64,000 nucleotides of DNA, taken from contig NZ_CP096659.1 of assembly GCF_023238205.1 (NCBI RefSeq), positions 1,426,001-1,490,000 of the forward strand, given 5' to 3'. The stretch is from Halorussus limi (GTDB lineage: Archaea; Halobacteriota; Halobacteria; Halobacteriales; Haladaptataceae). The position numbers were made by a program, and so were the translations under genes. Numbering within the stretch: position 1 is the first letter of the stretch; every line of letters starts with the position of its first letter. This document shows positions 1 to 64,000 of the stretch, one piece after another. Under the pieces are notes generated by a model. That model was not told where the DNA came from, did no database searches, and saw only the letters and a program-made list of their open reading frames with translations.

Positions 1-447
1 GACGCGGAAACTGATATCCTCGATGATGCCCTCCTTGTCCTGCCAGCGTATCCAGTCGCCGATGTTGAACTTCGGGTCGGTGACGATGAAGACGCCGCCC
101 ACGAGGTTGGCCGCGATGTCCCGACTGGCGAACCCGATTGCGACCGTCAGCGCCGCGACCACCGTCGGCGGGACCGAGAGCAGGTAGCCGTAGTCGGCAA
201 CGTCGAGCGCCAGTCGGAGCGCGACGACGATGACGGCGACGTGGAGTATCTTCAGCAGCGCGTTCGCGGCGGTCCGCGGGACGTTTCCGCCGTCGAGCGC
301 CTGGTCGAGTCCGGGTTCGACGACCCACCTGCCGACCGCGTACGCCGCCCCGAACGTGACCAGAAATTCCAGAACGCTCCACGCGACGCCGAGATAGCCG
401 GTCTCCGGTACGTCTGGAATCCCTACCTGCAGACCCAGCCCAGTCAC
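1..447 (-). CDS. MscS-family mechanosensitive channel, C-terminus cut by window edge
   Basis: About 149 N-terminal residues are visible and the gene runs off the left edge. Two or three hydrophobic helices are followed by the family's pore-lining and beta-domain start: a segment reading GFASRDIAANLVGG, then the IGDWI motif typical of the MscS beta domain. Members are homo-heptameric inner-membrane channels that release solutes when membrane tension rises after osmotic downshift. I chose the GTG at 447 because no in-frame ATG lies between it and the cydB stop 43 bases upstream. It follows cydAB on the same strand. The family call is firm; the exact start is less so. Confidence 0.85.
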   Translation of the reverse strand, partial: MTGLGLQVGIPDVPETGYLGVAWSVLEFLVTFGAAYAVGRWVVEPGLDQALDGGNVPRTAANALLKILHVAVIVVALRLALDVADYGYLLSVPPTVVAALTVAIGFASRDIAANLVGGVFIVTDPKFNIGDWIRWQDKEGIIEDISFRV

Positions 448-489
448 TCCCGGAGCGACGGCCGGAACGGCCCTGAACGTTCCGGCCGG

Positions 490-1545
490 TCAGTACGACT
501 CCTCGGGGTCGATGGGGCCGCTGAACGCCGAGTAGAGGACGCCGAAGTAGGTCAACACCAGCGGAATCAGGAGCGCGGCCCCGGCGGTCAGCAACTCGAC
601 GGCGGGCGCGCCGATGATGGCCTCCTCGACCGTCAGGCCGGTCCCCGGTTCCACGACGGGGTACAGCAGGACCGCGACCAGCGAGACCAGCGCCCCGGTC
701 AGACCGCCCGCCGCCCCGAGCGTGACGTAGGGGTAGCCCCGCCGGGCCGCGACGACGTAACCGCCCGCGAGCAGGACCGACCCGGCGACGAGCGCGATTG
801 GGGCCGGTGACAGGAGCGCGTCGCGCATCGCAGGCCGGAGCGCCAGCAGGACCAGCGCGACCGAGACCAGCGCGAGGTACGCCGCCGTCGCTCGGACGCC
901 GTAGTCGGGCATCGCCTCGGCGAGCGGACCGGTGGTCTTCAAACGGAGGAACGCCGCGCCCGCGGCGACGTTGAGCGCGACGACGGCGAGACCGATTCCC
1001 AGCGAGGCGGGCGCGACGCCGGAGACGCCGAGCAACCAGTTCCCGGCGAAGACCCCGAGCAGAAAGGGCGCGCCGACGCTCCCGGCGGCGAAGGCTCGGC
1101 CCCACCACGTCCGCCACCGCCGGTCCTCGCGCTGTTCGTAGAACTCCGGAGCCATCCCTCGCAGAACGAGCGCGGCGAGCACGCCGAACAGCAGGAGGTA
1201 GTGGCGACTGAACAGCGCGGCGTACACCGCCGGGAAGGCCGCGAACAGGCCGCCGCCGAAGACGACTAGCCAGACCTCGTTGCCGTCCCAGAACGGGCCG
1301 ATGGCCGCGAGACACTGCTCGCGCTCGCGTTCGCAGCGTCGGCGCTCGCTCTCGGTGGCGTTTCGCGCCGTTCGGCCCCGCAGGGCGAAGATGGCTCCGA
1401 CGCCGAAGTCCCACCCGTCGAGGAACAGGAATATCGCGAGGAACGCGAACACCACGCCGAACCAGAGGTCCGAGAGCGCGACCCCGAACCAGACCGTCTG
1501 GGAGGCGAGCGGACCGACCGCTCCGGTCGAGAGCGGGTCAGTCAT
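490..1545 (-). CDS. cydB: Cytochrome bd oxidase subunit II (CydB)
   Basis: The protein has 351 residues and about nine hydrophobic helices. Near the N-terminus it carries the FLDGWDFGVGAIF segment that marks subunit II of bd-type quinol oxidases. CydB supports CydA in the membrane complex that reduces oxygen to water using quinol. The start overlaps the cydA stop by 8 bases (1538-1545), so the two are translated from one message. A central loop of charged residues (about 50-68) is typical of haloarchaeal versions. No CydX-like small subunit or CydDC assembly transporter is visible nearby. Confidence 0.93.
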   Translation of the reverse strand: MTDPLSTGAVGPLASQTVWFGVALSDLWFGVVFAFLAIFLFLDGWDFGVGAIFALRGRTARNATESERRRCEREREQCLAAIGPFWDGNEVWLVVFGGGLFAAFPAVYAALFSRHYLLLFGVLAALVLRGMAPEFYEQREDRRWRTWWGRAFAAGSVGAPFLLGVFAGNWLLGVSGVAPASLGIGLAVVALNVAAGAAFLRLKTTGPLAEAMPDYGVRATAAYLALVSVALVLLALRPAMRDALLSPAPIALVAGSVLLAGGYVVAARRGYPYVTLGAAGGLTGALVSLVAVLLYPVVEPGTGLTVEEAIIGAPAVELLTAGAALLIPLVLTYFGVLYSAFSGPIDPEESY

Positions 1546-2983
1546 CCTCGCTAACCTCCGTCGGGGTCGGCGCTGGCGCTCGGTCGCGCACGGGGTCGGG
1601 GAGGCTCTCCCCGTCCTCGACCTTCGGCCCTCGCCGAATCAGTCGCCCGACGACGTAGGTGTACAGCGAGAGCAGGACGGCGTAGCCCCCGACGAATCCC
1701 GCCAGCGTCAGGGTCGCTTCGGTGGCCGTGAGGCCGGGCGAGACGCCCTCGGTGGTCTTCATCACGCCCTGAATCACCCACGGCTGGCGACCGACTTCGG
1801 TGACTATCCAGCCGAGTTCGACGCCGAAGATGCCCAGCACCGACGACGCCATCAGCGCCTTCTGGAGCAGGCGGTCCTCGAACAGTTCGCCGGTCCACCA
1901 GCGATAGCCTGCCCAGAACGCGAGCAGGACGAACCAGAACCCGAGCGCGACCATCGCCCGGAACGACCAGAAGACGACCGCGACCGGGGGCGACCCCTCG
2001 AACTCCTCGAGGCCGGTAATCTCGGCCTGCGGGTTCCCGCCCGAGGCGAGCCACGATGCCCCGCCCGGTATCCCGATGCCGAAGATGTCCTTCGCCCGCG
2101 GGTTCAGCAGGTCGTCGACGCTGGTCGGGAACGCGACGATGTACTCGGGGACGTAGCTGTCGGTCTCCCAGACCGCCTCCATTGCGGCGAACTTCTGGGG
2201 CTGTGTCTCGGCGACGTGTCGCCCGTAGGCGTCGCCGTGAATCACCTGCAGGGGTGCGGTGATAATCAGCGCCACCAGCGCGACTTTGAGCGTCGCGCGC
2301 CAGAACTCGGCGTCGAGATTTCCCCCGTCAACGACGCCGAGGTGCCGACGCCGGTAGACGTGGTAGGCCCCGACGCCCGCCATGAACAGCGCGACCGAGA
2401 GGACCGCGGCGTTCTGCATGTGGACGAACATCCACGGGAACCGCGGGTTGGCGTAGGCCGCGATGGGGTCGGTCAGCAGAATCGTCATCTCGCCGCTCTG
2501 TCGGGCGACCTCGAACCCGCGCGGGGTCTGCATCCACGAGTTGGCGACCAGAATCCAGACCGCCGACAGCCACGTGCCGAGGCCGACCATGAGCGACGAC
2601 ACGAAGTAGAGCCTATCGCTCACGCGTTCGCGGCCGAAGACGAACACTCCGAGGAAGGTCGCTTCGAGGAAGAACGCCATCATCCCCTCGACCGCCAGCG
2701 GACCGCCGAACAGTTCCCCGGCCGCCGCGGAGAACGCCGCGAAGTTGGTCCCGAACTCGAATTCGAGGACGAGACCGGTGACGGTTCCGACCGCGAAACT
2801 CACCGCGAAAATCTTGGTCCAGAACCGCCGGAGTCGCTCGTAGAGGGACTCGCCGGTCCGAACCTCCTTCCACGTGAAGTAGACGAGGAACGGCGCGAGA
2901 CCCATGCTCATCACCGGGAAGACGATGTGGACGATAGTCGTGACCGCGAACTGGAGTCGGCTCGCCGTCGCGGGGTCTACCAC
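1538..2983 (-). CDS. cydA: Cytochrome bd oxidase subunit I (CydA)
   Basis: The protein has 481 residues, near the family norm. It is the haem-binding, quinol-oxidising subunit. His19 in the first helix is the expected haem ligand. The conserved GRQPW motif at residues 398-402, close to the quinol loop, is intact, and the VEGMMAFFLEATFLG helix contains the conserved glutamates of the proton and haem site. The start is GTG at 2983, preceded by a purine-rich GGAGGTGGGAG. It is the first gene of the cydAB operon. A ribbon-helix-helix protein is transcribed divergently 255 bases away and could regulate it, but nothing in the sequence proves that. Confidence 0.94.
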   Translation of the reverse strand: MVDPATASRLQFAVTTIVHIVFPVMSMGLAPFLVYFTWKEVRTGESLYERLRRFWTKIFAVSFAVGTVTGLVLEFEFGTNFAAFSAAAGELFGGPLAVEGMMAFFLEATFLGVFVFGRERVSDRLYFVSSLMVGLGTWLSAVWILVANSWMQTPRGFEVARQSGEMTILLTDPIAAYANPRFPWMFVHMQNAAVLSVALFMAGVGAYHVYRRRHLGVVDGGNLDAEFWRATLKVALVALIITAPLQVIHGDAYGRHVAETQPQKFAAMEAVWETDSYVPEYIVAFPTSVDDLLNPRAKDIFGIGIPGGASWLASGGNPQAEITGLEEFEGSPPVAVVFWSFRAMVALGFWFVLLAFWAGYRWWTGELFEDRLLQKALMASSVLGIFGVELGWIVTEVGRQPWVIQGVMKTTEGVSPGLTATEATLTLAGFVGGYAVLLSLYTYVVGRLIRRGPKVEDGESLPDPVRDRAPAPTPTEVSEDD

Positions 2984-3237
2984 CCTCCCACCTCCGGATT
3001 CCGGCGGTCTTCGGCCGAGTCGTCCGGACGAACATGGCGCTCTCGGGTCATCGTGTTCGCCGGTACGATTTCGGTGGCCAAGTGGTGCCGCCCGGTTCTC
3101 GGCCGAACGGAATCGGGGTCGGATTCAAGTGAGTTGACTTCCAACTCTCTAGGTTCGCCCGGCCGTCTCGTTCCCGCCGTTTCTTCCCGGCAGTCTGACC
3201 AATGCTTAAGTGGCACCGCGTGCGACCTATCACCAAG

Positions 3238-3648
3238 ATGGGTAACAAGAACAAGACTATCTCGTTCCGGGTCAACGAGGACTCCTTCGAGACCCTCCGG
3301 GAGATAGCCGAGGAGCGGGACATCTCGCTGTCGGCGGTGTTCCGCGACTACGTGGACACGCTCGTCGCCCACGACGGCCGGGTGCAGGTCGTGCCCGAGA
3401 CCGAACTCGGCGAGGAGACCGGGGGCAACGAGTTCCCGCCGAAGGTCGAGGTGCCGAAGAGTTTCATCCGCGAACACGAGCGACTCGAACTGGAGGCCGA
3501 ACACCTCCGCGAGCAGTTACAGGAGTACAAGCAGTACGCCAACAGGCTTCAGGAGGAGGTCGAGGCGAACGACGACGTGGAGGAGGTCGTTCACCTCGAA
3601 GAACTCGACGAGGAACTCGACACCGACGAGACGTACCGACTGGGGTAG
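3238..3648 (+). CDS. Ribbon-helix-helix (CopG-like) DNA-binding protein with coiled coil
   Basis: The protein has 136 residues. Residues 4-42 fit a ribbon-helix-helix fold: a beta strand (KTISFRV) followed by two short helices with the RDISLSAVFRDYVD pattern. Residues 80-125 form a highly charged, probably coiled-coil tail, so it is likely a dimer or higher oligomer. The ATG at 3238 lies about 28 bases after a TATA-like GCTTAAGTGG (3206-3215), which fits a leaderless start; an in-frame ATG 36 bases upstream would fall on the TATA box. It is divergent from cydAB. The target is unknown. Confidence 0.75.
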   Translation: MGNKNKTISFRVNEDSFETLREIAEERDISLSAVFRDYVDTLVAHDGRVQVVPETELGEETGGNEFPPKVEVPKSFIREHERLELEAEHLREQLQEYKQYANRLQEEVEANDDVEEVVHLEELDEELDTDETYRLG

Positions 3649-3681
3649 CCGTCTCTCTATCGGCGCTCGCGCCCGTTCGGT

Positions 3682-4137
3682 CTATCCGGACAGGCTCTCT
3701 TTCTTCCGGCGCGCCTTCGACTCCATCTCGCCGTCGCCCTCGACGCCGGCCAGTTCTTCGACCGCTTCGAGCGTCCGGACCGAGTTGTCGAGGAACGAGA
3801 GGATGTCGCCGGGGTAGGCGTACACCATGTAGTCGTCGGTCATCACGTCCACGATGGCCTCCGGTCCCATCCCTTGCTCGCGCAGGCGGAGGAGATAGCG
3901 CATGAACTTGCGCTCGGGACACCCGCAGTACGGGTTGCTCTGGCAGTCGCAGTCGAGGAAGTCCTCGGCGAAGTCCAGCACCCGCTCTTGGGTCGTGTCG
4001 TCCAACTGCGCGAGGTTGTCGCCCTGAAACAGCATGTCGAGCGTCGCGCCCTTGAACGCGCCCTTCGGGATGTTGGTCTCCAGTTGAGACCCGATTTGGC
4101 GGTGGTTCTTGACGTAGATTTTGTCGGTGACGGCCAC
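3682..4137 (-). CDS. Conserved haloarchaeal protein (DUF5814-like)
   Basis: The protein has 151 residues and no membrane segment. It resembles a family widely conserved in Halobacteria that I recall as DUF5814; the number is from memory. A cysteine cluster, CDCQSNPYCGCPERKF at about residues 63-78, has four cysteines that could bind a metal. The C-terminus is basic. The start ATG at 4137 begins MAVTDKIYVKN, which matches the conserved N-terminus of the family. No function is known to me. It stands alone between the ribbon-helix-helix gene and tRNA-His. Confidence 0.7.
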   Translation of the reverse strand: MAVTDKIYVKNHRQIGSQLETNIPKGAFKGATLDMLFQGDNLAQLDDTTQERVLDFAEDFLDCDCQSNPYCGCPERKFMRYLLRLREQGMGPEAIVDVMTDDYMVYAYPGDILSFLDNSVRTLEAVEELAGVEGDGEMESKARRKKESLSG

Positions 4138-4277
4138 GCTTGCCCGTCAGTTGGGCGCTGGCGCTGAAAAGCGTGTCGTCGCCACGCCCACCGTTTCGAC
4201 TGGAGTCTGCCACCGCCTGACAGTATCGTAGAGAGTCGTAACGTATTTTAATCGCAGGCGTCTACGCTCAGGTGCGT

Positions 4278-4351
4278 GTCCGGGTTGGGGTAGTGGACCA
4301 TCCTTCAGCCTTGTGGAGGCTGAGACGCGGGTTCGATTCTCGCACCTGGAC
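4278..4351 (+). tRNA. tRNA-His (GTG anticodon)
   Basis: The cloverleaf folds fully. The acceptor stem TCCGGGT pairs with ACCTGGA (one G-T pair). An extra G at position -1 (4278) faces discriminator C (4351), the hallmark of tRNA-His. The anticodon stem CAGCC/GGCTG encloses the loop TTGTGGA, giving anticodon GTG. The T stem GCGGG/CTCGC encloses TTCGATT. The D stem is weak (three pairs). CCA is not encoded. A TATA-like TATTTTAATC lies about 30 bases upstream. Confidence 0.93.
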
Positions 4352-4882
4352 CTTCTTCCGCGAGCAAAACGGCGAGCATCGCGTAGCGTGTGCTCGCTAC
4401 GTGCGAGCGGAGATGTTCTCCAGAGGGAACCACCGTCCGACGCCCCGAACCCACCGTTTCAATCGTTGCGAAACGACTTCAGACTCGCTCTGAGCGGCCC
4501 ACAGCCACCTCCTTCGGCGGAGAACCCGGCCCATAACAAAGTCCGAACCGGCCTTTGGAAGCAAATGCGCCCGACGGCTCGGGCGCGGAACGTGCAAGCA
4601 GACGGCCGTTTCCGGCGATGCCGGAGGCTCTGGTGGTGGGCTGGCCTCCCGCCGTCGTGTCACCAACCCTCCCGCGAAAGTTCTCGTTCCGGCGGCCGCG
4701 AACTCTGCAACCTCTCCTTTCGGTTCGACCGGTGTCTTCCGGTGGGACTCTGCGACGCGGACGCGACGCTGCGATGCGACTCTGCGACGCGGTTCTCGGT
4801 TCTCTACTCTCCGACTCGATTCTCCGATTCGGCTCCCGGCGTTGTTCTCTCGGATTCCACGCGAAACGATGGGGATGTAGTC
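4352..4882. other. Gene-free stretch after tRNA-His
   Basis: I see no convincing gene in these 531 bases. Immediately after the tRNA there are small hairpins (GCGAGCA with TGTGCTCGC; CTCGC with GCGAG) but no clear T-run terminator. Near 4745-4815 there is a crude repeat of the motif CTCTGCGACGCG within a pyrimidine-rich track. The open frames crossing it on both strands have unlike-protein composition (long runs of R, P and S) and overlap the SRAP gene in the wrong frame. Confidence 0.5.
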
Positions 4883-5563
4883 TCAGAACTCGTCCAGTCC
4901 CGTCTGTACGTCCTCCTCGGCAGGGACTTCCTCGACGAGTTCGGGGCCGTCGTTTCTGGGGTCGTCGACCGCCGACGAGACCGGGTAGGCGCGCATCTCC
5001 GCGGCGGGGTAGGGGTCGAGCAGGTCGGCGAGGCCGTCCTCCGAATCGGCTTCCAGCCACCGCCGTTCCTCCCCCGGAGAGAGCATCGCCGGCATCCGGT
5101 GGTGGACCGCCTCGACCACCGCGTTCGGTTCGGTGGTGACGACGGTGAACGTCGCGTCTCGGCCTTCGGTCCCGGGTTCCCAGAGGCCCGCGAACGCGAA
5201 GGGCGCGCGGTCCTCGCGCTCGATTCGGTACGGTTGGGTGCCGGTGGGCGTCTGCTTCCACTCGTAGAAGCCGTCCGCGAGGACGAGACACCGGCGCTCG
5301 GCGAACGCCTCGCGGAAACTCGGTTTCTCGGCCAGCGTCTCAGCCCGGGCGTTGACGTGGCCCGACGAGGGCGTGTCGTCGCTCCACCGGGGAACCAAGC
5401 CCCACGTCGGGAACCTGACGGCGTCGGGGTCGTCGCTCCGGACCACGGGGTGGCTCTGGCCCGGCGAGACGTTGTACCGGGGTTCGAGCGGTCGGACCGG
5501 TTCGGCGTCGAACCGCTCGCGGACCTCCTCGGGCGGAGCGAACAGCGAAGTTCTGCCGCACAT
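4883..5563 (-). CDS. SRAP-family peptidase / abasic-site DNA crosslinking protein (HMCES/YedK type)
   Basis: The protein has 226 residues. The start at 5563 gives MCGRTSLF, placing the invariant catalytic cysteine at position 2; this residue is exposed after Met removal and forms a thiazolidine link to abasic sites in single-stranded DNA. Other conserved landmarks are present: RYNVSPGQ, WGLVPRW, NARAETL, the FYEWK motif with its glutamate, and the HHRMPAML histidine. The family shields abasic sites at replication forks. The gene is monocistronic. The upstream extension to 5614 is rejected because it would bury Cys2. Confidence 0.93.
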   Translation of the reverse strand: MCGRTSLFAPPEEVRERFDAEPVRPLEPRYNVSPGQSHPVVRSDDPDAVRFPTWGLVPRWSDDTPSSGHVNARAETLAEKPSFREAFAERRCLVLADGFYEWKQTPTGTQPYRIEREDRAPFAFAGLWEPGTEGRDATFTVVTTEPNAVVEAVHHRMPAMLSPGEERRWLEADSEDGLADLLDPYPAAEMRAYPVSSAVDDPRNDGPELVEEVPAEEDVQTGLDEF

Positions 5564-5698
5564 ACCGGGAACTCCGGCGGGCGTACGAATAAAACGCTCC
5601 GGCTTTCGGCGCACTCCGCCAGTCAGTTCCGGACCCGCACCGCGAACAGTCAGCGGTATAATTCGTCTCGAAGTCGGAACCCGGGCGCCCCCGGCGCG

Positions 5699-6883
5699 TT
5701 ACCGCGACGGCTGTTCGGTCTCGCGAACCGGCTGTTCGGCCGGCGTGATGCGGTCGGCCCGGCCGCTCTTCTGGATGATGTCGAAAGCGGTCATCAGGTC
5801 CGTCCGGGAGACCAGTCCCGCGAGTTCTCCGTCGGCGTCGATGACCAGCAGGCGACCGATGCCGTGTTGCTGTATCTGCTCGAACGCGCTCATCGCGTCG
5901 TCGGAGGCCGGAATCGTCTTCAGGTCGCGGGACATCACGTCGCCGACCGTGTAGGCGTCGCGCTCTACCTCCGAGACCTGCCGGGCGTCGTCGAGCGTGA
6001 CCATCCCCACGAGTTCGCCGTTCTCCACGACGGGGTAGCCGGTGTGGCGCTGGCGGAACATCGCCTCCATCAGTTCGGCGACGGAGTCGTCGGGCGAGAC
6101 GGTTTCGAGGTCGTCTGCAGTCGTCATCACGTCTCGGACGCGCACGTCGCGGAACGCGGCGTTCATGACGGTCTGTTGGGCCTCGCTGGTCGCGCCGATG
6201 TAGATGAAGAACGCGATGCCGATGAGGAGCCAGTTCCCGCTGAACAGGCCGAACAGGCCGAGGACGATGGCGAAGATCTTGCCGACCTCGGCGGCGGTCT
6301 GGGTCGCGTCGGCGAACGACCGGTTGCGGGCCAGCAGCGCCCGAAGGACGCGCCCGCCGTCCATCGGGAAGCCGGGCAGGAGGTTGAATATCGCCAGCGT
6401 GATGTTTATCAGCGCGAGGTAGCCGAACAGGAACTGGACCGCCGGTAGCCCCCCGGTGACGAGGACGACGCCGTAGGAGAGGGCCCCGAGCGCGACGCTG
6501 ACCGCGGGACCGGCGACGGCGATGAGCAGTTCCTGTTTCCACTCCTCGGGGGTCTCGGTCAGGCGCGCGATGCCGCCGAAAATCCACAGCGTGATGGAGT
6601 CGATGGGGAAGCCAAAGCGCATCGCCACCAGCGAGTGGCCGAGTTCGTGGAGGACGACCCCGACGAACAGTCCGATCGCCGCGACGGCGCCGAGTACCAG
6701 TTCCAGATTACCAGTCGTGAGCGTCGCGCTGTCGAGTTCGGTTCCGAAGAGCAGATTGAGACTCTCGACCAGCGACCCCACCTGCGTGCCGATGAGCCAC
6801 GCGAACACCGGCAAGACGAGTAGGAACGTCAGGTCGAGTTTTATCGGAATCCCGAACGCCCGCCCGACAGTGAAACTTCTCAT
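5699..6883 (-). CDS. Site-2 protease-like M50 metallopeptidase with two CBS domains
   Basis: The protein has 394 residues. Residues 1-230 hold about six membrane helices. The zinc site HELGH is at 79-83, and the partner motif NLLPGFPMDGGR at 167-178 provides the third ligand (Asp). Residues 245-390 form a CBS pair, a module that often senses adenylates. Enzymes of this type cleave membrane-embedded substrates, commonly anti-sigma-like or regulatory proteins; the archaeal substrate is unknown. All catalytic residues are present. It is monocistronic and divergent from tnpB. Confidence 0.9.
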   Translation of the reverse strand: MRSFTVGRAFGIPIKLDLTFLLVLPVFAWLIGTQVGSLVESLNLLFGTELDSATLTTGNLELVLGAVAAIGLFVGVVLHELGHSLVAMRFGFPIDSITLWIFGGIARLTETPEEWKQELLIAVAGPAVSVALGALSYGVVLVTGGLPAVQFLFGYLALINITLAIFNLLPGFPMDGGRVLRALLARNRSFADATQTAAEVGKIFAIVLGLFGLFSGNWLLIGIAFFIYIGATSEAQQTVMNAAFRDVRVRDVMTTADDLETVSPDDSVAELMEAMFRQRHTGYPVVENGELVGMVTLDDARQVSEVERDAYTVGDVMSRDLKTIPASDDAMSAFEQIQQHGIGRLLVIDADGELAGLVSRTDLMTAFDIIQKSGRADRITPAEQPVRETEQPSR

Positions 6884-7071
6884 ACCTATGCGTAACCGTG
6901 GCAGGGTATTAACAGTGGGGTCGCGCCGGACTCTCCGGCCGACGACCGCGTCTCGCCGACGATTCCTCGCGGTTCCCTCGCCCGATTCGACCGAACGCTT
7001 CGGCGAACGAACTTATTACTTGCGGCCAAGCCAAAGTATTCAAGAGGCCCCCTGAGACACTGACGTACAAC

Positions 7072-8283
7072 GTGGCAGACACCGAATATTGCAGACGGAC
7101 CGCAGTCACCGGACTTTCCGTGTCTCCGACGGACGCCGCACGGCTTCGCGAGTTGGTCGACGCGTGGAAGCGCGGGTGCCAACTCGCGGTCAACGAGGCG
7201 TGGGGTGTCTGTCACACGAGAAGCGAAGTCCAACAGCTCGCGTACGACCGCCTGCGCGAGGAGACGTCGCTCGGCAGTCAGCACGCGGTGTTGGCGACCC
7301 ACCGGGCGGCCGAGGCCATCAAGCGCGCCCGCCAGCGCGATACCGACAAGCCGGAGTTCACGAGTCCGACCGTCGCGTTCGACACCCGGACGATGACGGT
7401 GTTCGACGACCGGACCGTCAGCCTCACGACGACCGGCGAGCGCGTCCGGTGCGACTTGAAACTCCCCGCCGGCGACGGCTACCAGTCGCGCTACCTCGAC
7501 GACGAGGACTGGGAACCCGCCAAGAGCACCCTCCACTACCGCGACGGCGAGTTCACCTTCCACCTCGGCTTCCGGACGCCCCGGCCCGCCATCGACCCGC
7601 CGACCGAGGGCGCGACGGTCCTCGGCGTCGATTTGGGCGTCGAGAACCTCGCCGTCACCAGCACCGCGCGCTTCTTCGACGCAGGCGAACTGAACCACCG
7701 CCGCGAGGAGTTCGAGCGGGTACAGGCATCGCTCGAAGCCACCGGCACCCGGAGCGCGGCCCGGACCCTCCGACAGGCGGGCAACCGCGTCGACCGCTAC
7801 GTCCGCCAGCGCCTCCACGAAGTTGCCAACGGCATCGTCGCCGAGGCCGAGGAGTACGACTGCGAGTTGATAGCCTTCGGGGAACTGACCGAGGCCGTCG
7901 ACCTGCTCCCCGAGGCCGACCCGTACCACGAATGGCTGTTCCAGCGTCTCCTCTCGTTCGTGGAGTACCGCGCGGCCGAGCGCGGCATCGCGGTCGTCGA
8001 AGTGAATCCGGAGTACACCAGCCAGCGGTGCATGGAGTGTGGCTTCACCCACCCGCAGAACCGGAATCTGGACGCGAACCAGTTCGAGTGCCTGAAGTGC
8101 GAGGCGTCGGCCCACGACGACTACAACGCCGCCAAGAACATCGCGTTCCGGTGCGTCCGCCGGGGACCGCTCTCCTCCCGGGGTCTCGGTGCCGCGGCGT
8201 GCGCGTTGCAGTCGGGAGTCGTGACGCCCGACGACGGATTCACGCCGTACGCGGAGTTGTCCGAGGCTCCGCGGTCGGACTGA
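7072..8283 (+). CDS. tnpB: RNA-guided endonuclease TnpB (IS1341/IS605 type), stand-alone
   Basis: The protein has 403 residues, the usual length for TnpB. The RuvC residues appear intact: Asp187 in GVDLGV, Glu271 in FGELTEA and Asp350 in DDYNAAKNI. The C4 zinc ribbon is Cys320, 323, 340, 343. TnpB cuts DNA next to a transposon-adjacent motif, guided by an omega RNA transcribed across its own 3' end. No tnpA (Y1 transposase) lies beside it, so this copy is a non-autonomous IS1341-like unit or a domesticated nuclease. The start is GTG at 7072. The long +1 frame inside it (7089-8555) is an artefact. Confidence 0.92.
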   Translation: MADTEYCRRTAVTGLSVSPTDAARLRELVDAWKRGCQLAVNEAWGVCHTRSEVQQLAYDRLREETSLGSQHAVLATHRAAEAIKRARQRDTDKPEFTSPTVAFDTRTMTVFDDRTVSLTTTGERVRCDLKLPAGDGYQSRYLDDEDWEPAKSTLHYRDGEFTFHLGFRTPRPAIDPPTEGATVLGVDLGVENLAVTSTARFFDAGELNHRREEFERVQASLEATGTRSAARTLRQAGNRVDRYVRQRLHEVANGIVAEAEEYDCELIAFGELTEAVDLLPEADPYHEWLFQRLLSFVEYRAAERGIAVVEVNPEYTSQRCMECGFTHPQNRNLDANQFECLKCEASAHDDYNAAKNIAFRCVRRGPLSSRGLGAAACALQSGVVTPDDGFTPYAELSEAPRSD

Positions 8284-8343
8284 GTGGGGAACCGGTCTCG
8301 CCTCCGACGCAACTTTTTACCACTCACGCGCGTAGGTCCGAGC

Positions 8344-8733
8344 ATGAGCCAGCAACCGAAGCCACTGATTCGACGGAGCGGAGACATCGAGTACGAGGAC
8401 GTGGGCGCGGCCGAGGGGATGCGAAAGGGCGTCCTCGTGGACGAGAGTCGCGGCGCGCCGAACTTCGCCATCCGCCGGTTCGAACTCGACCCCGGCGCGT
8501 CGGTGCCCGAACACACAAACGAGGTCGAACACGAGCAGTACGTTCTGTCCGGTGAGTACACGGTCGGCATCGACGACGAAGAACACACCGTGAGCGAAGG
8601 CGATTCGCTCCTCATTCCGGCGGGCGTCGTCCACTGGTACAGAAACGAGAGCGAGGAACCGGGCGCGTTCCTCTGCGCCGTGCCCAACGGCGACGACGAG
8701 ATAGAACTGGTAGAAGAAGGGCAGAAGTCGTAG
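8344..8733 (+). CDS. Single-domain cupin protein
   Basis: The protein has 129 residues. A conserved beta-barrel cupin spans about residues 40-112. Cupin motif 1 is seen as EHTNEVEHEQYVLSGE (two His and one Glu as metal ligands), and motif 2 as GDSLLIPAGVVHWYRN. Small cupins act as enzymes or as metabolite sensors; the substrate cannot be told. The ATG at 8344 lies about 26 bases after a TATA-like CTTTTTACC (8312-8320), which fits a leaderless start. It begins 60 bases after tnpB and probably marks the outer boundary of that insertion. Confidence 0.85.
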   Translation: MSQQPKPLIRRSGDIEYEDVGAAEGMRKGVLVDESRGAPNFAIRRFELDPGASVPEHTNEVEHEQYVLSGEYTVGIDDEEHTVSEGDSLLIPAGVVHWYRNESEEPGAFLCAVPNGDDEIELVEEGQKS

Positions 8734-8736
8734 AAG

Positions 8737-8913
8737 CTATTCGTATTCCGGAAGCGAGACGAGGGCCTGAATGTCAGCGGAAATCCACGCGTCGGTGTCC
8801 GACCGGTCCTGCATTCGGACCGTCGGCTTTCCGCCCGCGTCGTCCTCCTCTATTTCAAGCGTCACTTGTTCGTCAAACCGCTCGGGTAACCGCTTGTTGT
8901 GTTTCCCCCTCAT
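8737..8913 (-). CDS. Small acidic haloarchaeal protein
   Basis: The protein has 58 residues if started at MRGKHNKRLPERF (ATG at 8913); an in-frame ATG 21 bases upstream adds seven residues. After a basic start it reads as a small beta-rich acidic protein (RFDEQVTLEIEED, then DTDAWISADIQALV). The pattern recalls a family of short haloarchaeal proteins of unknown role, but I cannot name it securely. It converges tail-to-tail on the cupin gene, leaving 3 bases between stops. Confidence 0.55.
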   Translation of the reverse strand: MRGKHNKRLPERFDEQVTLEIEEDDAGGKPTVRMQDRSDTDAWISADIQALVSLPEYE

Positions 8914-9161
8914 AGTTGGTCGGTCTGTGCGCACTCGGCGCTTACCACGAGACGGTCTTTGTTATTTGCCGGTTGCCGAGTCGGTAGTGTCGGAGTAACG
9001 CCGTGCCACGTCAGTTATTGCCGGCTTACCTCGCGGTATGGCGGCGTTTCCGCCGGTCCATCTCTGTCTGCCGGTCGCCTGACGCCGGCGACCCTGCGAC
9101 CTCGGGCCCTCGAATCCTCGGTTCCGAATCGCTCAAATACCGCGAGCTATTACCCGTGAAC

Positions 9162-11216
9162 GTGTCGAAGCAGGTCCCGCAGGTAGACGCGCTGTTCCTC
9201 CACGAGTCGTCCGGCGACTACGTCGCGGTCGTGAATCGGGACGACGAGCGCGTCTTCCGAGCCAAACTCGAACTGAAGGAGACGAGCGCCGGTCCGCGCC
9301 CCGGCAAGTTCCGCGTCAAGCGCGGCACCAGCGAGGAGCCGCGCAGTCCCGACCAGTTCGTGGAGATAGCGCGCAGAGCCGACCGCATCCGCATCTCCCA
9401 GCAGACCTCTGCCGAGGCCCGCGCGGAATTACAGGAGATGCTCGACGCCTACCAACTCGACGCCAAGGCGGTCCGCACCTGCCGGTTCTGCGCGTCGAGC
9501 GGCCACTACTCGCCCATCACGAGCGACACCGCGGTCGATACCGGCGACGAGTACATCTGCCCCGACTGCGCGAAAGAGGAGTTGGAGCGCGAACTCTCCT
9601 TCCAGGGCGACATGACCCGCGAGGCCCAGGACCGACTCGAGGACCTCCTGCTCGAAGTGCAGGACCTCGAACGCATCACCAACCTGCTGAAGGGGCAACT
9701 CGACCCCGACCTCACGAAGTTCGACGAGATAAGCGCGAACGTCGAGGACGTGGACAACATCCGGGTCGATTCGCTCGACCTCCACCCGGGCATCCAGAAC
9801 CTGCTGGAGTCGCGCTTCGAGGAACTGCTCCCGGTCCAGAGCCTCGCGGTCCAGAACGGCCTGCTCGACGGCGAGGACCAACTCGTCGTGAGCGCCACCG
9901 CGACCGGGAAGACGCTGGTCGGCGAGATGACCGGCATCGACCGCGTGCTGAACGGAAAGGGCAAGATGCTCTTTCTCGTTCCGCTTGTCGCCCTCGCCAA
10001 CCAGAAACACGAGGACTTCGAGGACGAGTACGGCGACCTCGTGGACGTGACCATCCGGGTGGGCGCGAGCAGGGTGCGAGACGACGGCCACGCCTTCGAC
10101 CCGAGCGCCGACGTCATCGTCGGCACCTACGAGGGCGTCGACCACGCGCTCCGGACCGGTCGCGACCTCGGCGACATCGGGACCGTCGTCATCGACGAGG
10201 TCCACACCCTCAAGGAGCAAGAGCGGGGACACCGCCTCGACGGTCTCATCGCGCGTCTCAAGCACTACTGCGAGACCCGCGCCAGCCAGCGCAACGACTA
10301 CGGCGGCGCGCAGTGGGTCTACCTCTCGGCGACGGTCGGCAACCCCGGTTCGCTGGCCGAGTCGCTGGAGGCCAACCTCGTGGAGTTCGAGGAGCGGCCC
10401 GTTCCGCTCGAACGCCACGTCACGTTCGCCGACGGCAAGGAGAAGCCCGACATCGAGAACAAACTCGTCCGGCGCGAGTACGACACCAAGTCCTCGCAGG
10501 GCTACCGGGGCCAGACCATCATCTTCACCAACTCCCGGCGTCGGTGTCACGAAATTTCCCGCCAGTTGGAGTACAGTTCCGCGCCCTACCACGCCGGACT
10601 CGACTACGGCCGCCGGAAGAAGGTCGAGCGCATGTTCGCCGACCAGGACCTCGCGGCGGTCGTGACCACGGCCGCGCTCGCGGCCGGGGTGGACTTCCCG
10701 GCCTCGCAGGTCATCTTCGACACGCTCGCGATGGGCATCGAGTGGCTCTCGGTACAGGAGTTCCACCAGATGCTCGGGCGGGCGGGTCGCCCGGACTACC
10801 ACGACCGCGGGAAGGTGTACGTCCTCGTGGAACCCGACACGGCCTACCACAACAGCATGGAGATGACCGAAGACGAGGTGGCGTTCAAACTCCTCAAGGG
10901 CGAGATGGAGAACGTCCAGACGCTCTACGACGAGAGCTCCGCGGTCGAGGAGACGCTGGCCAACATCACGGTCGCCGGAGCAGAGGCGAAGCGCCTCGGC
11001 GACCGGATGATAGGCGAGATTCCGACCAAGCACGCGCTCGGAAAACTGCTCGAGTACGGCTTCATCGACGGACTCGAACCCACCGACCTCGGCCGAGTCG
11101 TCACGAGTCACTTCCTCGCTCCCGACGAGGCGTTCAAGATTCTCGACGGGGTCCGGAAGGACAACCACCCCTTCGAAATCGTCGCCGAACTCGAACTCCA
11201 CGGCGAGGAAGAGTGA
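9162..11216 (+). CDS. DEAD/DEAH-box helicase, Ski2/Hel308-like, with zinc ribbon
   Basis: The protein has about 684 residues. The N-terminal 200 residues include a zinc ribbon (CRFCAS near 108 and CPDC near 137). The helicase motifs follow: Q-motif region LLPVQSLAVQNG, motif I SATATGKT, motif II IDEVH, motif III YLSAT, motif IV IIFTNSR, motif V TTAALAAGVDFPA, motif VI QMLGRAGRP. A C-terminal helical region resembles the post-RecA part of Hel308. Role: ATP-driven unwinding of nucleic acid, probably repair or RNA metabolism. Start is GTG at 9162 (GTG at 9156 is possible). It is monocistronic. Homologues are widespread in haloarchaea. Confidence 0.88.
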   Translation: MSKQVPQVDALFLHESSGDYVAVVNRDDERVFRAKLELKETSAGPRPGKFRVKRGTSEEPRSPDQFVEIARRADRIRISQQTSAEARAELQEMLDAYQLDAKAVRTCRFCASSGHYSPITSDTAVDTGDEYICPDCAKEELERELSFQGDMTREAQDRLEDLLLEVQDLERITNLLKGQLDPDLTKFDEISANVEDVDNIRVDSLDLHPGIQNLLESRFEELLPVQSLAVQNGLLDGEDQLVVSATATGKTLVGEMTGIDRVLNGKGKMLFLVPLVALANQKHEDFEDEYGDLVDVTIRVGASRVRDDGHAFDPSADVIVGTYEGVDHALRTGRDLGDIGTVVIDEVHTLKEQERGHRLDGLIARLKHYCETRASQRNDYGGAQWVYLSATVGNPGSLAESLEANLVEFEERPVPLERHVTFADGKEKPDIENKLVRREYDTKSSQGYRGQTIIFTNSRRRCHEISRQLEYSSAPYHAGLDYGRRKKVERMFADQDLAAVVTTAALAAGVDFPASQVIFDTLAMGIEWLSVQEFHQMLGRAGRPDYHDRGKVYVLVEPDTAYHNSMEMTEDEVAFKLLKGEMENVQTLYDESSAVEETLANITVAGAEAKRLGDRMIGEIPTKHALGKLLEYGFIDGLEPTDLGRVVTSHFLAPDEAFKILDGVRKDNHPFEIVAELELHGEEE

Positions 11217-11290
11217 CGCTCCTCCCGTCTCCACTTCGTGCGGAGCGACCGGAACGGGACGATTCGCCCTCGCGTCTGACGTTCGTCTGA

Positions 11291-11308
11291 CTGGTTTTAA
11301 TAAACCGT
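11291..11308 (+). promoter_or_regulatory. TATA region of the HalOD1 gene inside a short dyad
   Basis: GGTTT at 11293-11297 and AAACC at 11302-11306 flank TAAT, so the likely TATA element (TTTTAATAAA) sits in a small dyad. It lies about 25 bases before the ATG at 11328, as expected for a leaderless haloarchaeal transcript. Whether the dyad is an operator is inference. Confidence 0.5.
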
Positions 11309-11327
11309 AACCCCGAACCTCAATCCA

Positions 11328-11621
11328 ATGGCCACAGCTAACGGTAAACGGCCGTGTCCGGGTGGCTCCGTGGTTCACGAGACGCGTCACGACGGCGACG
11401 CCGTCTCGATTAGCGAGACTATCATCGAGGCGGTCGCCGCTGCCGAGGGCGTAGACCCGACCGACCGCGACCTGCAACTCTACGAGGCGGTCGACCTCGA
11501 AGCTCTCGACGCGCTCTTCGACCGCCGCTCGTCCGACGGCCACTGGCAGTTCGAGTTCTCCGTCGACGACTATCTGGTGGTCGTGACCGGCGACGGCAAC
11601 GTCTCGGTCTGGGAACGGTGA
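11328..11621 (+). CDS. HalOD1 (haloarchaeal output domain) protein
   Basis: The protein has 97 residues. After about 25 variable residues it matches the HalOD1 output domain: the VSISETIIEAVAAAEGVDPTD helix, LYEAVDLEALDALF, and the C-terminal strand pattern WQFEFSVDDYLVVVTGDGNVSV. The domain is found alone or fused to receiver and PAS modules in haloarchaea and is presumed to be a signalling output module, possibly binding DNA or protein. It is monocistronic. Its partner is unknown. Confidence 0.85.
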   Translation: MATANGKRPCPGGSVVHETRHDGDAVSISETIIEAVAAAEGVDPTDRDLQLYEAVDLEALDALFDRRSSDGHWQFEFSVDDYLVVVTGDGNVSVWER

Positions 11622-11694
11622 CGCCGCCGGCCGTTACGGCGCCGAGACCGGCCGCCTCGCGAAGTCAACACCATTTTTATTTCCGCCGTGAGTC

Positions 11695-13539
11695 GTGTTG
11701 GACGTGGCACTCTCGCTGACGCCGAGCATCGTCGTCGTGTTCGCGGTCATCCTCGCGGCGTTGGTGCTGTTCGCGACAGAACCGGTCCCCATCGACATCA
11801 CCGCCATCGGCATCATGGTCGCGCTGATGGTGCTGGAACCGTGGACCCGGGTCTCTCCTGCCGAGGGCGTCTCCGGATTCGCCAGTTCCGCGACCGTCAC
11901 GGTGCTGGCGATGTTCATCCTGAGCTACGGCGTCCAGCGGACCGGCGCGGTCCAGATTCTCGGCCGGAAGATAGCGGCGTTCACCAAGGACGACGAGAAC
12001 CGGCAACTCGGCGCGACCATCGGCGTCGTCGGCTCTATCTCCGGGTTTATCAACAACACTGCGGCGGTCGCCATCCTGATGCCGATGGTGACCGACCTCG
12101 CCCACGAAGGTAAGACCTCGCCGTCGAAACTCCTGCTCCCGCTCTCGTACGCCTCGATGTTCGGCGGCACGCTCACGCTCATCGGCACCTCGACCAACAT
12201 CCTCGCTAGCGACCTCGCGGCGCAACTCGGCGCCCAGAACCCCGAGGCGTTCCCCGGCCTCCACGCGTTCTCGATGTTCGAGTTCACCAAACTCGGCGTC
12301 ATCGTCTCCGTCGTCGGCGCGGCGTACCTCATGACGGTCGGCCGGTGGCTCACCCCCGCGCGAATCCCCGTTCGCGAGGACCTCACCGAGGAGTTCGGAC
12401 TGGAGGAGTATCTGACCGAGGCGACCGTCACCGCCGATTCGCCGCTGGTCGGCCGGACCGTCGCCGACGCGCTCGACGACACCGAGTTCGACGTGGACCT
12501 CGTGCAACTCATCCGGGAGGGCCAGACGTTCGTGGAACCGCTCGGCCCGAAGGAGATTCAGGCGGGCGACATCTTCGCGCTCCGGACCGACCGCGAGACG
12601 CTCGTCGGTCTCATCGACGCCGAGGGACTCCGACTCCTGCCCGACGTGAGCGTGGACGAGGACGAACTGGAGAGCGGTAACGCCGACCAGAGCCTCGTGG
12701 AAGTCGTCATCGCGCCGCGCTCGTCGCTGGTCGGCGAGACGCTCGCCTCCGCCAACTTCCGGGACCGCTACGACGCAACGGTGCTGGCCCTCCGGCGCGG
12801 TCCCGAGTACATCCGCAAGCGCATGGACCACGCCGAGTTGCAGGTCGGCGACACGCTGCTCGTGCAGGCGACCCCCGACAGCATCTCGCGCCTGAACGTC
12901 AACCGCGACTTCATCGTGGCTCAGGAGATAGAGCGCCCCGACTACCGCGAGTCGAAGATTCCGCTCGCCATCGGCATCGTCGGGGCCGTGGTCGCTGTCG
13001 CCGCCCTCGACGTGCTTCCCATCATGGTCTCGGCGCTCACGGGTGCGCTGGTGATGGTCCTGACCGGCGTCCTCAAGCCCCCGGAGGTCTACGACGCCGT
13101 GGAGTGGGACGTCATCTTCCTGCTGGCGGGCGTCATCCCGCTGGGAATCGCGATGCAGCAGACCGGCGCGGCCGACCTGATAGCCGACTTGCTGGTGCTG
13201 TCGGCCGACTTCATGCCGCCAATCGCGGTGCTGGGCCTGTTCTACATCGTGACCGCGATGCTGACCAACATCGTCAGCAACAACGCCAGCGTGGTGTTGA
13301 TGATTCCGGTCGCGGCCGAGGCCGCCGCCCAACTCGACGCCAACGCCTTCGCGTTCGTCCTCGCGGTCACCTTCGCGGCCTCGACGGCGTTCATGACGCC
13401 GGTGGGTTACCAGACGAACCTCTTCGTCTACGGCCCCGGCGGCTACAAGTTCACCGACTACGTCCGGGTCGGCACCCCGCTCCAGATGCTGTTCGCCGTC
13501 GTCACGACCGCCGGTATCGCGGCGATATGGGGCGTCTGA
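11695..13539 (+). CDS. SLC13 / CitT-family permease with two TrkA-C domains
   Basis: The protein has about 614 residues. Two blocks of membrane helices (about 5-215 and 420-610) flank a cytosolic centre with two TrkA-C (RCK_C) domains, each ending in a QAGDIFALR or QVGDTLLVQ type motif. The domain order is that of the SLC13/DASS anion symporters, which move dicarboxylates, phosphate or sulfate with Na+ or H+. Conserved helix-hairpin motifs are visible, such as FINNTAAVAILMPM and NIVSNNASVVLMIP. Start may be GTG 11695 or GTG 11704; the TATA at 11674-11680 slightly favours the latter. Confidence 0.87.
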   Translation: MLDVALSLTPSIVVVFAVILAALVLFATEPVPIDITAIGIMVALMVLEPWTRVSPAEGVSGFASSATVTVLAMFILSYGVQRTGAVQILGRKIAAFTKDDENRQLGATIGVVGSISGFINNTAAVAILMPMVTDLAHEGKTSPSKLLLPLSYASMFGGTLTLIGTSTNILASDLAAQLGAQNPEAFPGLHAFSMFEFTKLGVIVSVVGAAYLMTVGRWLTPARIPVREDLTEEFGLEEYLTEATVTADSPLVGRTVADALDDTEFDVDLVQLIREGQTFVEPLGPKEIQAGDIFALRTDRETLVGLIDAEGLRLLPDVSVDEDELESGNADQSLVEVVIAPRSSLVGETLASANFRDRYDATVLALRRGPEYIRKRMDHAELQVGDTLLVQATPDSISRLNVNRDFIVAQEIERPDYRESKIPLAIGIVGAVVAVAALDVLPIMVSALTGALVMVLTGVLKPPEVYDAVEWDVIFLLAGVIPLGIAMQQTGAADLIADLLVLSADFMPPIAVLGLFYIVTAMLTNIVSNNASVVLMIPVAAEAAAQLDANAFAFVLAVTFAASTAFMTPVGYQTNLFVYGPGGYKFTDYVRVGTPLQMLFAVVTTAGIAAIWGV

Positions 13540-13617
13540 CGCCGCGTTCCGACCTCGCGTTCCGCGTGCGCCTAAACGAAACGCTTTACAGGGACTGCCG
13601 CGCTAGTAAAAATACGC

Positions 13618-13690
13618 GGGACCGTGGGGTAGCTTGGTATCCTTTCGGCCTTGGGTGCCGATAACCCCGGTTCGAATCCGGGCGGTCCCA
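13618..13690 (+). tRNA. tRNA-Pro (TGG anticodon), integration target
   Basis: The acceptor stem GGGACCG pairs with CGGTCCC, with discriminator A at 13690. The anticodon stem TCGGC/GCCGA encloses CTTGGGT, giving anticodon TGG. The T stem CCCGG/CCGGG encloses TTCGAAT. CCA is not encoded. The last 13 bases form the attL core of the element that follows, so insertion leaves the tRNA intact. A TATA-like CGCTTTACAGG lies about 30 bases upstream. Confidence 0.95.
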
Positions 13691-13691
13691 T
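13678..13691 (+). repeat. attL core
   Basis: CCGGGCGGTCCCAT, forming the 3' end of tRNA-Pro plus one base. An exact copy is attR at 30668. Confidence 0.85.
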
Positions 13692-13787
13692 ACTGTATAA
13701 AAGTAAAGCGGCCATTTTTGCCGCTTCTAAGCGCCTCAGAATCGGTCTGAGTTGCACCGCTTTCGGTGCCGGGAGGTGCTGGTTCTG
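13692..13787 (+). promoter_or_regulatory. Promoter and structured 5' leader of the left-arm operon
   Basis: A TATA box (TGTATAAAAG, 13694-13703) is followed by three hairpins: AAGCGGC/GCCGCTT (13706-13712 and 13720-13726), CTCAG/CTGAG (13735-13739 and 13747-13751) and GCACCG/CGGTGC (13754-13759 and 13764-13769). A strong Shine-Dalgarno GGGAGGTG (13771-13778) precedes the ATG at 13788. A long leader with a ribosome site is unusual among these mostly leaderless genes. The second and third hairpins are also present in the decayed copy at 30735-30770. Confidence 0.6.
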
Positions 13788-14054
13788 ATGGCTGTCCGGT
13801 TACCCGACTCGGACAGCGACCGCACTACCTGCGACTACTGCGAAGCACACGTCACGGCCCATTTCCGGCGGACCTACGGAACTGAGGACCGGCGTGCGAA
13901 GCGGTGCCCAGTGTGCGATTCGTGGCCGCGAATCGAACACGGGTCTGCCCGCGGTGAGGCCGTCGACCATCCCGACCCGCAGGAGTACAACGCTCGAACC
14001 GGCGGGAAGGAACTCCGCCGGAAGTGCGTGGCCGACGGAGGTGACGGACTGTGA
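13788..14054 (+). CDS. Small zinc-finger protein of the element's left arm
   Basis: The protein has 88 residues. CDYC (residues 14-17) and CPVC (residues 41-44) form a CxxC-CxxC pair that probably binds one zinc. It resembles the short zinc-finger proteins (DUF7563-like) common on haloarchaeal plasmids and proviruses; the family name is from memory. It is the first gene of a five-gene operon in which each stop overlaps the next start. A damaged copy lies outside attR at 30777-30920. The start is set by the Shine-Dalgarno sequence 9 bases upstream. Confidence 0.7.
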   Translation: MAVRLPDSDSDRTTCDYCEAHVTAHFRRTYGTEDRRAKRCPVCDSWPRIEHGSARGEAVDHPDPQEYNARTGGKELRRKCVADGGDGL

Positions 14055-14665
14055 GCGCTCTCGCGGAACCACTGTGGCCCGACGAGAGCGCGAACCTCTC
14101 CGCGTACTGGCCCGAGAAAGGCCCGGCGTTCGCTGACTTCGACGAGCGCCTCGGGACGCTCACCGTCGTTTTCGAGCAGTTCGTCCCCGACGATCACTGG
14201 CCCCATCAGGACGACGACGAACCCCGGCCACGTGCGGTGTATCTTCGCGATACCGAACAGTACCGCAATAGCGAGGTCTGGACGGAGCCGCCGATTCGGC
14301 GGGCGCTCGTTGAGGATCTGCTCCAGGTCGCGCGCTACGTCCAGCACGAGACGACGCTCGACGTGCTCGCGGTCCGCACCCGGCCGCTCGCGATGGGCCA
14401 CGTCGGGGTCACCGTCTCGTGGGCGAGTGACCGCGGGTACCAGTACGGTCAGCACGGAAGCGCGACCGACGGGACGGTCTTCGAGGGGTTCGTCTTCGGC
14501 ACGCCGCGTCACTGGACCGACGACGAGTCCCGTCGGCCGATTCTCACGAGCGACCGCAATCCGCTCAACGGAAGCGTCGAGTGGCGGCCGTTCGAGGAGA
14601 GCGACCGCCCCGACGCGAGCGCCCAGACCGGCCTGAGCGCGTTCGCAGGGGGTGACTCGGTGTGA
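14051..14665 (+). CDS. Unknown protein of the left-arm operon
   Basis: The protein has 204 residues, is soluble and acidic, and has no family I recognise. The GTG start overlaps the previous stop as GTGA, so translation is coupled. Tryptophans and aromatic residues are unusually frequent in the first 60 residues and around 115-150 (VSWASDRGYQYGQHG). The middle reads as alternating strands and helices without a cysteine cluster. Position in the operon suggests a role in element maintenance, but this is inference. Confidence 0.6.
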   Translation: MSALAEPLWPDESANLSAYWPEKGPAFADFDERLGTLTVVFEQFVPDDHWPHQDDDEPRPRAVYLRDTEQYRNSEVWTEPPIRRALVEDLLQVARYVQHETTLDVLAVRTRPLAMGHVGVTVSWASDRGYQYGQHGSATDGTVFEGFVFGTPRHWTDDESRRPILTSDRNPLNGSVEWRPFEESDRPDASAQTGLSAFAGGDSV

Positions 14666-15177
14666 CAGTCCACACGACTTACTTCGGCGGACTCAACGCC
14701 ACCGTCTCGCCCGCAGACGACGCGCTCGTTCTCGGCGTCGTTCGGTATCCGAAGGAGTTCGTCCATCGCGTCACCGACCGGAACGTTCCGGCGGTCGCAC
14801 CGCCCGACGACCTGCTCGACGCATTCAAGACCGTCAAGGAGGCTGCCGACCGCGACGGTGTCACGAATCCGAGCGGGGCGGCCTGGCGGACCGTCGACTT
14901 CGAGGATCGGTATCGATCTCATCTCGACGGTTCCGGTCCTCGGCAGGTTCTCACCGAACTGCGCGACCGCGTCGCCCATCGCGATGTCTGGTTCGTCTGC
15001 TGGGAGAAGGACCCGCGGTACTGTCACCGCCGCGTGCTGGCCGAGGTCCTCCTGGAGGAGTGTGACGACCGAGTCGTCCATCATCCCGCCCCGGCGGACC
15101 TCGAAGAGTTCAGCGATGCCCAAGACGGTCCGGATATCGCTCGACTCACCGAGTTCTCTGGAGGTGGGACTGCGTGA
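14662..15177 (+). CDS. DUF488-family protein
   Basis: The protein has 171 residues. The diagnostic DUF488 signature is visible near residues 112-125: VCWEKDPRYCHRRVL, containing the conserved CxE and CHR elements. An N-terminal strand-turn reads TVHTTYFGGL. DUF488 proteins are small, of uncertain biochemistry, and often occur in mobile DNA; some have been proposed to be nucleic-acid related. The GTG start overlaps the previous stop by four bases. Confidence 0.75.
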   Translation: MTVHTTYFGGLNATVSPADDALVLGVVRYPKEFVHRVTDRNVPAVAPPDDLLDAFKTVKEAADRDGVTNPSGAAWRTVDFEDRYRSHLDGSGPRQVLTELRDRVAHRDVWFVCWEKDPRYCHRRVLAEVLLEECDDRVVHHPAPADLEEFSDAQDGPDIARLTEFSGGGTA

Positions 15178-15410
15178 CCTCCGACCAGGTTCTTGAGTCC
15201 ATCGATGCCGCGGTCGACCACGCGACTGTTAGACAGAGTTCGGTGACGGTTCGGGCACGACTGGCGCTCGCCCGAACCGCTCTTCGCGACGAACGGGACG
15301 ACGACGCCGTCGACCACCTCGGCGTCGCGCTCGACCGTGCTCGCCGCGACCGCGTCGCGGGCCTCGTGGAAGACGCACTCCGAGCAGTCGAGGAGGGCGG
15401 GTCGCGATGA
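15174..15410 (+). CDS. Small helical protein of the left-arm operon
   Basis: The protein has 78 residues and is almost entirely helical, rich in Ala, Arg and Asp. The repeated pattern ARLALARTALRDERDDDAV then LGVALDRARRDRV suggests a short helical hairpin or two TPR-like helices. The GTG start overlaps the upstream stop by four bases, and its own stop overlaps the next ATG. No family is recognised. Such small proteins often partner the next product in the operon, here the large winged-helix protein. Confidence 0.55.
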   Translation: MTSDQVLESIDAAVDHATVRQSSVTVRARLALARTALRDERDDDAVDHLGVALDRARRDRVAGLVEDALRAVEEGGSR

Positions 15411-17068
15411 CCCACGTTGCAAGCGCGCCGCACGAACTCAAGGCCAACCTCAATTACACTGAGTACGGACTCTCGCCGTACTGGGCCGTCTCGAATCTCC
15501 TGATTCGCGAGTACGACGGATACGCCTCGGACCTTCAGTTCGAAATCGGCGGCGAGACGTGGGACGTAGAGTTCGCCTATCAGTCCGGCGGTATCGCGCC
15601 ACGCCTACAGGATGATGTCGGTGGTGAAACGCTCTACGAGCCGAAAATCAACGTCCGCGGCGACGGAGAGCGGAAGGCCGACTTCCACATCCGACCGCGG
15701 TACGAGGGAATGACAACTCCCGAGGGCTCGCGAATCAGTTCACCGTTCGACCGCGATTCGCTCCCCAACGAGGGTTATAACGTTCGGGTACAGGGAAGTA
15801 ATCTGGAACCACACGAGTACACTAAACTGCTTCCAGCAATCGTGCAGCGATTAGGTGCCGAGGTCAGTCAGCGAATTAACCCGGACTACTTCACGTCGGG
15901 CAACCTGCACGCCTCCTCGAACGTCGACGAGTACGAGCGGTACGTTCGACTCCGGCGCTCGATGAATCAGAAGGTCATCGGTACCAGCGGTATCCTGCAG
16001 AAACTCCACTTCCTCCTGCTCGACCAGGAAGGCGTCAAGTACTCCATCGACGTGGACAACGAGGACGTGGTCGGGAAGATGCACAAGATGCCGCTGGACC
16101 GGTCGGCGATTCGCGAGGTCCCGCTTGGCTCTCGCGGTAAGCAACTCAAGAGCTACTTGCTGAAGAACCCCGACTCCGTCGACGACACCGACCCGACCTA
16201 TCACCCGAAGTTCGGCGTTCTGTTCAAGAAGTCGCTAAACGGCGAGAACACGATTCGATGGAGCGAGGTCGACGCTCTGACTCGGGAACTCCACGAGAGC
16301 ATCGTCAACTTGCTGTACTGGAGCGGTGTGCCGACCGACCCCGACCATACGACGTTCGTGCCCGACGACCACTTTGCGGCAACCGCGTATGAGGAGGACG
16401 AGAACTCCACAGTTCGGTTGTTCGACGATCCGACGCCTGACCTCGAGGCCAGTCAGGAGGCGATGCTCGTTCGCCAACTCCGAGAACTCACCGACGCGGA
16501 CATGGAACACCTGCGGGCGATGACCGACGGTGGTCAGCGTCACTACGACGCGGTCATCGAAGAGGCCGACACCTCAGTCTCGACGCTTTACCGCACACTC
16601 AAGCGTTGCGATGCACTCCTCAAGTCCGACAACGGCGTGGTGAAGTGGCGCTCGAAGAAGATCCGGCAGGAAGTCGCCGCGGTGTTCGAGCGCGTCGAGG
16701 AGACCGTCGAGGCCGCGGCCGACCAGGCCGCGCGACTGCTCGGGATGGACCCACAGCAGTTGAAGGAGAAAGGCTCGGCCTTCCAAGCGTGGCTGAACCG
16801 CTACGGTGCCGAAGTCCTCGACGACGGTACCGAGCCTCGAAGCAGAGTCCACATCAAGATCACGTCGGTCCTCTCGCGGTTCCGCTCGGGGTCGGGCGAG
16901 TACATCGCGAAGGTCTTGGAGTATCTCGAAATCGTGTGGTCGAAAGCCGGGTTCGACGCCTCGCTACACGGCGCAGTCATCGAATACAACACGGGCAACG
17001 GCTACGAGCGGTTCCGGTACGGCTCGAAGAAACACCAGTCGCTGATGGAGAGTAGCGCGACCCGGTAG
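15407..17068 (+). CDS. Large winged-helix protein, DUF7845-like; candidate replication or maintenance protein
   Basis: The protein has 553 residues. The first 330 residues match a family common on haloarchaeal plasmids and proviruses that I recall as DUF7845 (number from memory): an N-terminal HELKANLNYTEYGLSPYWA segment and a central HPKFGVLFKKSLNGENTIRW block. Residues 350-430 look like a winged helix (VRQLRELTDADMEHLRAM then VSTLYRTLKRCDALL). The C-terminus is helical. It is the last and largest gene of the coupled operon and is followed by a 606-base stretch full of dyads, the arrangement of a replication initiator beside its origin. No Orc1/Cdc6 or rolling-circle Rep is seen elsewhere in the element. 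Confidence 0.65.
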   Translation: MTHVASAPHELKANLNYTEYGLSPYWAVSNLLIREYDGYASDLQFEIGGETWDVEFAYQSGGIAPRLQDDVGGETLYEPKINVRGDGERKADFHIRPRYEGMTTPEGSRISSPFDRDSLPNEGYNVRVQGSNLEPHEYTKLLPAIVQRLGAEVSQRINPDYFTSGNLHASSNVDEYERYVRLRRSMNQKVIGTSGILQKLHFLLLDQEGVKYSIDVDNEDVVGKMHKMPLDRSAIREVPLGSRGKQLKSYLLKNPDSVDDTDPTYHPKFGVLFKKSLNGENTIRWSEVDALTRELHESIVNLLYWSGVPTDPDHTTFVPDDHFAATAYEEDENSTVRLFDDPTPDLEASQEAMLVRQLRELTDADMEHLRAMTDGGQRHYDAVIEEADTSVSTLYRTLKRCDALLKSDNGVVKWRSKKIRQEVAAVFERVEETVEAAADQAARLLGMDPQQLKEKGSAFQAWLNRYGAEVLDDGTEPRSRVHIKITSVLSRFRSGSGEYIAKVLEYLEIVWSKAGFDASLHGAVIEYNTGNGYERFRYGSKKHQSLMESSATR

Positions 17069-17674
17069 CGCGCGACTGGATAGAGACATCTCTATCGTTC
17101 GCTGATTCTCCCCGGAACTCGTTTCCTCAAGCCTCAGTCGCTTACAACTGGGAAATTAGGCGAATTGGTGGGTTCATCGAACCGGTCTGGCGCGCGGTCG
17201 AAACCGGCGATGATCGATAGGTTCGGCATATTCTGCCGTGATAGCACGAGGTCGCGAGCCGCGCGAGACGGCGTTTGTTCCCGGCGAGCGGGAACATCCC
17301 CTTAGAGGGTGTGCCTAAGGGCACCCATCGAAAAAAGTACCCACCAGCTCCGCAAATTCAGCGGAACAGCGGAAATCGAGGTGGAGCGAGGAGAAGGAAA
17401 ACAGAGTGTGTCGAGTTGGAAGGACCAATCGTGCAGTCGCGCGCGGACGCGGTAGGCCGCGCTCGCCGGGCGCGTTCCAATGGTGTGCCCCCGCCCGTGG
17501 GGGGTTGTACTACTCGAATCGTAACACGCGCGTGCGTCTGGTGATAGGAAATTTTCACTTCGGCCGGATGCGGCCGCCGACCGACCACCTCGAACCAGTC
17601 CACGTGGGACTGTCGCTCGACTTGAACTCAGTCAAAACAGTCTTCGTCACCTGTTGGAGTAGGAGTCCCCCGAG
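17069..17674. other. Gene-free, dyad-rich stretch; possible origin region
   Basis: No convincing gene is present. Four strong inverted repeats are: GATAGAGA-CA-TCTCTATC (17079-17096, 11 bases after the stop); GTTCCCG-GCGAG-CGGGAAC (17277-17295); CCCTTAG with CTAAGGG (17299-17305 and 17315-17321), nested with GGGTG/CACCC; and CCCCC-GCCCGT-GGGGG (17488-17503). A short GTTCCAATGG precedes the last G/C string, loosely recalling haloarchaeal origin boxes. A run of six A's follows at 17330-17335. This could be an origin, a terminator cluster or both. Confidence 0.4.
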
Positions 17675-18229
17675 TCAGGTGGTATCGAGGTCGAAGCAGT
17701 CCCGGCACGGGCGGTAGTGGGTCTCGATAGTCTTGCGCTCGACACGGCGGAAGTCGCCGGACTGGTCGCATAGCGGACCGTCAGGAGTCGGCGCGTGCAT
17801 CACGTCGGTCGACGAATGCTGGACGAGGACCTCGCTCGTGAGCGACCCGAGTGCGGGCACGGTCGGCTTGACGACAGGGTCGAACACGGACGGTTCGGTC
17901 GGGCCGATTTCACAGGGGTCTGTCGCTGAATTCGTGCGAAATTCGACGGGACTCTCTGGCTGTTGGGCGAGGAACTCGAGAATCGATTCGTAGCACGACC
18001 GGCAGGGCTCAAGGCCACTTCGGCGGACCGTCTCGAGGTCGGCGGCCTGCCAGTCGGTGTCGGCCGACCCGGCTCGACATGTGGCCGTGGGCTCGTCGGG
18101 GTCGGCGGTCGGGTCGATACGATGGAAGACCGAGCGGCCGGGTTTGGCGACGACGCGGTCCTGAAGCGCGACACGGACGTTCGAGAACTGACTCAGCAAG
18201 CCGTCGCCGAAGACAGCGTCGCTACTCAT
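17675..18229 (-). CDS. Unknown cysteine-containing protein downstream of AbrB gene
   Basis: The protein has 184 residues. It has two similar halves: each has an arginine/cysteine unit (CRAGS...CRSCYES near residues 51-80; CDQSG...CRPCRDCFD near 153-180). This suggests an internal duplication with two metal sites. Its start overlaps the AbrB-like stop by 8 bases (18222-18229), so it is the last gene of a small minus-strand operon. No family is recognised; a haloarchaeal plasmid origin is likely. Confidence 0.6.
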   Translation of the reverse strand: MSSDAVFGDGLLSQFSNVRVALQDRVVAKPGRSVFHRIDPTADPDEPTATCRAGSADTDWQAADLETVRRSGLEPCRSCYESILEFLAQQPESPVEFRTNSATDPCEIGPTEPSVFDPVVKPTVPALGSLTSEVLVQHSSTDVMHAPTPDGPLCDQSGDFRRVERKTIETHYRPCRDCFDLDTT

Positions 18230-18419
18230 ACGGACTCAAGCCGTCGGCGGGACGGATGGTGATCGCGTCGTCACCTTGGTCGTAGGTGAACAGGAGCTGG
18301 TCGCCGATTTCGATGTCGAGGGTCTCGGTGAGGTCCTGCGGGATAGTGACCTGCGTACAACCCGAGCCGTGAATCGCCTTGCGAGTGTCGGCGAACACGG
18401 TGACGCTATCGTTACTCAT
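18222..18419 (-). CDS. AbrB/MazE-family DNA-binding protein
   Basis: The protein has 65 residues. It has the swapped-hairpin AbrB fold signature: GCTQVTIPQDLTETLDIEIGDQLLFTYDQ, followed by ITIRPADGL. Such proteins dimerise and bind DNA, as antitoxins or as chromatin-like regulators. No toxin of PIN or MazF type is adjacent; the next gene is the unknown cysteine protein, which could in principle be the partner. The ATG at 18419 lies inside the end of the preceding zinc-finger gene (overlap ATGAGTAA). Confidence 0.8.
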   Translation of the reverse strand: MSNDSVTVFADTRKAIHGSGCTQVTIPQDLTETLDIEIGDQLLFTYDQGDDAITIRPADGLSPYE

Positions 18420-18564
18420 TGCTGGCCTCCTGGCCGCAGCAGGCTCGATCGGCCTCGCAATCGTTGAATCGGCAGGTCGGGCAGAATTCGAGGCCGCCGT
18501 TCGAGCGGGTACAGGACGGGCACTCACACTCGCGGTTTCGTCCGGCGGGTGCGCGCGAACTCAT
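18412..18564 (-). CDS. 50-residue zinc-finger protein
   Basis: This gene is short but well supported. Its ATG overlaps the stop of the upstream 24-codon frame, and its stop overlaps the AbrB-like start. Eight cysteines in 31 residues fall as CECPSC (13-18), CPTC (28-31), C36 and CC (42-43), enough for two zinc sites. Such small CPxCG-type proteins are frequent in haloarchaea. Function is unknown; operon position suggests a co-regulator of the AbrB protein. Confidence 0.65.
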   Translation of the reverse strand: MSSRAPAGRNRECECPSCTRSNGGLEFCPTCRFNDCEADRACCGQEASNE

Positions 18565-18635
18565 GAGCGGTCACCGTCGGTCTTGTAGGTCGTTGCTGGT
18601 ATCTCGGTGTCAAGTTGGTAGTTCTCCATTGCCAT
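18561..18635 (-). CDS. 24-residue leading reading frame of the AbrB operon
   Basis: ATG at 18635 encodes MAMENYQLDTEIPATTYKTD and four more residues. Its TGA overlaps the ATG of the zinc-finger gene. It begins about 20-30 bases downstream of a TATA-like tract (AACTTTTTTACT, 18655-18666 on the minus strand), as a leaderless first gene would. It may be a small protein or a leader peptide that couples translation. Confidence 0.45.
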   Translation of the reverse strand: MAMENYQLDTEIPATTYKTDGDRS

Positions 18636-18654
18636 CCTGTCGAGAAACCGTGGT

Positions 18655-18666
18655 TAGTAAAAAAGT
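18655..18666 (-). promoter_or_regulatory. TATA element of the AbrB operon
   Basis: The minus strand reads AACTTTTTTACT, 20-31 bases upstream of the first start codon at 18635, the normal spacing for leaderless haloarchaeal transcripts. Confidence 0.45.
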
Positions 18667-18743
18667 TACTACTGGCGCGAAAACTAACCCTTCCTTTGCC
18701 GACAGGACACGCCAGCCACTAGATCACCGTTCAGTAGGCGTGC

Positions 18744-19712
18744 CTATTCTTCGACGATACGGTCAGCGATATCGGTCCAAACTACGCGATATTCCTCGAG
18801 CCCAGCCTTTCCGATTCCGGCTGTGATAAGATCCGACCAGTGAGGCTCGAACGCTTTCTCAAAGACGAATCCCGACTCACTATATGTGCGAATCATCTTC
18901 ACCCTTTCATCCAACGACGGGGGGTTCCAACTTACCACGGTCTCTATACTAATACTGCTCTGCTCGTCCAGAGAGGTGCTGTAGTCTCGGAGTTTGAATA
19001 TATAGGTGTCGTCTGCCAGATAGTAGCCGACTTCGCTATGGAGGCCAGTAGCCGTGTATTCCACGTAGTTATCGGTAACGCGGAGGCTGTCCCAACCAAG
19101 ATCAACCTTTCGAGGATGCTTGATGCTCTGCTCAATAGCCTTGGCCTGGCGTTCAGAAAGATCAGTTCGAGATAGTGGGTCTCCGTTCACGTCTTGAATA
19201 GACAGCCCCCATTCGTCCAGTGTTTCTGTAACTTCTGGATCATCAAATGGTGTGTTTGAGTCGTCGTACAATTCATCGACGATGTCCGTGAACTGGTTGT
19301 CGAGAGTATCCTCCTCAATCTCGTCAGGCGATGTGTGGCGAAACCGTTCTTGGAAGTCTTCAGTATCCGCAAGAAGTGATTTGATTGAGTCAATACGGTC
19401 GTCATTGCTGTACTTCTGTAAGAGTCGCGCCAGTTGGTCACGTTGTTCTGCCGAAAGGGAGAGGTCTGTAAGTTTATAAGATATCTTCTCTCTCTCATCG
19501 TCGGTTTCTGTCGAGTTCTCGGTATACAGTAGCCCTACATCGTAAAGCGCCCAGCAGAGGTCGTGACTTATTGCGGTCTTTGTTCCGAACCCCATCTTCT
19601 GGAATATCCTATCCATGACGGGGCGGGTCTTGAGATTAATCGGATGTCCGGAACCAGGTTTCGCCGTTACGTGGTACCCTGGCTGGGACTGAGAATCTTT
19701 CACGTATGGCAT
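18744..19712 (-). CDS. Unknown 322-residue cargo protein
   Basis: I do not recognise this protein. From the ATG at 19712 it begins MPYVKDSQSQPGYHVTAKPG. Residues 30-75 are basic and helical and look like a DNA-binding or winged-helix segment (TRPVMDRIFQKMGFGTKTAISHDLCWALYDVGLL). The rest is acidic and helical until about residue 200, then beta-rich (YVEYTATGLHSEVGYYLADDTYIFKLRDY). GC content is clearly below that of the flanking operons, which marks it as cargo. An in-frame upstream ATG at 19772 would add 20 residues. Confidence 0.6.
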   Translation of the reverse strand: MPYVKDSQSQPGYHVTAKPGSGHPINLKTRPVMDRIFQKMGFGTKTAISHDLCWALYDVGLLYTENSTETDDEREKISYKLTDLSLSAEQRDQLARLLQKYSNDDRIDSIKSLLADTEDFQERFRHTSPDEIEEDTLDNQFTDIVDELYDDSNTPFDDPEVTETLDEWGLSIQDVNGDPLSRTDLSERQAKAIEQSIKHPRKVDLGWDSLRVTDNYVEYTATGLHSEVGYYLADDTYIFKLRDYSTSLDEQSSISIETVVSWNPPSLDERVKMIRTYSESGFVFEKAFEPHWSDLITAGIGKAGLEEYRVVWTDIADRIVEE

Positions 19713-19823
19713 ATGCGAATGGGACTTCGTATGTAACTTGTATCCTCTGATGGGCCAGCAACCGAACCTCACCGTACGAACCGAAGAGTGTCAACAGAGT
19801 TAGTGACACAGCAGTGGATTTAC

Positions 19824-20096
19824 TCACGGACCAACTGACCAACTGGTTTCGGCCTTGACCGAGAGTTCGTCGGTGTCCAGGATATCAGCGATCTCCTCGG
19901 GCGTGACGTTGCCCTGTTTGACGGCGCGCTCCATCAACTCCTCGACCGCGCCGGTTGGGACGGCGGTCGTATCGCCGGCCATTTTGAGGTAGTAGTCGGC
20001 GGCTTGGTCGATGGCTTTGCTCTTGGTGTTCTGGCCGGTGGCTTCGAGGAGGTTCTCCAGACGACGCTCGCGCGAATCGGTCATTCTGAGACGCAT
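19824..20096 (-). CDS. Small ribbon-helix-helix-like regulator
   Basis: The protein has 90 residues if started at MRLRMTDSRERRL (ATG at 20096; a GTG 12 bases upstream is possible). The first 45 residues, RERRLENLLEATGQNTKSKAIDQAADYYL, fit the haloarchaeal ribbon-helix-helix type. The C-terminal half contains a second helical unit (VTPEEIADILDTDELSV) like a small helix-turn-helix. A TATA-like TTTAAATAC lies about 55 bases upstream. Repeats of TTGCACAC around its start may be its own operator. Confidence 0.6.
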   Translation of the reverse strand: MRLRMTDSRERRLENLLEATGQNTKSKAIDQAADYYLKMAGDTTAVPTGAVEELMERAVKQGNVTPEEIADILDTDELSVKAETSWSVGP

Positions 20097-20097
20097 G

Positions 20098-20262
20098 AAA
20101 TTGCACACGCACCCCCGAACGGTAGTTTTCTTCGGTCACTAAACCGGTTTCAGTATTTAAACGAACGCAGGTAAGGCGTGATCTGGCCGGGTGAGCGAGC
20201 GCGGTCGCGGTCGATCTCGAGGCGTTTTGCACACATCGTGAGCGCCCGGCGTGTGCAATTTT
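20098..20262. repeat. Inverted TTGCACAC repeats flanking the regulator promoter
   Basis: AAATTGCACACGC at 20098-20110 is the exact reverse complement of GCGTGTGCAATTT at 20250-20262. A third partial copy, TTGCACAC, lies at 20228-20235. The first copy overlaps the start of the ribbon-helix-helix gene, so an autoregulatory operator or looping site is plausible. No gene is evident from 20110 to 20520. Confidence 0.5.
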
Positions 20263-20524
20263 CGGCGTCGATTTCTCTGGGCGTGTGACCATGGGGGGTC
20301 AACAAAGAGAGGCGGTATAGTTTCTGAGGAACCCTTCCTTAGAAATCTATCCTACATATTCCCCACCTCTATTTGTAACAGGTTGAATATGGATACGGTA
20401 GAAGAAACCGCCGGTCAAACCTTGGTGCCCCGTTATCGCACGGGGGATAAACGGGGAAACACACTGTTCGTACAACCGGTACGTTAATAACTTATTAGCG
20501 TGTACGTGTAGGTGTGAAGTGGCG

Positions 20525-20566
20525 CGGGAGACAATGATCCCTCACTGAAGGGGTATGAGCCTCCCG
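20525..20566 (+). other. Nested stem-loop, possibly a transposon-end or omega-RNA relic
   Basis: CGGGAG (20525-20530) pairs with CTCCCG (20561-20566) and encloses CCCT/AGGG (20539-20542 and 20549-20552). The layout resembles the structured right ends of haloarchaeal IS1341-type elements, but no transposase or tnpB gene accompanies it. It lies 17 bases beyond the stop of the DUF3800 gene and could instead be a terminator. Confidence 0.35.
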
Positions 20567-20582
20567 TTGCTACTCTGAAGTT

Positions 20583-21284
20583 CTACCTGAAGAAGCGAAA
20601 GTCGTTGAGTGTACTCGCTGCCGTTTCACAGTCTGTTTTCAGTAAATTCCGTCTCCACGAGTACGCCGCAAGGTCTGAAAGCTGGATTCCGGGTGTTCCT
20701 CGGCTGTCTCGAGTTTCAAACGAAACAGGCGGTAGTTCGTCCGACGCGAGGTTAGAAACTTCTCGAAGACGCTGAGCAGGGTTCTGCCAAACCTCCGCAT
20801 CTAGATAGACGCGGACTTGATCAAAGTCACCCGTTTCTAATCGATCTTCTTGACGTAGTGGCGAAAGGATAGACGCCAAAGAGATAGTTTTCAGTGTTTC
20901 TCCTGTCTGCTGAGGGCCAACTAAGTCTTCGATAGCGTCCGTACCCGCATCCGAGTTCACCTCATGGAGTGTATACCGCATCGGTTTGCTCACTTGCCAA
21001 GGGTAGTTTGTTTGTTGAATCGACGAATCATCGTGGATGCCGCTGCGGAGATACGCGAAGAGCGTGTCCAATACTGGTGGCGGTGTCGACGCTCCCTTCA
21101 ATTCCCCAATCGAATCCTTACCGAGCTCACTCCCTTCAATGGTGGACATGAGGCGGTCTTTTGTCGGCATTAGAACCTCATTTGGATTTGGTCGTGCGGA
21201 GACTACCCAACATCCAGCTACCGCGTAACAGCGATCTGTCTGCGGCTCCCCGCTCTCATCAACAAAGATGTAGAGATAAGACAT
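20583..21284 (-). CDS. DUF3800-family protein
   Basis: The protein has 233 residues. The family landmarks are visible: YLYIFVDESG at residues 4-12 (with Asp9-Glu10), ELKG at 61-64, an aspartate in RVYLDAEVW, and QLSDLAAYSWRR near the C-terminus. DUF3800 has an RNase H-like fold with acidic residues expected to bind metal, and the family is frequent in phage and defence islands; a nuclease role is inferred, not proven. It shares strand with the Ubl operon upstream but is 506 bases away, so it is probably a separate unit. Confidence 0.82.
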   Translation of the reverse strand: MSYLYIFVDESGEPQTDRCYAVAGCWVVSARPNPNEVLMPTKDRLMSTIEGSELGKDSIGELKGASTPPPVLDTLFAYLRSGIHDDSSIQQTNYPWQVSKPMRYTLHEVNSDAGTDAIEDLVGPQQTGETLKTISLASILSPLRQEDRLETGDFDQVRVYLDAEVWQNPAQRLREVSNLASDELPPVSFETRDSRGTPGIQLSDLAAYSWRRNLLKTDCETAASTLNDFRFFR

Positions 21285-21790
21285 GCAAATTATTTACACT
21301 CTGATACAGGGTCCTTCGTCGGCGTAGTTGACTCCAATCTCGAATCACTTGATTTGTCACCGACCACATCCATGCTCTAACTTAGAGTGAGAGTCAGTTG
21401 GGATAAAAAAGCACCCGTTCGCGCGCGCATGAGGGCGGATAGACCGTTTCGGAGGGACTGCAGGATGGTGGGTGGCTACGTGGGTAGTCAGTGGCAGTAG
21501 GGTTGCTGGTGGTCAGGTTGGTGGCTGCGGTCTGGAGGTCACAAGGGTTACGAGAGTCGTATGTTCTGACCGAAGCGGACTACGAAGCTGTGCAGGAGAT
21601 AGAGGGTAGGTTGGAGAACGAATTCCGGCGAAGTGAACGACTGTGTTTTCTATCGGCGGCGGTGAGCAGCGCGTGACATGTACAATTCTGGACGAGCGCT
21701 CACGTTCGCGTGTAATCACTGGACCGCGTGGCTAGAAGGGTAGTAGTGAAAATTCAATCTCCTTTGTCAGACAGTAACTGAAACGTGGAA
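21285..21790. other. Gene-free stretch between DUF3800 and the JAMM-E1 gene
   Basis: I find no convincing gene in these 506 bases. A plus-strand open frame (21491-21676) has a plausible helical stretch (YVLTEADYEAVQEIEGRLENE) but a low-complexity beginning, and may be a decayed fragment. The block around 21450-21540 is G/T-rich with many GGT repeats. Confidence 0.4.
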
Positions 21791-23215
21791 TCAAAACGAT
21801 AACAAAGAAAGTTGGTGAACAGATGGTGACCACTGCCCTTTTTGACAAACGCAGTCGTCAGCTCGATCGGTCGCATACCGCTGGAGATCACACGCCCAGA
21901 GGTTGAAGACCACCATTTCATCCCAGATATTCTCCTGATTCAGGAGGTAGGCGACCGCTTGCACAGCCCCCATAGTAGCTGCCATGGTCGTCATAAAGAC
22001 GTTACTCGGCTCTGGCCCCTCGTCTCGACGGTAGCCATCCTTTACTTCGCGGTCAACCAACTCTTTTGGCATATTCTCTTCACGGATTTTGCCGGGGTCG
22101 AGCACATCAAGGCACCACAGGCAAGGACCACCATTTACAACGTGCCGGGCGTCCGCGAAAAGGTCTAGCACCAGACCGTCATTCGCGGTCGGACGCGTTC
22201 CTACGTCGATGTACGGAATACCGTAGAGTACCGAGAGTTTGTTCAGGTAGTCCCGAGGGGTGTGTCGGTCAGTACAACCGAAGATGACGTCGCAGTCAAG
22301 CAACTCCTCGTCGTAGCTACCAGTCGTCACGTCGTCCTGAATCGTTTCGACCTCCGCAGTCGCCGTCCGACCGAGATGGTCTTCTAGGACCTTCGTTTTC
22401 GCTGTTCCTTCCCGCGCTTGTTCGAGTGTTAGGCTATAGAGCCTGTTTGCATTTGAGATTTCTGCCGTATCTGGATCGGCTAACAGTAGCGACCCAATTC
22501 CAGCTCGCGCACACTGAATGGCTGTTGCACTGCCAGTTCCCCCGAGTCCGACGATACCGACTTTTGCCGAGGTGAGACGTGCTTGTCCGAGACGGTCGAT
22601 GAGCTGCAATTGCCGGTCGGCAATCTCCAACGGGTCGACCTCGTTAGTAGTCGACGTTTCGCCCATTCCATCGCCAACGTCGCCAGTGAGGTCTCGTGGA
22701 ACAGCGTCGTCGAGATTTCGAACGGACCGAATTGGCCGTGATCCACAGCAATTCACCACATCAACCTCGTGTTGGTCGTCCGCATAGTCTATACCGGTCC
22801 AGAGCTTTCCTGTGACATCGTTTCCGTGGATGACGAGGCTCCCAAATGCGCCTTGGGCTGAGGACTCAACGAAGTCTCGAAGCCAAGCCTCGTGCATCAG
22901 TTCGTCGGCATACGAGAATCCCGGCGGGCCATCGGGATGACTGTGTACAAAGAACGGAACTCTGTCGGTCTGGAAAGACTCACCCATCACCTTCGACTTG
23001 TATCTCGTCGTCGGGCGGAGACGCCGCTGCTCTTGGATGTTCCAACGGTTCTCGTAGTTCGGTGGGGCTACTTCTTGGTCTACGACCAGTCGGACTCCAG
23101 ACGCCGTTTCGACAGGGCGGGTGAGTACGAACCCACCATCTTCCAGTGGAGCAGACTGGTTACAACGGTCTCGTAGTGAGTCCCAGACGTCTCCCAGAAT
23201 AGTGACTCGAATCAT
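21791..23215 (-). CDS. JAMM deubiquitinase-like / E1-like activating enzyme fusion
   Basis: The protein has 474 residues. Residues 1-140 are a JAB/JAMM metalloprotease: Glu25 in APLEDGGFVL, then HSHP (91-94), Ser101 and Asp104, the HxH-P-(6)-SxxD zinc site. Residues 190-440 are a ThiF/E1 adenylation domain: GLGGTGS (223-229), a SNANR arginine, then CTDRHTPRDYLN and a probable zinc site with CLWC (365-368) and CVC (455-457). The E1 half would adenylate and transfer a ubiquitin-like protein; the JAMM half would process it or remove it. It is the last gene of Ubl-E2-JAMM/E1, joined to the E2 gene by TGATG. Fusion of both activities in one chain is known for some bacterial operons of this class. 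Confidence 0.88.
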   Translation of the reverse strand: MIRVTILGDVWDSLRDRCNQSAPLEDGGFVLTRPVETASGVRLVVDQEVAPPNYENRWNIQEQRRLRPTTRYKSKVMGESFQTDRVPFFVHSHPDGPPGFSYADELMHEAWLRDFVESSAQGAFGSLVIHGNDVTGKLWTGIDYADDQHEVDVVNCCGSRPIRSVRNLDDAVPRDLTGDVGDGMGETSTTNEVDPLEIADRQLQLIDRLGQARLTSAKVGIVGLGGTGSATAIQCARAGIGSLLLADPDTAEISNANRLYSLTLEQAREGTAKTKVLEDHLGRTATAEVETIQDDVTTGSYDEELLDCDVIFGCTDRHTPRDYLNKLSVLYGIPYIDVGTRPTANDGLVLDLFADARHVVNGGPCLWCLDVLDPGKIREENMPKELVDREVKDGYRRDEGPEPSNVFMTTMAATMGAVQAVAYLLNQENIWDEMVVFNLWACDLQRYATDRADDCVCQKGQWSPSVHQLSLLSF

Positions 23216-23628
23216 CAACTGAGCTCCCAGAGTCGTTGTTCGATGAACGCCACGTGATCGACGAGATCATTATAGGCCGGGTCCCAATCGGGGTCGCTGC
23301 TATCGCCACGGTGCCACGAGAACCGCCGCCATTCTCGTCCTGCAAACCTCTTCGTGCAGTCCGCTTTCTCGGGAAGCTCACCGTTCTGGAGCGTTACTTC
23401 GGTTTCGGTCCAGAACATGTCGAGAGCCGTGCGCGGATAATGCCGTGGACCGTGGATATTGACCAGAAGGTCGGTGATCTCCGGGTCGAACTGCTCGGGA
23501 AGCTCGAAGTCTCTGAAGATAACGTGGGCCGTGGTCGAGGACTGCTTGATGTCAATGTCGAAACCGTCGGCTTCCAGCGTCTCGATGTCGGCGACGAGTA
23601 CGTCGGGGAGGTCGTTATCGCCCGGCAT
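23215..23628 (-). CDS. E2-like conjugating protein (Prok-E2_E type)
   Basis: The protein has 137 residues. It fits the prokaryotic E2 family E pattern: LLVNIHGPRHYPRTALDMFW (55-73), then CTKRFAGREWRRFSWHRG (91-108), an aspartate/tryptophan segment, and a C-terminal helix DLVDHVAFIEQRLWEL. Cys91 is the only cysteine in the protein and so the only candidate for a thioester; His106 and Trp100 are the conserved partners. The start at 23628 lies inside the end of the Ubl gene (14-base overlap). The N-terminal extension to 23706 is rejected because it duplicates the Ubl gene in another frame. Confidence 0.85.
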   Translation of the reverse strand: MPGDNDLPDVLVADIETLEADGFDIDIKQSSTTAHVIFRDFELPEQFDPEITDLLVNIHGPRHYPRTALDMFWTETEVTLQNGELPEKADCTKRFAGREWRRFSWHRGDSSDPDWDPAYNDLVDHVAFIEQRLWELS

Positions 23629-23953
23629 TGCGGTCCTTCTCGACGGCTCGGAAGAACAGCGTTCTCTCGGTGGCGGTCCGGTCGATGACCTTATTGAGGG
23701 AGACATCGGTTCCCTCCGTGTCGCCCTCGTTCTCCAACTGGAAGACGTCGAAGCTACTGGGGGTACGCCCTGTCGCCGCGACGATCTCCTTCACCGTCGG
23801 CTTCGTTTTCTCGATGTCGACCCGCCGCCGGTTCATCTTGATCTGCGCGAGCGGCCGCTCTCCTGCTTTGGACCGATTTTGACCGCCGTCAGTCCGCAGT
23901 TGCTTACTCGTCTGATCGTCTGTGCTAACGTTCGCGTGGTTTCCTGCATTCAT
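23615..23953 (-). CDS. Ubiquitin-like protein of the conjugation operon
   Basis: The protein has 112 residues. A polar, probably disordered N-terminus of about 34 residues precedes a beta-grasp domain (36-104). The pattern is a first beta hairpin (LAQIKMNRRRVDIEKTKPT), a helix (VKEIVAATG), then FDVFQLENEG, an acidic loop and a final strand TLFFRAV. This agrees with the prokaryotic multiubiquitin/Ubl group found beside E2 and E1 genes. The tail ends NAGR and lacks a terminal di-glycine, so maturation or a non-standard C-terminus is implied. It is the first gene of the operon. Confidence 0.75.
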   Translation of the reverse strand: MNAGNHANVSTDDQTSKQLRTDGGQNRSKAGERPLAQIKMNRRRVDIEKTKPTVKEIVAATGRTPSSFDVFQLENEGDTEGTDVSLNKVIDRTATERTLFFRAVEKDRNAGR

Positions 23954-23962
23954 AGTAATGCA

Positions 23963-23983
23963 CGCACTATCTCCCGTAGTGCG
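23963..23983. promoter_or_regulatory. Inverted repeat at the start of the Ubl operon
   Basis: CGCACTA (23963-23969) and TAGTGCG (23977-23983) form a perfect dyad with a 7-base spacer, ending 10 bases before the Ubl start codon. It could be an operator near the transcription start or a hairpin in a short leader. No clear TATA box is seen at the usual distance; the closest candidate is a TGGATATGGATA tract about 55-65 bases upstream. Confidence 0.4.
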
Positions 23984-24136
23984 GGGGCGCACCCAATGCC
24001 CTGACGACCGTATCCATATCCACAAATTCCTACCTGGATACACATCCAGATCTCGGAAGCGGACCGTAGTCGCCACTCACCCTAACCTCCGCTGGTTCAG
24101 GCTTCAGGTACGTAGATTCACTTTGCCCCGGGAAAT

Positions 24137-24153
24137 CCCGGCTTAATGCCGGG
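24137..24153 (+). other. Hairpin resembling a TnpB omega-RNA 3' end
   Basis: CCCGGC and GCCGGG arms with loop TTAAT, preceded by GGAAAT and followed by GTGGACC. Right ends of IS1341-type elements in haloarchaea have this layout, from memory. There is no tnpB gene upstream on the same strand, so if the match holds it is a solo relic. Confidence 0.35.
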
Positions 24154-24591
24154 GTGGACCTAGCCCGGTGGGCGCGAATCGTTTCAGACCCGCGTTGACT
24201 CAAAGTTTATCCGAAAGGGTAATAAGAGTTTCGTTCCGTGGTAATAGTTCACGCGCCCTCTATATGCTATACTTGGTTTGGGTAGCTAATGGCCCTAATG
24301 TTCACGCTTTACTAACGCGTCGGATTACACTTTCACTCCGGTCTCCAAACCCCTTTATATGCAAAAACTGGTTAAGGTAAGCCAAAAACAGCAGATATGC
24401 ACTTAAAGTATAAAAGAGGCTGATTCACTTTCACTTCACTTCAAGTAGATTGGCTGATGATAGCGATATGTCTAAGAAGGCTGAATTGCCGGTAGGAACA
24501 ATCAGTCCCACCGGGCTAGGTCCAACTGGACCCTCAATGGCATTGGTTATAAAGATAGGGGAAATGGTCTTTCTTTCCTATAGACCCACTG

Positions 24592-24607
24592 TCTATCTAT
24601 CTATCTA
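24592..24607 (+). repeat. (TCTA)4 microsatellite
   Basis: Four perfect TCTA units followed by TTTA, 79 bases upstream of the rhomboid-like gene. The track may be slippage-prone and lies where a promoter is expected. Confidence 0.7.
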
Positions 24608-24686
24608 TTTATAGAGATTCCCCATATCAGTATCCTTTTCACCTTCTTGGAAAATTACTTGATATTCTATTTATAATAGCATTGTA

Positions 24687-25583
24687 ATGGAGCGACTTGA
24701 AGAAGCTTACGTCCAAAATGAATCCATGCGTCAAAAGGCCTCTTCTCTCTTCTCCTTTGAAAGACAGGTATTCGATATCTTCGCCATCTCCGCAGTCGCG
24801 GTCCTCCTCTTCCTCGTAACAAAAACCCACACGTCGTTCCAGAACCAACTTGTCCTTTTCTACGACAATCCGGCACCCCACGCCTTCTACACGACACACT
24901 TTGTCCACGAATCGGCAGCGCACCTCCGCGGGAACCTCATAAGCTACCTCGTGGTCGTACCCCTTACCTACCTCATCTCACTCAGAGCTGGCCGCCACCG
25001 TGAGTTTCGCCTTGGGTTCCTCGCTATCCTCTTCGTCCTCCCACCGATCATCTCTCTTGTTAGTCTGCTCGGTCTCGACCTCGTCATCCAGACGATCTTC
25101 GGCTTCGACCCGAACGTCCGCTCCAGTCGTGGCTTCTCCGCACTCGCTGGCGCGTTCGTCGGGATGCTAATGGTCGCGGTGGCCGACCTCTTCCGGGATA
25201 TTGCCGACCGCGAGGGGTCGCTTTGGCCGGTCATCGGGCTGATGTTCTGGTACGGGATAGCGGTCGCGTTCTGGGGTGTGTTCCAGTATCTGGTGAGTCT
25301 GCTGACCGTGTTGCTGGTCCTTCTTCCGACGGCATACGCAGTCTGGCTCGTCAAGAAGGTCGAGGGGCAGTACAATATCGTGGACGGGATGCAAGCAGGT
25401 GGCTGGCTACGCGGGCGGCCCGTGACGGTTGGTCTGCTCGGGGTCGGGTTCTTCGCCACGGTCTGGGGGACGCAAGGGCTATTGGCGTTTCCGTGGTTCG
25501 AGGGTGGGACGAATACGTTGTCGCACTTTGTGGGTATCCTTAGCGGAATCTCTCTAATGATATTCTCTAGACCGCTTGTTTAA
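24687..25583 (+). CDS. Rhomboid-like intramembrane protease
   Basis: The protein has 298 residues with about seven hydrophobic helices. An N-terminal cytosolic segment (1-27) precedes helix 1. The HESAAHLRGNLISYL segment (74-88) supplies the conserved His and Asn83 of rhomboid helix 2. RGFSALAGAFVGM has the serine of the GxSG motif as Ser151, with GFSA replacing GFSG. SHFVGILSGI near the C-terminus supplies the catalytic His280. Serine-histidine rhomboids cleave membrane proteins. The first 300 bases are AT-richer than the rest. It faces away from the Ubl operon and is convergent with the next gene. Confidence 0.75.
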   Translation: MERLEEAYVQNESMRQKASSLFSFERQVFDIFAISAVAVLLFLVTKTHTSFQNQLVLFYDNPAPHAFYTTHFVHESAAHLRGNLISYLVVVPLTYLISLRAGRHREFRLGFLAILFVLPPIISLVSLLGLDLVIQTIFGFDPNVRSSRGFSALAGAFVGMLMVAVADLFRDIADREGSLWPVIGLMFWYGIAVAFWGVFQYLVSLLTVLLVLLPTAYAVWLVKKVEGQYNIVDGMQAGGWLRGRPVTVGLLGVGFFATVWGTQGLLAFPWFEGGTNTLSHFVGILSGISLMIFSRPLV

Positions 25584-25586
25584 TTT

Positions 25587-26717
25587 TTATTCCCCATTTG
25601 AAACGCTAGTTCTGTAAGATAACTTTTCTTCTGACTTTCTAAGCAGAACGATTACAAGCATAAAGAAAGAACCTATGAAGTAGACCATTCCCCAGAGAAG
25701 TCCTGCTACTAATAACTCTCCTGTGTATCCTGTTACCATATTCGGAAATCCAATTGTGAAAATTAAAACGAGAGTTGCCGAACTTAATGCGATAAAAATC
25801 GACCGCACTATCAGGTTCTGGAGCTTTTCCATTTCTATTGAATAGGCCCTCCAAGTAAAGGAGAAAAGCGAGAGAATCAAGAAGAACGTGAGTAGTCTCG
25901 CTTCAATGGGGCCGTTCCTTAGTGTCTTGAGGATTGGTGGGTAGTTAGCGACAGCATAAAGAGTTAAAAACAGAACTCCGACCTCAATCCGGAAGTCTGC
26001 GGTAATATATGGATAAACATCCGCAAAGGTGTAATTCCTCTGTAGGTAGAAACCCAGCCACATTGTCAATCCTAATAGACTTAGACTTGCTAATTGAGCA
26101 TGGTAATAGATGAAAGAAAACACGAAAATGAGTGCTGAAGCCGTAAATGTAACTACCCCATTCCTTAGGGAATTATAGCACTTCTCCCAATTTTCTTTCG
26201 CCTCAGAGAGTATATCTTCATTATTCTCGATGATGGTTTTATACTCCCTGAGTACTTGTCGTCGCTCTTCAGAATCAGTGTCCGGGTCAGAATGTTTTGA
26301 GAGGACGTTCCTCCCTTCAATACTCGGCTGAAGAGTAGAGGGATTCATCACCTTATAGGCAAAAACAGGAACACCAACAAACAGGTTAGATATTGAGAAA
26401 GAAACCAGAAGAAAAACAGAAATAGAGAGTAGGATGGCAATCAACGTGGCTTGGGATTCACCGATGAACCCGATAGCAGAATGAATCTGATTACTGAGCC
26501 GATTTATTTGTAAAATATTGTTCGGGAGAGAAACTCCTCCACTAGTTGATGCTAGTGCCGAAATAACTCCGATTGTAACACTAATTGCAGTCAAGACAAT
26601 GCGAAGTAGCCGACTTGCCTGGTTTTCAAATCTTCTGTGTGCCTCAATTTGATAGTCTACACGCCGTTTAACTTCTTCATAAAGAAAGTCCCAGTCACCA
26701 TCCGACTTCAATTTCAT
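25587..26717 (-). CDS. AT-rich multi-pass membrane protein, unknown
   Basis: The protein has 376 residues and no family I can name with confidence. It has a soluble N-terminus (1-38), two helices (39-60 and 88-125), a long charged loop (126-170), then about six more helices. The N-terminal helix plus membrane pair resembles SLATT-type effectors of defence systems, but this is only a resemblance. Codon use and GC content (around 40 percent) differ sharply from the rest of the window, indicating recent transfer. It ends 3 bases from the rhomboid-like stop, convergent. Confidence 0.65.
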   Translation of the reverse strand: MKLKSDGDWDFLYEEVKRRVDYQIEAHRRFENQASRLLRIVLTAISVTIGVISALASTSGGVSLPNNILQINRLSNQIHSAIGFIGESQATLIAILLSISVFLLVSFSISNLFVGVPVFAYKVMNPSTLQPSIEGRNVLSKHSDPDTDSEERRQVLREYKTIIENNEDILSEAKENWEKCYNSLRNGVVTFTASALIFVFSFIYYHAQLASLSLLGLTMWLGFYLQRNYTFADVYPYITADFRIEVGVLFLTLYAVANYPPILKTLRNGPIEARLLTFFLILSLFSFTWRAYSIEMEKLQNLIVRSIFIALSSATLVLIFTIGFPNMVTGYTGELLVAGLLWGMVYFIGSFFMLVIVLLRKSEEKLSYRTSVSNGE

Positions 26718-26924
26718 GTGATAAACCTAAGATAGTAATTTTGTCTGATTGGGATTAGTCTTGTGATTTTACAGAGTATGCCAGAGAGCCAAAACACTCT
26801 AACTTGAGCAATGGAAGGGGTATAAATCATCAACTTAGAGCAGGGATACTTCTGTCTCGCTCAATTCCGTCTGTAACAAGATATCAAGCTAGACTGGCTC
26901 TTTATTTCTCAGTTGGACATCGGT
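26718..26924. other. Short AT-rich spacer
   Basis: This spacer is AT-rich and holds the promoter of the membrane-protein gene (TATA-like tracts near 26735-26770). No gene is seen. Confidence 0.4.
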
Positions 26925-27179
26925 CTACTTTCCGTCCAACTCTCCGGAAGAAAGCTCTTCGTCGAGATATCGGCGTCCGAGTTCTGTGAGCGAGTAGTAC
27001 CCGTCGCCGACTCCTTCAAGCAGTCCCTGTTCGGTAAGTACGCGGCAACGCTCTCCGGCGTAATTCCGGTGAGTATCGATATTTCTCCCGATTACGGCCG
27101 GTGGGACCTCTCCGGCGTCTCGGACGTACTCCAAGATAGCGTCATCGACGGGCACCATCCAGTCCGCACGCTCACGCAT
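26925..27179 (-). CDS. PhiH1-repressor-like winged-helix regulator
   Basis: The protein has 84 residues from the ATG at 27179. The order MRERADWMVPVDDAILEYVRDAG, VIGRNIDTHRNYAGERCRVLTEQGLL and YSLTELGRRYLDEEL is that of the haloarchaeal phage PhiH1 repressor family: a winged helix with a recognition helix around residues 33-48. Such proteins repress lysogeny or plasmid functions. It is divergent from the right-arm operon, and twin palindromes lie 54-89 bases upstream of its start, where it could control both directions. Confidence 0.82.
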   Translation of the reverse strand: MRERADWMVPVDDAILEYVRDAGEVPPAVIGRNIDTHRNYAGERCRVLTEQGLLEGVGDGYYSLTELGRRYLDEELSSGELDGK

Positions 27180-27232
27180 GGTACAGAAAGCGAATATCAG
27201 GACCATAGTACCCCTACAACTAAATCAGAAAC

Positions 27233-27268
27233 TGTGCGTACGCAAATCCAGAACTTTGCATATGCAAA
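27233..27268. promoter_or_regulatory. Twin palindromic operators in the divergent regulator region
   Basis: TTTGCATATGCAAA (27255-27268) is a perfect 14-base palindrome. TGTGCGTACGCAAA (27233-27246) is the same dyad with one mismatch. Their centres are 22 bases apart, two helical turns, so two dimers could bind on one DNA face. They lie between the repressor gene and the right-arm operon, the natural place for the repressor to act. Confidence 0.6.
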
Positions 27269-27275
27269 AGATATA

Positions 27276-27515
27276 ATGCCTATCAACATATCGGACTCTA
27301 TTACGGAAGCTACACGCGGACCCGTCACTCCCCGATGGGTCCATCTCGAAAACGAAGCGGGCCGGTGCTTGGGACACCGGGTCCGCGATAGCTCCCGTGG
27401 AGTAGGCACGGAAGCCATGTTCGCAATCGCTACGCGGGGTCTTGAAAGCCCCGAACGACCGACGGAATCGCACGTCAACCGAACGCCGACCCAACCCGAG
27501 GTGACCGCGGCATGA
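27276..27515 (+). CDS. Unknown 79-residue protein, first gene of right-arm operon
   Basis: ATG at 27276 follows the perfect palindrome by 7 bases, and the stop overlaps the PadR start as ATGA, which supports a real coupled gene. Composition is polar with no clear motif (PINISDSITEATRGP at the start, NRTPTQPEVTAA at the end). The frame remains open upstream, but that part is antisense to the repressor gene and unlikely to be used. Confidence 0.45.
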   Translation: MPINISDSITEATRGPVTPRWVHLENEAGRCLGHRVRDSSRGVGTEAMFAIATRGLESPERPTESHVNRTPTQPEVTAA

Positions 27516-27865
27516 GCGAAACCGCGGCGGTCGGCTTCCCCGAGTTCCACGCCTTCGAGCGCGACCTCCTGTTCGCAGTCTGCGCACTCGAACGCGACGG
27601 CGACGCGCCCCACGGCCTCGCCATCAAGTCCTACCTCGAAGCCGAGTACGACGAGGAAATCAACCACTCGCGACTCTACCAAAATCTCGACGCGCTAGTT
27701 GAGCGCGGCCTCCTCCGGAAGGGCGCGAAGGACGACCGTACGAACGAGTACATCACCACCGACTCCGGGCGACTCCTGCTCGAACGCCGCGCGAAGCGCC
27801 GCGCCGACCAACTCGGTCTCGACCTGCGCGACTCGACCGCGGAAAATGGTGGTGATTTGGAATGA
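27512..27865 (+). CDS. PadR-family transcriptional regulator
   Basis: The protein has 117 residues. The winged helix of the PadR type is visible: FERDLLFAVCALERDGDAPHGLAIKSYLE, then INHSRLYQNLDALVERGLL and DDRTNEYITTDSGRLLLERR. PadR proteins bind promoter dyads as dimers through a C-terminal helix, here short (residues 88-110). It is translationally coupled to the preceding small gene. In haloarchaeal mobile elements PadR genes are common next to the integrase operon and probably regulate it. Confidence 0.85.
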   Translation: MSETAAVGFPEFHAFERDLLFAVCALERDGDAPHGLAIKSYLEAEYDEEINHSRLYQNLDALVERGLLRKGAKDDRTNEYITTDSGRLLLERRAKRRADQLGLDLRDSTAENGGDLE

Positions 27866-27954
27866 TTGGCTCACCCCCGCGCCTGCCTTTAGTTTCACTT
27901 TCACTCAACTATAGAACTCAACTTTTTACACACGAGTCCATCATTCCGTCTCGG

Positions 27955-28014
27955 ATGATTCGGAAACAAATCTCCCACGACGAAACTGTCGCCTCGCAGG
28001 AGGTGCGTGCCTGA
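27955..28014 (+). CDS. 19-residue coupled reading frame
   Basis: ATG at 27955 encodes a short basic peptide (MIRKQISHDETVASQEVRA) whose TGA overlaps the next ATG as TGATG. A TATA-like CTTTTTACA (27922-27930) lies 25 bases upstream, so this is the likely first codon of a leaderless transcript. It may serve mainly to couple translation of the next gene. Confidence 0.4.
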   Translation: MIRKQISHDETVASQEVRA

Positions 28015-28637
28015 TGCAGTGCCCCGAGTGCGGTACGGCGATTCTCGGTGTCGCAACCCGCGGCCCCAACACGCACGTCTTCGACCCCTGCGGCTGTTCG
28101 GTGCCCGTCCACGACATCGCCGCCCTCGACCGCGGCCGCGGCCTCGTGACCGACGGCGGCGAAGAACAGTACGGGGCAGCCACGCGATTCAAGGCGAACA
28201 ACGCCGACACCGAGACGATTCTCCTCGGACGCTACGACGACGCTACGAAGCTCAGCGTCCCGGAAGTCCACGACTGCGCGCCAGTTCGCGCCCGTCGCTA
28301 CTACGAACCGGTGACCGTGGTCAGCTTCCCGTACACGATGTCGCGAGAGGAAGCCATCGAGTGGCTTGACGACCACCGCCATCACCCCGACCTCGCCGAC
28401 TACGACTGGAGCGCCCACGACCAACAGGACCTCCTTGACGTGATCGTGGACAATCGAAGCTCGTACCGGATGCAACTCTCTGACTTCGAGCGCCAACTCG
28501 AAGGCGTCCGCGCGGTCGGCGAGCGAACCAAGCAAGAACTCGAAGAGATTCGGGAGGCGATGACCGACGCGATGCACAACGGGCCTCCCGTCGAAGTCAA
28601 CTGCCTCGACGCGCCCGAGGAGGTCGATTCGGCATGA
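28014..28637 (+). CDS. Unknown protein with N-terminal zinc ribbon
   Basis: The protein has 207 residues. MQCPECGTAILG and DPCGCSVPVHD in the first 35 residues form a zinc ribbon. The middle is beta-rich (YYEPVTVVSFPYTMSREEAIEWL), and residues 145-195 form a charged coiled coil (LSDFERQLEGVRAVGERTKQELEEI). The architecture suggests a DNA-binding or scaffold protein. It is coupled to the next gene by ATGA. No family is recognised. Confidence 0.6.
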   Translation: MQCPECGTAILGVATRGPNTHVFDPCGCSVPVHDIAALDRGRGLVTDGGEEQYGAATRFKANNADTETILLGRYDDATKLSVPEVHDCAPVRARRYYEPVTVVSFPYTMSREEAIEWLDDHRHHPDLADYDWSAHDQQDLLDVIVDNRSSYRMQLSDFERQLEGVRAVGERTKQELEEIREAMTDAMHNGPPVEVNCLDAPEEVDSA

Positions 28638-28960
28638 GCGCCGACCGAACTCGCGCCGGCCGTGGCCTCGAAACCCGGACGTTCCGGGTCGGTCCGGAGC
28701 GGACGGTGGCCTACGGCCCGGCGGCGAGCGGTCGCGAAGAGTGGGCGCTCCGGTTCACCGCCGACTCCGGCGAGCGCGTCGCAGTTCGCCTTGACGAAGA
28801 TGCGATGTACGCGCTCTGGACCGAGGTCCACAACGTGCCGTGGCCTCGCGACGAGACTGAGCGCGGTGACCTCCGCCGCGAGGTCGCGGCCCGCGCCGAA
28901 CGCGCCGATGCCGAGACGCTTCGCCAAGTCCTCGACGTTCTCGGAGGTGACCAGTTGTGA
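28634..28960 (+). CDS. Unknown small protein of the right-arm operon
   Basis: The protein has 108 residues, is acidic and mixed alpha-beta. It has a strand-rich front (TFRVGPERTVAYGPAASG; EEWALRFTADSG) and a helical back rich in Arg, Ala and Glu. The start overlaps the previous stop (ATGA), and its stop overlaps the next GTG. Similar proteins accompany integrases in haloarchaeal elements as I recall; function is unknown. Confidence 0.55.
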   Translation: MSADRTRAGRGLETRTFRVGPERTVAYGPAASGREEWALRFTADSGERVAVRLDEDAMYALWTEVHNVPWPRDETERGDLRREVAARAERADAETLRQVLDVLGGDQL

Positions 28961-29574
28961 CCGACCTCGACTGGCCCGCTGGCTTCGACCGGACCGACGC
29001 AGTCCGCCAGACCACGAACGACCGCTTCGAGATTTCGCTCTCGAAGGCGTTCGACGAACTCGAAACCGAATTGGACCGTCTCGGTGTCAAGGACGGTACC
29101 GACGGCGCACCCGGCTACCGGTACAGCTTCGACGCGCCCCAGCGCCAGACCGACCAGCGACCCTACGCGCGAGCGAACCCCGACGACCCCGGCTTCGTCC
29201 TGCAGTGGACGATGGACGGCAACGACTACGCGGTGGCCTGCGACCGCTACTCGCGGCTTCGAGACAACGTCCGGACCGTCGGCCTCTACGTCCGCGAGAA
29301 GCGCAAGATGGAGGAGCGACCTGTCGAGACCGGCGAGAGCGAGTTCGCCAACGCACGACTCCCGTCCGGCAACGAGAACGCCGACGCGGTGGTCGCACAC
29401 GAACCGCCCCACGAGGTGTTGGGCGTCGCTCGAGACGCCGCTCCCGAAGTCGTTCGCGGTGCGGCCCGCCAACTGAAGAAGAAGTACCACCCGGATGCGG
29501 GCGGCGACGAGGAGCGGTTCAAACGCGTCGTAGACGCCGAGAACGCCATGCTCGACGGGCGGGGTGAGCGATGA
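28957..29574 (+). CDS. J-domain-containing protein of the right-arm operon
   Basis: The protein has 205 residues. The C-terminal 60 residues are a J domain: HEVLGVARDAAPEVVRGAAR, then QLKKKYHPDAGGDEERFKRV with the HPD triad that stimulates DnaK ATPase. The N-terminal 120 residues are of unknown fold (YRYSFDAPQRQTDQRPYAR). The protein may recruit the host chaperone for plasmid or virus replication, as some phage J proteins do; that is inference. The GTG start overlaps the previous stop. Confidence 0.72.
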   Translation: MTDLDWPAGFDRTDAVRQTTNDRFEISLSKAFDELETELDRLGVKDGTDGAPGYRYSFDAPQRQTDQRPYARANPDDPGFVLQWTMDGNDYAVACDRYSRLRDNVRTVGLYVREKRKMEERPVETGESEFANARLPSGNENADAVVAHEPPHEVLGVARDAAPEVVRGAARQLKKKYHPDAGGDEERFKRVVDAENAMLDGRGER

Positions 29575-30596
29575 ATCCGGAGAAACTCTCGCCGCGCGAA
29601 GCGTGGCAGCGGTACATCGACCGCCGTCGCACCGAACTCACCCAAGGGTCGATTTCGACCTACAACTACCGGCTGAAGCTCTGGTGCGAATGGTGCGAGC
29701 GGCAGGGCATTGAGACGGTCAGCGAACTCTCCGGTTGGACGTTCGACCAGTACGAGTCGATGCGGGCGGGGAAGGACCTCGCTCCGAACACGCTCCACAA
29801 CGAAATGGAGACGTTGAAAGACCATGTCGCGTACCTGGAGCGCATCGAGGCGGTCGACGACGGTCTCAGCGAGAAAATCAACGTCCCGGACGTTCCGCAA
29901 GACGAGCGGTCGCGAGAGACGAAACTCGACACCGACGACGCGACTCAACTGATTCGCCACTACCGGAACAGCGAGAGCGACTACGGGACCAACTTCCACG
30001 TCGTCCTCGAACTCGCGTGGCACACCGGCGCCCGATTAGGCGCGCTTCGCGGCCTCGACCTCCGCGACTACGACTCGGGCGAGCAGTACGTGGAGTTCGT
30101 TCACCGACCGCAGTCGGACACTCCGCTGAAGAACAAGACGCACGGCGAGCGCGTCGTCAGCCTCCGTCGAGAGGTCTGCAACGTGGTCGACGCGTACATC
30201 CGCAACGAGCGGAAGGACGCGCACGACGACCACGGGCGGCAACCGCTGTTCACGACGATTCAGCGAAATCGTCCCCAGAAGGGCACGTTCCGGACGTGGT
30301 CGTATCGCGCGACGATGCCGTGCGTTACGGGCGGGTGTCCGCACGGCTACGACCCGGATACCTGCGAGTTCCGAAACCACACGCACGCGAGCAAGTGCCC
30401 CTCGTCGCGGTCGCCCCACCACATCCGGACGGGGTCGATTACGTGGCACCGCGACTGCGGCTTCCCGCGAGAGGTCACCGCCGAGCGGGTCAACGCATCG
30501 CAGGACGTGATTGACGAGTTCTACGACAAGGCGACGAAGATGGAGCGGATGCAGCTCCGGCGTCGCCCTCACCTCGACAAACTGGAAATCGAGTAA
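29571..30596 (+). CDS. Tyrosine recombinase (integrase)
   Basis: The protein has 341 residues. The N-terminal SAM-like core-binding domain (about 5-90) is followed by the catalytic domain with Arg155 (HTGARLGAL), a lysine around 187-189, the HxxR motif His283/Arg286, His293 and the nucleophile Tyr318 (EFYDKA). All catalytic residues are present, so the element may be active. Cysteines at 251, 256, 265 and 276 form an extra zinc-like insertion between Arg and HxxR, typical of haloarchaeal plasmid integrases. It directs recombination at the tRNA-Pro core just downstream. Confidence 0.92.
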   Translation: MNPEKLSPREAWQRYIDRRRTELTQGSISTYNYRLKLWCEWCERQGIETVSELSGWTFDQYESMRAGKDLAPNTLHNEMETLKDHVAYLERIEAVDDGLSEKINVPDVPQDERSRETKLDTDDATQLIRHYRNSESDYGTNFHVVLELAWHTGARLGALRGLDLRDYDSGEQYVEFVHRPQSDTPLKNKTHGERVVSLRREVCNVVDAYIRNERKDAHDDHGRQPLFTTIQRNRPQKGTFRTWSYRATMPCVTGGCPHGYDPDTCEFRNHTHASKCPSSRSPHHIRTGSITWHRDCGFPREVTAERVNASQDVIDEFYDKATKMERMQLRRRPHLDKLEIE

Positions 30597-30601
30597 CTAC
30601 C

Positions 30602-30739
30602 ATGACCGAGACTTTCACCAACGAGACGTTCGTCGAACAGAGCCGCGAATCTCCGGCCGGTCCCTACCCGGGCGGTCCCATTACATATAAAAGTGAAGCG
30701 GTCATTTTCACCCTTCTAAGCGCCTCAGAATCGGTCTGA
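30602..30739 (+). CDS. Short frame running through attR
   Basis: ATG at 30602, 5 bases after the integrase stop, opens a 45-residue frame. It crosses the att core (encoding PGGPI at that point) and ends inside the decayed left-end copy. In the excised circle the same start would join the left arm and encode a different tail. It may be a real small gene whose 3' end is swapped by integration, or chance. Confidence 0.3.
   Translation: MTETFTNETFVEQSRESPAGPYPGGPITYKSEAVIFTLLSASESV
30668..30681 (+). repeat. attR core
   Basis: CCGGGCGGTCCCAT, an exact copy of the attL core at 13678. Confidence 0.85.
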
Positions 30740-30920
30740 GTTGCATCGCTCTCGGTGCCGGGAGGTACTGGTTCTGATGGCTGTCCAGTTACCCGACTCG
30801 GACAGCGACCGCACTACTTGCGACTACTGCGAAGCACACGTCACGGCCCACTTCCGACGGACCTACGGGACCGAAGACCGGCGTGCGATTTGCGGCCATG
30901 CCTCGAACACGGCTGGCAAG
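30682..30920 (+). mobile_element. Decayed second copy of the element's left end
   Basis: From the att core onward this stretch aligns with 13692-13950: TATA box, hairpins, Shine-Dalgarno and the zinc-finger gene, with scattered substitutions. It lies outside attR, so it must derive from another integration of a related element at the same site, later deleted from its right side. No second right att copy is seen before ridA. Confidence 0.75.
30777..30920 (+). pseudogene. Truncated copy of the left-arm zinc-finger gene
   Basis: The first 37 codons match the intact gene at 13788 (MAVQLPDSDSDRTTCDYCEA and onward) with few changes. A 19-base deletion between two GTGCGA repeats of the intact gene then shifts the frame and removes the second CxxC. 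Homology fades by about 30920, next to the ridA stop. Confidence 0.75.
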
Positions 30921-30923
30921 TCG

Positions 30924-31295
30924 CTACCTCAGGGACGCCACGACTTCGAGTTCGAGCCTAATCTCCACCGGTAGGTCCGCGAGTTCGACGGCGCTCCGGG
31001 CGGGATACGGTTCCGACATGTACTCGGCGTAAATCTCGTTGACCACCTCGTAACCTTCCGCGTGGGTCAGAAACACCGTCTTCTCGACGTCCGAAAGTTC
31101 GGGGTTCGCGGCCTGCAGAATCCTCTCGATATTGTCGAGCGTATGTGCAGTCTGTTCGCCAGCGTCGTCGCCAACTACATGTCTGTGTCAGGGTCCAGTG
31201 GTCCTAACCGGAGACGGAGATTCGCTCGCCGTCCGCAATGGCCTGCGAGTAGGGTCGATGGCGTCCGGAGCGTCCACAGTAGTGATTTCTCGCAC
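30924..31295 (-). pseudogene. ridA: ridA-like gene broken by frameshifts
   Basis: All parts of a RidA/YjgF protein can be read but in changing frames. VREITTVDAPDAI starts in one frame, PYSQAIADGERISVSG follows in a second, GPLDPDTD in a third, and VVGDDAGEQTAHTLDNIERI runs to the stop, including PARSAVELADLPVEIRLE with the conserved arginine. Three single-base losses (near 31255, 31207 and 31183) explain it. RidA removes reactive enamine intermediates. It was the last gene after the aldehyde dehydrogenase (8 bases apart). Confidence 0.75.
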
Positions 31296-31302
31296 GGTCG
31301 AA

Positions 31303-32799
31303 TCACTCCGTATCCAGCGGCGACCGAGCGTTGCCGTGGTCGACTGTGATAGTCTTCAACTGGGAGAGTTCCTCGATGGAGTGTTTTCCGCCGATACGAC
31401 CGCGACCGCTTCGCTTGCCGGTGTACCCACCGAACGGGGTATGAATCTCCCAGTAAGCGCTGTTGTCGTTGATGTTGACGATACCGGTCTCTACGTTGTC
31501 GGCGAAGTACTCGGCGAGTTCGAGGTTGCTGGTGAACACGCTGGACGTGAGGCCTAGTTCTATTTCGTTGGCGATTTCGACTGCTTCATCGTACGTGTCG
31601 AAACCGATGATTGGCGCGATGGGTCCGAACGACTCTTCCCAGTTGACGGCCATCTCCGTCGTCACACCCGACAGTACAGTCGGTTCGTAGTACAGGTCGG
31701 TGGGAAGGTCGTCCGCACGACCGCCTCCCGTGAGAACCGCCGCGCCGTTCTCACGCGCCTCGTCGATATGGCGGTCCATCTTCTCCGCGACGCCCTCGTT
31801 GTTCAGCGGGCCGATATCAGTCTCCGACTCGGTGGGGTCACCGAGTCGGAACTCTCGGGCCCGTTCGGCCATCCGTTCGGTGAACTCCTCCCGCACGTCC
31901 TCGTGGACCAGTACCCGCTCGCTCGCCGAACAAATCTGCCCTGCGTTGCTGAAGCAACCGAACGAGGTGGCCTCGACTGCGGCGTCGATATCGGCATCGT
32001 CGAGTACAATTACGGGTCCGTTTCCGCCGAGTTCGAGCAGGGTCGGTTTGGTTCCCGCCTTGCTCGCAATCTCCTCACCCGTCTCGGGACTCCCCGTGAA
32101 GCCGATGGCGTCGGTACCGTCGTTGATGACTACCTCGTCGCCGACGACCGGTCCCTCCCCGGTGACGAGGTTGAGCGCACCGTCAGGCAGACTGACGTCC
32201 GCGTCCGCGAAGGCCTCCAGAAGTTTCACCGCCACCACGGAGGTGCTCGGTGCTGGCACCCAGACCACGGCGTTACCGACCGCCAGTCCTGGCGCGAGGT
32301 ACTCCGCCGGGATGTTCAGCGGGTAGTTCCACGGCGTGATGACTCCCAGCACGCCGTGAGGCTTCCGAATCGTGTAGATACGCTTGTTCGGGTCCTCCGA
32401 AGGGATGACTTCGGTTTCGGCGCGCTTGACGTCCTCGGCGGCGTTCCGGAATTCCTTCGCGCAGAGTTCGACCTCCGTACGCGCCTCCTGTAGTGGTTTC
32501 CCTTGGTCGGCGGTCAGCCACTCGGCGAGGTGGTCGTGATTCGCCTCGATTGCGTCGGCCATTTCGTGACACAGTTCGGCGCGCTCGAAGTCGGTCATCG
32601 CTTCTAACTCGGGTTGCACTTCACGGGCGGCGTCGATAGCACGTTGGGCGTTTTCCCTCGTTCCCTTCGGCACCTCACCGAGCGACTCTCCAGTTGCAGG
32701 ATTCGTCGCGTCGAACGTCTCCCCTCCGACGCTGTTGGTCGGTTCGCCACCGACGAACATCGAGAACGCCTCCGTTGACGATTTCTCTCCCGTAGCCAT
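31303..32799 (-). CDS. NAD(P)-dependent aldehyde dehydrogenase
   Basis: The protein has 498 residues. The family motifs are all present: TPWNYPLN (catalytic Asn), GFTGSPETGEEI (cofactor loop), LLELGGNGPVIV (general-base Glu) and FSNAGQICSASER with the nucleophile Cys. It oxidises an aldehyde to the acid, possibly a sugar-derived semialdehyde or glycolaldehyde, given the sugar-type ABC importer upstream; the substrate cannot be fixed. The ATG at 32799 is chosen over GTG 32814 because a TATA box lies 26 bases before it. Confidence 0.9.
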   Translation of the reverse strand: MATGEKSSTEAFSMFVGGEPTNSVGGETFDATNPATGESLGEVPKGTRENAQRAIDAAREVQPELEAMTDFERAELCHEMADAIEANHDHLAEWLTADQGKPLQEARTEVELCAKEFRNAAEDVKRAETEVIPSEDPNKRIYTIRKPHGVLGVITPWNYPLNIPAEYLAPGLAVGNAVVWVPAPSTSVVAVKLLEAFADADVSLPDGALNLVTGEGPVVGDEVVINDGTDAIGFTGSPETGEEIASKAGTKPTLLELGGNGPVIVLDDADIDAAVEATSFGCFSNAGQICSASERVLVHEDVREEFTERMAERAREFRLGDPTESETDIGPLNNEGVAEKMDRHIDEARENGAAVLTGGGRADDLPTDLYYEPTVLSGVTTEMAVNWEESFGPIAPIIGFDTYDEAVEIANEIELGLTSSVFTSNLELAEYFADNVETGIVNINDNSAYWEIHTPFGGYTGKRSGRGRIGGKHSIEELSQLKTITVDHGNARSPLDTE

Positions 32800-32820
32800 G
32801 GTGGTTGTTGACACTTACAA

Positions 32821-32829
32821 CAGTATAAG
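32821..32829 (-). promoter_or_regulatory. TATA element of the aldehyde dehydrogenase gene
   Basis: The minus strand reads CTTATACTG, centred 26 bases before the ATG at 32799. It suggests a promoter separate from that of the ABC transporter genes upstream. Confidence 0.55.
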
Positions 32830-32885
32830 ACTCCGGGTGACGACGCAGTCGAAAGACCCGGACCCGGTCGTCGACTCGGAACGAG

Positions 32886-33731
32886 TTACGCACGACTGCC
32901 GGTCGTGATGAGTTCGGTCACGGTCTCTCTGTCCGTCTCGTCGGGGTCCACCACGTCGACGAGTCGTCCCCGATACATCACCGCGATACGGTCGGCGAGG
33001 TCGAACACGTCTTCGAGGCTGTGACTGACGACGACTTGGGTGTGGCCCTCGGCCTGTAACTGGCGCATCGTCTCGTGGACGAGTTCCGTGCCCGCGACTG
33101 ACAGGGCACTCGTCGGTTCGTCCAAGACGAAGACGTCAGGGTCGAACGAGAGCGCCCGCCCGATTGCGACGAGTTGGCGCTGGCCGCCCGAGAGGAACAC
33201 GACCTCGGTATCGGGTCGGATGTCCTGATTCAGGAAGTCGAGTATCTCCCGCGTGTTCTCGTAGGTTCGCTCCCAGTCGATGACACCGAACGGACCGACC
33301 GAGACCCGTTTCGGGAACTTCCCGACGTGGATGTTGGTCGCGATGTCGAGGTCGTTCATCAGCGCGAGGTCCTGATACACCGTCTCGATGCCGCGTTCGC
33401 GGGCCTCACTCGGATTCGAGAACCGGACCGGTTCGCCGTCGTAGACGACGCGGCCTTCGGTCGGCCGATGGACGCCCGAGATCATGCCAGTCAGCGTGGA
33501 CTTCCCAGCGCCGTTATCGCCGACGAGCGCTAAAATCTCTTCTTCGTACACCGAGAGCGTCACGTCCTCGACGGCGACGACCCGCCCGAACTGCTTGGTG
33601 ACGCTCTCCAGTCGAATCATTTCGGCGGACTCTTCGTCGATTTCGTCGGTCGCGACGGCATCGGTCGCGGAGTCCCCCGACGGTACGTTCGCGGAGTCGG
33701 TCGACGGGGTGTCTGGTTGTTCACCGTCCAT
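32886..33731 (-). CDS. ABC transporter ATP-binding protein, sugar type
   Basis: The protein has 281 residues with one nucleotide-binding domain, unlike the fused double domain of RbsA/XylG. After a polar N-terminal tail (1-38) come Walker A GDNGAGKST, the Q-loop (VYQDLALM), signature LSGGQRQ, Walker B VFVLDEPTS and the switch His in VVSHSLEDV. It energises import with the adjacent permease, two copies probably forming a homodimer as in FrcA-type systems. Its ATG (33731) lies inside the permease end, an 11-base overlap. Confidence 0.9.
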   Translation of the reverse strand: MDGEQPDTPSTDSANVPSGDSATDAVATDEIDEESAEMIRLESVTKQFGRVVAVEDVTLSVYEEEILALVGDNGAGKSTLTGMISGVHRPTEGRVVYDGEPVRFSNPSEARERGIETVYQDLALMNDLDIATNIHVGKFPKRVSVGPFGVIDWERTYENTREILDFLNQDIRPDTEVVFLSGGQRQLVAIGRALSFDPDVFVLDEPTSALSVAGTELVHETMRQLQAEGHTQVVVSHSLEDVFDLADRIAVMYRGRLVDVVDPDETDRETVTELITTGSRA

Positions 33732-34740
33732 AGTCACTTGCTTCCACCTGTCTGGAGAGGATGCGCTCGCGGAGGCGTCGTCGGGAACTGTACACCAGTA
33801 TCGCCGCCAGCAGGACCAGTCCGTTGACCAGCGTCACCTGCTCGGGTGGCGTCCCGCTGATGTTCAGCGCGGCCTGTATCAGGCCCAGAAGGAGCACGCC
33901 ACCGAGCGCGCCCGTGACCTTGCCTCGGCCGCCGTACAGGCTAACGCCACCGATGACCGCGGCCGCGAATGCCGGGAAGACGAGTTCGTCGCCTATCGTC
34001 GGCGGGACGACGTTGATGAATCCCGTCAGCATCAGCCCTCCCGCCGCGGACAACACCCCGCTAATCGCGTACACCGCGATGACGACCCTGTCGGTGTCGA
34101 TACCGACGGCGCGGGCCGACTCGTCGTCGCTTCCGACCGCGTACACCGCCTGTCCGAAGGGAGTGTACTTCATCACGAAGCCGACGAGTACGAACGTCAA
34201 GAAGAGCAGGCCGACCGATATTCGCGGTGAGTTACCGATGTTGGTGTACCCGTCGGGCAGTCCGGTGACAGTGATGGTACTGAGCGTGAGCTTCGCTCCC
34301 TGCAGGATGATAAGGAACGCGAGGGTCTGGAGGAAGGGGTTGATGCCGACTTTGCTTATCATCACCCCGTTCGTCACCCCGATGACGAGACCAATCGAGA
34401 GGATGACGGCTACGCCGAGCAAGGGATTCGAGACGAGATTCCACTGGTTGGCGGAGACGACCAGTCCCGCGAGCATCGCCGAGAATCCCGCAATCGACCC
34501 GACGGAGAGGTCGAAGTTACCCGAGACGAGACAGACCGCCTCCGCGAGCGCGACGAACCCCAGTCCTACCGAACCGTGCAGGATGAACTGGATAGACCGG
34601 AGGTTCGTGAACGTCTGTGGTACCACCACCCAGACGGCGAGTGTCATCAGCAACAGAATCGGCCAGATCATGTTGTCCAACAGGCTCAGCAAGAGGTCGT
34701 CGACCTCGACTGACTCAGGGACGTAATCAGCAGTCGCCAT
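33721..34740 (-). CDS. ABC transporter permease, RbsC/BPD_transp_2 type
   Basis: The protein has 339 residues with about ten membrane helices. Family features are the GNFDLSVGSIAGFSAMLAG segment, NPFLQTLAFLIILQG, the coupling helix YAVGSDDESARAVGID and FAAAVIGGVSLYGGRGKVTG. It forms the membrane channel of a carbohydrate or autoinducer-type importer. The start at 34740 (MATADYVPESVE) is chosen because the long upstream extension lies over the binding-protein gene in another frame. Confidence 0.9.
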   Translation of the reverse strand: MATADYVPESVEVDDLLLSLLDNMIWPILLLMTLAVWVVVPQTFTNLRSIQFILHGSVGLGFVALAEAVCLVSGNFDLSVGSIAGFSAMLAGLVVSANQWNLVSNPLLGVAVILSIGLVIGVTNGVMISKVGINPFLQTLAFLIILQGAKLTLSTITVTGLPDGYTNIGNSPRISVGLLFLTFVLVGFVMKYTPFGQAVYAVGSDDESARAVGIDTDRVVIAVYAISGVLSAAGGLMLTGFINVVPPTIGDELVFPAFAAAVIGGVSLYGGRGKVTGALGGVLLLGLIQAALNISGTPPEQVTLVNGLVLLAAILVYSSRRRLRERILSRQVEASDYGR

Positions 34741-34757
34741 GAGCGGATTGGAGGGGT

Positions 34758-35984
34758 TCAGTTCTCCACCGACTCGCCCGGACTCCAGATGTTCCCCCAG
34801 AGGTACGGTGCGTCGGCGTTCTCTTCGGTTATCACGACGTGGTCGGTGACGAACTGGCGGTGGCCGAGGGCTTCGCCGACGGTTGCGGGCGACCAGATCG
34901 GTTCCTGCCATAGCTCCACGCCTTTGTGCATGGCCGGGTCGATGGTAATCGACGCTTGTTGTTGGGTTGCGGCGGTCGTCGTCGCGTTCGCGGTTGTCGT
35001 CTCCCTGTCGGCACCCTTTCCCGAGACGACCGTCGACCCCACGTCCGGCAGAACGTCTTCGCCCTGGTTGACGACTCGTTCGAGCCACGCGAACGCCAAC
35101 GGCGCGTAGAAGTAGTTCGGTTGATCGACCGCACCGTCGATGAACCCGTTCTTGATCGCCTCGTGGGTATTTTTCGACCCGTCGAGTTGCGTCATCACGA
35201 CGTGCCCGTCTTCTCCGCGCGGGGCCGTGGCACCCATCTCTCGGAGTGCCGAGAGCGCACCTAAACTCATTCCGAAGTTCGCCGAGTAGACGCCGTCCGG
35301 CACCTCGTTGGCGTTGACCCACTCCTGAACGCGCTGCTTGGCAGTCGAGCGAACCCAGTCGCCAACGACCGTGCCCGCGACTTCGAATCCCTCAGTTTGT
35401 TCTATCGTATTGACGAACGGTTCGTGGCGTAGCCGGGCGATGTCCCGTCCCGGCGGAGCACGCACTTCGAGAAGGGTGTACTGATCCTGATCGGGCTTCT
35501 GCTCGCGCAAGTTGCTAATCAGCATCTCGGTGGCCCGTTGCGTCGCCCGTTCGTCGTTCCAGGAGATGTGCATCAGGTCTGCTGGCGTCGCGGCGTCAAT
35601 GTCACACGTGATTACCGGAACGCCCGCGTTCGCGGCCTCTTCGACGACCGAGGCGATTGCCTCCGAGTTGAACGGGATGAGGACGATTCCGTCGTACCCT
35701 TGGTTCACCATTTGGCGGATGTCGCTAATCTGCTTCTGGGACTCGCCACCGGTGGGGAAGAGATTGAAGTCGTAGCCCTGATCCTGTGCGTAGAACTGAC
35801 CGCCTTCGACCAGCGCGGTCACCCATGCTCCCGACGTGAAGTGTGTCGAAAGACCGAACTGGAGTGAATCCTCCTGGCGGAGGTATCCGGTCGTGCCGAG
35901 CGCACCGAGTGCCATCGAACCGCCGAGCGCTCGGAGGTACGATCGCCGTCCTACCGTCCCACCCCGTGTGTCATTTGGAACCAT
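34758..35984 (-). CDS. Periplasmic-type sugar-binding protein, Tat-exported
   Basis: The protein has 408 residues. RRSYLRALGGSMALGALG near residues 13-30 is a twin-arginine signal. The mature part fits the type 1 periplasmic-binding fold (peripla_BP_4): FGLSTHFTSGAWVTALVEGG, GYDGIVLIPFNSEAI, VPVITCDIDA, DGVYSANFGMSLGAL. A Thr-rich linker at about 328-345 is unusual. No lipobox cysteine follows the signal, so it may be free or held by charge. First gene of the transporter operon; TATA at 36007-36017 fits a leaderless start. Confidence 0.9.
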   Translation of the reverse strand: MVPNDTRGGTVGRRSYLRALGGSMALGALGTTGYLRQEDSLQFGLSTHFTSGAWVTALVEGGQFYAQDQGYDFNLFPTGGESQKQISDIRQMVNQGYDGIVLIPFNSEAIASVVEEAANAGVPVITCDIDAATPADLMHISWNDERATQRATEMLISNLREQKPDQDQYTLLEVRAPPGRDIARLRHEPFVNTIEQTEGFEVAGTVVGDWVRSTAKQRVQEWVNANEVPDGVYSANFGMSLGALSALREMGATAPRGEDGHVVMTQLDGSKNTHEAIKNGFIDGAVDQPNYFYAPLAFAWLERVVNQGEDVLPDVGSTVVSGKGADRETTTANATTTAATQQQASITIDPAMHKGVELWQEPIWSPATVGEALGHRQFVTDHVVITEENADAPYLWGNIWSPGESVEN

Positions 35985-36006
35985 GAACCACGGATACTAC
36001 TCTTCA

Positions 36007-36017
36007 TATTTTATAGT
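36007..36017 (-). promoter_or_regulatory. TATA element of the ABC transporter operon
   Basis: The minus strand reads ACTATAAAATA, 23-33 bases before the ATG at 35984, the standard spacing for a leaderless transcript. Confidence 0.65.
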
Positions 36018-36706
36018 TAATTCTCAGAGACGCAAGAAGGAGACCGTAATTCAACCTGACGAGAACGTTGAACCGTCTACGATTTGTTAGGCTGAATAAC
36101 TGGATTAGAGGCTGTTTTAGGCTAGAATCCCTAGTTCACGGCAGCTATCCTGAGGGACTCTCGTTCCACGAACACGTGTCGGGACGCTACGCTTCAGCGG
36201 TTTAGCCACCAATCAACAGCTAGCTGACACCCCCGCTGTTCTGGATACTCCCCGAGCAGTCCCATTCTGCCTGCAAATTCACACGTTCTGCTCTTTCTGA
36301 ATTCTTCAGCCTCCGAACCGGCCTGATACACCGCTCGGTACTCGACGGTGGGCGTTCTACTAGCGACTATTGAGAACACGTAGTCGACGCTGGCAGTTCG
36401 GGACCGCGATAGCCACCGCTCTTGGTTGTAGAACAGACGGGGTAGGTCAACCGGCGAAACCGCGCGTGGAAACCACGCGGGCTGAAAGGTAACCCGCTGA
36501 CCGTGCCGCCTACGTATCCATTCCCGTCATCGACACAAAACACCTCCGATACGCAGATTAGCCGCGGCCGGCGTTTCGGGCCACACCGTTTCGTAATCGA
36601 CAGTCGTGCTACCCGAACCGACCGCGCCGAGAACAGTCAGCTAACCTCGTCGAACTCTCCGTCGGTGATAGGGACGAGTCTTCCGGCGATGTAGCGCGCG
36701 AATTCT
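36018..36706. other. Gene-free stretch between transporter and histidine kinase
   Basis: I see no secure gene. A minus-strand frame ending at 36194 stays open for about 107 codons but has no start codon except an internal GTG at 36379 and no recognisable motif, so it may be a decayed gene. Two adjoining hairpins, CGCGTGG-AAA-CCACGCG near 36463-36479 and GCGGG/CCCGC just after, form a compact structure on the scale of an IS end or small RNA. Confidence 0.4.
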
Positions 36707-39352
36707 TCAGGTCCGTTGCGGGTCTCGGTCGGTGCTCGTGAACTCGAACCGGGCCCCGCCGGCCTCGCTCTCGGTCACCGAACACGTCCAGTCGTACACC
36801 TCGGCGAGTTCGCGAACGAACGCCAGCCCTAACCCGGTCCCCTCTTGCTCGGCCGTCGTGTACCCCGCTTGGAACACCGTGTCTCGGTCCTCGGCCGGAA
36901 CGCCCGGACCGTCGTCCGCCACGTAGAACCCGTCGCCGGTCGGGATATCGCCGACGGTGATGGTTACGTCCCGGCCGCCGTGTTTGACCGCGTTTTCGAG
37001 GAGGTTGCGGAACAGGTGCTGGACGTACGTCTCGTCGGCCTGTATCGTCCGGTCGACCCCGATTTCGAGCGTCGCCTCGGGTGCGTCCACGTCGTCCCAC
37101 GCCTCGCGGGCCGCGTCCGCGAGTTCGACCGGGGTTCGCTCGCCCACCGCGTCGCTGCCTCGCGTCAGCACCAGCATCACGTCTATCATGGACTCGATGC
37201 GGTCGAACGCCTCGGTGACGTACTCGACCGCCTCGGCGTCCGCGTCGTCGGGTAACTGCTGGCTGTATATCTGGCCGATGGTGACGGGGTTGCGCAACTC
37301 GTGGGCGAGCATGCTCGCGAACTTGTCGAGACGCTCGGTCCGCTCTTCGAGTTCGCGTTCGCGTTCGACCTGCTCGGTGATGTCTTGGACGAAACTCAGT
37401 CCGGCGAAAACCTCCCCGTCCGCGTCGCGAAGCGGCGCCGCCCACACCTGCCAGTTGCGACCGGCGAACTCGGTCGTCGTCTTGCCGGTTTCGCCCTCCT
37501 CGACGGCGGCCCGAAACATCGGTTCGAGTTCCCCGGCCGTCTCCGTCGGGAAGACTTCGGGTATCCGATTGCCCTCTAGACGCTCGGCGGTCGGTAGCGT
37601 ATCGCCCAAGACGCTTCCCTCGGTCAGGGTGAGCCGAAGACTGCGGTCGTACACCCCGACCGCACCGTTCGGGAAGTTCTCGGCGAGCGTCCGATATCGT
37701 CGCTCCGACTCCTCGAGGGCTCGTTCGCGCTGTTTACGTTCGGTGATGTCGCTCGCCATTCCGATCCACTCGTCGATTTCACCGTCCTCGTTCAGCATCG
37801 GTACCGCTCGCGAGAACGTCCAGCCGACGCCTCCGTCGTCCCGCTCCACCCTGTGTTCCAACTCGAAGATGCTCTTGGTCCGAATCGCTTCGTCGATGGC
37901 CTCCGCGACCCGCGGCCGATCGTCCGGATGAATGTACTTCTCGACCCAGTCGCTGGTCGATTCGTCCGTGTCAGTGAGAAACTCCTTGCCTTCGAGTTCG
38001 TGCATCTCGCTCCAATCGGGGCTCATGCGATACACCACGTCCGAACTCGCGGTGACCAGCGCGCGGAATCGCCTTTCGCTCTCCTTGTGCGCTTCTTCCG
38101 CCCGCTTGCGTTCCGTGACGTCGCGTGTCGTCCCGGCGATGGCTTCGACTTCGCCGTCGTCGTCGAGCACTGGTGCGAAGATGTAGTCGTAGACGCGGCG
38201 ACCGTGTTCGGCGTGCGGGAACGTGACCTCGCCGCGAACGGGCTCTTTCGTCTCGATGACCTCGTCGATTTCGCGCTCGTGCATCTCCGCGTGCCACGGC
38301 TCGTAGCCGATTTCTCGCAGCGTCTTCCCGATGGACTCCTCGCGGGTCTGGCCCCACATCTCCAGTACTGCGTCGTTGGCGAACGTGAAGCGGTAGTCGA
38401 GGTCGAAGGCGTAGATGAGGTCGGGCGTGCTGGAGATGATGGTCTCGTAGAGTCGCTCTTGCTGTTCGGCCTCGGCGGTCACTCTCTTCAGCTCTGCCTC
38501 CGCTTCCTTGCGTTCGGTGATGTCGCCAGTAGCGCCGTTCACCCGGAGTGTTTCGCCGTCACCGCGTTCGACCGCTCCGCGGGACGTCACCCACCGCGCG
38601 TCGCCGTCCGCGTCGGTGACGCGGTACTCGGTCTCGAACTCGCCCGTCTCCTCGACCGCTTCGTCGAGTCGTTTCCGCACTCGTTTTCGGTCTCCCTCGT
38701 GAATCGAGTCGAAGAACTCCTCTATCGGGACGCCCGTCTCGGCCTCCGCCGGGTCCATGCCGTGCAGTTCGGGGAGACGTTCGTCCGCAGTCACGACGTT
38801 TTCTCGAACGTCCCACGTCCACGTGCCGACCGACCCGATGGACGCGGCAACTTCGGGTCGGGACTCCGTCCGGCGAGATTCCCGCTCTGATTCGCTCGAC
38901 TGCGTGCGATTGGGACGCCGGTCCGATTCGCCGAGTCGCTCGCCCGTTCGTCTGCGGTCGGTGGTCTCGTGAACGACGCCGACGGCTCCCTGCACCGTCC
39001 CGTCCGCTTCGAGCGGCGTCATTCGCACTTCACAGCGAACTCGGTCTCCCTCCGCGGTCCGGACGGGAAGTTCGAGTCGTTCGCTGTCGTCGGTGGGGGT
39101 AGTGAGAACTCGTTCCGTAGCCGAACTGCCGTCGCCGAGAAGTAGCGAGACGTGTTCGCCGAGCAACTCCTCGCGTCCGTACCCCGTTAACTCGACGATA
39201 CCGTCGTTGACCGCGACGAATCGGCCCTCGGCGTCCAGTTGGTAGATTCCGCCGTCGATAGCATTCACGAGCGTCCGATAACGCCGGAGGGCCTCGGTGT
39301 CGTCGGTGTCTCCCCAGAACACCGTCTCCGAGGTCTCCGCTCGTTCATTCAT
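36707..39352 (-). CDS. Multi-PAS sensor histidine kinase
   Basis: The protein has 881 residues. About five PAS/PAC modules fill residues 20-665; repeated cues are DGGIYQLDAEGRFVAVNDG, TPDLIYAFDLDYRFTFAND and the PAC ends DITERK. HisKA follows with His684 in HELRNPVTIG, and the HATPase has N783LLEN, DDGPGVP and GTGLGLAFV. No transmembrane segment is seen, so it is a cytosolic sensor. The ATG at 39352 is chosen because GACTTATCC lies 25 bases upstream. No response regulator is adjacent. Confidence 0.9.
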   Translation of the reverse strand: MNERAETSETVFWGDTDDTEALRRYRTLVNAIDGGIYQLDAEGRFVAVNDGIVELTGYGREELLGEHVSLLLGDGSSATERVLTTPTDDSERLELPVRTAEGDRVRCEVRMTPLEADGTVQGAVGVVHETTDRRRTGERLGESDRRPNRTQSSESERESRRTESRPEVAASIGSVGTWTWDVRENVVTADERLPELHGMDPAEAETGVPIEEFFDSIHEGDRKRVRKRLDEAVEETGEFETEYRVTDADGDARWVTSRGAVERGDGETLRVNGATGDITERKEAEAELKRVTAEAEQQERLYETIISSTPDLIYAFDLDYRFTFANDAVLEMWGQTREESIGKTLREIGYEPWHAEMHEREIDEVIETKEPVRGEVTFPHAEHGRRVYDYIFAPVLDDDGEVEAIAGTTRDVTERKRAEEAHKESERRFRALVTASSDVVYRMSPDWSEMHELEGKEFLTDTDESTSDWVEKYIHPDDRPRVAEAIDEAIRTKSIFELEHRVERDDGGVGWTFSRAVPMLNEDGEIDEWIGMASDITERKQRERALEESERRYRTLAENFPNGAVGVYDRSLRLTLTEGSVLGDTLPTAERLEGNRIPEVFPTETAGELEPMFRAAVEEGETGKTTTEFAGRNWQVWAAPLRDADGEVFAGLSFVQDITEQVERERELEERTERLDKFASMLAHELRNPVTIGQIYSQQLPDDADAEAVEYVTEAFDRIESMIDVMLVLTRGSDAVGERTPVELADAAREAWDDVDAPEATLEIGVDRTIQADETYVQHLFRNLLENAVKHGGRDVTITVGDIPTGDGFYVADDGPGVPAEDRDTVFQAGYTTAEQEGTGLGLAFVRELAEVYDWTCSVTESEAGGARFEFTSTDRDPQRT

Positions 39353-39526
39353 ACGCGCAGTAGTGTGGTACGTAGGATAAGTCTTCATATGGTCGGCATT
39401 CTTGGAGGACCGCCGTCCATCGAGCGCGCTACCAGAGTAGGCTCTCCGAGTCGCCCGCGCTCGTCCACTTTCACTTTCAGTCCGTTTACGAAACTTCTTA
39501 CAGGGTGAGGAACGAAGAGTGGTTGA

Positions 39527-41623
39527 ATGGCTCGCGCGGAGAATACGGAGCTTATCGACAACTTCGAGCAGTTCTACCGGCGGTACTACAGCGACGAGAT
39601 CGGCCGACTCGCGCAGAACTACCCGAACGAACAGCGGTCGCTGCACATCGACTGGACCGACCTCTATCGCTACGACTCGGACCTCGCGGACGACTTCCTC
39701 TCGCAACCCGAACAGCTACGCGAGTACGCCGAGGAAGCCCTGCGCCTCTACGACCTCCCCGTCGACGTGAGTCTCGGGCAGGCCCACGTCCGCGTCGAGA
39801 ATCTGGACCAGATAACCGACATCCGGGAGATTCGCGCCCGGCACGTCAACACGATGGTCAGCGTCCAGGGCATCGTCCGGAAGGCGACCAACGTCCGACC
39901 GAAGATTCAGGAGGCCGCCTTCGAGTGCCAGCGCTGCGGAACGCTGACCTACATCCCCCAGAGCGGCGGCGACTTCCAAGAACCCCACGAGTGTCAGGGC
40001 TGTGAGCGACAGGGACCGTTCCAGATAAACTTCGACCAGTCGGAGTTCGTCGACTCCCAGAAGATACGCGTACAGGAGAGTCCGGAGGGTCTCCGGGGCG
40101 GCGAGACGCCCCAGAGCCTCGACGTTCACATCGAGGACGACATCACCGGCGAGGTGACGCCGGGCGACCACGTCACGGTCACGGGCATCCTCCACCTCGA
40201 ACAGCAGGGGAGCGGACAGGACAAGTCCGCCGTCTTCGACGTGTACATGGACGGCATCTCGGTGACCATCGAGGACGAGGAGTTCGAGGACATGGACATC
40301 ACCGACGAGGACAAGCGCGAAATCGTCGAACTCTCCCAAGAGGAAGACATCTACGACCAGATGGTCTCCTCGATGGCGCCGGCAATCTACGGCTACGAGG
40401 AGGAGAAGCTGGCGATGATTCTCCAACTGTTCTCGGGCGTGACGAAGCATCTCCCCGACGAATCCCGGATTCGCGGCGACCTACACATGCTCCTCATCGG
40501 GGACCCCGGTACGGGTAAGTCCCAGATGATTTCGTACGTCCAGAACATCGCGCCCCGCTCGGTCTACACCTCCGGCAAGGGTTCCTCGTCCGCCGGTCTC
40601 ACGGCCGCGGCGGTCCGCGACGACTTCGGCGACGGCCAGCAGTGGACGCTGGAGGCCGGTGCGCTCGTCCTCGCCGACAAGGGCATCGCGGCGGTGGACG
40701 AACTGGACAAGATGGACCCCTCGGACCGCTCTGCGATGCACGAGGGACTCGAACAGCAGAAGATTTCGGTCTCGAAGGCGGGCATCAACGCCACGCTCAA
40801 GTCCCGGTGTTCGCTGCTCGGCGCGGCCAACCCCAAGTACGGCCGCTTCGACCAGTACGAACCCATCGGCGAGCAGATAGACCTCGAACCCGCGCTCATC
40901 TCCCGGTTCGACCTCATCTTCACCGTCACCGACCAACCCGACGAGGAACACGACAAGCGACTCGCCGAACACATCATCCAGACCAACTACGCGGGGCAGT
41001 TGAACACCCAGCGGACGGAGATGAGCGCGCCGAACATCACCGAGGAAGAGGTCAACAGCCAGACCGAGGAGGTCGCGCCGGCCATCGAGGCCGACCTCCT
41101 GCGCAAGTACATCGCCTACGCCAAGCGCAACTGCTTCCCGACGATGACCGAGGAGGCAAAGCGGACCATCGAGGACTTCTACGTGGACCTCCGGACGAAG
41201 GGGGCCGACGAGGACGCGCCCGTGCCGGTCACGGCCCGGAAACTGGAGGCGATGGTCCGTCTCGCGGAGGCCAGCGCGCGCGTCCGCCTCTCCGACGAGG
41301 TCGAAATCGAGGACGCCGAGCGCGCGGTCGAGATTACCCGCTCGTGTCTACAGGACATCGGCGTGGACCCCGAGACCGGTCAGTTCGACGCCGACGTGGT
41401 CGAGACGGGCACCTCGAAGTCCCAGCGCGACCGCATCAAGAACATCAAACAGCTAATCGCCGACATCGAGGAGGAGTACGACGACGGTGCGCCGGTAGAC
41501 GTGGTTTTGGACCGCGCCGAGGAAATCGGGATGGACCACTCGAAGGCCGAGCACGAGATAGACAAACTGAAACAGAAGGGCGAGGTGTACGAACCCTCGA
41601 CCGACCACCTGCGGACGACCTGA
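39527..41623 (+). CDS. mcm: Replicative DNA helicase MCM
   Basis: The protein has 698 residues. It has the N-terminal MCM domain with a zinc site at Cys134, 137, 156 and 159, Walker A GDPGTGKS (325-332), Walker B with VDELDK, the arginine finger in LISRFDLIF, and a C-terminal winged helix (about 620-695). It is the hexameric 3'-5' helicase of the archaeal replication fork. No intein is present, though inteins are common in haloarchaeal mcm genes. The gene downstream starts 1 base after its stop. Confidence 0.96.
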   Translation: MARAENTELIDNFEQFYRRYYSDEIGRLAQNYPNEQRSLHIDWTDLYRYDSDLADDFLSQPEQLREYAEEALRLYDLPVDVSLGQAHVRVENLDQITDIREIRARHVNTMVSVQGIVRKATNVRPKIQEAAFECQRCGTLTYIPQSGGDFQEPHECQGCERQGPFQINFDQSEFVDSQKIRVQESPEGLRGGETPQSLDVHIEDDITGEVTPGDHVTVTGILHLEQQGSGQDKSAVFDVYMDGISVTIEDEEFEDMDITDEDKREIVELSQEEDIYDQMVSSMAPAIYGYEEEKLAMILQLFSGVTKHLPDESRIRGDLHMLLIGDPGTGKSQMISYVQNIAPRSVYTSGKGSSSAGLTAAAVRDDFGDGQQWTLEAGALVLADKGIAAVDELDKMDPSDRSAMHEGLEQQKISVSKAGINATLKSRCSLLGAANPKYGRFDQYEPIGEQIDLEPALISRFDLIFTVTDQPDEEHDKRLAEHIIQTNYAGQLNTQRTEMSAPNITEEEVNSQTEEVAPAIEADLLRKYIAYAKRNCFPTMTEEAKRTIEDFYVDLRTKGADEDAPVPVTARKLEAMVRLAEASARVRLSDEVEIEDAERAVEITRSCLQDIGVDPETGQFDADVVETGTSKSQRDRIKNIKQLIADIEEEYDDGAPVDVVLDRAEEIGMDHSKAEHEIDKLKQKGEVYEPSTDHLRTT

Positions 41624-41624
41624 G

Positions 41625-41903
41625 ATGGACCGCATCTCCGCGCTCCGGAACGTCGAGGACGCGCTGGCCGACTTCGAGTCGGGGGAGGCCGACCTCCGCG
41701 CGACCGAGCGACGCGTCGTGAACGTGCTCCGGACCTACGCGACCGAGTTCGAGGACGAGGACCTGTCCGTCTACCGCGCCGAGGGCACCGAACCGGCAGA
41801 GGGCGTCGTGGTCGCCGCCGAGTCGGAGTCGCAGGCCCGCGAGCGCGTGGCCGAGCGACTCGATTCCGACGACTCGGCGTTCGAGCTACGCGAACTGAGC
41901 TGA
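41625..41903 (+). CDS. Conserved small protein coupled to mcm
   Basis: The protein has 92 residues. A helical front (ISALRNVEDALADFESGEADLRATERRVVNVLRTYATEF) is followed by a short strand-helix end. Homologues follow mcm in many haloarchaea as I recall (DUF7854-like). Its ATG is 1 base after the mcm stop, so it shares the message. Function is unknown; location suggests a replication accessory. Confidence 0.7.
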   Translation: MDRISALRNVEDALADFESGEADLRATERRVVNVLRTYATEFEDEDLSVYRAEGTEPAEGVVVAAESESQARERVAERLDSDDSAFELRELS

Positions 41904-42017
41904 CAGGTAACGGGTTAGACAGTTCAGAAGGGAAAATAAATAAGCGAGGTTCCCGTAGGAGTATTCGTTCGGACGTATCACCGATTAGTCGAACCAGTAC
42001 GCTACGGGACATCACAG

Positions 42018-42662
42018 ATGCGAAGTAAGGGCCACGACGAGGGCGAGATACTCCACGGGGACGTAGAGCAGGGGGCCTGCGTTCTGCTACTGACGCCGTC
42101 GATTCACGAGGCGACGGACGAAGCGTGTCACGACCTCCTCACGCCCGCAGACCCCGACGAGGAGAACGTCCTGTGGGTCACGTACACTCGCTCGCCCGAC
42201 ACCTGCATTCGGGACTGGTCGTCCCACGCGGGCGAGCGACCGGGGAACGCGCGCATCGTCAGCGTCGGCGAGACGACGCGTTCGGCCTCGTCCTCGGTCT
42301 CGACTTCAGCGGACGGCGGCGGACCGTCCTCGACCAACGAGGTCGTCGAGACGCTGTCGAACCCGAGCGACCTGACGGGTCTCGGTATCAAACTCAGCGA
42401 GATTCTCAAGGAGTGGGGCGAGAACGACAACGAGACCGTCGCCTGCTTCGACTCGCTGACGGCCCTGCTCCAGTACGCCGACCTCCAGACCGTCTACAAG
42501 TTCCTCCACGTCCTGACGGGCCGGTTCGACACCGCCGACGTGACCGCGCACTTCCACCTCGACCCGGACGCCTGCGACCAGCAGACGGTCAGCACGCTCA
42601 CCTCGCTGTTCGACACGGTGGTCGAGCGCGAGGACGACGAGTGGGTCGTTCGGAGCCGATAA
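42018..42662 (+). CDS. RecA/KaiC-like haloarchaeal protein (DUF7504-like)
   Basis: The protein has 214 residues. The pattern ACVLLLTPSIHEATDEAC, NVLWVTYTRSP, then TVACFDSLTALLQYADLQTVYKFLHVLTGRF is that of a degenerate RecA-like fold seen in haloarchaeal signalling proteins related to KaiC. There is no Walker A, so it probably does not hydrolyse ATP. Residues 85-110 form a Ser/Thr linker. It is not tightly coupled to neighbours (115 bases upstream gap). Confidence 0.65.
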   Translation: MRSKGHDEGEILHGDVEQGACVLLLTPSIHEATDEACHDLLTPADPDEENVLWVTYTRSPDTCIRDWSSHAGERPGNARIVSVGETTRSASSSVSTSADGGGPSSTNEVVETLSNPSDLTGLGIKLSEILKEWGENDNETVACFDSLTALLQYADLQTVYKFLHVLTGRFDTADVTAHFHLDPDACDQQTVSTLTSLFDTVVEREDDEWVVRSR

Positions 42663-42698
42663 CTAATTTTAAACGCTACCGGATTGAAAGCAGCGTCT

Positions 42699-43037
42699 GT
42701 GCTACTGGTCGTGACGTACTCGCGGGCCGCGCGCCAGACGCTCCGGAACGTCTGTAACGGACACGAGGAGACGGTCGTCCAGCGGTTCGGCCGGGCCGCC
42801 CTGCTGGAGGCGACCGAACTCGGCGCGTTCCTCGCACTTCGCCTCCGCGAGAAGCACGCCGGTGACGTGCAAGTCGAGCGCACCGCGCCGTTCAACGAGT
42901 TCGAGGACGCGCCCGAATCGGTCCGAGACGCCGCCGCGGCCTACGAGGACCGCGACAACTCGAATACGCCGTACGCCAAGTTCGCGGTCGGGACCGACCA
43001 CCCCGAGGCCGACGCGATGCGCGACGCAGAGCTATGA
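42699..43037 (+). CDS. Conserved haloarchaeal protein (DUF7855-like)
   Basis: The protein has 112 residues starting at GTG 42699, 25-30 bases after TATA-like TTTTAAACG (42666-42674); the TTG upstream is less likely. VLLVVTYSRAARQTLRNVC opens the protein, and the end, NTPYAKFAVGTDHPEADAM, reads like a conserved loop. Its stop overlaps the next ATG. Function is unknown. Confidence 0.68.
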   Translation: MLLVVTYSRAARQTLRNVCNGHEETVVQRFGRAALLEATELGAFLALRLREKHAGDVQVERTAPFNEFEDAPESVRDAAAAYEDRDNSNTPYAKFAVGTDHPEADAMRDAEL

Positions 43038-43879
43038 AGGTGCGCGCGGTCGGGGAGACCCGAACGGGCCGGGCCGTCGACCTCGGAACGTTCGACCGTC
43101 TCGACGACGTGTCGGTTCCGCTGGTAGCCGATTCGATTCGCCGTCGAGAGGCCGAATCCGGCGGAGACGGTGACGACGCCGTGGTCGTCGAGTGCCCGAC
43201 GCCCGGTCCGGTCCACGCTCACGTCGGCGCGATTCGCGCCGAGACGGACTTCTCGCTCCGCCCCGCGCTCGCCGCTGCCGCGCGCTCGCAGGGTCACACC
43301 GCGCCGCAGGACGACGAACTCGCCGCAATCCGGGACCGCCTCGACTCGCTCGACGTGTCGGAGGTGGACCTCCGGGAGGCGCGCCGACGCGTGGCCGAGA
43401 CCAGCGACGCCGCCGAGGAACTGCGCGAGCGCGTCGCCGCGGTTCGGGGCCGGGTCCGAGCGCTCCGAGAGGCGGACGCCGACCCCGGCCCGGCCGAGTC
43501 CGACCTCGCCGACGCGACTCGTCGCCTGTCGGAGGCCGAGACCGAGCGCATCGCGGCCGAACAGGCGCTGTCCCGCGCTCGCGAGCGGGCGCGGGCCGAC
43601 CGTGAACGCCGCCGAGAGCGCCTCCGACTGGAGGACCGCGCCGCGAACCTCCGGCGGCGCGCCCGGGAGCGACTGGCGGACGTTGTCCGGGACGCGTTCG
43701 AGGACGCTCGCGCGGAGATTCCGGAGGCCGAGAACCGACGACCGCCGGTCGAGAGCGCGCTGGCGGTCGCTCGCGTGGCCGACCTCGCCGCGCCGGTCGC
43801 AGTCGCTCGGGAGGTAGACCCGTTCGGGAGCGCAGATGCGACCTCGGAGTGGCTGGACGCGCCCGTGATTCGAGTCTGA
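43034..43879 (+). CDS. Coiled-coil haloarchaeal protein (DUF7856-like)
   Basis: The protein has 281 residues. A beta-rich N-terminus (1-90, ending LRPALAAAARSQGHTAPQDDEL) is followed by a long Arg/Glu/Ala coiled coil (95-225) and a short alpha-beta end. The order suggests a structural or chromosome-associated protein. It is coupled to the gene before (ATGA) and lies two genes upstream of a MinD-like ATPase, with which it may work. Confidence 0.65.
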   Translation: MKVRAVGETRTGRAVDLGTFDRLDDVSVPLVADSIRRREAESGGDGDDAVVVECPTPGPVHAHVGAIRAETDFSLRPALAAAARSQGHTAPQDDELAAIRDRLDSLDVSEVDLREARRRVAETSDAAEELRERVAAVRGRVRALREADADPGPAESDLADATRRLSEAETERIAAEQALSRARERARADRERRRERLRLEDRAANLRRRARERLADVVRDAFEDARAEIPEAENRRPPVESALAVARVADLAAPVAVAREVDPFGSADATSEWLDAPVIRV

Positions 43880-43943
43880 CCGGCCGCGAGCGCAGTCTCG
43901 CCGGTGTCCAACTTTATCACCGAGGACGCGACGAACCTCGGCC

Positions 43944-44606
43944 ATGCCCGAACTCGATTGGCGCGTCGAACGGCGCGCGGGAATCGCGCTCGTGAAACTG
44001 ACCGTCCGGAATCCGACCGACGCGGCCCGCCGGGTCCGGGTCGGGAACCGCCTCTCGGGGCCGGTCTGGCCGCCGCGCCGCGAGGGCGTCCCCACGGCCG
44101 GGTGGGACGGCGGCGGTTTCGAGGGCGTGGTCGCGGCCCGCGACCGACGGGCGCTCGGGTACGCGAGTCCCCTCGGAGCGCCCGCCGACCGCGCCGCCGA
44201 GTCGGGGTCCGACCGCGCCGTCGAATCGCCCGACTCTGCCGCGGAACCCCCGGCGGAACTCGTCTGGAGCGAGCGCGCCGGCGAGTCGGCGTCCGAGACC
44301 GCGCCCGACGCGTTCGCCGACGAAGCGACCCCCGAGGGCGTCGTCCGGGCGCTCGGCGACCCGCGGCCGCCCGCCGACGCGATTCCCGCGCCGAACGCGC
44401 CCGCCGAGACCGACACGTCGGTCCCGGGCCCAGTCGAGTCGTGGCTCTCGGCAGTCGAGGAGCGCGCGGCCGACGGCTCAGACCCGTCCGCCCCGACGCC
44501 CGCCGACCGGGCCGCGCTCGGGAGCGTCGCGGGCCGAATCGAGGCGCTCCGGAACGGCGACCCGAGCGAGCGACGCGAGAGCAACGACGCCGGGAGGTCG
44601 CCGTGA
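43944..44606 (+). CDS. Conserved haloarchaeal protein (DUF7857-like)
   Basis: The protein has 220 residues. The first 75 residues form a beta-sandwich-like unit (WRVERRAGIALVKLTVRNPTD, then RVRVGNRLSGPVWPP). The rest is a low-complexity acidic linker rich in Ala, Pro and Glu with a short helical end. Its stop overlaps the GTG of the MinD-like gene (44603), so they are translated together. Function is unknown. Confidence 0.65.
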   Translation: MPELDWRVERRAGIALVKLTVRNPTDAARRVRVGNRLSGPVWPPRREGVPTAGWDGGGFEGVVAARDRRALGYASPLGAPADRAAESGSDRAVESPDSAAEPPAELVWSERAGESASETAPDAFADEATPEGVVRALGDPRPPADAIPAPNAPAETDTSVPGPVESWLSAVEERAADGSDPSAPTPADRAALGSVAGRIEALRNGDPSERRESNDAGRSP

Positions 44607-45283
44607 TTCTGGCCGTCGCCGGCGGGAAGGGCGGCGTCGGTAAGTCCACCGTCGCGCTCGAACTCGGCGCGCAGTTCGACGCCGTGGTCGTGGACGCCGA
44701 CCTCGCGATGGCCGACCTCGCGGCCGGGCGCGGCCCGGACCTTCACGACGTGCTGGCCGGCCGGGCCGACCCGCTCGAAGCGGTCCGCGAGGACGGTCCG
44801 GTCCGCCTGCTCCCGTGCGGACGCACGCTCGCCGGCGCGCGGGCCGGCGACGTGACTCGCCTCGCCGCGACCGTCGAGGCGGTCGAGGACGCCTACGATT
44901 CCGTGGTCGTCGACTGCCCCGCGGGGATGGCGGCCGACGCGGGGATGCCGCTGCTGGCGGCCGAGGCCGCCGTCCTCGTCACCGCGCCCCGCGAGTTCGC
45001 GCTGGCCGACGCGCTCCGGACTCGCGCGCTCGCCCGCGAACTCGACGCGGGACTGGCCGCGGTCGCGCTGAACCGAACCGGCGGGAATCCTCCGACAGAG
45101 CAGGTCCGCCGGGCGCTCGGCGCACCGGTCGTCGCCATCCCCGACGACGAGCGCGTCGAGCGGGCACGGCGTCACGGTTCGCCGGTGGCGGAACTCGCAC
45201 CCGGAAGCCGACCGGCAGAGCGGTTCGGGGAACTCGCAGAAGAGACGCGTCGTGCCGTCGAATCGCGGTCGTCAGTTCGGTAG
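44603..45283 (+). CDS. MinD/ParA-like ATPase
   Basis: The protein has 226 residues starting at GTG 44603. The deviant Walker A GGKGGVGKST is at residues 7-16, with VVVDADLAMADLA and SVVVDCPAG as switch and Walker B. It lacks an obvious amphipathic C-terminal membrane helix. MinD-like proteins in haloarchaea position chemotaxis arrays or archaella, or partition DNA; the job here is open. Coupling to the three preceding conserved hypotheticals points to a shared pathway. Confidence 0.85.
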   Translation: MILAVAGGKGGVGKSTVALELGAQFDAVVVDADLAMADLAAGRGPDLHDVLAGRADPLEAVREDGPVRLLPCGRTLAGARAGDVTRLAATVEAVEDAYDSVVVDCPAGMAADAGMPLLAAEAAVLVTAPREFALADALRTRALARELDAGLAAVALNRTGGNPPTEQVRRALGAPVVAIPDDERVERARRHGSPVAELAPGSRPAERFGELAEETRRAVESRSSVR

Positions 45284-45336
45284 CGTCGTCGGTCGGATGG
45301 CGCGGTCGGTCCGAAGGCGTCGTCAGTCCGCGTACG

Positions 45337-46212
45337 TCACTCCCGTAAATCCTTGTACGACGACCGAAGCGTCACGGCGGTCACGTCCGCTACCTCGGCG
45401 GCCTCCTTCTGGGTCGTCCGGTGGCGGGTCCCCCGCGCGGCGACGTACAGGCACGCCGCGGCGAACCCGCCGGGGTTCCGCCCCGAAATCAGATTCTCGT
45501 CGCGCCCTCGCTCGACCAACTCGGCCGCCTCGCGCTCGATTTCCGTGGGGAGGTCGAGTCTGCTGGCGAACCGCGGCAGGTACTCCGCGGGGTCGATGGG
45601 ACCCGTCGGCAGGCCGAGTTCGGTGTTCATCGCGTCGTAGGCTGTCTTGAGTTCGCTCCGGGTCGACCGGGCCACGCCCAGCACCTCGTCGAGCGTACGC
45701 GAGACCGAGGCGGTCCGGCAGGTCGCGTACACCGCCGCGGCGGTGAACCCCTCCAGCGACCGCCCGCGAATCAGGTCCTCGGACTGGGCCGACTCGAACA
45801 GCACGCAGGCGCGGTCACGGACGTTCTTCGAGAGGTCGAGCGAACTCACCAGCCGTCGAATCTCGGTGAATGCGTACACCTGATTCCGCTCGGACTTCGA
45901 CCCGATGCGGGCCCGTTCGTGGTGCTTGCGCATCCGGGCCACGCGCCGACGCTTGCGCCCGGTCAACCGCAGGTCGCTGTCGTGGCCGATTTCGGTCGTG
46001 AGGCCTCGGTCGTGGCGCGACCGGGTCAGGGGCGCGCCGGTCCGCTCTTTCTGAGTGTCGTCGTCCGCGAACGTTCGCCACTCGGGACCGCGGTCGATGC
46101 GGTCCTCCGAGACCACGAGACCGCAGTCGTCGCAAATGGTCTCGCCGCCGTCGGGGGTCAGTCGGCCGTCGCATTCCGGGCACGTTCTGCTCGGTGCGTG
46201 TGCTTTGCTCAT
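45337..46212 (-). CDS. tfb: Transcription initiation factor B (TFB)
   Basis: The protein has 291 residues. An N-terminal zinc ribbon (CPECDGRL and CDDCGLVV, residues 11-32) is followed by the B-reader/B-linker and two cyclin folds (about 105-195 and 200-290). It recruits RNA polymerase to TBP-bound promoters. Haloarchaea keep many TFB paralogues; which one this is cannot be told. The TATA (TTTAAATAG on the minus strand, 46238-46246) lies 26 bases before the start, fitting a leaderless mRNA. Converges on the MinD-like gene. Confidence 0.94.
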   Translation of the reverse strand: MSKAHAPSRTCPECDGRLTPDGGETICDDCGLVVSEDRIDRGPEWRTFADDDTQKERTGAPLTRSRHDRGLTTEIGHDSDLRLTGRKRRRVARMRKHHERARIGSKSERNQVYAFTEIRRLVSSLDLSKNVRDRACVLFESAQSEDLIRGRSLEGFTAAAVYATCRTASVSRTLDEVLGVARSTRSELKTAYDAMNTELGLPTGPIDPAEYLPRFASRLDLPTEIEREAAELVERGRDENLISGRNPGGFAAACLYVAARGTRHRTTQKEAAEVADVTAVTLRSSYKDLRE

Positions 46213-46344
46213 CACAGTCGAAACTTCGCCCGAAACCCTATTTAAAGAAAGGCCGCTTGCCCGGGAAACGGGCGATCCGGACGCCGAGAGCGTACCGGTA
46301 ATCGGTAGGCTCTGGCGCACCGAACGCTATCAGATTCGATACCT

Positions 46345-46368
46345 GTCACCGATATTTAAGTCGGTGAC
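46345..46368. promoter_or_regulatory. TATA box flanked by a perfect inverted repeat
   Basis: GTCACCGA (46345-46352) and TCGGTGAC (46361-46368) surround the TATA core TATTTAAG (46353-46360) with no mismatch. The gene start at 46385 is at leaderless distance. A protein bound to this dyad would block TBP directly. Confidence 0.6.
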
Positions 46369-46384
46369 GGGACAACCTCCGGAC

Positions 46385-46888
46385 GTGACGCTCTCGGACA
46401 TCGCCGACGGACTGGAAGTCACCACCGAGCAGCGCGACCGCGGCGTCGCGTCGGTGGACGCCACGGAGGACTCCCTCCGGGAGCGCCTCGGGGAGTTCGC
46501 CGACGACCTGCCCTGCGACGCTACCTCCGCGGCCGAAATCGTCGAATCTCACACCGCTGGCGAGTCGGTCGGCGACGGCGCGCACGCGGCGGGCGTCGCT
46601 CCGATTACGGCGGCGAAGACGCTCCACCTGCTCGGGTGCGAGGGCGTCTCACCGCTGACGCCGCGCGCTCACGAGATTCTGCAAGGCTGGCTCTCGGCCG
46701 ACCTCTCGCGGACCGAGGCCCGCGAACTCGCGGGCGCGAACGAGACCGAGTTCGCGCTCGCGACGTTCGTCGAGACCCACGAACCGCTCGACGGTGCGCG
46801 AGAAGTCGTGGACGGCTACCGCTCGGCGTACGGTGGCACAGAGGACGCGCTCGAAGAAGCGCGAAGCGCCGTCGGCGACCTGCTGTGA
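46385..46888 (+). CDS. Conserved haloarchaeal protein (DUF7858-like)
   Basis: The protein has 167 residues, starting at GTG 46385. It is all helical and acidic (VTLSDIADGLEVTTEQRDRG; CDATSAAEIVESH; TPRAHEILQGWLSADLSRTEARELAG). The central part resembles a helical-bundle regulator. It is divergent from tfb with the dyad-flanked TATA box in between. Function is unknown. Confidence 0.68.
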   Translation: MTLSDIADGLEVTTEQRDRGVASVDATEDSLRERLGEFADDLPCDATSAAEIVESHTAGESVGDGAHAAGVAPITAAKTLHLLGCEGVSPLTPRAHEILQGWLSADLSRTEARELAGANETEFALATFVETHEPLDGAREVVDGYRSAYGGTEDALEEARSAVGDLL

Positions 46889-46930
46889 CCGGTTCCGAAA
46901 GAAGGGAGGGCGTGATTCGGCGTCCGACAG

Positions 46931-47356
46931 TTACGACTCGACGTACTTGTGCTGGCAGTTTCCCTCTATCCTGACGTCGAGGGCCGACTCCGACGTGCCG
47001 CTTATCCAGACCTCGACGCCCGCCCAGTTGTTGCCGGAGCAGTCCGGGTTGGGCCACTGCTTCTCGAACTTCGTTCCGTCCACGGTGACGAGTACGGTCG
47101 CCGGGTCGCTCGATTCGGGAAACGTGGCGTCCTCGTCCGCTTCGTTCGACTCGGACATCGTGTAGGACCGCTCGAAGAGGGTCTCGCCGGCGTCGTTTCG
47201 AACGGCGACGGTCACGTCGCGCGTCACTTCCTCGTCTTCGTGATACACCGAAACGGTGTGAGCGGGGGTTTTCGAGGCGCCGGTCAGACTGCTCGTGCAG
47301 CCTGCGCTCGTGATACTGGCGACGACTGCGGTTTCGAGTAGGTGGCGGCGTTTCAT
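46931..47356 (-). CDS. Small lipoprotein
   Basis: The protein has 141 residues. A basic start (MKRRHLLETAVVASITSAGC) leads to a lipobox with Cys20, so the mature protein is lipid-anchored outside the membrane. The mature part is beta-rich (VTVAVRNDAGETLFERSYTM; PATVLVTVDGTKFE) with two further cysteines, and resembles an Ig-like or surface-exposed domain. No specific function is visible. The start at 47356 is chosen for its signal peptide. Confidence 0.7.
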   Translation of the reverse strand: MKRRHLLETAVVASITSAGCTSSLTGASKTPAHTVSVYHEDEEVTRDVTVAVRNDAGETLFERSYTMSESNEADEDATFPESSDPATVLVTVDGTKFEKQWPNPDCSGNNWAGVEVWISGTSESALDVRIEGNCQHKYVES

Positions 47357-47440
47357 GCTCTCGCGTACGTATCGTCGTGTTAGTGTTCCTTTTGTGTACT
47401 GGTTCGATAGCACAAAAAATCGGTACGACGTTGCCTCGGC

Positions 47441-48283
47441 TTAGTCGAGGGTCGCCTGCGACTGGTCGAGTTCCATCAGGGTGTCGCCGTCCCCTTCGGT
47501 GCCGGTCACTTCCTCGTTCACGTTGGTATCGACCGAGTAGCTCACCGAGACTCCGGCCGGGAACGAGACGCCGTAGGACGCGTTCACGTCGACGGTCGTC
47601 CACGTGTGCATGTACTCGCCGAAAACCTTCCGCTCGGAGTAGCTGTAGTCCCCGATGGGCTGGATGTTCAGTCCGGCGTAAAGCGAATCTCCGTCGCCCG
47701 AGGAGACGTCGTCTACGGAGAAGGCCGCGCCGTCCTGATTGTTCCCATCGCCGACCGTAACGTACTGACTAGAGTAGGTGCTCTCGCTCAGGGAGCGCGA
47801 GTAGTAGTCCCACTTGCCCTGACTGTAGTAGAGGGCGGCCCCGTCGTTGGGTTGTTGCCCGTAGTCGCCGCTCTCCAGCTTGTAGTCCCACGACATGTCG
47901 ATGGTGTAGATGGTGCTGTTGGAGTTCGTGTACAACACGAAGTCGAGGCAGATGTCACAGTGGGTTCCACCATCTACGTTAGAGAAGTCGTTCGTGGAGA
48001 CTTGGTCGCCCTTCTCCTCAACGACCATCGGCTTCTCGACGCGAACGTAGTCGATTCCCCGTTTGTCGAGGAACTGGAGCATCGCCTCTTGGCCCTTGTT
48101 CTCTCGAATCTCGTTGGCGGCGTTCTGGATGGCGAAGTACTGCTCGTTCGGGCTTGCCGCCGACACTGTACCGAGGACGCTGGTTCCACCGAAGGCCGCT
48201 CCCGCCGCGCCGAGCGTCTTGAGGGCGGTCCGTCGGTTCATCGTTCGGCCGGTGCTCCGGTCGGATTCGTCACTTCTATTCAT
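47441..48283 (-). CDS. Tat-exported protein of unknown function
   Basis: The protein has 280 residues. NRRTALKTLGAAGAAFGG (16-33) is a twin-arginine signal with an Ala-rich cleavage end. The mature protein is rich in Ser, Tyr and Asp and reads as beta strands (SNSTIYTIDMSWDYKLESGDY; YGVSFPAGVSVSYSVD), with a single HCDIC cysteine pair at about 108-112. It might be a secreted enzyme, halocin-like peptide precursor or adhesin; I cannot decide. AT-rich promoter sequence lies at 48310-48345. Start could also be the ATG at 48241. Confidence 0.65.
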   Translation of the reverse strand: MNRSDESDRSTGRTMNRRTALKTLGAAGAAFGGTSVLGTVSAASPNEQYFAIQNAANEIRENKGQEAMLQFLDKRGIDYVRVEKPMVVEEKGDQVSTNDFSNVDGGTHCDICLDFVLYTNSNSTIYTIDMSWDYKLESGDYGQQPNDGAALYYSQGKWDYYSRSLSESTYSSQYVTVGDGNNQDGAAFSVDDVSSGDGDSLYAGLNIQPIGDYSYSERKVFGEYMHTWTTVDVNASYGVSFPAGVSVSYSVDTNVNEEVTGTEGDGDTLMELDQSQATLD

Positions 48284-48418
48284 GCTGCATACGGATGAAT
48301 GAACAAATCTGCATTAAGTCATTATATTTTTATTATTTACAGAACAAAATAAAAACCTCGGCATGTACGACAACGTTTGACAATGGAAGTGGTGTAACGC
48401 GCCACTCGGTTCGAGCGC

Positions 48419-49189
48419 TCAGGAGAGCGCGTCGGGGACGAACTCGCCGACCTCAAAGTCGAACAGTCCGGCCTCCTCGAATTCGAGTCCCAACTCGGCG
48501 TCGAAGACGACCGCTGCGGCGTGGGCAACGGCGGGCGCGAAGTCGGATTCGGGGTCGGGCGCACTCGCGGGCACGTCCGCGACGGTCGTCGCGTCGCTCG
48601 CGGGCACTGCGGCGTCGGCACTACGGAGCGGATGGTCGGGGCTGGCGCGAGTAGCGACCACGGCGTCCACGTTCGCGCCCACGTCCGTCACGCGCCCGCG
48701 AGTGCGCTGGACCGCGTCCACGCCGCGCTCACTCGCGGGCGCGACCACCGCGACCCGCTCTGCACTCGTCACCGCCGCGACCGCCTGATTCGCGGCGACC
48801 GGCGGCGCGTCCACTAGCACGTGGTCGAACCGGTTCGCGGCCTCGGCGACCAGTTGCTCGAATCGCCGGGCGGCGTCGGCGGTCTTCGCGCGGGCCAGCC
48901 GCTCGAACGGTCCGCGCGCCGGACAGAGTTCGAGTCTGCCCGCGAGGTCGGCGGTCGCGGGATGCTCCCGCAGTCCGTCGGCGAGCGTTCCGTCCTCGGT
49001 GAGCAGGGTCGTCACGTCGGGGTCGATGCGGCCCGAGAGGTGGCGGGCCAGTCCTTCGGTGGCGAAGTCGGCGTCGAGGACGGCGACTTCGCGGCCGTCG
49101 CGTGCGAGCGTCGCGCCGAGTTCGACGGCGAGTCGAGTCGTGCCAGCGCCGCCGGTCGCACCGACGAGCGCGGCAGTCGAACGCGTCAT
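48419..49189 (-). CDS. Second MinD/ParA-like ATPase, atypical Walker A
   Basis: The protein has 256 residues. The P-loop reads GATGGAGTT, where the usual K-G-G-x-G-K-S/T is altered so that the first lysine and the GK lysine are missing. The rest follows the family: VAVLDADFATEGLARHL, HVLVDAPPV and VAVVAPASERGV. Loss of the lysines suggests weak or no ATP hydrolysis, perhaps a regulatory paralogue. A disordered acidic tail follows. Monocistronic. Confidence 0.78.
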   Translation of the reverse strand: MTRSTAALVGATGGAGTTRLAVELGATLARDGREVAVLDADFATEGLARHLSGRIDPDVTTLLTEDGTLADGLREHPATADLAGRLELCPARGPFERLARAKTADAARRFEQLVAEAANRFDHVLVDAPPVAANQAVAAVTSAERVAVVAPASERGVDAVQRTRGRVTDVGANVDAVVATRASPDHPLRSADAAVPASDATTVADVPASAPDPESDFAPAVAHAAAVVFDAELGLEFEEAGLFDFEVGEFVPDALS

Positions 49190-49256
49190 TACTATCGGCT
49201 TGTTCCTGTCTGGTATAAAAGAGTACGCTTGGTTCACGCGGAGACGGTTCCGCCGC

Positions 49257-49688
49257 TCAGTCGCGCTGACTGTGAATCTCGTCGGCGATTTCGTCCAGTT
49301 CCTCGTCGGTGAGATTCGGTCGCTCGCCCGCGACGGCGTGGATGGGGTTGCCGCCGTCGCCGTCGAACCGCGGAATGATGTGGCCGTGGAGGTGCGGAAC
49401 CTCCTGGCCGGCGGCCTCGCCGTTGTTGAACGCGACGTTGGTCCCGTCCGCGTCCACGGCGTGTTCGACTGCGGTGTTCAGGCGGTGGAGCGCGCCGAAG
49501 ACGTGGGCCGCGACGTCCTCGGGAGTGTCCTCCAAGGTCTCGTGATGGGCCTTCGGGATGACGAGCGTGTGGCCCGGGGCGAGGGGATTCGCGTCGAGGA
49601 ACGCCATCGCGATGTCGTCCTCGAAGACTTTGCGACTCGGAATGTCACCGTCGACGATTTGACAGAAGATGCAGTCGTCTCGGCTCAT
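49257..49688 (-). CDS. HIT-family nucleotide hydrolase
   Basis: The protein has 143 residues. CIFCQIVDGDIPS opens the protein with the zinc cysteines, and HLHGHIIPR (about 97-105) is the histidine-triad motif of the Hint/FHIT superfamily. These enzymes hydrolyse nucleoside phosphoramidates or dinucleoside polyphosphates. It is a monocistronic housekeeping gene. The start at 49688 (MSRDDC) matches the family N-terminus. Confidence 0.93.
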   Translation of the reverse strand: MSRDDCIFCQIVDGDIPSRKVFEDDIAMAFLDANPLAPGHTLVIPKAHHETLEDTPEDVAAHVFGALHRLNTAVEHAVDADGTNVAFNNGEAAGQEVPHLHGHIIPRFDGDGGNPIHAVAGERPNLTDEELDEIADEIHSQRD

Positions 49689-49800
49689 GGCTCTGGTCGC
49701 GTGTTCGACCGCATGGCGTATGAAGTTTGAGGCTTCCGCCCTTCTGGGCGGTCCGAGGCGGCGCGAGAGGACTAAGAGAGCAAGTATCGGGGCAGTCGAG

Positions 49801-50583
49801 TTAGCGCGGTGTCGCGGTGGCCCTGACTTCGTCGTACTGTTCTTCCGCCCAAGCCAGGAGTTCCGACTGCGACGGCGCTTCCAGAACAGAGTGCGTCCGC
49901 ATTCGCTCGTCGAACGCTCCGAGGAGTACCGTTCCGTCGACGATTCCGAGCGCGTACTCGGGTACCGCACTCGATTCGTAGAGTCCGATACTGTCGGCCG
50001 CTTCGAGCGTTGCGAGCGTTTCGTCGAACTCGGAACGTGCAGATTCGTACCCGGTCGGCGGTGCGACGATTTCGAGCGTTAAATCCTCAGAGACGCACTC
50101 GCGGAGCGTCTCGAGATAAAGCGGATTGATCGTCGGGACGAACCCCGTAACGCTGGTTGCGTTGATAACGTTCCGTCGGACGTGGTACAACGGCTCGAAC
50201 GGCGTTTCGGTCGTCGAGACCGTTATGTCGCACGCGGTCAAAGCGTCCGTGTCGACGGGGAGTTCGGTCGGGAACCGCTCGAAAAAGGGACCGACCGACG
50301 CCGCGAGCTCTATCGTCGAGAGCGCGTTTTCGACCGCCTCGTACGCGAGTTCTCCTGCGACGGTGATTTCGTATCGGTTCTCCGTGGCGGCACAGGAGAC
50401 GTATCCCTGTTTTTCGAGGGCGGTGAGGTTTCGACGGAGCGTCGACCGCGGTAGTTCCAACTCCTCGCCGAGCGCGTCCGGCGAGGCCGCGCTCTCCGAG
50501 AGCGACTCCAACAGTCGGGACCGATTCGGGGACGTGGTCAGGAACTCGAGTCGCTCCAGCGCGGCCTTCGCAGAGCTATCCAT
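49801..50583 (-). CDS. HTH transcriptional regulator with C-terminal sensor domain
   Basis: The protein has 260 residues. The winged helix at about 10-80 (SPDALGEELELPRSTLRRNLTALEKQGYV, then ENRYEITVAGELAYEA) is of ArsR/MarR style. The C-terminal 170 residues resemble the DUF1724-type sensor domain of haloarchaeal and methanogen regulators (VINATSVTGFVPTINPLYLETLRE; YALGIVDGTVLLGAF). The effector is unknown. It faces the HAD gene divergently with about 130 bases between. Confidence 0.78.
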   Translation of the reverse strand: MDSSAKAALERLEFLTTSPNRSRLLESLSESAASPDALGEELELPRSTLRRNLTALEKQGYVSCAATENRYEITVAGELAYEAVENALSTIELAASVGPFFERFPTELPVDTDALTACDITVSTTETPFEPLYHVRRNVINATSVTGFVPTINPLYLETLRECVSEDLTLEIVAPPTGYESARSEFDETLATLEAADSIGLYESSAVPEYALGIVDGTVLLGAFDERMRTHSVLEAPSQSELLAWAEEQYDEVRATATPR

Positions 50584-50714
50584 GCCCGAGACGACAGCGG
50601 AGTGAAACTTCCGCATTTCGGTCCTGATTCGTTCGACCCGTGGGTAGCGTTCACCCCCTGAACACGTTCCGGCAGATAGAGTTTTGTGTCACACGCGCCA
50701 GCGTTCGAGTAACG

Positions 50715-51383
50715 ATGACCTACGATGCAGTACTGTTCGACTGCGACGGCGTCCTCGCCGAGATGCCCGACCGGGAGACCATGGTCGAGGCGATGCGGCG
50801 CACGCACGAGCGGTTCGAACTCTCGGCCCCGCCGGAGAACGTCGTCGCCGACTTCTTCCGGGGCAACCTCTCGTCTATCACCGAGCGCTGTCGGGCGGCC
50901 GGAATCGAACGCGACACCTTCTGCGCGGAGGCGGCCAGAGAGGCGATCCGGGCGCAGTTCTCCGAGATTCGGTCGGGGCTTCGCTCGCTGTACGACGACG
51001 TGGCAGCAATCCGAGAGCTAGAACGGCCGCTGGGCGTCGTCAGCGACAACCACCCGCGCGTGCTCTCGTTTCTCCTGCGGCGGTTCGACTTGCGCGACCG
51101 CTTCGAGACCGTTCACGGCTGTCTGTTCACGCCGTCGGGACTCGAACGTCGGAAGCCCGACCCACACAACATCGAAGCCGCGATGGAGGACCTCGGCGCG
51201 GAGACGGCGCTGTACGTCGGCGACCGCTCGGTCGACGTCGAGGCGGCCGACAACGCCGGTATCGACTCCGCGCTCCTGCAGCGGACCGGCCGGTTCGCGA
51301 GTGAGACGGGGGTCTCTCCGACGTTCGAAGTCTCCACGCTGTGGGAACTCGACGACGTTCTCCGAACCGAGACCGAAGCGTAG
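50715..51383 (+). CDS. HAD-superfamily hydrolase
   Basis: The protein has 222 residues. Motif I is VLFDCDGVLAE (Asp nucleophile and acid), motif II lies in LGVVSDNHPRV, motif III is the lysine in RRKPDPHNI, and motif IV is YVGDRSVDVEAADNAG. The cap is of the small helical subclass I type. It is a phosphatase of unknown substrate, phosphoglycolate phosphatase-like. The ATG at 50715 gives MTYDAVLFDCDG. Confidence 0.9.
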   Translation: MTYDAVLFDCDGVLAEMPDRETMVEAMRRTHERFELSAPPENVVADFFRGNLSSITERCRAAGIERDTFCAEAAREAIRAQFSEIRSGLRSLYDDVAAIRELERPLGVVSDNHPRVLSFLLRRFDLRDRFETVHGCLFTPSGLERRKPDPHNIEAAMEDLGAETALYVGDRSVDVEAADNAGIDSALLQRTGRFASETGVSPTFEVSTLWELDDVLRTETEA

Positions 51384-51482
51384 TCTCCCGCCGGACCGAC
51401 CCCGAGGCCTTCTGACGACGAGGACGAGGTGTTCTGATTACGAGGACGAGATGGACTTGACGACCGGCAGGGACGACGTGGG

Positions 51483-51905
51483 TCACGACGAGCGTTCGAA
51501 CTCCGCCTGCTCGTCGCGGGCGCGAGCGCGGTCCTCCACGTCCTCCAGCGTCTCGGTGTCGAGGAGTCGCTCCAGTTTCCGCTCGAACTGCTCGTCGGTG
51601 AGCTCTCCGCGGGCGTACCGGTTCCGGAGCGTTTCGAGTGCGTCGCGGTCCGCGTCGTCGGTCCGGACGGGTTCGTCGTCGCCCGCCGCGTAATCCTCGC
51701 CCGCGTCGTCCCACTGCTCTTCCGCTTCGTCCTCGTCGCCGAACAGGAGTTCGACCACTGGAACGACGACGATGTAGCCGAACAGGAGCGCGGCGAGCCA
51801 CCAGTCCTGACCGGTGAACATCGCGGCCAGCCAGACCCCGGTCACGACCGTGCTCGCCACTTCGGTCGCCTTCTCGCGGAGGCGCTGTCGTAGCGTCCCA
51901 GTCAT
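51483..51905 (-). CDS. SHOCT-domain membrane protein
   Basis: The protein has 140 residues. Two membrane helices (about 17-60: STVVTGVWLAAMFT and WWLAALLFGYIVVVPVVELLF) precede an acidic loop and a SHOCT domain (LETLRNRYARGELTDEQFERKLERLL, about 95-120). SHOCT domains are short oligomerisation modules common in haloarchaeal membrane proteins. The start at 51905 is 131 bases from ileS, divergent. Confidence 0.85.
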   Translation of the reverse strand: MTGTLRQRLREKATEVASTVVTGVWLAAMFTGQDWWLAALLFGYIVVVPVVELLFGDEDEAEEQWDDAGEDYAAGDDEPVRTDDADRDALETLRNRYARGELTDEQFERKLERLLDTETLEDVEDRARARDEQAEFERSS

Positions 51906-52036
51906 GCCGCCGACTACGAAGGTGACATTAAAAAACAATGAGGTCGCGGTTCGCGAATCGGCTCCCCTCGCCACGGACGGTACAGACGCAACTGCGTAAC
52001 CGAACCCGATTTAACTTCGCAGGAGAACACAACGGT

Positions 52037-55000
52037 ATGAGCAGGTTCGGCGAGGTAGACGACCAGTACGACCCCGACGCGGTCGAAGACCGGGTGTTCG
52101 ACTACTGGGACGAGGTAGACGCCTACGAGAAGGCGACGGAGCATCGCGCGGACGCCGAGACGTTCTTCTTCGTCGACGGGCCGCCGTACACCTCCGGGGC
52201 CGCCCACATGGGCACCACGTGGAACAAGACGCTGAAGGACGCCTACATCCGCTACCTCCGGATGCAGGGCTACGACGTGACCGACCGGCCGGGCTACGAC
52301 ATGCACGGCCTGCCCATCGAGACGAAAGTCGAGGAGCAACTGGGCTTCGAGAACAAGAAGGACATCGAGGAGTTCGGCGAGGAGAACTTCATCCAGGAGT
52401 GCAAGGAGTTCGCCGAGGACCAACTCCACGGTCTGCAGGAGGACTTCAAGTCGTTCGGCGTCTGGATGGACTGGGACGACCCCTACAAGACGGTCAACCC
52501 CGAGTACATGGAGGCGGCGTGGTGGGGCTTCGAGCAGGCCCACCAGAAGGGTCTCGTCGAACAGGGCCAGCGCTCTATCTCTCAGTGCCCGCGGTGCGAG
52601 ACCGCCATCGCCAACAACGAGGTCGAGTACGAGGACGTGGAGGACCCCTCCATCTACGTCAAGTTCCCCCTTCGCGAGTCCTCGGACCGTGCGAGCGGAC
52701 GAAGCCCGCGAGAAGAAGCCGCGAGCGACGAGTATCTGGTCATCTGGACCACGACGCCGTGGACCATCCCCGCCAACACCTTCGTCGCGGTGGACGGCGA
52801 CGTGACCTACCAGCGGGTCCGCGCCGAGAAAGACGGCGAGGAGGAAGTCCTCTACCTCGCGGACGGTTGCGTCGAGGAGGTCCTGAAGAAAGGTCGCTAC
52901 TCGAACTACGAAATCGAAGGCGAGGTCACGGGCGAGGAGATGGTCGGTTGGAAGTACGACCACCCGCTCGCCGAGGAGGTCCCCGACCACGCCGACGGCG
53001 AGGACGCGCTACAGGTCTACACCGCCGACTACGTGGAAGTCGACCGCACCGGACTGGTCCACTCCGCGCCCGGCCACGGTGAGGAGGACTTCGAGCGCGG
53101 CACCGAACTCGGTCTCGACATCTTCTGTCCGGTCGACGGCGACGGCGTGTACGACGACTCGGCGGGCAAGTACGCCGGGCAGTACGTCAAGGACGCCGAC
53201 GAGGAGATAATCGCCGACCTCGAAGACGCGGGCCTGATGCTCTCGTCGGGGACGACCACCCACAGCTACGGACACTGCTGGCGCTGTGGCACCGGTATCC
53301 TCCAGATAGTCACCGACCAGTGGTTCATCACAATCACCGACGTGAAGGACCAGTTGCTGGACAACATCGAGGACAGCGAGTGGCACCCCGAGTGGGCCCG
53401 GGACAACCGCTTCCGGGACTTCGTGGAGGACGCGCCCGACTGGAACGTCTCCCGGCAGCGCTACTGGGGCATCCCGATTCCCATCTGGACCCCCGAGGAC
53501 TGGTCCGGCGATATGGAGGACGTCGTCGTCGTCGGCACCCGCGAGGAGTTGGCCGAGAAGGTAGACCAAGATATCGACCCCGAAGACGTGGACCTCCACA
53601 AGGGGACGGTGGACGACCTCACCATCACCGAGGACGGCACCACCTACACCCGCGTCCCGGACGTGTTCGACGTGTGGCTCGACTCCTCGGTCGCCTCGTG
53701 GGGGACGCTCGACTACCCCGAGAACGAGGACCGGTTCGAGGAACTGTGGCCCGCCGACCTCATCATGGAGGCCCACGACCAGACCCGCGGGTGGTTCTGG
53801 TCGCAACTCGGCATGGGAACCGCCGCCGTCGGCGAGATTCCCTACGACGAGGTGCTGATGCACGGCTACGCCAACATGCCCGACGGCCGCGGCATGTCCA
53901 AGTCCAAGGGCATCCTCGTGGACCCCCACGAGGTCATCGAGGAGTACGGCACGGACCCGATGCGGATGTTCCTGCTCTCGTCGAACCCGCAGGGCGAGGA
54001 CATGCGCTTCTCGTACGACGAGACCGCGGAGATGCAGCGGGACCTCAACATCCTCTGGAACGTGTTCCGGTTCCCGCTGCCGTACATGCGACTGGACGAC
54101 TTCGACCCGGACGAGACCACCTTGGACGACGTGGACGACCACCTCGAACTGGTCGACGAGTGGGTGCTCGCGCGCCTCCAGTCGGTCGTCGCCGAGATGA
54201 CCGACCACTGGGAGGAGTACCGCCAGGACAAGGCGCTGGACGAACTCCTGAACTTCGTCGTCGAGGACGTCTCGCGGTTCTACATTCAGGTCGTCCGCGA
54301 GCGCATGTGGGAGGAAGAGGACAGCGACTCGAAACTGGCGGCGTACGCCACGTTCTACGAGGTGCTGACCACCGTCGTCGCCCTGCTCGCGCCCTACGCG
54401 CCGTTCGTCACCGAGACCATCTACGGCACGCTCACCGGCGAGGAGGGGTACGACACGGTCCACATGCTCGACTGGCCCGAGGTCGACGAGTACTGGCAGG
54501 ACGCCCAACTGGAGACCGACGTGACGCTCCTGCGCGCCATCGAGGAGGCGGGGTCGAACGCCCGCCAGCAGGCCGAGCGAAAGCTTCGCTGGCCCGTCAC
54601 GCGCATCGTGGTCACTGCCGACGGCGAGCGCACGGTGGAGGCCGTCGAGCGCCACCGCGACCTGCTGGCCGACCGACTCAACGCCCGCGAAATCCAAATC
54701 GTCGCTCCCGACGCGGACTGGGGCGAACTCCACTACAGCGCCGAGGCCGACATGAGCGTCCTCGGGCCGGAGTTCGGCGACGACGCTGGCCGGGTCATGC
54801 AGGCGCTCAACGACGCCCGCGTGGCCGAACCGACCCTCTCGGCGCTCGAAGCCGCGGTCGCTGACGACCTCGGCGAGGACGTCGAACTCACCGACGAGAT
54901 GGTCGAGTTCGTCACCGAGACGCCCGAGGGCGTCACCGGCGTCGGCTTCGACACCGACGGCGACCAGCGCGGCGTCGTCTACGTGGACACCGAACTCACC

Positions 55001-55279
55001 GAGGACATCGAGAGCGAGGGGTACGCCCGCGAGGTCATCCGCCGGGTGCAGGAGATGCGCAAGGAGATGGACCTCGACATCGAGGAACGCGTCCGCCTCG
55101 AACTCGACGTGGCCGACGACCGAGTGGCCGACCTCGTGGCCGAGCGCATGGACCTCGTGAAAGAGGAGGTCCGCGCCGACGAGGTAGGCGACGTGGAGGA
55201 CGGCTATCGGAAGACGTGGGACGTGGAAGGCGTCGAGATGGAGATTGCGGTGGCAGCGTTGGCGGAAGCCGAGGCGTAG
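52037..55279 (+). CDS. ileS: Isoleucyl-tRNA synthetase
   Basis: The protein has 1080 residues, normal for the family. The HIGH-like motif is PPYTSGAAHMGTTWNKT, and the KMSKS motif is GRGMSKSKGILVDP. The CP1 editing domain contains TTTPWTIPANTFVAV. The C-terminal anticodon and zinc-binding parts are helical. It charges tRNA-Ile and edits valine. A short in-frame insertion, SDRASGRSPREEAASD, interrupts CP1 at about residues 216-231. Start chosen at ATG 52037 (MSRFGEVDDQYDP); no TATA-perfect box, but GATTTAACTTCG lies upstream. Confidence 0.96.
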   Translation: MSRFGEVDDQYDPDAVEDRVFDYWDEVDAYEKATEHRADAETFFFVDGPPYTSGAAHMGTTWNKTLKDAYIRYLRMQGYDVTDRPGYDMHGLPIETKVEEQLGFENKKDIEEFGEENFIQECKEFAEDQLHGLQEDFKSFGVWMDWDDPYKTVNPEYMEAAWWGFEQAHQKGLVEQGQRSISQCPRCETAIANNEVEYEDVEDPSIYVKFPLRESSDRASGRSPREEAASDEYLVIWTTTPWTIPANTFVAVDGDVTYQRVRAEKDGEEEVLYLADGCVEEVLKKGRYSNYEIEGEVTGEEMVGWKYDHPLAEEVPDHADGEDALQVYTADYVEVDRTGLVHSAPGHGEEDFERGTELGLDIFCPVDGDGVYDDSAGKYAGQYVKDADEEIIADLEDAGLMLSSGTTTHSYGHCWRCGTGILQIVTDQWFITITDVKDQLLDNIEDSEWHPEWARDNRFRDFVEDAPDWNVSRQRYWGIPIPIWTPEDWSGDMEDVVVVGTREELAEKVDQDIDPEDVDLHKGTVDDLTITEDGTTYTRVPDVFDVWLDSSVASWGTLDYPENEDRFEELWPADLIMEAHDQTRGWFWSQLGMGTAAVGEIPYDEVLMHGYANMPDGRGMSKSKGILVDPHEVIEEYGTDPMRMFLLSSNPQGEDMRFSYDETAEMQRDLNILWNVFRFPLPYMRLDDFDPDETTLDDVDDHLELVDEWVLARLQSVVAEMTDHWEEYRQDKALDELLNFVVEDVSRFYIQVVRERMWEEEDSDSKLAAYATFYEVLTTVVALLAPYAPFVTETIYGTLTGEEGYDTVHMLDWPEVDEYWQDAQLETDVTLLRAIEEAGSNARQQAERKLRWPVTRIVVTADGERTVEAVERHRDLLADRLNAREIQIVAPDADWGELHYSAEADMSVLGPEFGDDAGRVMQALNDARVAEPTLSALEAAVADDLGEDVELTDEMVEFVTETPEGVTGVGFDTDGDQRGVVYVDTELTEDIESEGYAREVIRRVQEMRKEMDLDIEERVRLELDVADDRVADLVAERMDLVKEEVRADEVGDVEDGYRKTWDVEGVEMEIAVAALAEAEA

Positions 55280-55482
55280 GGAAGAAGCCGACGGAGTCCG
55301 GCTGTTTCGGCTCCGGCGGCTCTCGATTCTGTTTGGACTCGTACTCGCCGTCGTCGTTCTCTTCGGGCCCGAACTCAAGCCAGTAAGAGTGAGAGATTAG
55401 CACCACGCGTTGCGCGATTCAGAGCGGTCGTTCAGCAATCGACGAGTTTCAGGTGCGTATTCGACAACGGCTGTTTCCTCGA

Positions 55483-55632
55483 TTATGCCCACTGAACCCA
55501 CCAGACGATACCGAGCAACATCAGGCCGATACCGAGCGTAGAGGTCGCAGGCTCGGGAATCAGAAAGAGGACGAATCCGATTCCGATGAGTATCGTCGGT
55601 TCCACTTCCTCCAGGTTGTCCGAGATGCCCAT
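55483..55632 (-). CDS. 49-residue membrane protein
   Basis: The protein starts MGISDNLEEVEPTILIGIGFVLFLIPEPATS and ends with a second hydrophobic stretch (LGIGLMLLGIVWWVQW). Two helices with a short PEPATS turn make a helical hairpin. Small two-helix proteins of this form are conserved in haloarchaea as I recall. Function is unknown. Confidence 0.6.
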   Translation of the reverse strand: MGISDNLEEVEPTILIGIGFVLFLIPEPATSTLGIGLMLLGIVWWVQWA

Positions 55633-55740
55633 AGTCCCGTTATTCGGTACACGAACAAGGAGTTGTTGACCCCGCACTTCTCGACAGTTCTCTCGACGAT
55701 TGCCGAGTATCAGCAGAACTGCAATCGAATCGCTCTGTGC

Positions 55741-56598
55741 CTACAACTTCTCCGCGATTGCGGGCGCGACCGACACCTCGCTGACCGGTCGCTCGATGGT
55801 GTCCGTGCCGTAGAGTCCCGCGACGCCGGCCTTCGAGAGTTTCGTGTAGGCGTCGGCGGCCAGCATCGGGTGGACGCAGGTGACGAACACGCGCGACGCG
55901 CCCTTCTCGTCGAGAATCTCGACCGCGCCGGACATCGTGGACCCGGTGGCGATGATGTCGTCGGTCACGACCACGTCGCGGCCCGACACGTCGGTGTCGC
56001 TCGGGGTCAGTTCGACCTCGGTCCCGGAGTGGCGGACCTTCTCGAAGTAGTCGGTCTCGCCCGCGCCGTAGGCGTCGCGGACCGTCGCGGCGATGTCAAG
56101 CGCGCCCTCGTCGGGCGAGAGGAAGACGGGGTCGGCCAAGTCGTCGGGAAGCGGGTCGGCGAGTCGTCCGGCGGCGTCGACCGGTTCGGCGGGCACCTCG
56201 AAGAAGTCACAGACCGCCTCCTCGTGGGGATTGACCGTCAGCACGCGGTCGGTCCCCGACGAGACGGCGCGGGCGACCGCCCGGGCCGAGACCGGGTGGC
56301 CCGCCTCGAACGCCGCGTCCTGCCGGGCGTAGCCCATGTACGGCAGGACGGTCACGACCTCCGAGGCGCCCCACTCGCGGGCGGCGTCCTGCAACTGGAG
56401 AAGTTCGACGTGAGCGTCCGAGGAGACGGTCGAGGCGACGACCACCGCACGGTCGGCGTCGGCCTCGGCGAATCCGGGCGCGGCCGCCAGCAGTTCGCCG
56501 TCGGGGAATCGCTCGTACTCGACGCTCGCGAGGGGTTCGTCCAGTGCGGCCGCGAGTTCGGCCGCGAGGGCCTGCGAAGCTGACCCGCTGATAATCAT
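55741..56598 (-). CDS. prs: Ribose-phosphate diphosphokinase (PRPP synthetase)
   Basis: The protein has 285 residues. The PRPP-binding loop DDIIATGSTMSGA and the VLPYMGYARQDAAF (flexible/ATP) region are present. It makes PRPP for purine, pyrimidine, histidine and NAD synthesis. The start at 56598 (MIISGSASQALAAELA) matches the compact archaeal N-terminus; a 13-residue extension is possible. The beta-propeller gene is upstream on the same strand, as in other haloarchaea. Confidence 0.95.
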   Translation of the reverse strand: MIISGSASQALAAELAAALDEPLASVEYERFPDGELLAAAPGFAEADADRAVVVASTVSSDAHVELLQLQDAAREWGASEVVTVLPYMGYARQDAAFEAGHPVSARAVARAVSSGTDRVLTVNPHEEAVCDFFEVPAEPVDAAGRLADPLPDDLADPVFLSPDEGALDIAATVRDAYGAGETDYFEKVRHSGTEVELTPSDTDVSGRDVVVTDDIIATGSTMSGAVEILDEKGASRVFVTCVHPMLAADAYTKLSKAGVAGLYGTDTIERPVSEVSVAPAIAEKL

Positions 56599-56757
56599 GT
56601 GCGAGGGGTGTACGTCGGCGGGTAAATCGGTTTTCAATCGGGGCTCCGCGCTCGCCGTCGCCGACGTGTTCGGAGTTGCAGCGCGAGCGAAGACATATAT
56701 CTATGTCCCAAAACAATCTACAGGATACTCTGAAACATATAGATATTTCTTCGCCCG

Positions 56758-57606
56758 CTACGGCGCGGCGACGGCCTCGACGCCCCGCAGGCCCAGAATC
56801 TGGTGGTGCCAGCCGTCGCCGACCGAGAGCAGGAACGTGCCCTCGGCCGTGACCGCGTACGTGCCCTCGCCGTGGTCGAGCGCCACCACCTCGCCGGCGA
56901 CGGGCAACTCGACTTCGCGCCACTCGCCGTCTTCGCGGGCGAACAGGCCGTCCGCGCCTACGGCGTGCGCCCGGTCGGAGTCCTCAATATCGCCGTCAGC
57001 GGCGCTGACTGCCCGGAACACCCCATCCAGCGCCGCCATCCAGCCGTTACCCAGTCTGAACAGTCCCTCGTCGGTCGCCGCCAGCGGCGCTCCGGCGGCG
57101 GCCACGTCGCGGACGCCGTCGAGACCGGCGTGCCGGAGGTCCTCGCCCTCGACTCGGTAGACGCCCGACGCGGCCGCCACGAGGTCGCCGTCGATGGCCC
57201 GCACGTCGGCCAGTTCGCCGAGGTCGGTCCAGTCGCCGCCCGCCTCGCGGACGACCGTCCCGTCCTCGCGGGCCGCCACGAGTCCGTCGTCGGCGAACCC
57301 GACCGCGACGGCGGGACCGACGCCGAGCGCGCGGAAGTCGGCCTCCGTGTGGTCGTCGGTGTCCGCGTCGTCGCTCGCGCTCTCGTCGCCGAAGACGCCG
57401 ACCAGCACGTCCTCGTCGGTCGCCACCGCGAGTCGGCCGTCCCGCCCCGCCGCGTCGCGGGCCGTACACCGGTGGGCGAGTCCGAACTCGCCCACGAGGT
57501 CGTCGGAGGTGTCCACGCGGGCCACCCCGAACTCGCCGGCGACGTACACCGGGGTCGGCCCCTCGCTGGCGTCGTACACCCGCTTCTCGTCGATGCTGAT
57601 GCCCAT
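56758..57606 (-). CDS. Beta-propeller-like protein (HVO_0234 family)
   Basis: The protein has 282 residues. Repeated units of about 40 residues carry the pattern GxDGLVAAREDGTVVREAG and GLFRLGNGWMAALDG, consistent with a six- or seven-bladed propeller. I recall this family as HVO_0234, next to prs in haloarchaea; the name is from memory. The gap to prs contains an AT-rich promoter (56690-56750). Function is unknown, probably a protein-interaction surface. Confidence 0.75.
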   Translation of the reverse strand: MGISIDEKRVYDASEGPTPVYVAGEFGVARVDTSDDLVGEFGLAHRCTARDAAGRDGRLAVATDEDVLVGVFGDESASDDADTDDHTEADFRALGVGPAVAVGFADDGLVAAREDGTVVREAGGDWTDLGELADVRAIDGDLVAAASGVYRVEGEDLRHAGLDGVRDVAAAGAPLAATDEGLFRLGNGWMAALDGVFRAVSAADGDIEDSDRAHAVGADGLFAREDGEWREVELPVAGEVVALDHGEGTYAVTAEGTFLLSVGDGWHHQILGLRGVEAVAAP

Positions 57607-58006
57607 AGTGGACGAAGGGACCGAGAGGCGTGAAAACGTTCGGGTTCTACGCGCTGTTCGTACCACTGGCTCTGGAACGAACTGAACGGTGTCGACGAGA
57701 AGCTAGCTACTGCCGACTCCGAGGAGACACCGCAACCGCACGACACCTCGCTCCTCCCCAACCTCCTGCGCTTCTCGCTACGCTCCGATGCTCGTCCCTC
57801 GCACGAACGGGCGCGGCACGGAGGCCGCGCCGCACGCGCCGAGCTATGAGTTCCATCGACGCGCCGCGTCGAGAATCTCCCGCTTCGCCGTTCCAACGAC
57901 TGCCCGCCTACGCGCCGCCGACTCGTCAACCGTCTAAGGGAGTGAACGACTCCCTCGGTGCGTTCGCTCCGGAATAACTTTTGCCCGCGGGTCCTGAGCG
58001 TCCCAC
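57607..58006. other. Gene-free stretch before glmM
   Basis: I see no supported gene in these 400 bases. A plus-strand open frame (57630-57977) is Arg/Pro-rich and looks random. The middle contains GC-rich near-palindromes such as CGGAGGCCGCGCCG around 57820-57835. A TATA-like AATAACTTTTG at 57974-57984 precedes the glmM start at leaderless distance. Confidence 0.45.
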
Positions 58007-59371
58007 ATGAAAGTGTTCGGGTCCAGTGGTACTCGCGGGGTCGCCAACGAGGAGTTGTCCCCCGAGTTCGTACTCAAGGTCGCCAAGGCCGCGGGGACGG
58101 TGTGGCGGACCGAGCGAGTGGCGGTCGCACGCGACACCCGCGCGACCGGCGGGATGCTGGCCGACGCGGCCGCCAGCGGTCTCGCCAGCGTCGGCGCGGA
58201 CGTGGACAGACTCGGAATCATCCCGACGCCGGGCGCGCAGGCTTACGCCGAGCGCGAGGAGACTCCGACCGTGATGATAACCGCGTCGCACAACCCGCCG
58301 GAGTACAACGGCGTCAAACTCGTCGGCGTCGACGGCGTGGAACTCGCCGTCGAGGAGTTAGAGCGCATCGAACAGAAGTTCCTCGCCGAGAAGTTCGACT
58401 CGGCCCGCTGGAGCGAGACCGGCGATAGCCGCCGCGTCGAGGGCGCGCGCCGCGAGTACGTCGAGGAACTGCTCGACGCCGTGGACCGCGAGGCCATCGC
58501 GGACGCCGACCTCACCGTCGCGCTGGACCCCGGACACGGCGCCGGGTCGCTCACCAGCCCTGAGTTCTTCCGGAAACTCGGCTGTCGGGTCGTCACCGCC
58601 AACAGTCAGGCCGACGGCCACTTCCCCGGTCGGAACCCCGAACCCGTCCCCGAGAACTTGGGCGACCTCGGGCGACTCGTGGAGGCGACCGACGCCGACG
58701 TGGGAATCGCCCACGACGGCGACGCCGACCGCGCCATCTTCTACGACGAGAACGGCGAGTACGTCGAGGGCGACGCCACGCTGGCGGCGCTGGCGGCCGC
58801 CGAACTCGACCCGGGCGACTCGGTCGTCTCGGCGGTCAACGTCTCCCAGCGCCTCGTGGACGTGGCCGACGAACAGGACGCTTACCTCGAACTCACGCCA
58901 ATCGGTTCGACCAACCTCATCACCCGCATCCGGGAACTCCGGAACCGGGGCAAGTCGGTCCCGGTCGCGGGCGAGGGCAACGGCGGTATCTTCTTCCCCG
59001 ACTTCCGACTCGCTCGCGACGGGGCCTACACCGCCGCCAAGTTCCTCGAACTCCTCGCCGAGCGCCCGGCGAGCGAAGTCGTCGCGCCCTACGACGGCTA
59101 TCACAACGTCCGCATCAACATCGAGTACGACACCGACGCCGAGCGCGACGCCCTGCTCGGCGCCGCCGAGCGCCAAGCGGAGGAGTCGGACGCCGACACG
59201 ACGACGCTCGACGGCTACCGCATCGACTACGGCGACGCGTGGGTGCTGGCCCGACCCAGCGGTACCGAACCGATGGTCCGCATCTACGCCGAGGCCCACG
59301 ACACGGCCCGCGCCGAGGAGTTGGCCGAGGAGATGGAGGGACAACTCCGGGCCGCGAAGGCCGAGGTCTGA
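58007..59371 (+). CDS. glmM: Phosphoglucosamine mutase / phosphohexomutase
   Basis: The protein has 454 residues. TASHNPPEYNG holds the catalytic serine, DGDADRAIFYDENG the Mg2+ site, GEGNGGIFF the sugar loop and RPSGTEPMVRIYAEA the phosphate-binding loop. It interconverts hexose-6-P and hexose-1-P, supplying glycoprotein and S-layer sugars. Glucosamine specificity over mannose/glucose is inferred from overall likeness. A leaderless start at 58007 is supported by the TATA-like tract 25 bases before. Confidence 0.88.
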   Translation: MKVFGSSGTRGVANEELSPEFVLKVAKAAGTVWRTERVAVARDTRATGGMLADAAASGLASVGADVDRLGIIPTPGAQAYAEREETPTVMITASHNPPEYNGVKLVGVDGVELAVEELERIEQKFLAEKFDSARWSETGDSRRVEGARREYVEELLDAVDREAIADADLTVALDPGHGAGSLTSPEFFRKLGCRVVTANSQADGHFPGRNPEPVPENLGDLGRLVEATDADVGIAHDGDADRAIFYDENGEYVEGDATLAALAAAELDPGDSVVSAVNVSQRLVDVADEQDAYLELTPIGSTNLITRIRELRNRGKSVPVAGEGNGGIFFPDFRLARDGAYTAAKFLELLAERPASEVVAPYDGYHNVRINIEYDTDAERDALLGAAERQAEESDADTTTLDGYRIDYGDAWVLARPSGTEPMVRIYAEAHDTARAEELAEEMEGQLRAAKAEV

Positions 59372-59483
59372 GACTCCGCCGACCCCGACGTCTCGCCGGA
59401 AAAGGCACCTCGCCGAAGACGAACGCTACTTCTCGGAACACTACTGCTCGGACTCCTAATCCGGAACGCTATCGCTCAGAACT

Positions 59484-60632
59484 CTACCGCTCGGGATACT
59501 CCTCTCGCGCGTCTTCCAACCGCTCTTTCTCCGCGCGCAACTCCGCCAATTCGTCCTCCACCGCGCCGCTCGCCACCTTCTCGCGCTCGTCGTCGGAGAG
59601 TTCCGTCTTCGCCTCCGCGGCGGTCCGCAGGCGCTCGAACCGGTCTCCGTCGCGCACGAGCGACTGGACCGTCCGGAGGTCGGCGACCACCTCGTCGTCG
59701 GCGAATCGGGCGACGACCGAAATCAGGTCCTCGATTCGCCACCGGAGGTCGGCCGCCGACCGCGGCGGCCAGTCTAGTCGCAGGGGGTCGGCGTCGAGTC
59801 GTTCGAGGTAGGTCTCGTTGGTCGCCACCGCGCGCTTGAGCGCGGTCGGTTCCTCGACGTAGTGGTCGAGTTTCGAGTTCGAGTAGCGGGCGTACTCCAG
59901 CAGGTCCGCGATGGGTTCGGTGCCGACCTCCTTCGTCTCGACGTACTCCCGGAGGGTCTCGGGCGGGTCGCGGAACCCGACCAGCGAGTAGTCCTCGGTC
60001 GCGGCCACGAACGACAGCACCTCGCGGGCGCTGGCGGCCGATTTGAACTCGGCGAACGCCTCGCCGACCGCCTCGTTGTAGCTCTCGACGGGGTCGCGAA
60101 TCTCCTCGACCGGCGCGTCGAGGTCCGCGTCGCCCAGTTCCACCAGTCGCTCGCGCTCGGCGATTTCCTCTCGCACGTCCGCGAGCGCCCGGCCGACTTC
60201 CCGGCGGGCCTCGCGGTACTCGGCCAGCGCCTCCCGGCGCTCGTCGAGCAGGCCGGCGATGTCGCCCGCGGCGTCGAGTCGGTCGCGGGCGGCCGCGAAG
60301 TCCGACTCGCTGAGTCGGCGCTTGTCGAACCGGTCGTTGGCGGCCTCGAACGCGTCGCGTTCGGGCAAGTCGTCGGGCAACTCCTCGACCAGCGAGGCGA
60401 ACTGCTCCTGAAACTGGATGAAGTTCTTGAAGTTCTCGCGGCCGGTGCCGGTCGCTTGGCCCTCGTAGCGGTCGAGGAGGTCTGTCGCGCGGTCGTAGGC
60501 CTCGGCGACCGTCTCGACGGTCTCCTCGCCGTAGTCCGCGATGCGCTCTTCGACGTCGCGGTAGGCCGCGTCGGCGTCGGCCAGCGCCGCGGACGGGTCG
60601 CCGGCGGCCGCGGGTTCGGTGGTGCTACTCAT
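59484..60632 (-). CDS. Coiled-coil haloarchaeal protein (DUF7118-like)
   Basis: The protein has 382 residues. It is almost entirely charged coiled coil (about 20-160 and 310-380), broken by a compact alpha/beta centre ([22 protein letters not shown]). Homologues I recall as DUF7118. Its start overlaps the hisI stop by 8 bases (60625-60632), so it is translated with hisI. It is probably a structural or scaffold protein, and not part of histidine synthesis. Confidence 0.7.
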
Positions 60633-61056
60633 ACACGTCGTCCGGGTCGAAGGCTTTCTCGCCGACGACCTCGCCGTCGAGCGTCCGGTAGAAGCACGAC
60701 TCGTAGCCGGTGTGGCACGCGCCGCCCTCCTGTTCGACGAGGTAGAGGAGGGCGTCGCCGTCGCAGTCGGCCCGGACCTCTCGGACGTGCTGGACGTGCC
60801 CGCTGGTCGAACCCTTCTGCCACAACTCCTCGCGACTCCGCGAGTAGTAGTGGGCGAGACCGGTCTCGCGGGTCCGCTCGACGGCCTCGGGGGTGACGTA
60901 AGCGAGCATCAGCACGTCGCCCGTGTCGGCGTCCTGTGCGATTGCGGGGATGCGACCGGTCTCGCCGAAGTCGAGTTCGACGGCTCCGAAGTCGGCGTCC
61001 GCCTCGGCCTCGGCGTCTCCCTCGCCGTCCGCGTCGGCGCTGTGGGCGTCGGTCAT
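60625..61056 (-). CDS. hisI: Phosphoribosyl-AMP cyclohydrolase
   Basis: The protein has 143 residues. An acidic N-terminal tail (1-27) precedes the conserved core: [13 protein letters not shown], the [11 protein letters not shown] and [13 protein letters not shown] motifs, and [14 protein letters not shown]; the cysteines bind Zn2+. It opens the adenine ring in step three of histidine synthesis. It is a single-domain HisI without HisE fusion, usual in archaea. The downstream coiled-coil gene overlaps by 8 bases. Confidence 0.95.
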
Positions 61057-61254
61057 GACGAGGTAGTTCGGCTTTCCGAGCGATATGTTTTGTGTGTTGC
61101 TCCGTCGAGGTCGGCGGTTCCCGGCGCTCTCGCGCGGCGTCGGGAGTTCGCCGGTAGAGCGACCCGTGACCGCGCCGCCCGGCGAAGGGCGTCCGGTCCG
61201 ACGGACTGCGTGTATAATTTTTCAATGCACTCGTCTACGCGGAGTGGAGGTTAC

Positions 61255-62538
61255 ATGAGGTTCCGCGCCGTGGAGATGGACATGTCACGTCGGGGGGTCG
61301 CCGTCGGGGTAGTAGCAGTCGCGTTGCTCGTCGCAGTCCTCGCGGTTCCGGTCGCGCCTGCGCTCGCGCAGAACGGCGGAGCGAGCGGCGGGGGCGACGG
61401 CGGCGCGGGCGGCATCGAGGGGGCGATCGAGAACTTCGCCGCGGGGAAGGGGCTGGCCGGCGCGATACTCGTCCTCGCGGCGGGCGGACTCCTGCTGACG
61501 GCCTGCGTCGAGAAGCTAATCAGCTACCTAACCCGCGCGGCGTTCGGACTCCGGGTGTCGCTGTTCGCGCTCGCCGTCCTCTTCACGGGGTTCGAGTTCG
61601 ACGACACGGTTCTCGCGCTCGTCCTCTCTGGCGGCGGTCTCGAAGGCGCGGCGCTCGGCACGGCGCTCGGTACCGGTCTCGCCATCGTCGGCGTCACGCT
61701 CGCGGTCGCGGCCATCGTGCGGCCTTTCTCGGTAGACTTGCCGACCGACTACGTCGTGCTGTTCGCGCTCGGACCGGTCCTGCTGGTGCCGTTCGCACTG
61801 GCGGGCACGCTGACCTTCGTCCACGGTCTCCTGCTGGTCGGCGCGTTCGTCCTGACGTTCGGCTACGTCTTCGTCCGGGAGTACCAGCGCGACACGCCGG
61901 TGTTCCGGAACACCGAACTCGGGGCGTCGGTCCGCTCGGACGGCGGCGAGTACGAGCGAGGCGAGCGCGACCCTCGTCGGGGTGCGGAGCGGACCGACGG
62001 CGGCGGCGTCGCCCTGCCCGCCTCGGTCGCCGAGATTCCGGAGGACCGCGTGGTCGCGGGCCGGACCGGGGCCGGGTGGCTCTGGGTGTCGCTCGCGGTA
62101 CTAGCGCTGGCGGGCATCGTCCTCGCGTCGATGCTGCTGGAGACCGGGTCGGAGGTCGTCGTGAAGGCGACGGGAATCGACGGGACCCTCTTCGGCGCGA
62201 CCGTCCTGACAGCCATCCTGACATTCGAGGACGTGATGCTCACGCTCGAACCGGTCCGGCGCGGCGTTCCCGAAATCGGCGTCGGCAACGTCGTCGGGAG
62301 CGTCCTCTTCTCGGTCACGGGCAACGTCGGCGTCGTCGTGCTCCTGAGCGACCTCACCATCTCGCGGTCGGTGCTGACCTTCCACCTCCCGGCGGTCGTC
62401 GTCGTCACGGCGCTCGCGGCCTACTTCCTCCAGCAGGGCCGCCTGAAGCGGTGGCACGGCTACCTGCTCGGAGGCTGTTACGTCGCCTACTGGGTGCTCG
62501 CGCTCGCGGCGTTCGGCGGGGTTCCCGTCGGCGGGTGA
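61255..62538 (+). CDS. Sodium/calcium exchanger family (CaCA) membrane protein
   Basis: The protein has 427 residues. After a leading hydrophobic segment and a Gly-rich turn, two repeats of about five helices each carry the alpha-repeat signature: FTGFEFDDTVLALVLSG in the first and TFEDVMLTLEPVRRG then VGNVVGSVLFSVTGNVG in the second. A cytosolic loop with many Arg and Glu separates them. It is probably a cation antiporter. The start at 61255 is set by a Shine-Dalgarno GGAGG 5 bases upstream. Confidence 0.8.
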   Translation: MRFRAVEMDMSRRGVAVGVVAVALLVAVLAVPVAPALAQNGGASGGGDGGAGGIEGAIENFAAGKGLAGAILVLAAGGLLLTACVEKLISYLTRAAFGLRVSLFALAVLFTGFEFDDTVLALVLSGGGLEGAALGTALGTGLAIVGVTLAVAAIVRPFSVDLPTDYVVLFALGPVLLVPFALAGTLTFVHGLLLVGAFVLTFGYVFVREYQRDTPVFRNTELGASVRSDGGEYERGERDPRRGAERTDGGGVALPASVAEIPEDRVVAGRTGAGWLWVSLAVLALAGIVLASMLLETGSEVVVKATGIDGTLFGATVLTAILTFEDVMLTLEPVRRGVPEIGVGNVVGSVLFSVTGNVGVVVLLSDLTISRSVLTFHLPAVVVVTALAAYFLQQGRLKRWHGYLLGGCYVAYWVLALAAFGGVPVGG

Positions 62539-62573
62539 GTCGGACGCGGGAATCGCCTCCGCTCCCCCTCTGC

Positions 62574-63260
62574 TCACTCGCCGCCGTCGATTTCGGCCCG
62601 ACCGCTCGTCGCGCTTCGGATGCGGTCGCGCAGTTGCGCGCCCTCCTCGACTGGCACTCGGACCGCGAACGTCACGCGCTCGGCGTAGTCGGCGTCGAAC
62701 TCGACGCCTCCTCGCGGCTCCGCCGCTCGCTCCTCGCGGGGCGCTTCGCGCCCCGCGCTCTCCAAAATCCCGCGCACGGTCCCCGAGTCGTCGTACTCGA
62801 CGGCGACCGAGAACCGCTCGCGGGGGCGCTCCTCGACGATGCCGGCGTCCTCGATGGCGTCCTTGACGCCCCGCGAGTAGGCCCGCGCCAACCCGCCGAC
62901 GCCGAGGTTCGTCCCGCCGTAGTACCGGGTCACGACCGCGACGGCGTTTTCGACGCCCTCCTGCTGGAGGACGTTCAGGGCGGGCTTGCCCGCCGACCCG
63001 GAGGGTTCGCCGTCGTCGTCGCCGTACTCCCGGAGCATCCCGCTGGCGGCCGCTCGCTCGGCGTCGCCGCTCGACTCCCGGACTCGGTAGGCCGGGACGT
63101 TGTGGGTCGCGTCGTCGTACTCGCCTCGAACCTCGGCGACGAACGCCTCGGCCTCCTCGCGGTCCGCGGCGGGCGCGGCGTGACCGACGAACTCCGAGCC
63201 CCGAATCTCGAAGGTCGCTCGGCCGCGGCCCGCCAGCGTCAGATAGGTGTCGTCGGTCAT
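62574..63260 (-). CDS. YigZ/IMPACT-family protein
   Basis: The protein has 228 residues. The N-terminal half (YDDATHNVPAYRVRES; DDDGEPSGSAGKPALNVLQQEGVENAVAVVTRYYGGTNLGVGGL) is the signature of the IMPACT/YigZ fold. An unusual Arg/Glu-rich insertion coded by a perfect hairpin is present near 174-185. These proteins are linked to translation control. Its ATG overlaps the stop of the upstream transporter (63257-63260). Confidence 0.88.
   Translation of the reverse strand: MTDDTYLTLAGRGRATFEIRGSEFVGHAAPAADREEAEAFVAEVRGEYDDATHNVPAYRVRESSGDAERAAASGMLREYGDDDGEPSGSAGKPALNVLQQEGVENAVAVVTRYYGGTNLGVGGLARAYSRGVKDAIEDAGIVEERPRERFSVAVEYDDSGTVRGILESAGREAPREERAAEPRGGVEFDADYAERVTFAVRVPVEEGAQLRDRIRSATSGRAEIDGGE
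62736..62756. repeat. Perfect palindromic hairpin inside the YigZ gene
   Basis: GCGGGGCG-CTTCG-CGCCCCGC with no mismatch, read through in frame as a charged insertion (REAPREE region). Such intragenic palindromes suggest insertion of a small mobile palindromic unit. Confidence 0.6.
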
Positions 63261-64000
63261 TCCTCGCGTTCGGAGGCGGGTTCGGTCTCCGCGGTCTTCC
63301 CTCCGTCGGTCGTCGTCTCGTCGCCGCTGTCGGGCACCGCGCCGTCGCTCCCGTCGGTCGCGGGACTCTCGACGACCGTCTCGGGGTCGGCCCCGAGCGA
63401 CTGGGCGGTCAGCACCTCCCCCGTGACGCTGTCGCCGTGGACGAGACCCGGCAGGACGATTCTGGCGAGGTGGACGCCCACGACGACCAGCAGGGGACCG
63501 AGGAACAGGCCGTACCAGCCGAACAGCATCGTCCCGCCGATGTAGGCGAATATCATGAGACCGCCGTGGATGTTGCGGCCCGCGATGTACGGCCGGAGGA
63601 CCGCGACCGGCAGGAGGTCGAGCAGCAGGAAGCAGGCGACGAAGAACACCGCAGGGAACCAGAGCGGCCCCGGCCCGGTCGCGGCCTGATAGCCGAGGTA
63701 GAGACCCACCGGAACGTAGACTATCTTCCCGACGACCAGCGGAACGAGCGTCGCCAACCCGGTCAGCAGCGCCAGCAGGGTCGGCACCGGGACGCCGATG
63801 GTCTCGGGCGAGAGGAAGTTCAGTCCGTTGTAGACGACCAGTCCCAGCACGATGACCGCGAACACCGTCAGGACGTTGCCGACGTAGACCGTGTGGAGGT
63901 CCTCGTCCACCGCCTCGCCGTAGGCGTAGGCCGCCGACCCCTCGGGGGCGAACTGGTCGCGGAACCACGCCGCGATTCGGGCGTCCTCGCGCAGGAGCGT
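63257..64000 (-). CDS. AI-2E-family transporter, N-terminus beyond window
   Basis: About 247 residues are visible up to the window edge; the start is outside. Membrane helices with the family's later segments are seen: NVLTVFAVIVLGLVVYN, VPVPTLLALLTGLATLVPLVVGKIVYVP, and GGLMIFAYIGGTMLFGWYGLFLGPLLVV. The acidic tail (DGAVPDSGDETTTDGGK) is typical of haloarchaeal membrane proteins. Known members export autoinducer-2 or exchange Na+ for H+; the role here is open. It overlaps the YigZ gene by four bases. Confidence 0.85.
   Translation of the reverse strand, partial: TLLREDARIAAWFRDQFAPEGSAAYAYGEAVDEDLHTVYVGNVLTVFAVIVLGLVVYNGLNFLSPETIGVPVPTLLALLTGLATLVPLVVGKIVYVPVGLYLGYQAATGPGPLWFPAVFFVACFLLLDLLPVAVLRPYIAGRNIHGGLMIFAYIGGTMLFGWYGLFLGPLLVVVGVHLARIVLPGLVHGDSVTGEVLTAQSLGADPETVVESPATDGSDGAVPDSGDETTTDGGKTAETEPASEREE

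What the first reader, a model, noticed from the sequence alone, without database searches (positions are those of the whole stretch)
21791..23953. Compact Ubl-E2-(JAMM-E1) conjugation operon in an archaeal mobile element
Three overlapping minus-strand genes encode, in order, a beta-grasp ubiquitin-like protein, a Prok-E2_E-type E2 with a single cysteine (Cys91), and a protein that joins a JAMM metalloprotease to an E1-like adenylating enzyme. Seen directly: HSHP with SxxD spacing, GLGGTGS, the E2 FAGREWRRFSWH block and gene overlaps. Established: bacterial operons with Ubl, E2, E1 and JAB genes (for example Bil-type) conjugate Ubl to phage proteins as defence, whereas the SAMP systems of haloarchaea use an E1 without an E2. 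A Ubl-E2-E1 set in a haloarchaeal cargo zone is therefore unexpected and may be a defence module.
Basis: partly seen in the sequence, partly recalled or inferred. Interest (0 to 1): 0.87.

Follow-up and report, generated by a model that had tools for sequence, protein, structure and literature searches.

The report
Archaeal Bub-type ubiquitin-like conjugation operon
A salt-loving archaeon carries, on a genomic island inserted next to a tRNA gene, a three-gene ubiquitin-like tagging system of the kind recently named Bub in bacteria; it probably attaches the tag through a serine rather than the usual cysteine, and may help defend the cell against viruses.

Summary
In detail: three overlapping minus-strand genes encode a small beta-grasp Ubl, a Prok-E2_E E2-like protein and a JAMM-E1 fusion. 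The interpretation needs correcting. (1) The class is known. It is operon type 6e of Iyer et al. 2006 (Ubl, Cys-less E2/RWD-like protein, JAB-E1), now called Bub; the closest solved structures are Citrobacter BubB and BubCD. It is not Bil-like. (2) Cys91 is not conserved: it occurs in 2 of 15 Bub-type E2s compared. Ser104 in the F-S-W-H block is invariant, and a related archaeal E2 clade has Cys in exactly that column, so Ser104 is the likely acceptor. (3) The Ubl tail ...NAG-R carries a family-wide Gly followed by a removable tail, which fits maturation by the fused JAMM domain. (4) The set is rare but not unique in haloarchaea: E2-family matches in 9 of 391 genomes, some on plasmids and already annotated 'E2/UBC family protein'. 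(5) It lies in a low-GC island of about 17 kb between direct repeats at tRNA-Pro, with an integrase. Only the trio is shared with the closest archaeal relative, so the three genes look like the complete unit. Antiviral function is inference. New archaeal member of a known kind.

The parts
23615..23953 (-). Ubl (BubA-like), single beta-grasp domain (about residues 38-111) behind a ~35-residue low-confidence N-terminal extension; tail ...RNAG-R
   Evidence: Multi_ubiq only sub-threshold, but best structure matches are Citrobacter multi-ubiquitin protein and BubA(155-229)
23618..23623 (-). codons of Gly111 (predicted mature C-terminus) and the trailing Arg112 predicted to be removed
   Evidence: a Gly at this place in every relative inspected, followed by nothing, a short tail, or a fused E2 domain; crystallised BubA(155-229) ends at the equivalent Gly
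23215..23628 (-). E2-like protein (BubB-like, Prok-E2_E), 137 aa
   Evidence: Pfam PF14462 3.2e-21; PDB BubB 2e-8 by profile; model vs 9eae_C Z 13.3, 123 residues aligned
23317..23319 (-). Ser104 codon, proposed Ubl acceptor (S-W-H motif)
   Evidence: Ser in 15 of 15 Ser-type E2s; Cys at the same column in the sister archaeal clade
23356..23358 (-).
   Evidence: Cys in window and Chloroflexota L018 only
21791..23215 (-). JAMM metalloprotease - E1 adenylating enzyme fusion (BubCD-like), 474 aa
22904..22945 (-). JAMM zinc motif H91-S-H93-P...S101-x-x-D104
21851..22618 (-). E1/ThiF adenylation domain: GLGGTGS, D247/D249, N255, R258, K273, D316, zinc-type cysteines C365/C368/C455/C457, invariant Tyr395
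13618..13690 (+). tRNA-Pro(TGG), insertion site of the island
   Evidence: homology to eight congeneric genomes ends at about 13691
13667..30888 (.). integrated element: direct repeats 13667-13899 and 30657-30888 flank about 17.0 kb; GC falls to 0.50-0.57 inside
29571..30596 (+). tyrosine-type integrase next to the right repeat
   Evidence: phrog_1 integrase 2.8e-22; Pfam Phage_integrase 3.6e-5, just below its cut-off

Best explanation
This is an archaeal Bub-type Ubl conjugation operon (BubA, BubB, BubCD). The JAMM half of the fusion removes the last residue of the Ubl to expose Gly111; the E1 half adenylates Gly111 with ATP; the activated Ubl passes to Ser104 of the E2-like protein as an oxyester and from there to a target protein; JAMM can remove it again. 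The operon is cargo of an integrated mobile element and most likely serves antiviral defence. Shown here: gene set, order, homology, residue conservation, fold similarity to BubA and BubB, island setting. Inferred: processing, ester chemistry, target conjugation, defence.
For: E2 matches PDB BubB (2e-8; model Z 13.3 vs 9eae_C, next E2s about 8); JAMM-E1 matches BubCD (8e-16), complete JAMM motif. Ubl model's best hits are Citrobacter multi-ubiquitin and BubA. Same gene order in G070, Rhizobium and Bradyrhizobium and in the 6e operons of PMC1779556. Ser104 and His106 15/15 in Ser-type E2s, with Cys at the Ser104 column in most E2s of the archaeal sister clade. No Cys conserved across all the E1s; the zinc-type tetrad is present in most and the canonical E1 Cys position holds Ser/Ala. 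Conserved Gly with removable tail, matching the end of the crystallised BubA construct. E1 tree places window and G070 with a Chloroflexota protein beside the bacterial Bub E1s (0.998-0.999). Only the trio is shared with G070. Island on tRNA-Pro.
Against: Multi_ubiq score below Pfam's cut-off; both structure models are moderate (mean pLDDT 64-65). DUF6527, common in bacterial Bub operons, was not found anywhere in this genome or in G070. No Bub-associated regulator is visible beside the operon and no island neighbour is a clear known defence gene. The oxyester chemistry of Bub is my recollection of Ye et al. 2026, whose text is not held.
Confidence: 0.75

Rival explanations
1. Canonical thioester cascade: the E2 uses Cys91.
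For: Cys91 is the only Cys of the E2 and is shared with the Chloroflexota relative L018.
Against: G070, the closest archaeal relative, and 12 of the other 13 Bub-type E2s compared lack it, the Citrobacter BubB homologue included; it lies 13 residues before the invariant S-x-H; Cys-type relatives carry Cys at the Ser104 column, not at 91.
Confidence: 0.08
2. The E2-like protein is a catalytically dead, RWD-like Ubl-binding scaffold, and the E1 modifies targets directly or the system does something other than conjugation (the 2006 reading for this class).
For: Iyer et al. 2006 called this E2 class inactive because it lacks the Cys (PMC1779556).
Against: Ser104 and His106 are invariant from bacteria to archaea and align with a Cys in the sister clade, which suggests catalysis; a Citrobacter BubCD-BubB complex has been solved.
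Confidence: 0.15
3. Function other than defence: housekeeping or stress-responsive protein modification or turnover, or maintenance of the element itself.
For: No virus-challenge data; island neighbours are not clearly defence genes; haloarchaea already run SAMP conjugation tied to proteolysis (PMC4895103 abstract).
Against: Patchy distribution, location in a mobile element, and Bub operons described as putative immune pathways, 219 of 544 next to damage-responsive immune regulators (PMC13373217).
Confidence: 0.35

Closest known systems
Bub (bacterial ubiquitination-like) operons, Citrobacter BubA/BubB/BubCD (PDB 9ea4, 9ea8, 9eae, 9eav); type 6e operons of Iyer et al. 2006
   Same: Multi-ubiquitin-type Ubl with C-terminal Gly, Prok-E2_E protein with S-x-H and no conserved Cys, JAMM fused N-terminally to E1, overlapping genes, mobile location.
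   Different: Archaeal host; one Ubl domain and not fused to the E2 (Citrobacter has a multi-Ubl-E2 fusion); no DUF6527; no CapW/CapH-P/CapK-S neighbour; one-residue Ubl tail.
Rhizobium phaseoli plasmid operon L024
   Same: Separate single Ubl (88 aa), E2/UBC and ThiF genes in the same order.
   Different: Followed by DUF6527 and preceded by HTH plus ImmA/IrrE genes; Ubl already ends in Gly.
Haloarchaeal Cys-type operons (L020, L022, L045, L046, L049, L050)
   Same: Prok-E2_E-like E2 and JAB-E1 fusion in haloarchaea, with a Ubl gene where inspected (L020, L022).
   Different: Cys replaces Ser104 in the E2; separate E1 clade; several have a second E2-like gene without that Cys.
Bil (BilABCD) anti-phage system
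   Same: Ubl, E2, E1 and JAMM in one operon.
   Different: BilB uses a catalytic Cys in a CEHH motif, and E1 and JAMM are separate proteins (PMC11354881).
SAMP/UbaA/HvJAMM1 of Haloferax
   Same: Haloarchaeal Ubl, E1 and JAMM.
   Different: No E2; the window E1 scores 42 bits against the UbaA equivalog cut-off of 450.

Membership tests
Bub / type 6e operon | Prok-E2_E protein encoded between the Ubl and the E1 gene | tested here: met
   PF14462 75.8 bits, cut-off 25; gene order
Bub / type 6e operon | E2-like domain without the conserved Cys, with invariant S-x-H | tested here: met
   S104-W105-H106; Cys91 not conserved
Bub / type 6e operon | JAMM domain fused to the N-terminus of the E1 domain, zinc ligands intact | tested here: met
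Bub / type 6e operon | Beta-grasp Ubl with a C-terminal Gly | tested here: met
   best structural matches are multi-ubiquitin/BubA (Z 6.9-7.0), Gly111 conserved; caveat: Multi_ubiq 18.4 bits is under Pfam's cut-off, while relative L018 passes it at 31.5
Bub / type 6e operon | E1 groups with Bub E1s in a tree | tested here: met
   node supports 0.998-0.999 for window+G070+L018, 0.812 for joining the bacterial Bub E1s
Bub / type 6e operon | DUF6527 metal-binding protein (accessory, not in every 6e operon) | tested here: not met
   no match in G000 or G070; described as an additional gene of the class, not required (PMC1779556)
Bub / type 6e operon | Oxyester E1/E2 intermediates | not testable with these tools
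   needs biochemistry
Bil (BilABCD) | E2 with catalytic Cys in a CEHH motif; separate JAMM and E1 genes | tested here: not met
   JAMM fused to E1; only Cys not conserved
CBASS type II (Cap2/Cap3) | E2-E1 fused in one protein, with a CD-NTase gene | tested here: not met
   E2 is a separate gene; PADLOC E1-E2 models match only part of the E1 region; no CD-NTase among the island proteins scanned
SAMP system | UbaA-type E1 acting without an E2 | tested here: not met
   42 bits vs cut-off 450; an E2 gene is present

The most novel reading that the evidence does not exclude
Haloarchaea run two sister E2 chemistries, a Ser/oxyester one (this operon) and a Cys one, differing by a swap at a single column, driven by E1s without a conserved catalytic Cys. 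The E1 would then use the invariant Tyr395 or pass the Ubl straight from the adenylate to the E2. That would be a natural test bed for how thioester ubiquitination arose or was lost.
Probability: 0.3. Interest if true: 0.72.

Novelty: new member of a known kind. Interest (0 to 1): 0.5.

Why it matters
A 2010 survey reported that no archaeal E2-like protein had been detected (PMC2948915), and haloarchaeal Ubl research has centred on E2-less SAMP conjugation. A compact Bub-type cascade in a haloarchaeal island, with a Ser acceptor and Cys-type relatives in other haloarchaea, extends the class to archaea and gives a paired natural experiment on the E2 nucleophile. If it protects against viruses, it would be a ubiquitin-like immune pathway in archaea.

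Tried and rejected
Viral-contig scan with the E2: no relative. Genome-contig scan: one, the Chloroflexota MAG L018. Ubl by sequence against PDB: nothing significant. Idea that the canonical E1 Cys is replaced by a conserved Ser (E-P-S-N): rejected, relatives have Ala there. Idea that 24155-24524 is a MITE: rejected, single copy in the genome. Idea of a conserved fourth gene (DUF3800, membrane proteins): rejected, only the trio is shared with G070. No PADLOC hit for the E2 or Ubl. The two key Bub papers could not be read. Clean empty site: upstream homology of eight relatives ends at about 13691, but the sequence beyond the right repeat (to 36 kb) did not match them either, so neighbouring insertions or rearrangements are likely.

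Full report
OBSERVATION. The three minus-strand genes are as described: Ubl 23953-23615, E2 23628-23215 (14-nt overlap with the Ubl) and JAMM-E1 23215-21791 (one-base overlap, TGATG). Pfam gives Prok-E2_E 3.2e-21, ThiF 2.4e-31 and Prok-JAB 1.1e-5; Multi_ubiq is only 0.0026, under its cut-off. The G070 relative encodes the same trio in the same order, its JAMM-E1 at E = 1e-106 with 44% identity.

SETTING. GC drops from about 0.65 to 0.50-0.57 between 18 and 28 kb. tRNA-Pro lies at 13618-13690. A direct repeat starting in the 3' part of the tRNA (13667-13899 and 30657-30888; 81% over the first 52 nt, 93% over the next 184) brackets 17.0 kb. An integrase (29571-30596) sits just inside the right copy. 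In all eight congeneric genomes fetched, homology to the window runs up to the tRNA end (about 13691) and is then lost. This is an integrated element at tRNA-Pro. Its other genes (DUF7845, DUF488, DUF3800, PadR, a DnaJ-domain protein, two membrane proteins) include no clear defence system.

WHAT IT IS. The E2 profile matches Citrobacter BubB (9eae, 9eav; 2e-8), and the JAMM-E1 matches Citrobacter BubCD (8e-16). The E2 model, although of moderate confidence (mean pLDDT 64), aligns to BubB over 123 residues at Z 13.3, with eukaryotic E2s at 8 and below and Cap2's E2 domain at 7.1. The Ubl model (mean pLDDT 65, core mostly 70-89) has Citrobacter multi-ubiquitin and BubA among its best matches. 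Iyer et al. 2006 (PMC1779556) described this fifth operon type: JAB fused to the N-terminus of E1, a protein with one to three Ubl domains, and a Cys-lacking E2/RWD-like protein that may be a separate gene between them. Rhizobium phaseoli carries exactly Ubl, E2 and ThiF as separate genes, plus DUF6527. The later name Bub, and the statement that Bub operons are putative immune pathways often next to damage-responsive regulators, are in PMC13373217.

RESIDUES. In 15 Bub-type E2s (bacterial and archaeal) Ser104 and His106 are invariant; Cys91 is present only in the window and L018. A second archaeal set of operons has Cys in the Ser104 column (KYCIH, KWCIE, RWCVR and similar). The E1 tree, which uses no E2 data, separates the two sets: window, G070 and a Chloroflexota protein form a clade (0.998-0.999) beside bacterial Bub E1s, and the Cys-type archaeal E1s form another (0.999). 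The E1 keeps adenylation residues and, in most members, four zinc-type cysteines, but no Cys at the canonical E1 position; Tyr395 is invariant in all 24 E1s compared. The JAMM ligands are intact in all 14 Ser-type fusions. The alignment of Ser104 with Cys is by sequence; no residue-level superposition on a eukaryotic E2 was made.

UBL TAIL. The Ubl ends NAG-R; G070 ends NVG-C; Rhizobium TTEG with no tail; Bradyrhizobium TTEG plus eight residues; L018, Pseudomonas, Acinetobacter and the Citrobacter relative have the Gly followed directly by the fused E2. The crystallised BubA(155-229) ends at that Gly when mapped on a close Citrobacter homologue. This pattern fits removal of whatever follows the Gly by the partner JAMM domain (inference).

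DISTRIBUTION. Prok-E2_E matches 9 of 391 Halobacteria genomes (8 over the cut-off). Some lie on plasmids already annotated 'E2/UBC family protein'. Window and G070 share only the trio, so these three genes are the likely minimal unit. DUF6527 was not found in this genome or in G070.

MECHANISM. Most likely: JAMM trimming to Gly111, adenylation by E1, Ubl-O-Ser104 ester on the E2, transfer to targets, JAMM reversal; the wider role most likely antiviral. Sequence supports the parts and the residue choice; chemistry and function are inferred. That Bub works through oxyesters is my recollection of the Ye et al. 2026 abstract, which could not be read here (title cited).

VERDICT. Real, well delimited, and a new archaeal member of a known kind (Bub).

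Noticed in passing
L020 2318-5605 (= L047), L045 1700-5080, L050 4251-7434: Haloarchaeal Cys-type operons with two E2-like genes, one with Cys at the nucleophile column and one without it, before the JAB-E1 gene; L020 also has two Ubl genes. A UEV-like partner arrangement is possible.
   Followed up: partly
L011 9152-12002, L012 9189-12016, L013, L014, L015, L019: A second Ser-type haloarchaeal lineage, partly on plasmids (Halorarius, Halorubrum, Haloarcula), with an acidic, probably helical N-terminal region fused to Ubl-E2; separate E1 branch.
   Followed up: partly
window 22031-22033 (codon of Tyr395 of the JAMM-E1): Tyr395 in the segment after the CxxC pair is invariant in all 24 E1s compared, Ser- and Cys-type; a candidate catalytic residue.
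   Followed up: no
window 24155-24172 and 24507-24524: Perfect 18-bp inverted repeat 334 bp apart just upstream of the operon; the unit is single-copy in the genome and its left end folds into a strong hairpin.
   Followed up: partly
window 20583-21284: DUF3800 gene on the same strand 0.5 kb downstream of the operon; not shared with G070.
   Followed up: partly
L057 5566-8105 (G416, another class of the phylum): JAB-E1 gene flanked by two Cys-bearing E2-like ORFs outside Halobacteria.
   Followed up: no
window 14662-15177: DUF488 protein with a weak PADLOC match to a candidate defence family (PDC-M45C, 4.8e-7) on the same island.
   Followed up: no

Follow-up and report, generated by a model that had tools for sequence, protein, structure and literature searches.

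To our knowledge, archaeal lysogeny switches have been described in molecular detail for very few systems. In phage lambda, the CI repressor acts between divergent promoters at tandem operators spaced by about two turns of the helix. The locus described here likewise has divergent promoters with putative tandem operators at about that spacing; unlike in lambda, the repressor is a winged-helix protein, the promoters are of the archaeal TATA/BRE type, and cooperativity is suggested by the spacing. A nearer system is the RepR-operator system of phiH (PhiH1) of Halobacterium, which has a homologous repressor and a divergent early transcript, as in the window (the whole stretch of 64,000 nucleotides of Halorussus limi DNA that was analysed). 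The likeness extends to a 22-bp repeat at -82/-60, counted from the repressor start, and to a long structured early leader. In contrast, the operator sequence of phiH differs, and phiH has no match to the leader model R1 described below. According to a review (PMC4284463), phiH Rep binds the T4 promoter region, insertion of ISH23 between the operator and the promoter abolishes control, and phiH, unlike the window element, is not integrated. The phiH operators may already be published. In the pleolipovirus SNJ2 and its relatives HRPV9 and Halfgib1, a PhiH1-like repressor gene and an integrase operon are divergent, and the operon carries the leader RNA seen in the window, whereas operator sequence and gene content differ. 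Humcor2, considered here through its leader and attP alone, resembles the window in both, its attP being annotated as matching tRNA-Pro.

The repressor gene of the window (26925-27179, reverse strand) encodes a PhiH1-type winged-helix protein of 84 aa with its ATG at 27179. The protein matches phrog_2440, 'transcriptional regulator' (E=3.6e-31), and is 38% identical to RepR encoded by phiH repR (tblastn, E=7e-8). Matches to it in virus records number 19 by tblastn, duplicates counted, and the family is present in 310 of 391 genomes of the haloarchaeal class (E<=1e-8). As in phiH, the gene is divergent from the early operon. A TATA-like element putatively assigned to the repressor promoter (TACTAT on the reverse strand, 27204-27211) precedes the ATG by about 28 bp, so that the repressor mRNA would be leaderless. 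On the forward strand, the TATA-like element GATATAAT (27270-27277) of the rightward early promoter has the same position as the TATA-like stretch of phiH T4, its counterpart. From the TATA spacing and from the phiH T4 start, mapped 126 bp before repR (-126), the early transcript is estimated to begin at 27298-27304. In phiH, the T6 start is annotated at the repR start codon and the T5 start 8 nt before the first ORF, and the T4 leader (L048 2190-2375) has a predicted fold in which a very stable stem at the 5' end closes two hairpins (z -5.9).

A sequence-only reading of the window had pointed to two 14-base palindromes at 27233-27268, centred 22 bases apart between the repressor gene and the right-arm operon. 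The coordinates are right, only the order of naming being reversed, and the gene map bears out the placement, with the repressor gene to the left on the reverse strand and the rightward operon to the right. The inner palindrome, TGTGCGTACGCAAA (27233-27246), is centred at -60 from the repressor start; it pairs at 6/7 dyad positions and has a perfect 10-bp core at 27235-27244. The outer palindrome, TTTGCATATGCAAA (27255-27268), pairs at 7/7, is centred at -82, hence 22 bp from the inner centre, and abuts the early-promoter TATA box. Perfect palindromes of >=14 bp occur six times in the window, so a single one is not rare. When pairs of 14-mers were required to have dyads of >=6/7 each, to lie 14-34 bp apart and to differ at <=4 positions, this pair was the only one in the window. 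Of 100 locally matched Markov shuffles, 45 contained at least one such pair, and pairs at offset 21-22 summed to 8 over the 100 shuffled windows. At <=1 mismatch, TTTGCATATGCAAA occurs once in the 4.62-Mb genome, at this site. These window statistics are only suggestive and not sufficient proof, and the case for operators therefore rests on comparison with relatives.

Upstream regions were compared for 31 loci: the window, 20 loci with repressors 64-83% identical, L014, and nine loci with repressors <=59% identical. The window and 15 of the 21 close relatives (the 20 loci and L014) have, upstream of their repressor genes, sites within 4 mismatches of TTTGCATATGCAAA, against a background of 10 matches per 98,607 positions. 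At this threshold none was found in the other six (L019, L030, L031, L034, L035 and L037) or in any of the nine distant loci. Conservation of the palindromes beside homologous repressor genes, on which the sequence-only reading had staked its case, was thus found among close relatives. Counted from the repressor start, nearly all sites fall at -112, -90, -82 to -80 or -60 to -58. A pair at about -82/-60, spaced by 22 bp, is seen in the window, in L022 and in L038, and several Natrinema-type loci have up to three sites, at -112, -90 and -60, with the outer two 22 bp apart. In two of the six relatives without such sites, L019 and L031, the DNA just before the repressor gene resembles a further repressor gene. 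A second repressor-like gene apparently stands in tandem just upstream in L009 and L031, and in L009 the leader RNA is about 1.8 kb upstream.

The same geometry can be followed into far more diverged loci. Among the regions between leader and repressor, 84 rows had a repressor match; 82 of them were 85-165 long and two fell outside that length, and cutting the 82 at 70% identity left 72 non-redundant intergenic regions. Operator sequences vary widely among these 72 haloarchaeal loci. Dyad symmetry nevertheless peaks at -82 (z 7.4), -60 (z 5.3) and -112 (z 4.4), direct-repeat offsets peak at 22 (z 6.5) and then 21 (z 4.4), and AT content has maxima at -28 and -97, where the two TATA boxes are expected. 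An offset of 21 or 22 is the best one in 31.4 of the 72 loci, ties being shared, versus 7.3 in shuffles. Dyads of >=5/8 occur at -82 in 27 loci and at -60 in 25, and at both positions in 10, so many sites are imperfect. In phiH, the repeat at offset 22 matches at 13/16 positions and has its centre at -82 (pair -82/-60), and SNJ2 has an 11/16 repeat at offset 22 located as in phiH. Across eight virus records, the best offset is 22 in two (phiH and SNJ2), 21 in one (BJ1) and another value in five. Operator geometry is conserved and operator sequence is not, which would fit a co-divergence of repressors and operators into immunity groups. Chance palindromes were considered as an explanation and are ruled out by the recurrence in close relatives together with the geometry in the 72 diverged loci.

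The kept sites and geometry, the homology to RepR and the same geometry in phiH support the switch-like arrangement under a PhiH1-type repressor that the sequence-only reading had proposed. The palindromes might instead serve another regulator, such as the PadR protein or a host factor, with the PhiH1-type protein acting elsewhere; PadR proteins bind palindromes, and a PadR gene lies directly downstream. However, the sites are fixed to the repressor start, their geometry is kept across varied first downstream genes, and phiH combines the same repressor family and geometry with a Rep reported to act at the T4 promoter, all of which makes such a regulator very improbable here. The pair very probably represents operators of the PhiH1-type, lysogeny-type repressor, and would add a new member to a kind of system already known. 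Cooperation between the two operators is a separate matter. If the outer site served the early promoter and the inner site the repressor promoter independently, the 22 bp would reflect only a fixed promoter distance, and in accordance with this the inner site keeps its place at -60, the TATA box of the other promoter lies directly against the outer site, and the three-site version adds 30 bp. Yet L028 and L033 keep 22 bp between their -112 and -90 sites despite an altered distance to the repressor promoter, which favours a constraint between repressors and leaves independent sites unlikely. Because the spacing between the outer sites is kept though a third site shifts their distance from the repressor, the operators likely act as a cooperative pair.

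Between the operators and the PadR gene lies a structured leader, which the sequence-only reading had overlooked. Its hairpins and conserved first-ORF start were seen in an alignment of 16 loci, the window among them, from which the covariance model R1 was built; R1 paired only the hairpins P3 and P5 and was neutral to the helices P1 and P4. The window match spans 27299-27457 on the forward strand (C1:1453299-1453457, E=2.5e-31). In order along this strand come segment A, the 5' strand of P1 (27303-27312), the P2 hairpin with arms GGACCCGTC and GATGGGTCC (27318-27342), the P3 hairpin (27357-27386), segment B, which can partner A in P1 or A' in P4 (27389-27398), segment A' directly before the ATG (27408-27416), and the P5 hairpin within the start of the first ORF (27435-27453). 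P3 and P5 show covariation, fitted in both cases to the model. The leader is very probably a functional structured RNA. It had no Rfam match in the window at E<=1, and six loci had none at E<=0.1; a literature search, with most subscription papers beyond its reach, brought up no account of this RNA. Matching the leader by an exact DNA pattern gave 0 matches, which says little for so strict a pattern.

R1 matches occur in 192 of 391 genomes of the haloarchaeal class (E<=0.01). When 196 genomes sampled from the phylum were searched, with membership of the class read from the genome listing, R1 was found in 20 of about 33 class genomes and in only 1 of about 163 others (E=0.006). Four of 10 virus records carry it upstream of genes leading to the integrase, namely SNJ2 (E 1e-30), HRPV9 (E 2.5e-20), Halfgib1 (E 1.3e-18) and Humcor2 (E 3.6e-14). 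No strong match was obtained in phiH, phiCh1, BJ1, Humcor1, Harhisp1 or LSV-48N, the last being a weak negative with a leader region that spans the record start, and a search of viral contigs for related loci found none. The repressor family stands divergent beside the leader in 30 of the 30 best loci and in 84 of 94 aligned rows; the 10 rows lacking it include L031:3112, with only 6 upstream bases. In L093, L096, L099, L100, L102 and L127, a short divergent ORF looks winged-helix-like by eye, and there the leader may be paired with unrelated repressors, while in L088, L101 and L143 no clear repressor was seen beside it. An ATG stands at the micro-ORF start position in 92 of the 94 aligned copies. 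In L055-L069, the P5-encoded motif [ST]RGLE[SG]PD is joined to the N-terminus of first proteins that differ in kind (as judged by eye, PadR-like, CxxC proteins and others), which suggests a portable leader cassette.

Two stretches are complementary to segment B: A, close to the predicted 5' end, and A', just before the ATG. The two helices that B can form with them exclude each other. Both were scored on a 94-row alignment fitted to neither. P1 pairs in 84.2% of cells with two-sided changes at 8 of 10 pairs and a covariation of 0.308 versus 0.176 in shuffles; many of its pairs are G-U, including 24 and 32 cells at two pairs. P4 pairs in 84.0% of cells with two-sided changes at 8 of 9 pairs; its covariation of 0.152 versus 0.044 in shuffles exceeds that of slid versions, which reach 0.121, by a narrow margin. 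G-U pairs occur in only 2 cells of P4, and its central pair is mismatched in 57 of 92 cells, so that the evidence for P4 at the RNA level is weaker than that for P1. With these reservations about P4, two mutually exclusive covarying helices are present. Parsimony on a tree of 92 rows built from the remaining columns counted co-changes of A, B and A' at five positions at least 5, 11, 1, 2 and 1 times, at least 20 in total. Energy predictions, made for 91 of the 94 rows (L031:3112 and two short L053 pieces left out), favour P1 in 55 of 91 copies by a median of 1.2 kcal/mol, and when A is removed, P4 forms in 74 of 91 predicted folds. This predicted near-balance suits a switch and does not prove one. 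In the window, P1 is favoured (-69.6 versus -63.9 kcal/mol), 3 of 200 shuffles fold equally well, and a longer helix competes with P2 and P3 in the predicted minimum-energy fold.

Two other readings of A, B and A' have to be weighed against an RNA switch. They might be inverted repeats at the DNA level, for example a second operator bound by PadR; in favour of this, P4 nearly lacks G-U pairs, and A and A' are nearly identical, as repeated half-sites for a protein would be. But P1 is rich in G-U pairs, P3 and P5 covary as hairpins, and the motif is fixed relative to the predicted transcript start and the start codon. Moreover, the phiH and BJ1 leaders, unrelated by R1, fold alike, with a helix near the 5' end that closes two hairpins, and a purely DNA-level role is quite unlikely. 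Alternatively, P1 alone may be real, in a static leader that serves stability or ribosome access, with P4 as a by-product. The stronger covariation and the G-U pattern of P1 speak for such a leader, as does the mismatched centre of P4. However, A' follows B through base changes, all three segments having changed together at least 5 and 11 times at two positions, which is unexpected if A' is unpaired, and a static leader is on balance rather unlikely. That A, B and A' form an RNA switch controlling how the first early gene is translated is the reading we lean to, at somewhat better than an even chance. Bacterial translational riboswitches and attenuators resemble this leader in having two exclusive helices that share one strand beside a start codon, whereas the window leader would be an archaeal viral early leader with no ligand known and no Rfam family matched.

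Paired operators followed by a leader RNA switch make up what is probably the best explanation of the locus as a whole. According to this model, repressor dimers on the outer site (-82) would block TFB/TBP at the rightward early promoter, as expected for a bound repressor at an operator that abuts the TATA box. The inner site, on the same face of the DNA at a distance of two helical turns, would strengthen the block by cooperative binding and, lying upstream of the leaderless repressor promoter, may also tune that promoter. When repression falls, the early transcript would start at about 27300 with the structured leader at its 5' end. Pairing of A with B would leave the first start codon free; with A unavailable, B would pair with A' beside the start codon and translation would be off. 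Both this polarity and its trigger are proposals. More broadly, there is about an even chance that a portable, two-layer lysogeny cassette is common to the temperate viruses of haloarchaea and related elements, comprising operators with fixed geometry, a fast-diverging repressor and a three-strand RNA switch that gates translation of the first early gene. If so, about half of haloarchaeal genomes would carry an RNA switch. The apparently new element here is the leader RNA, uncatalogued in Rfam, added to a known repressor-operator module; if it switches, archaea and archaeal viruses would have in it a natural RNA switch of wide distribution. Fixed geometry with changing sequence also offers a convenient means of assigning operators, and likely immunity groups, in haloarchaeal proviruses. 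Genetic tools exist for a Natrinema laboratory strain (PMC13107129), in which the leader of SNJ2 is directly testable.

The rightward operon begins on the forward strand with a micro-ORF of 32 aa (27417-27515, starting MFAIATRGLESPERP), the stop of which overlaps the start of the gene for the PadR-family regulator (27512-27865; PF03551, E=2.5e-9; phrog_4278). It continues with an ORF containing a CPEC motif (28014-28637) and another ORF (28634-28960), both without a family match, a J-domain protein gene (28957-29574; PF00226, E=5.8e-7; phrog_9210) and a tyrosine integrase gene (29571-30596; phrog_1, E=2.8e-22); the PHROGs comparison covered 8 proteins at 24.7-30.6 kb. The sequence-only reading had suggested control of integrase and PadR expression, and both genes do lie within the rightward cluster of the window; elsewhere this cluster includes PadR in Humcor1 and the integrase in SNJ2, HRPV9 and Harhisp1. 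As a gap of about 150 bp separates PadR from the next assigned ORF, one transcript through to the integrase is only plausible. In SNJ2, orf1-3, comprising the integrase and its upstream neighbours, are described as co-transcribed (PMC13107129). The window integrase shares 67% identity with the LSV-48N enzyme and 38% (96% coverage) with that of SNJ2, placing it in the SNJ2 family. A 13-bp att repeat, CCGGGCGGTCCCA, lies in the 3' end of tRNA-Pro(TGG) at 13678-13690 and recurs after the integrase at 30668-30680, both on the forward strand, which delimits an element of about 17.0 kb (13678-30680). The att of an SNJ2-type provirus is likewise given as 13 bp (PMC8371274). The window element is an integrated, archaeal virus-like element with an SNJ2-type integrase. 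Similarity on both sides continues just past the 13-bp repeat. Inside the element, on the reverse strand at 20586-24076, lies cargo resembling a prokaryotic ubiquitin-like conjugation operon, with a weak Multi_ubiq match (E 0.005), Prok-E2_E (E 5.6e-21), a JAB+ThiF fusion (E1/JAB) and a DUF3800 protein.
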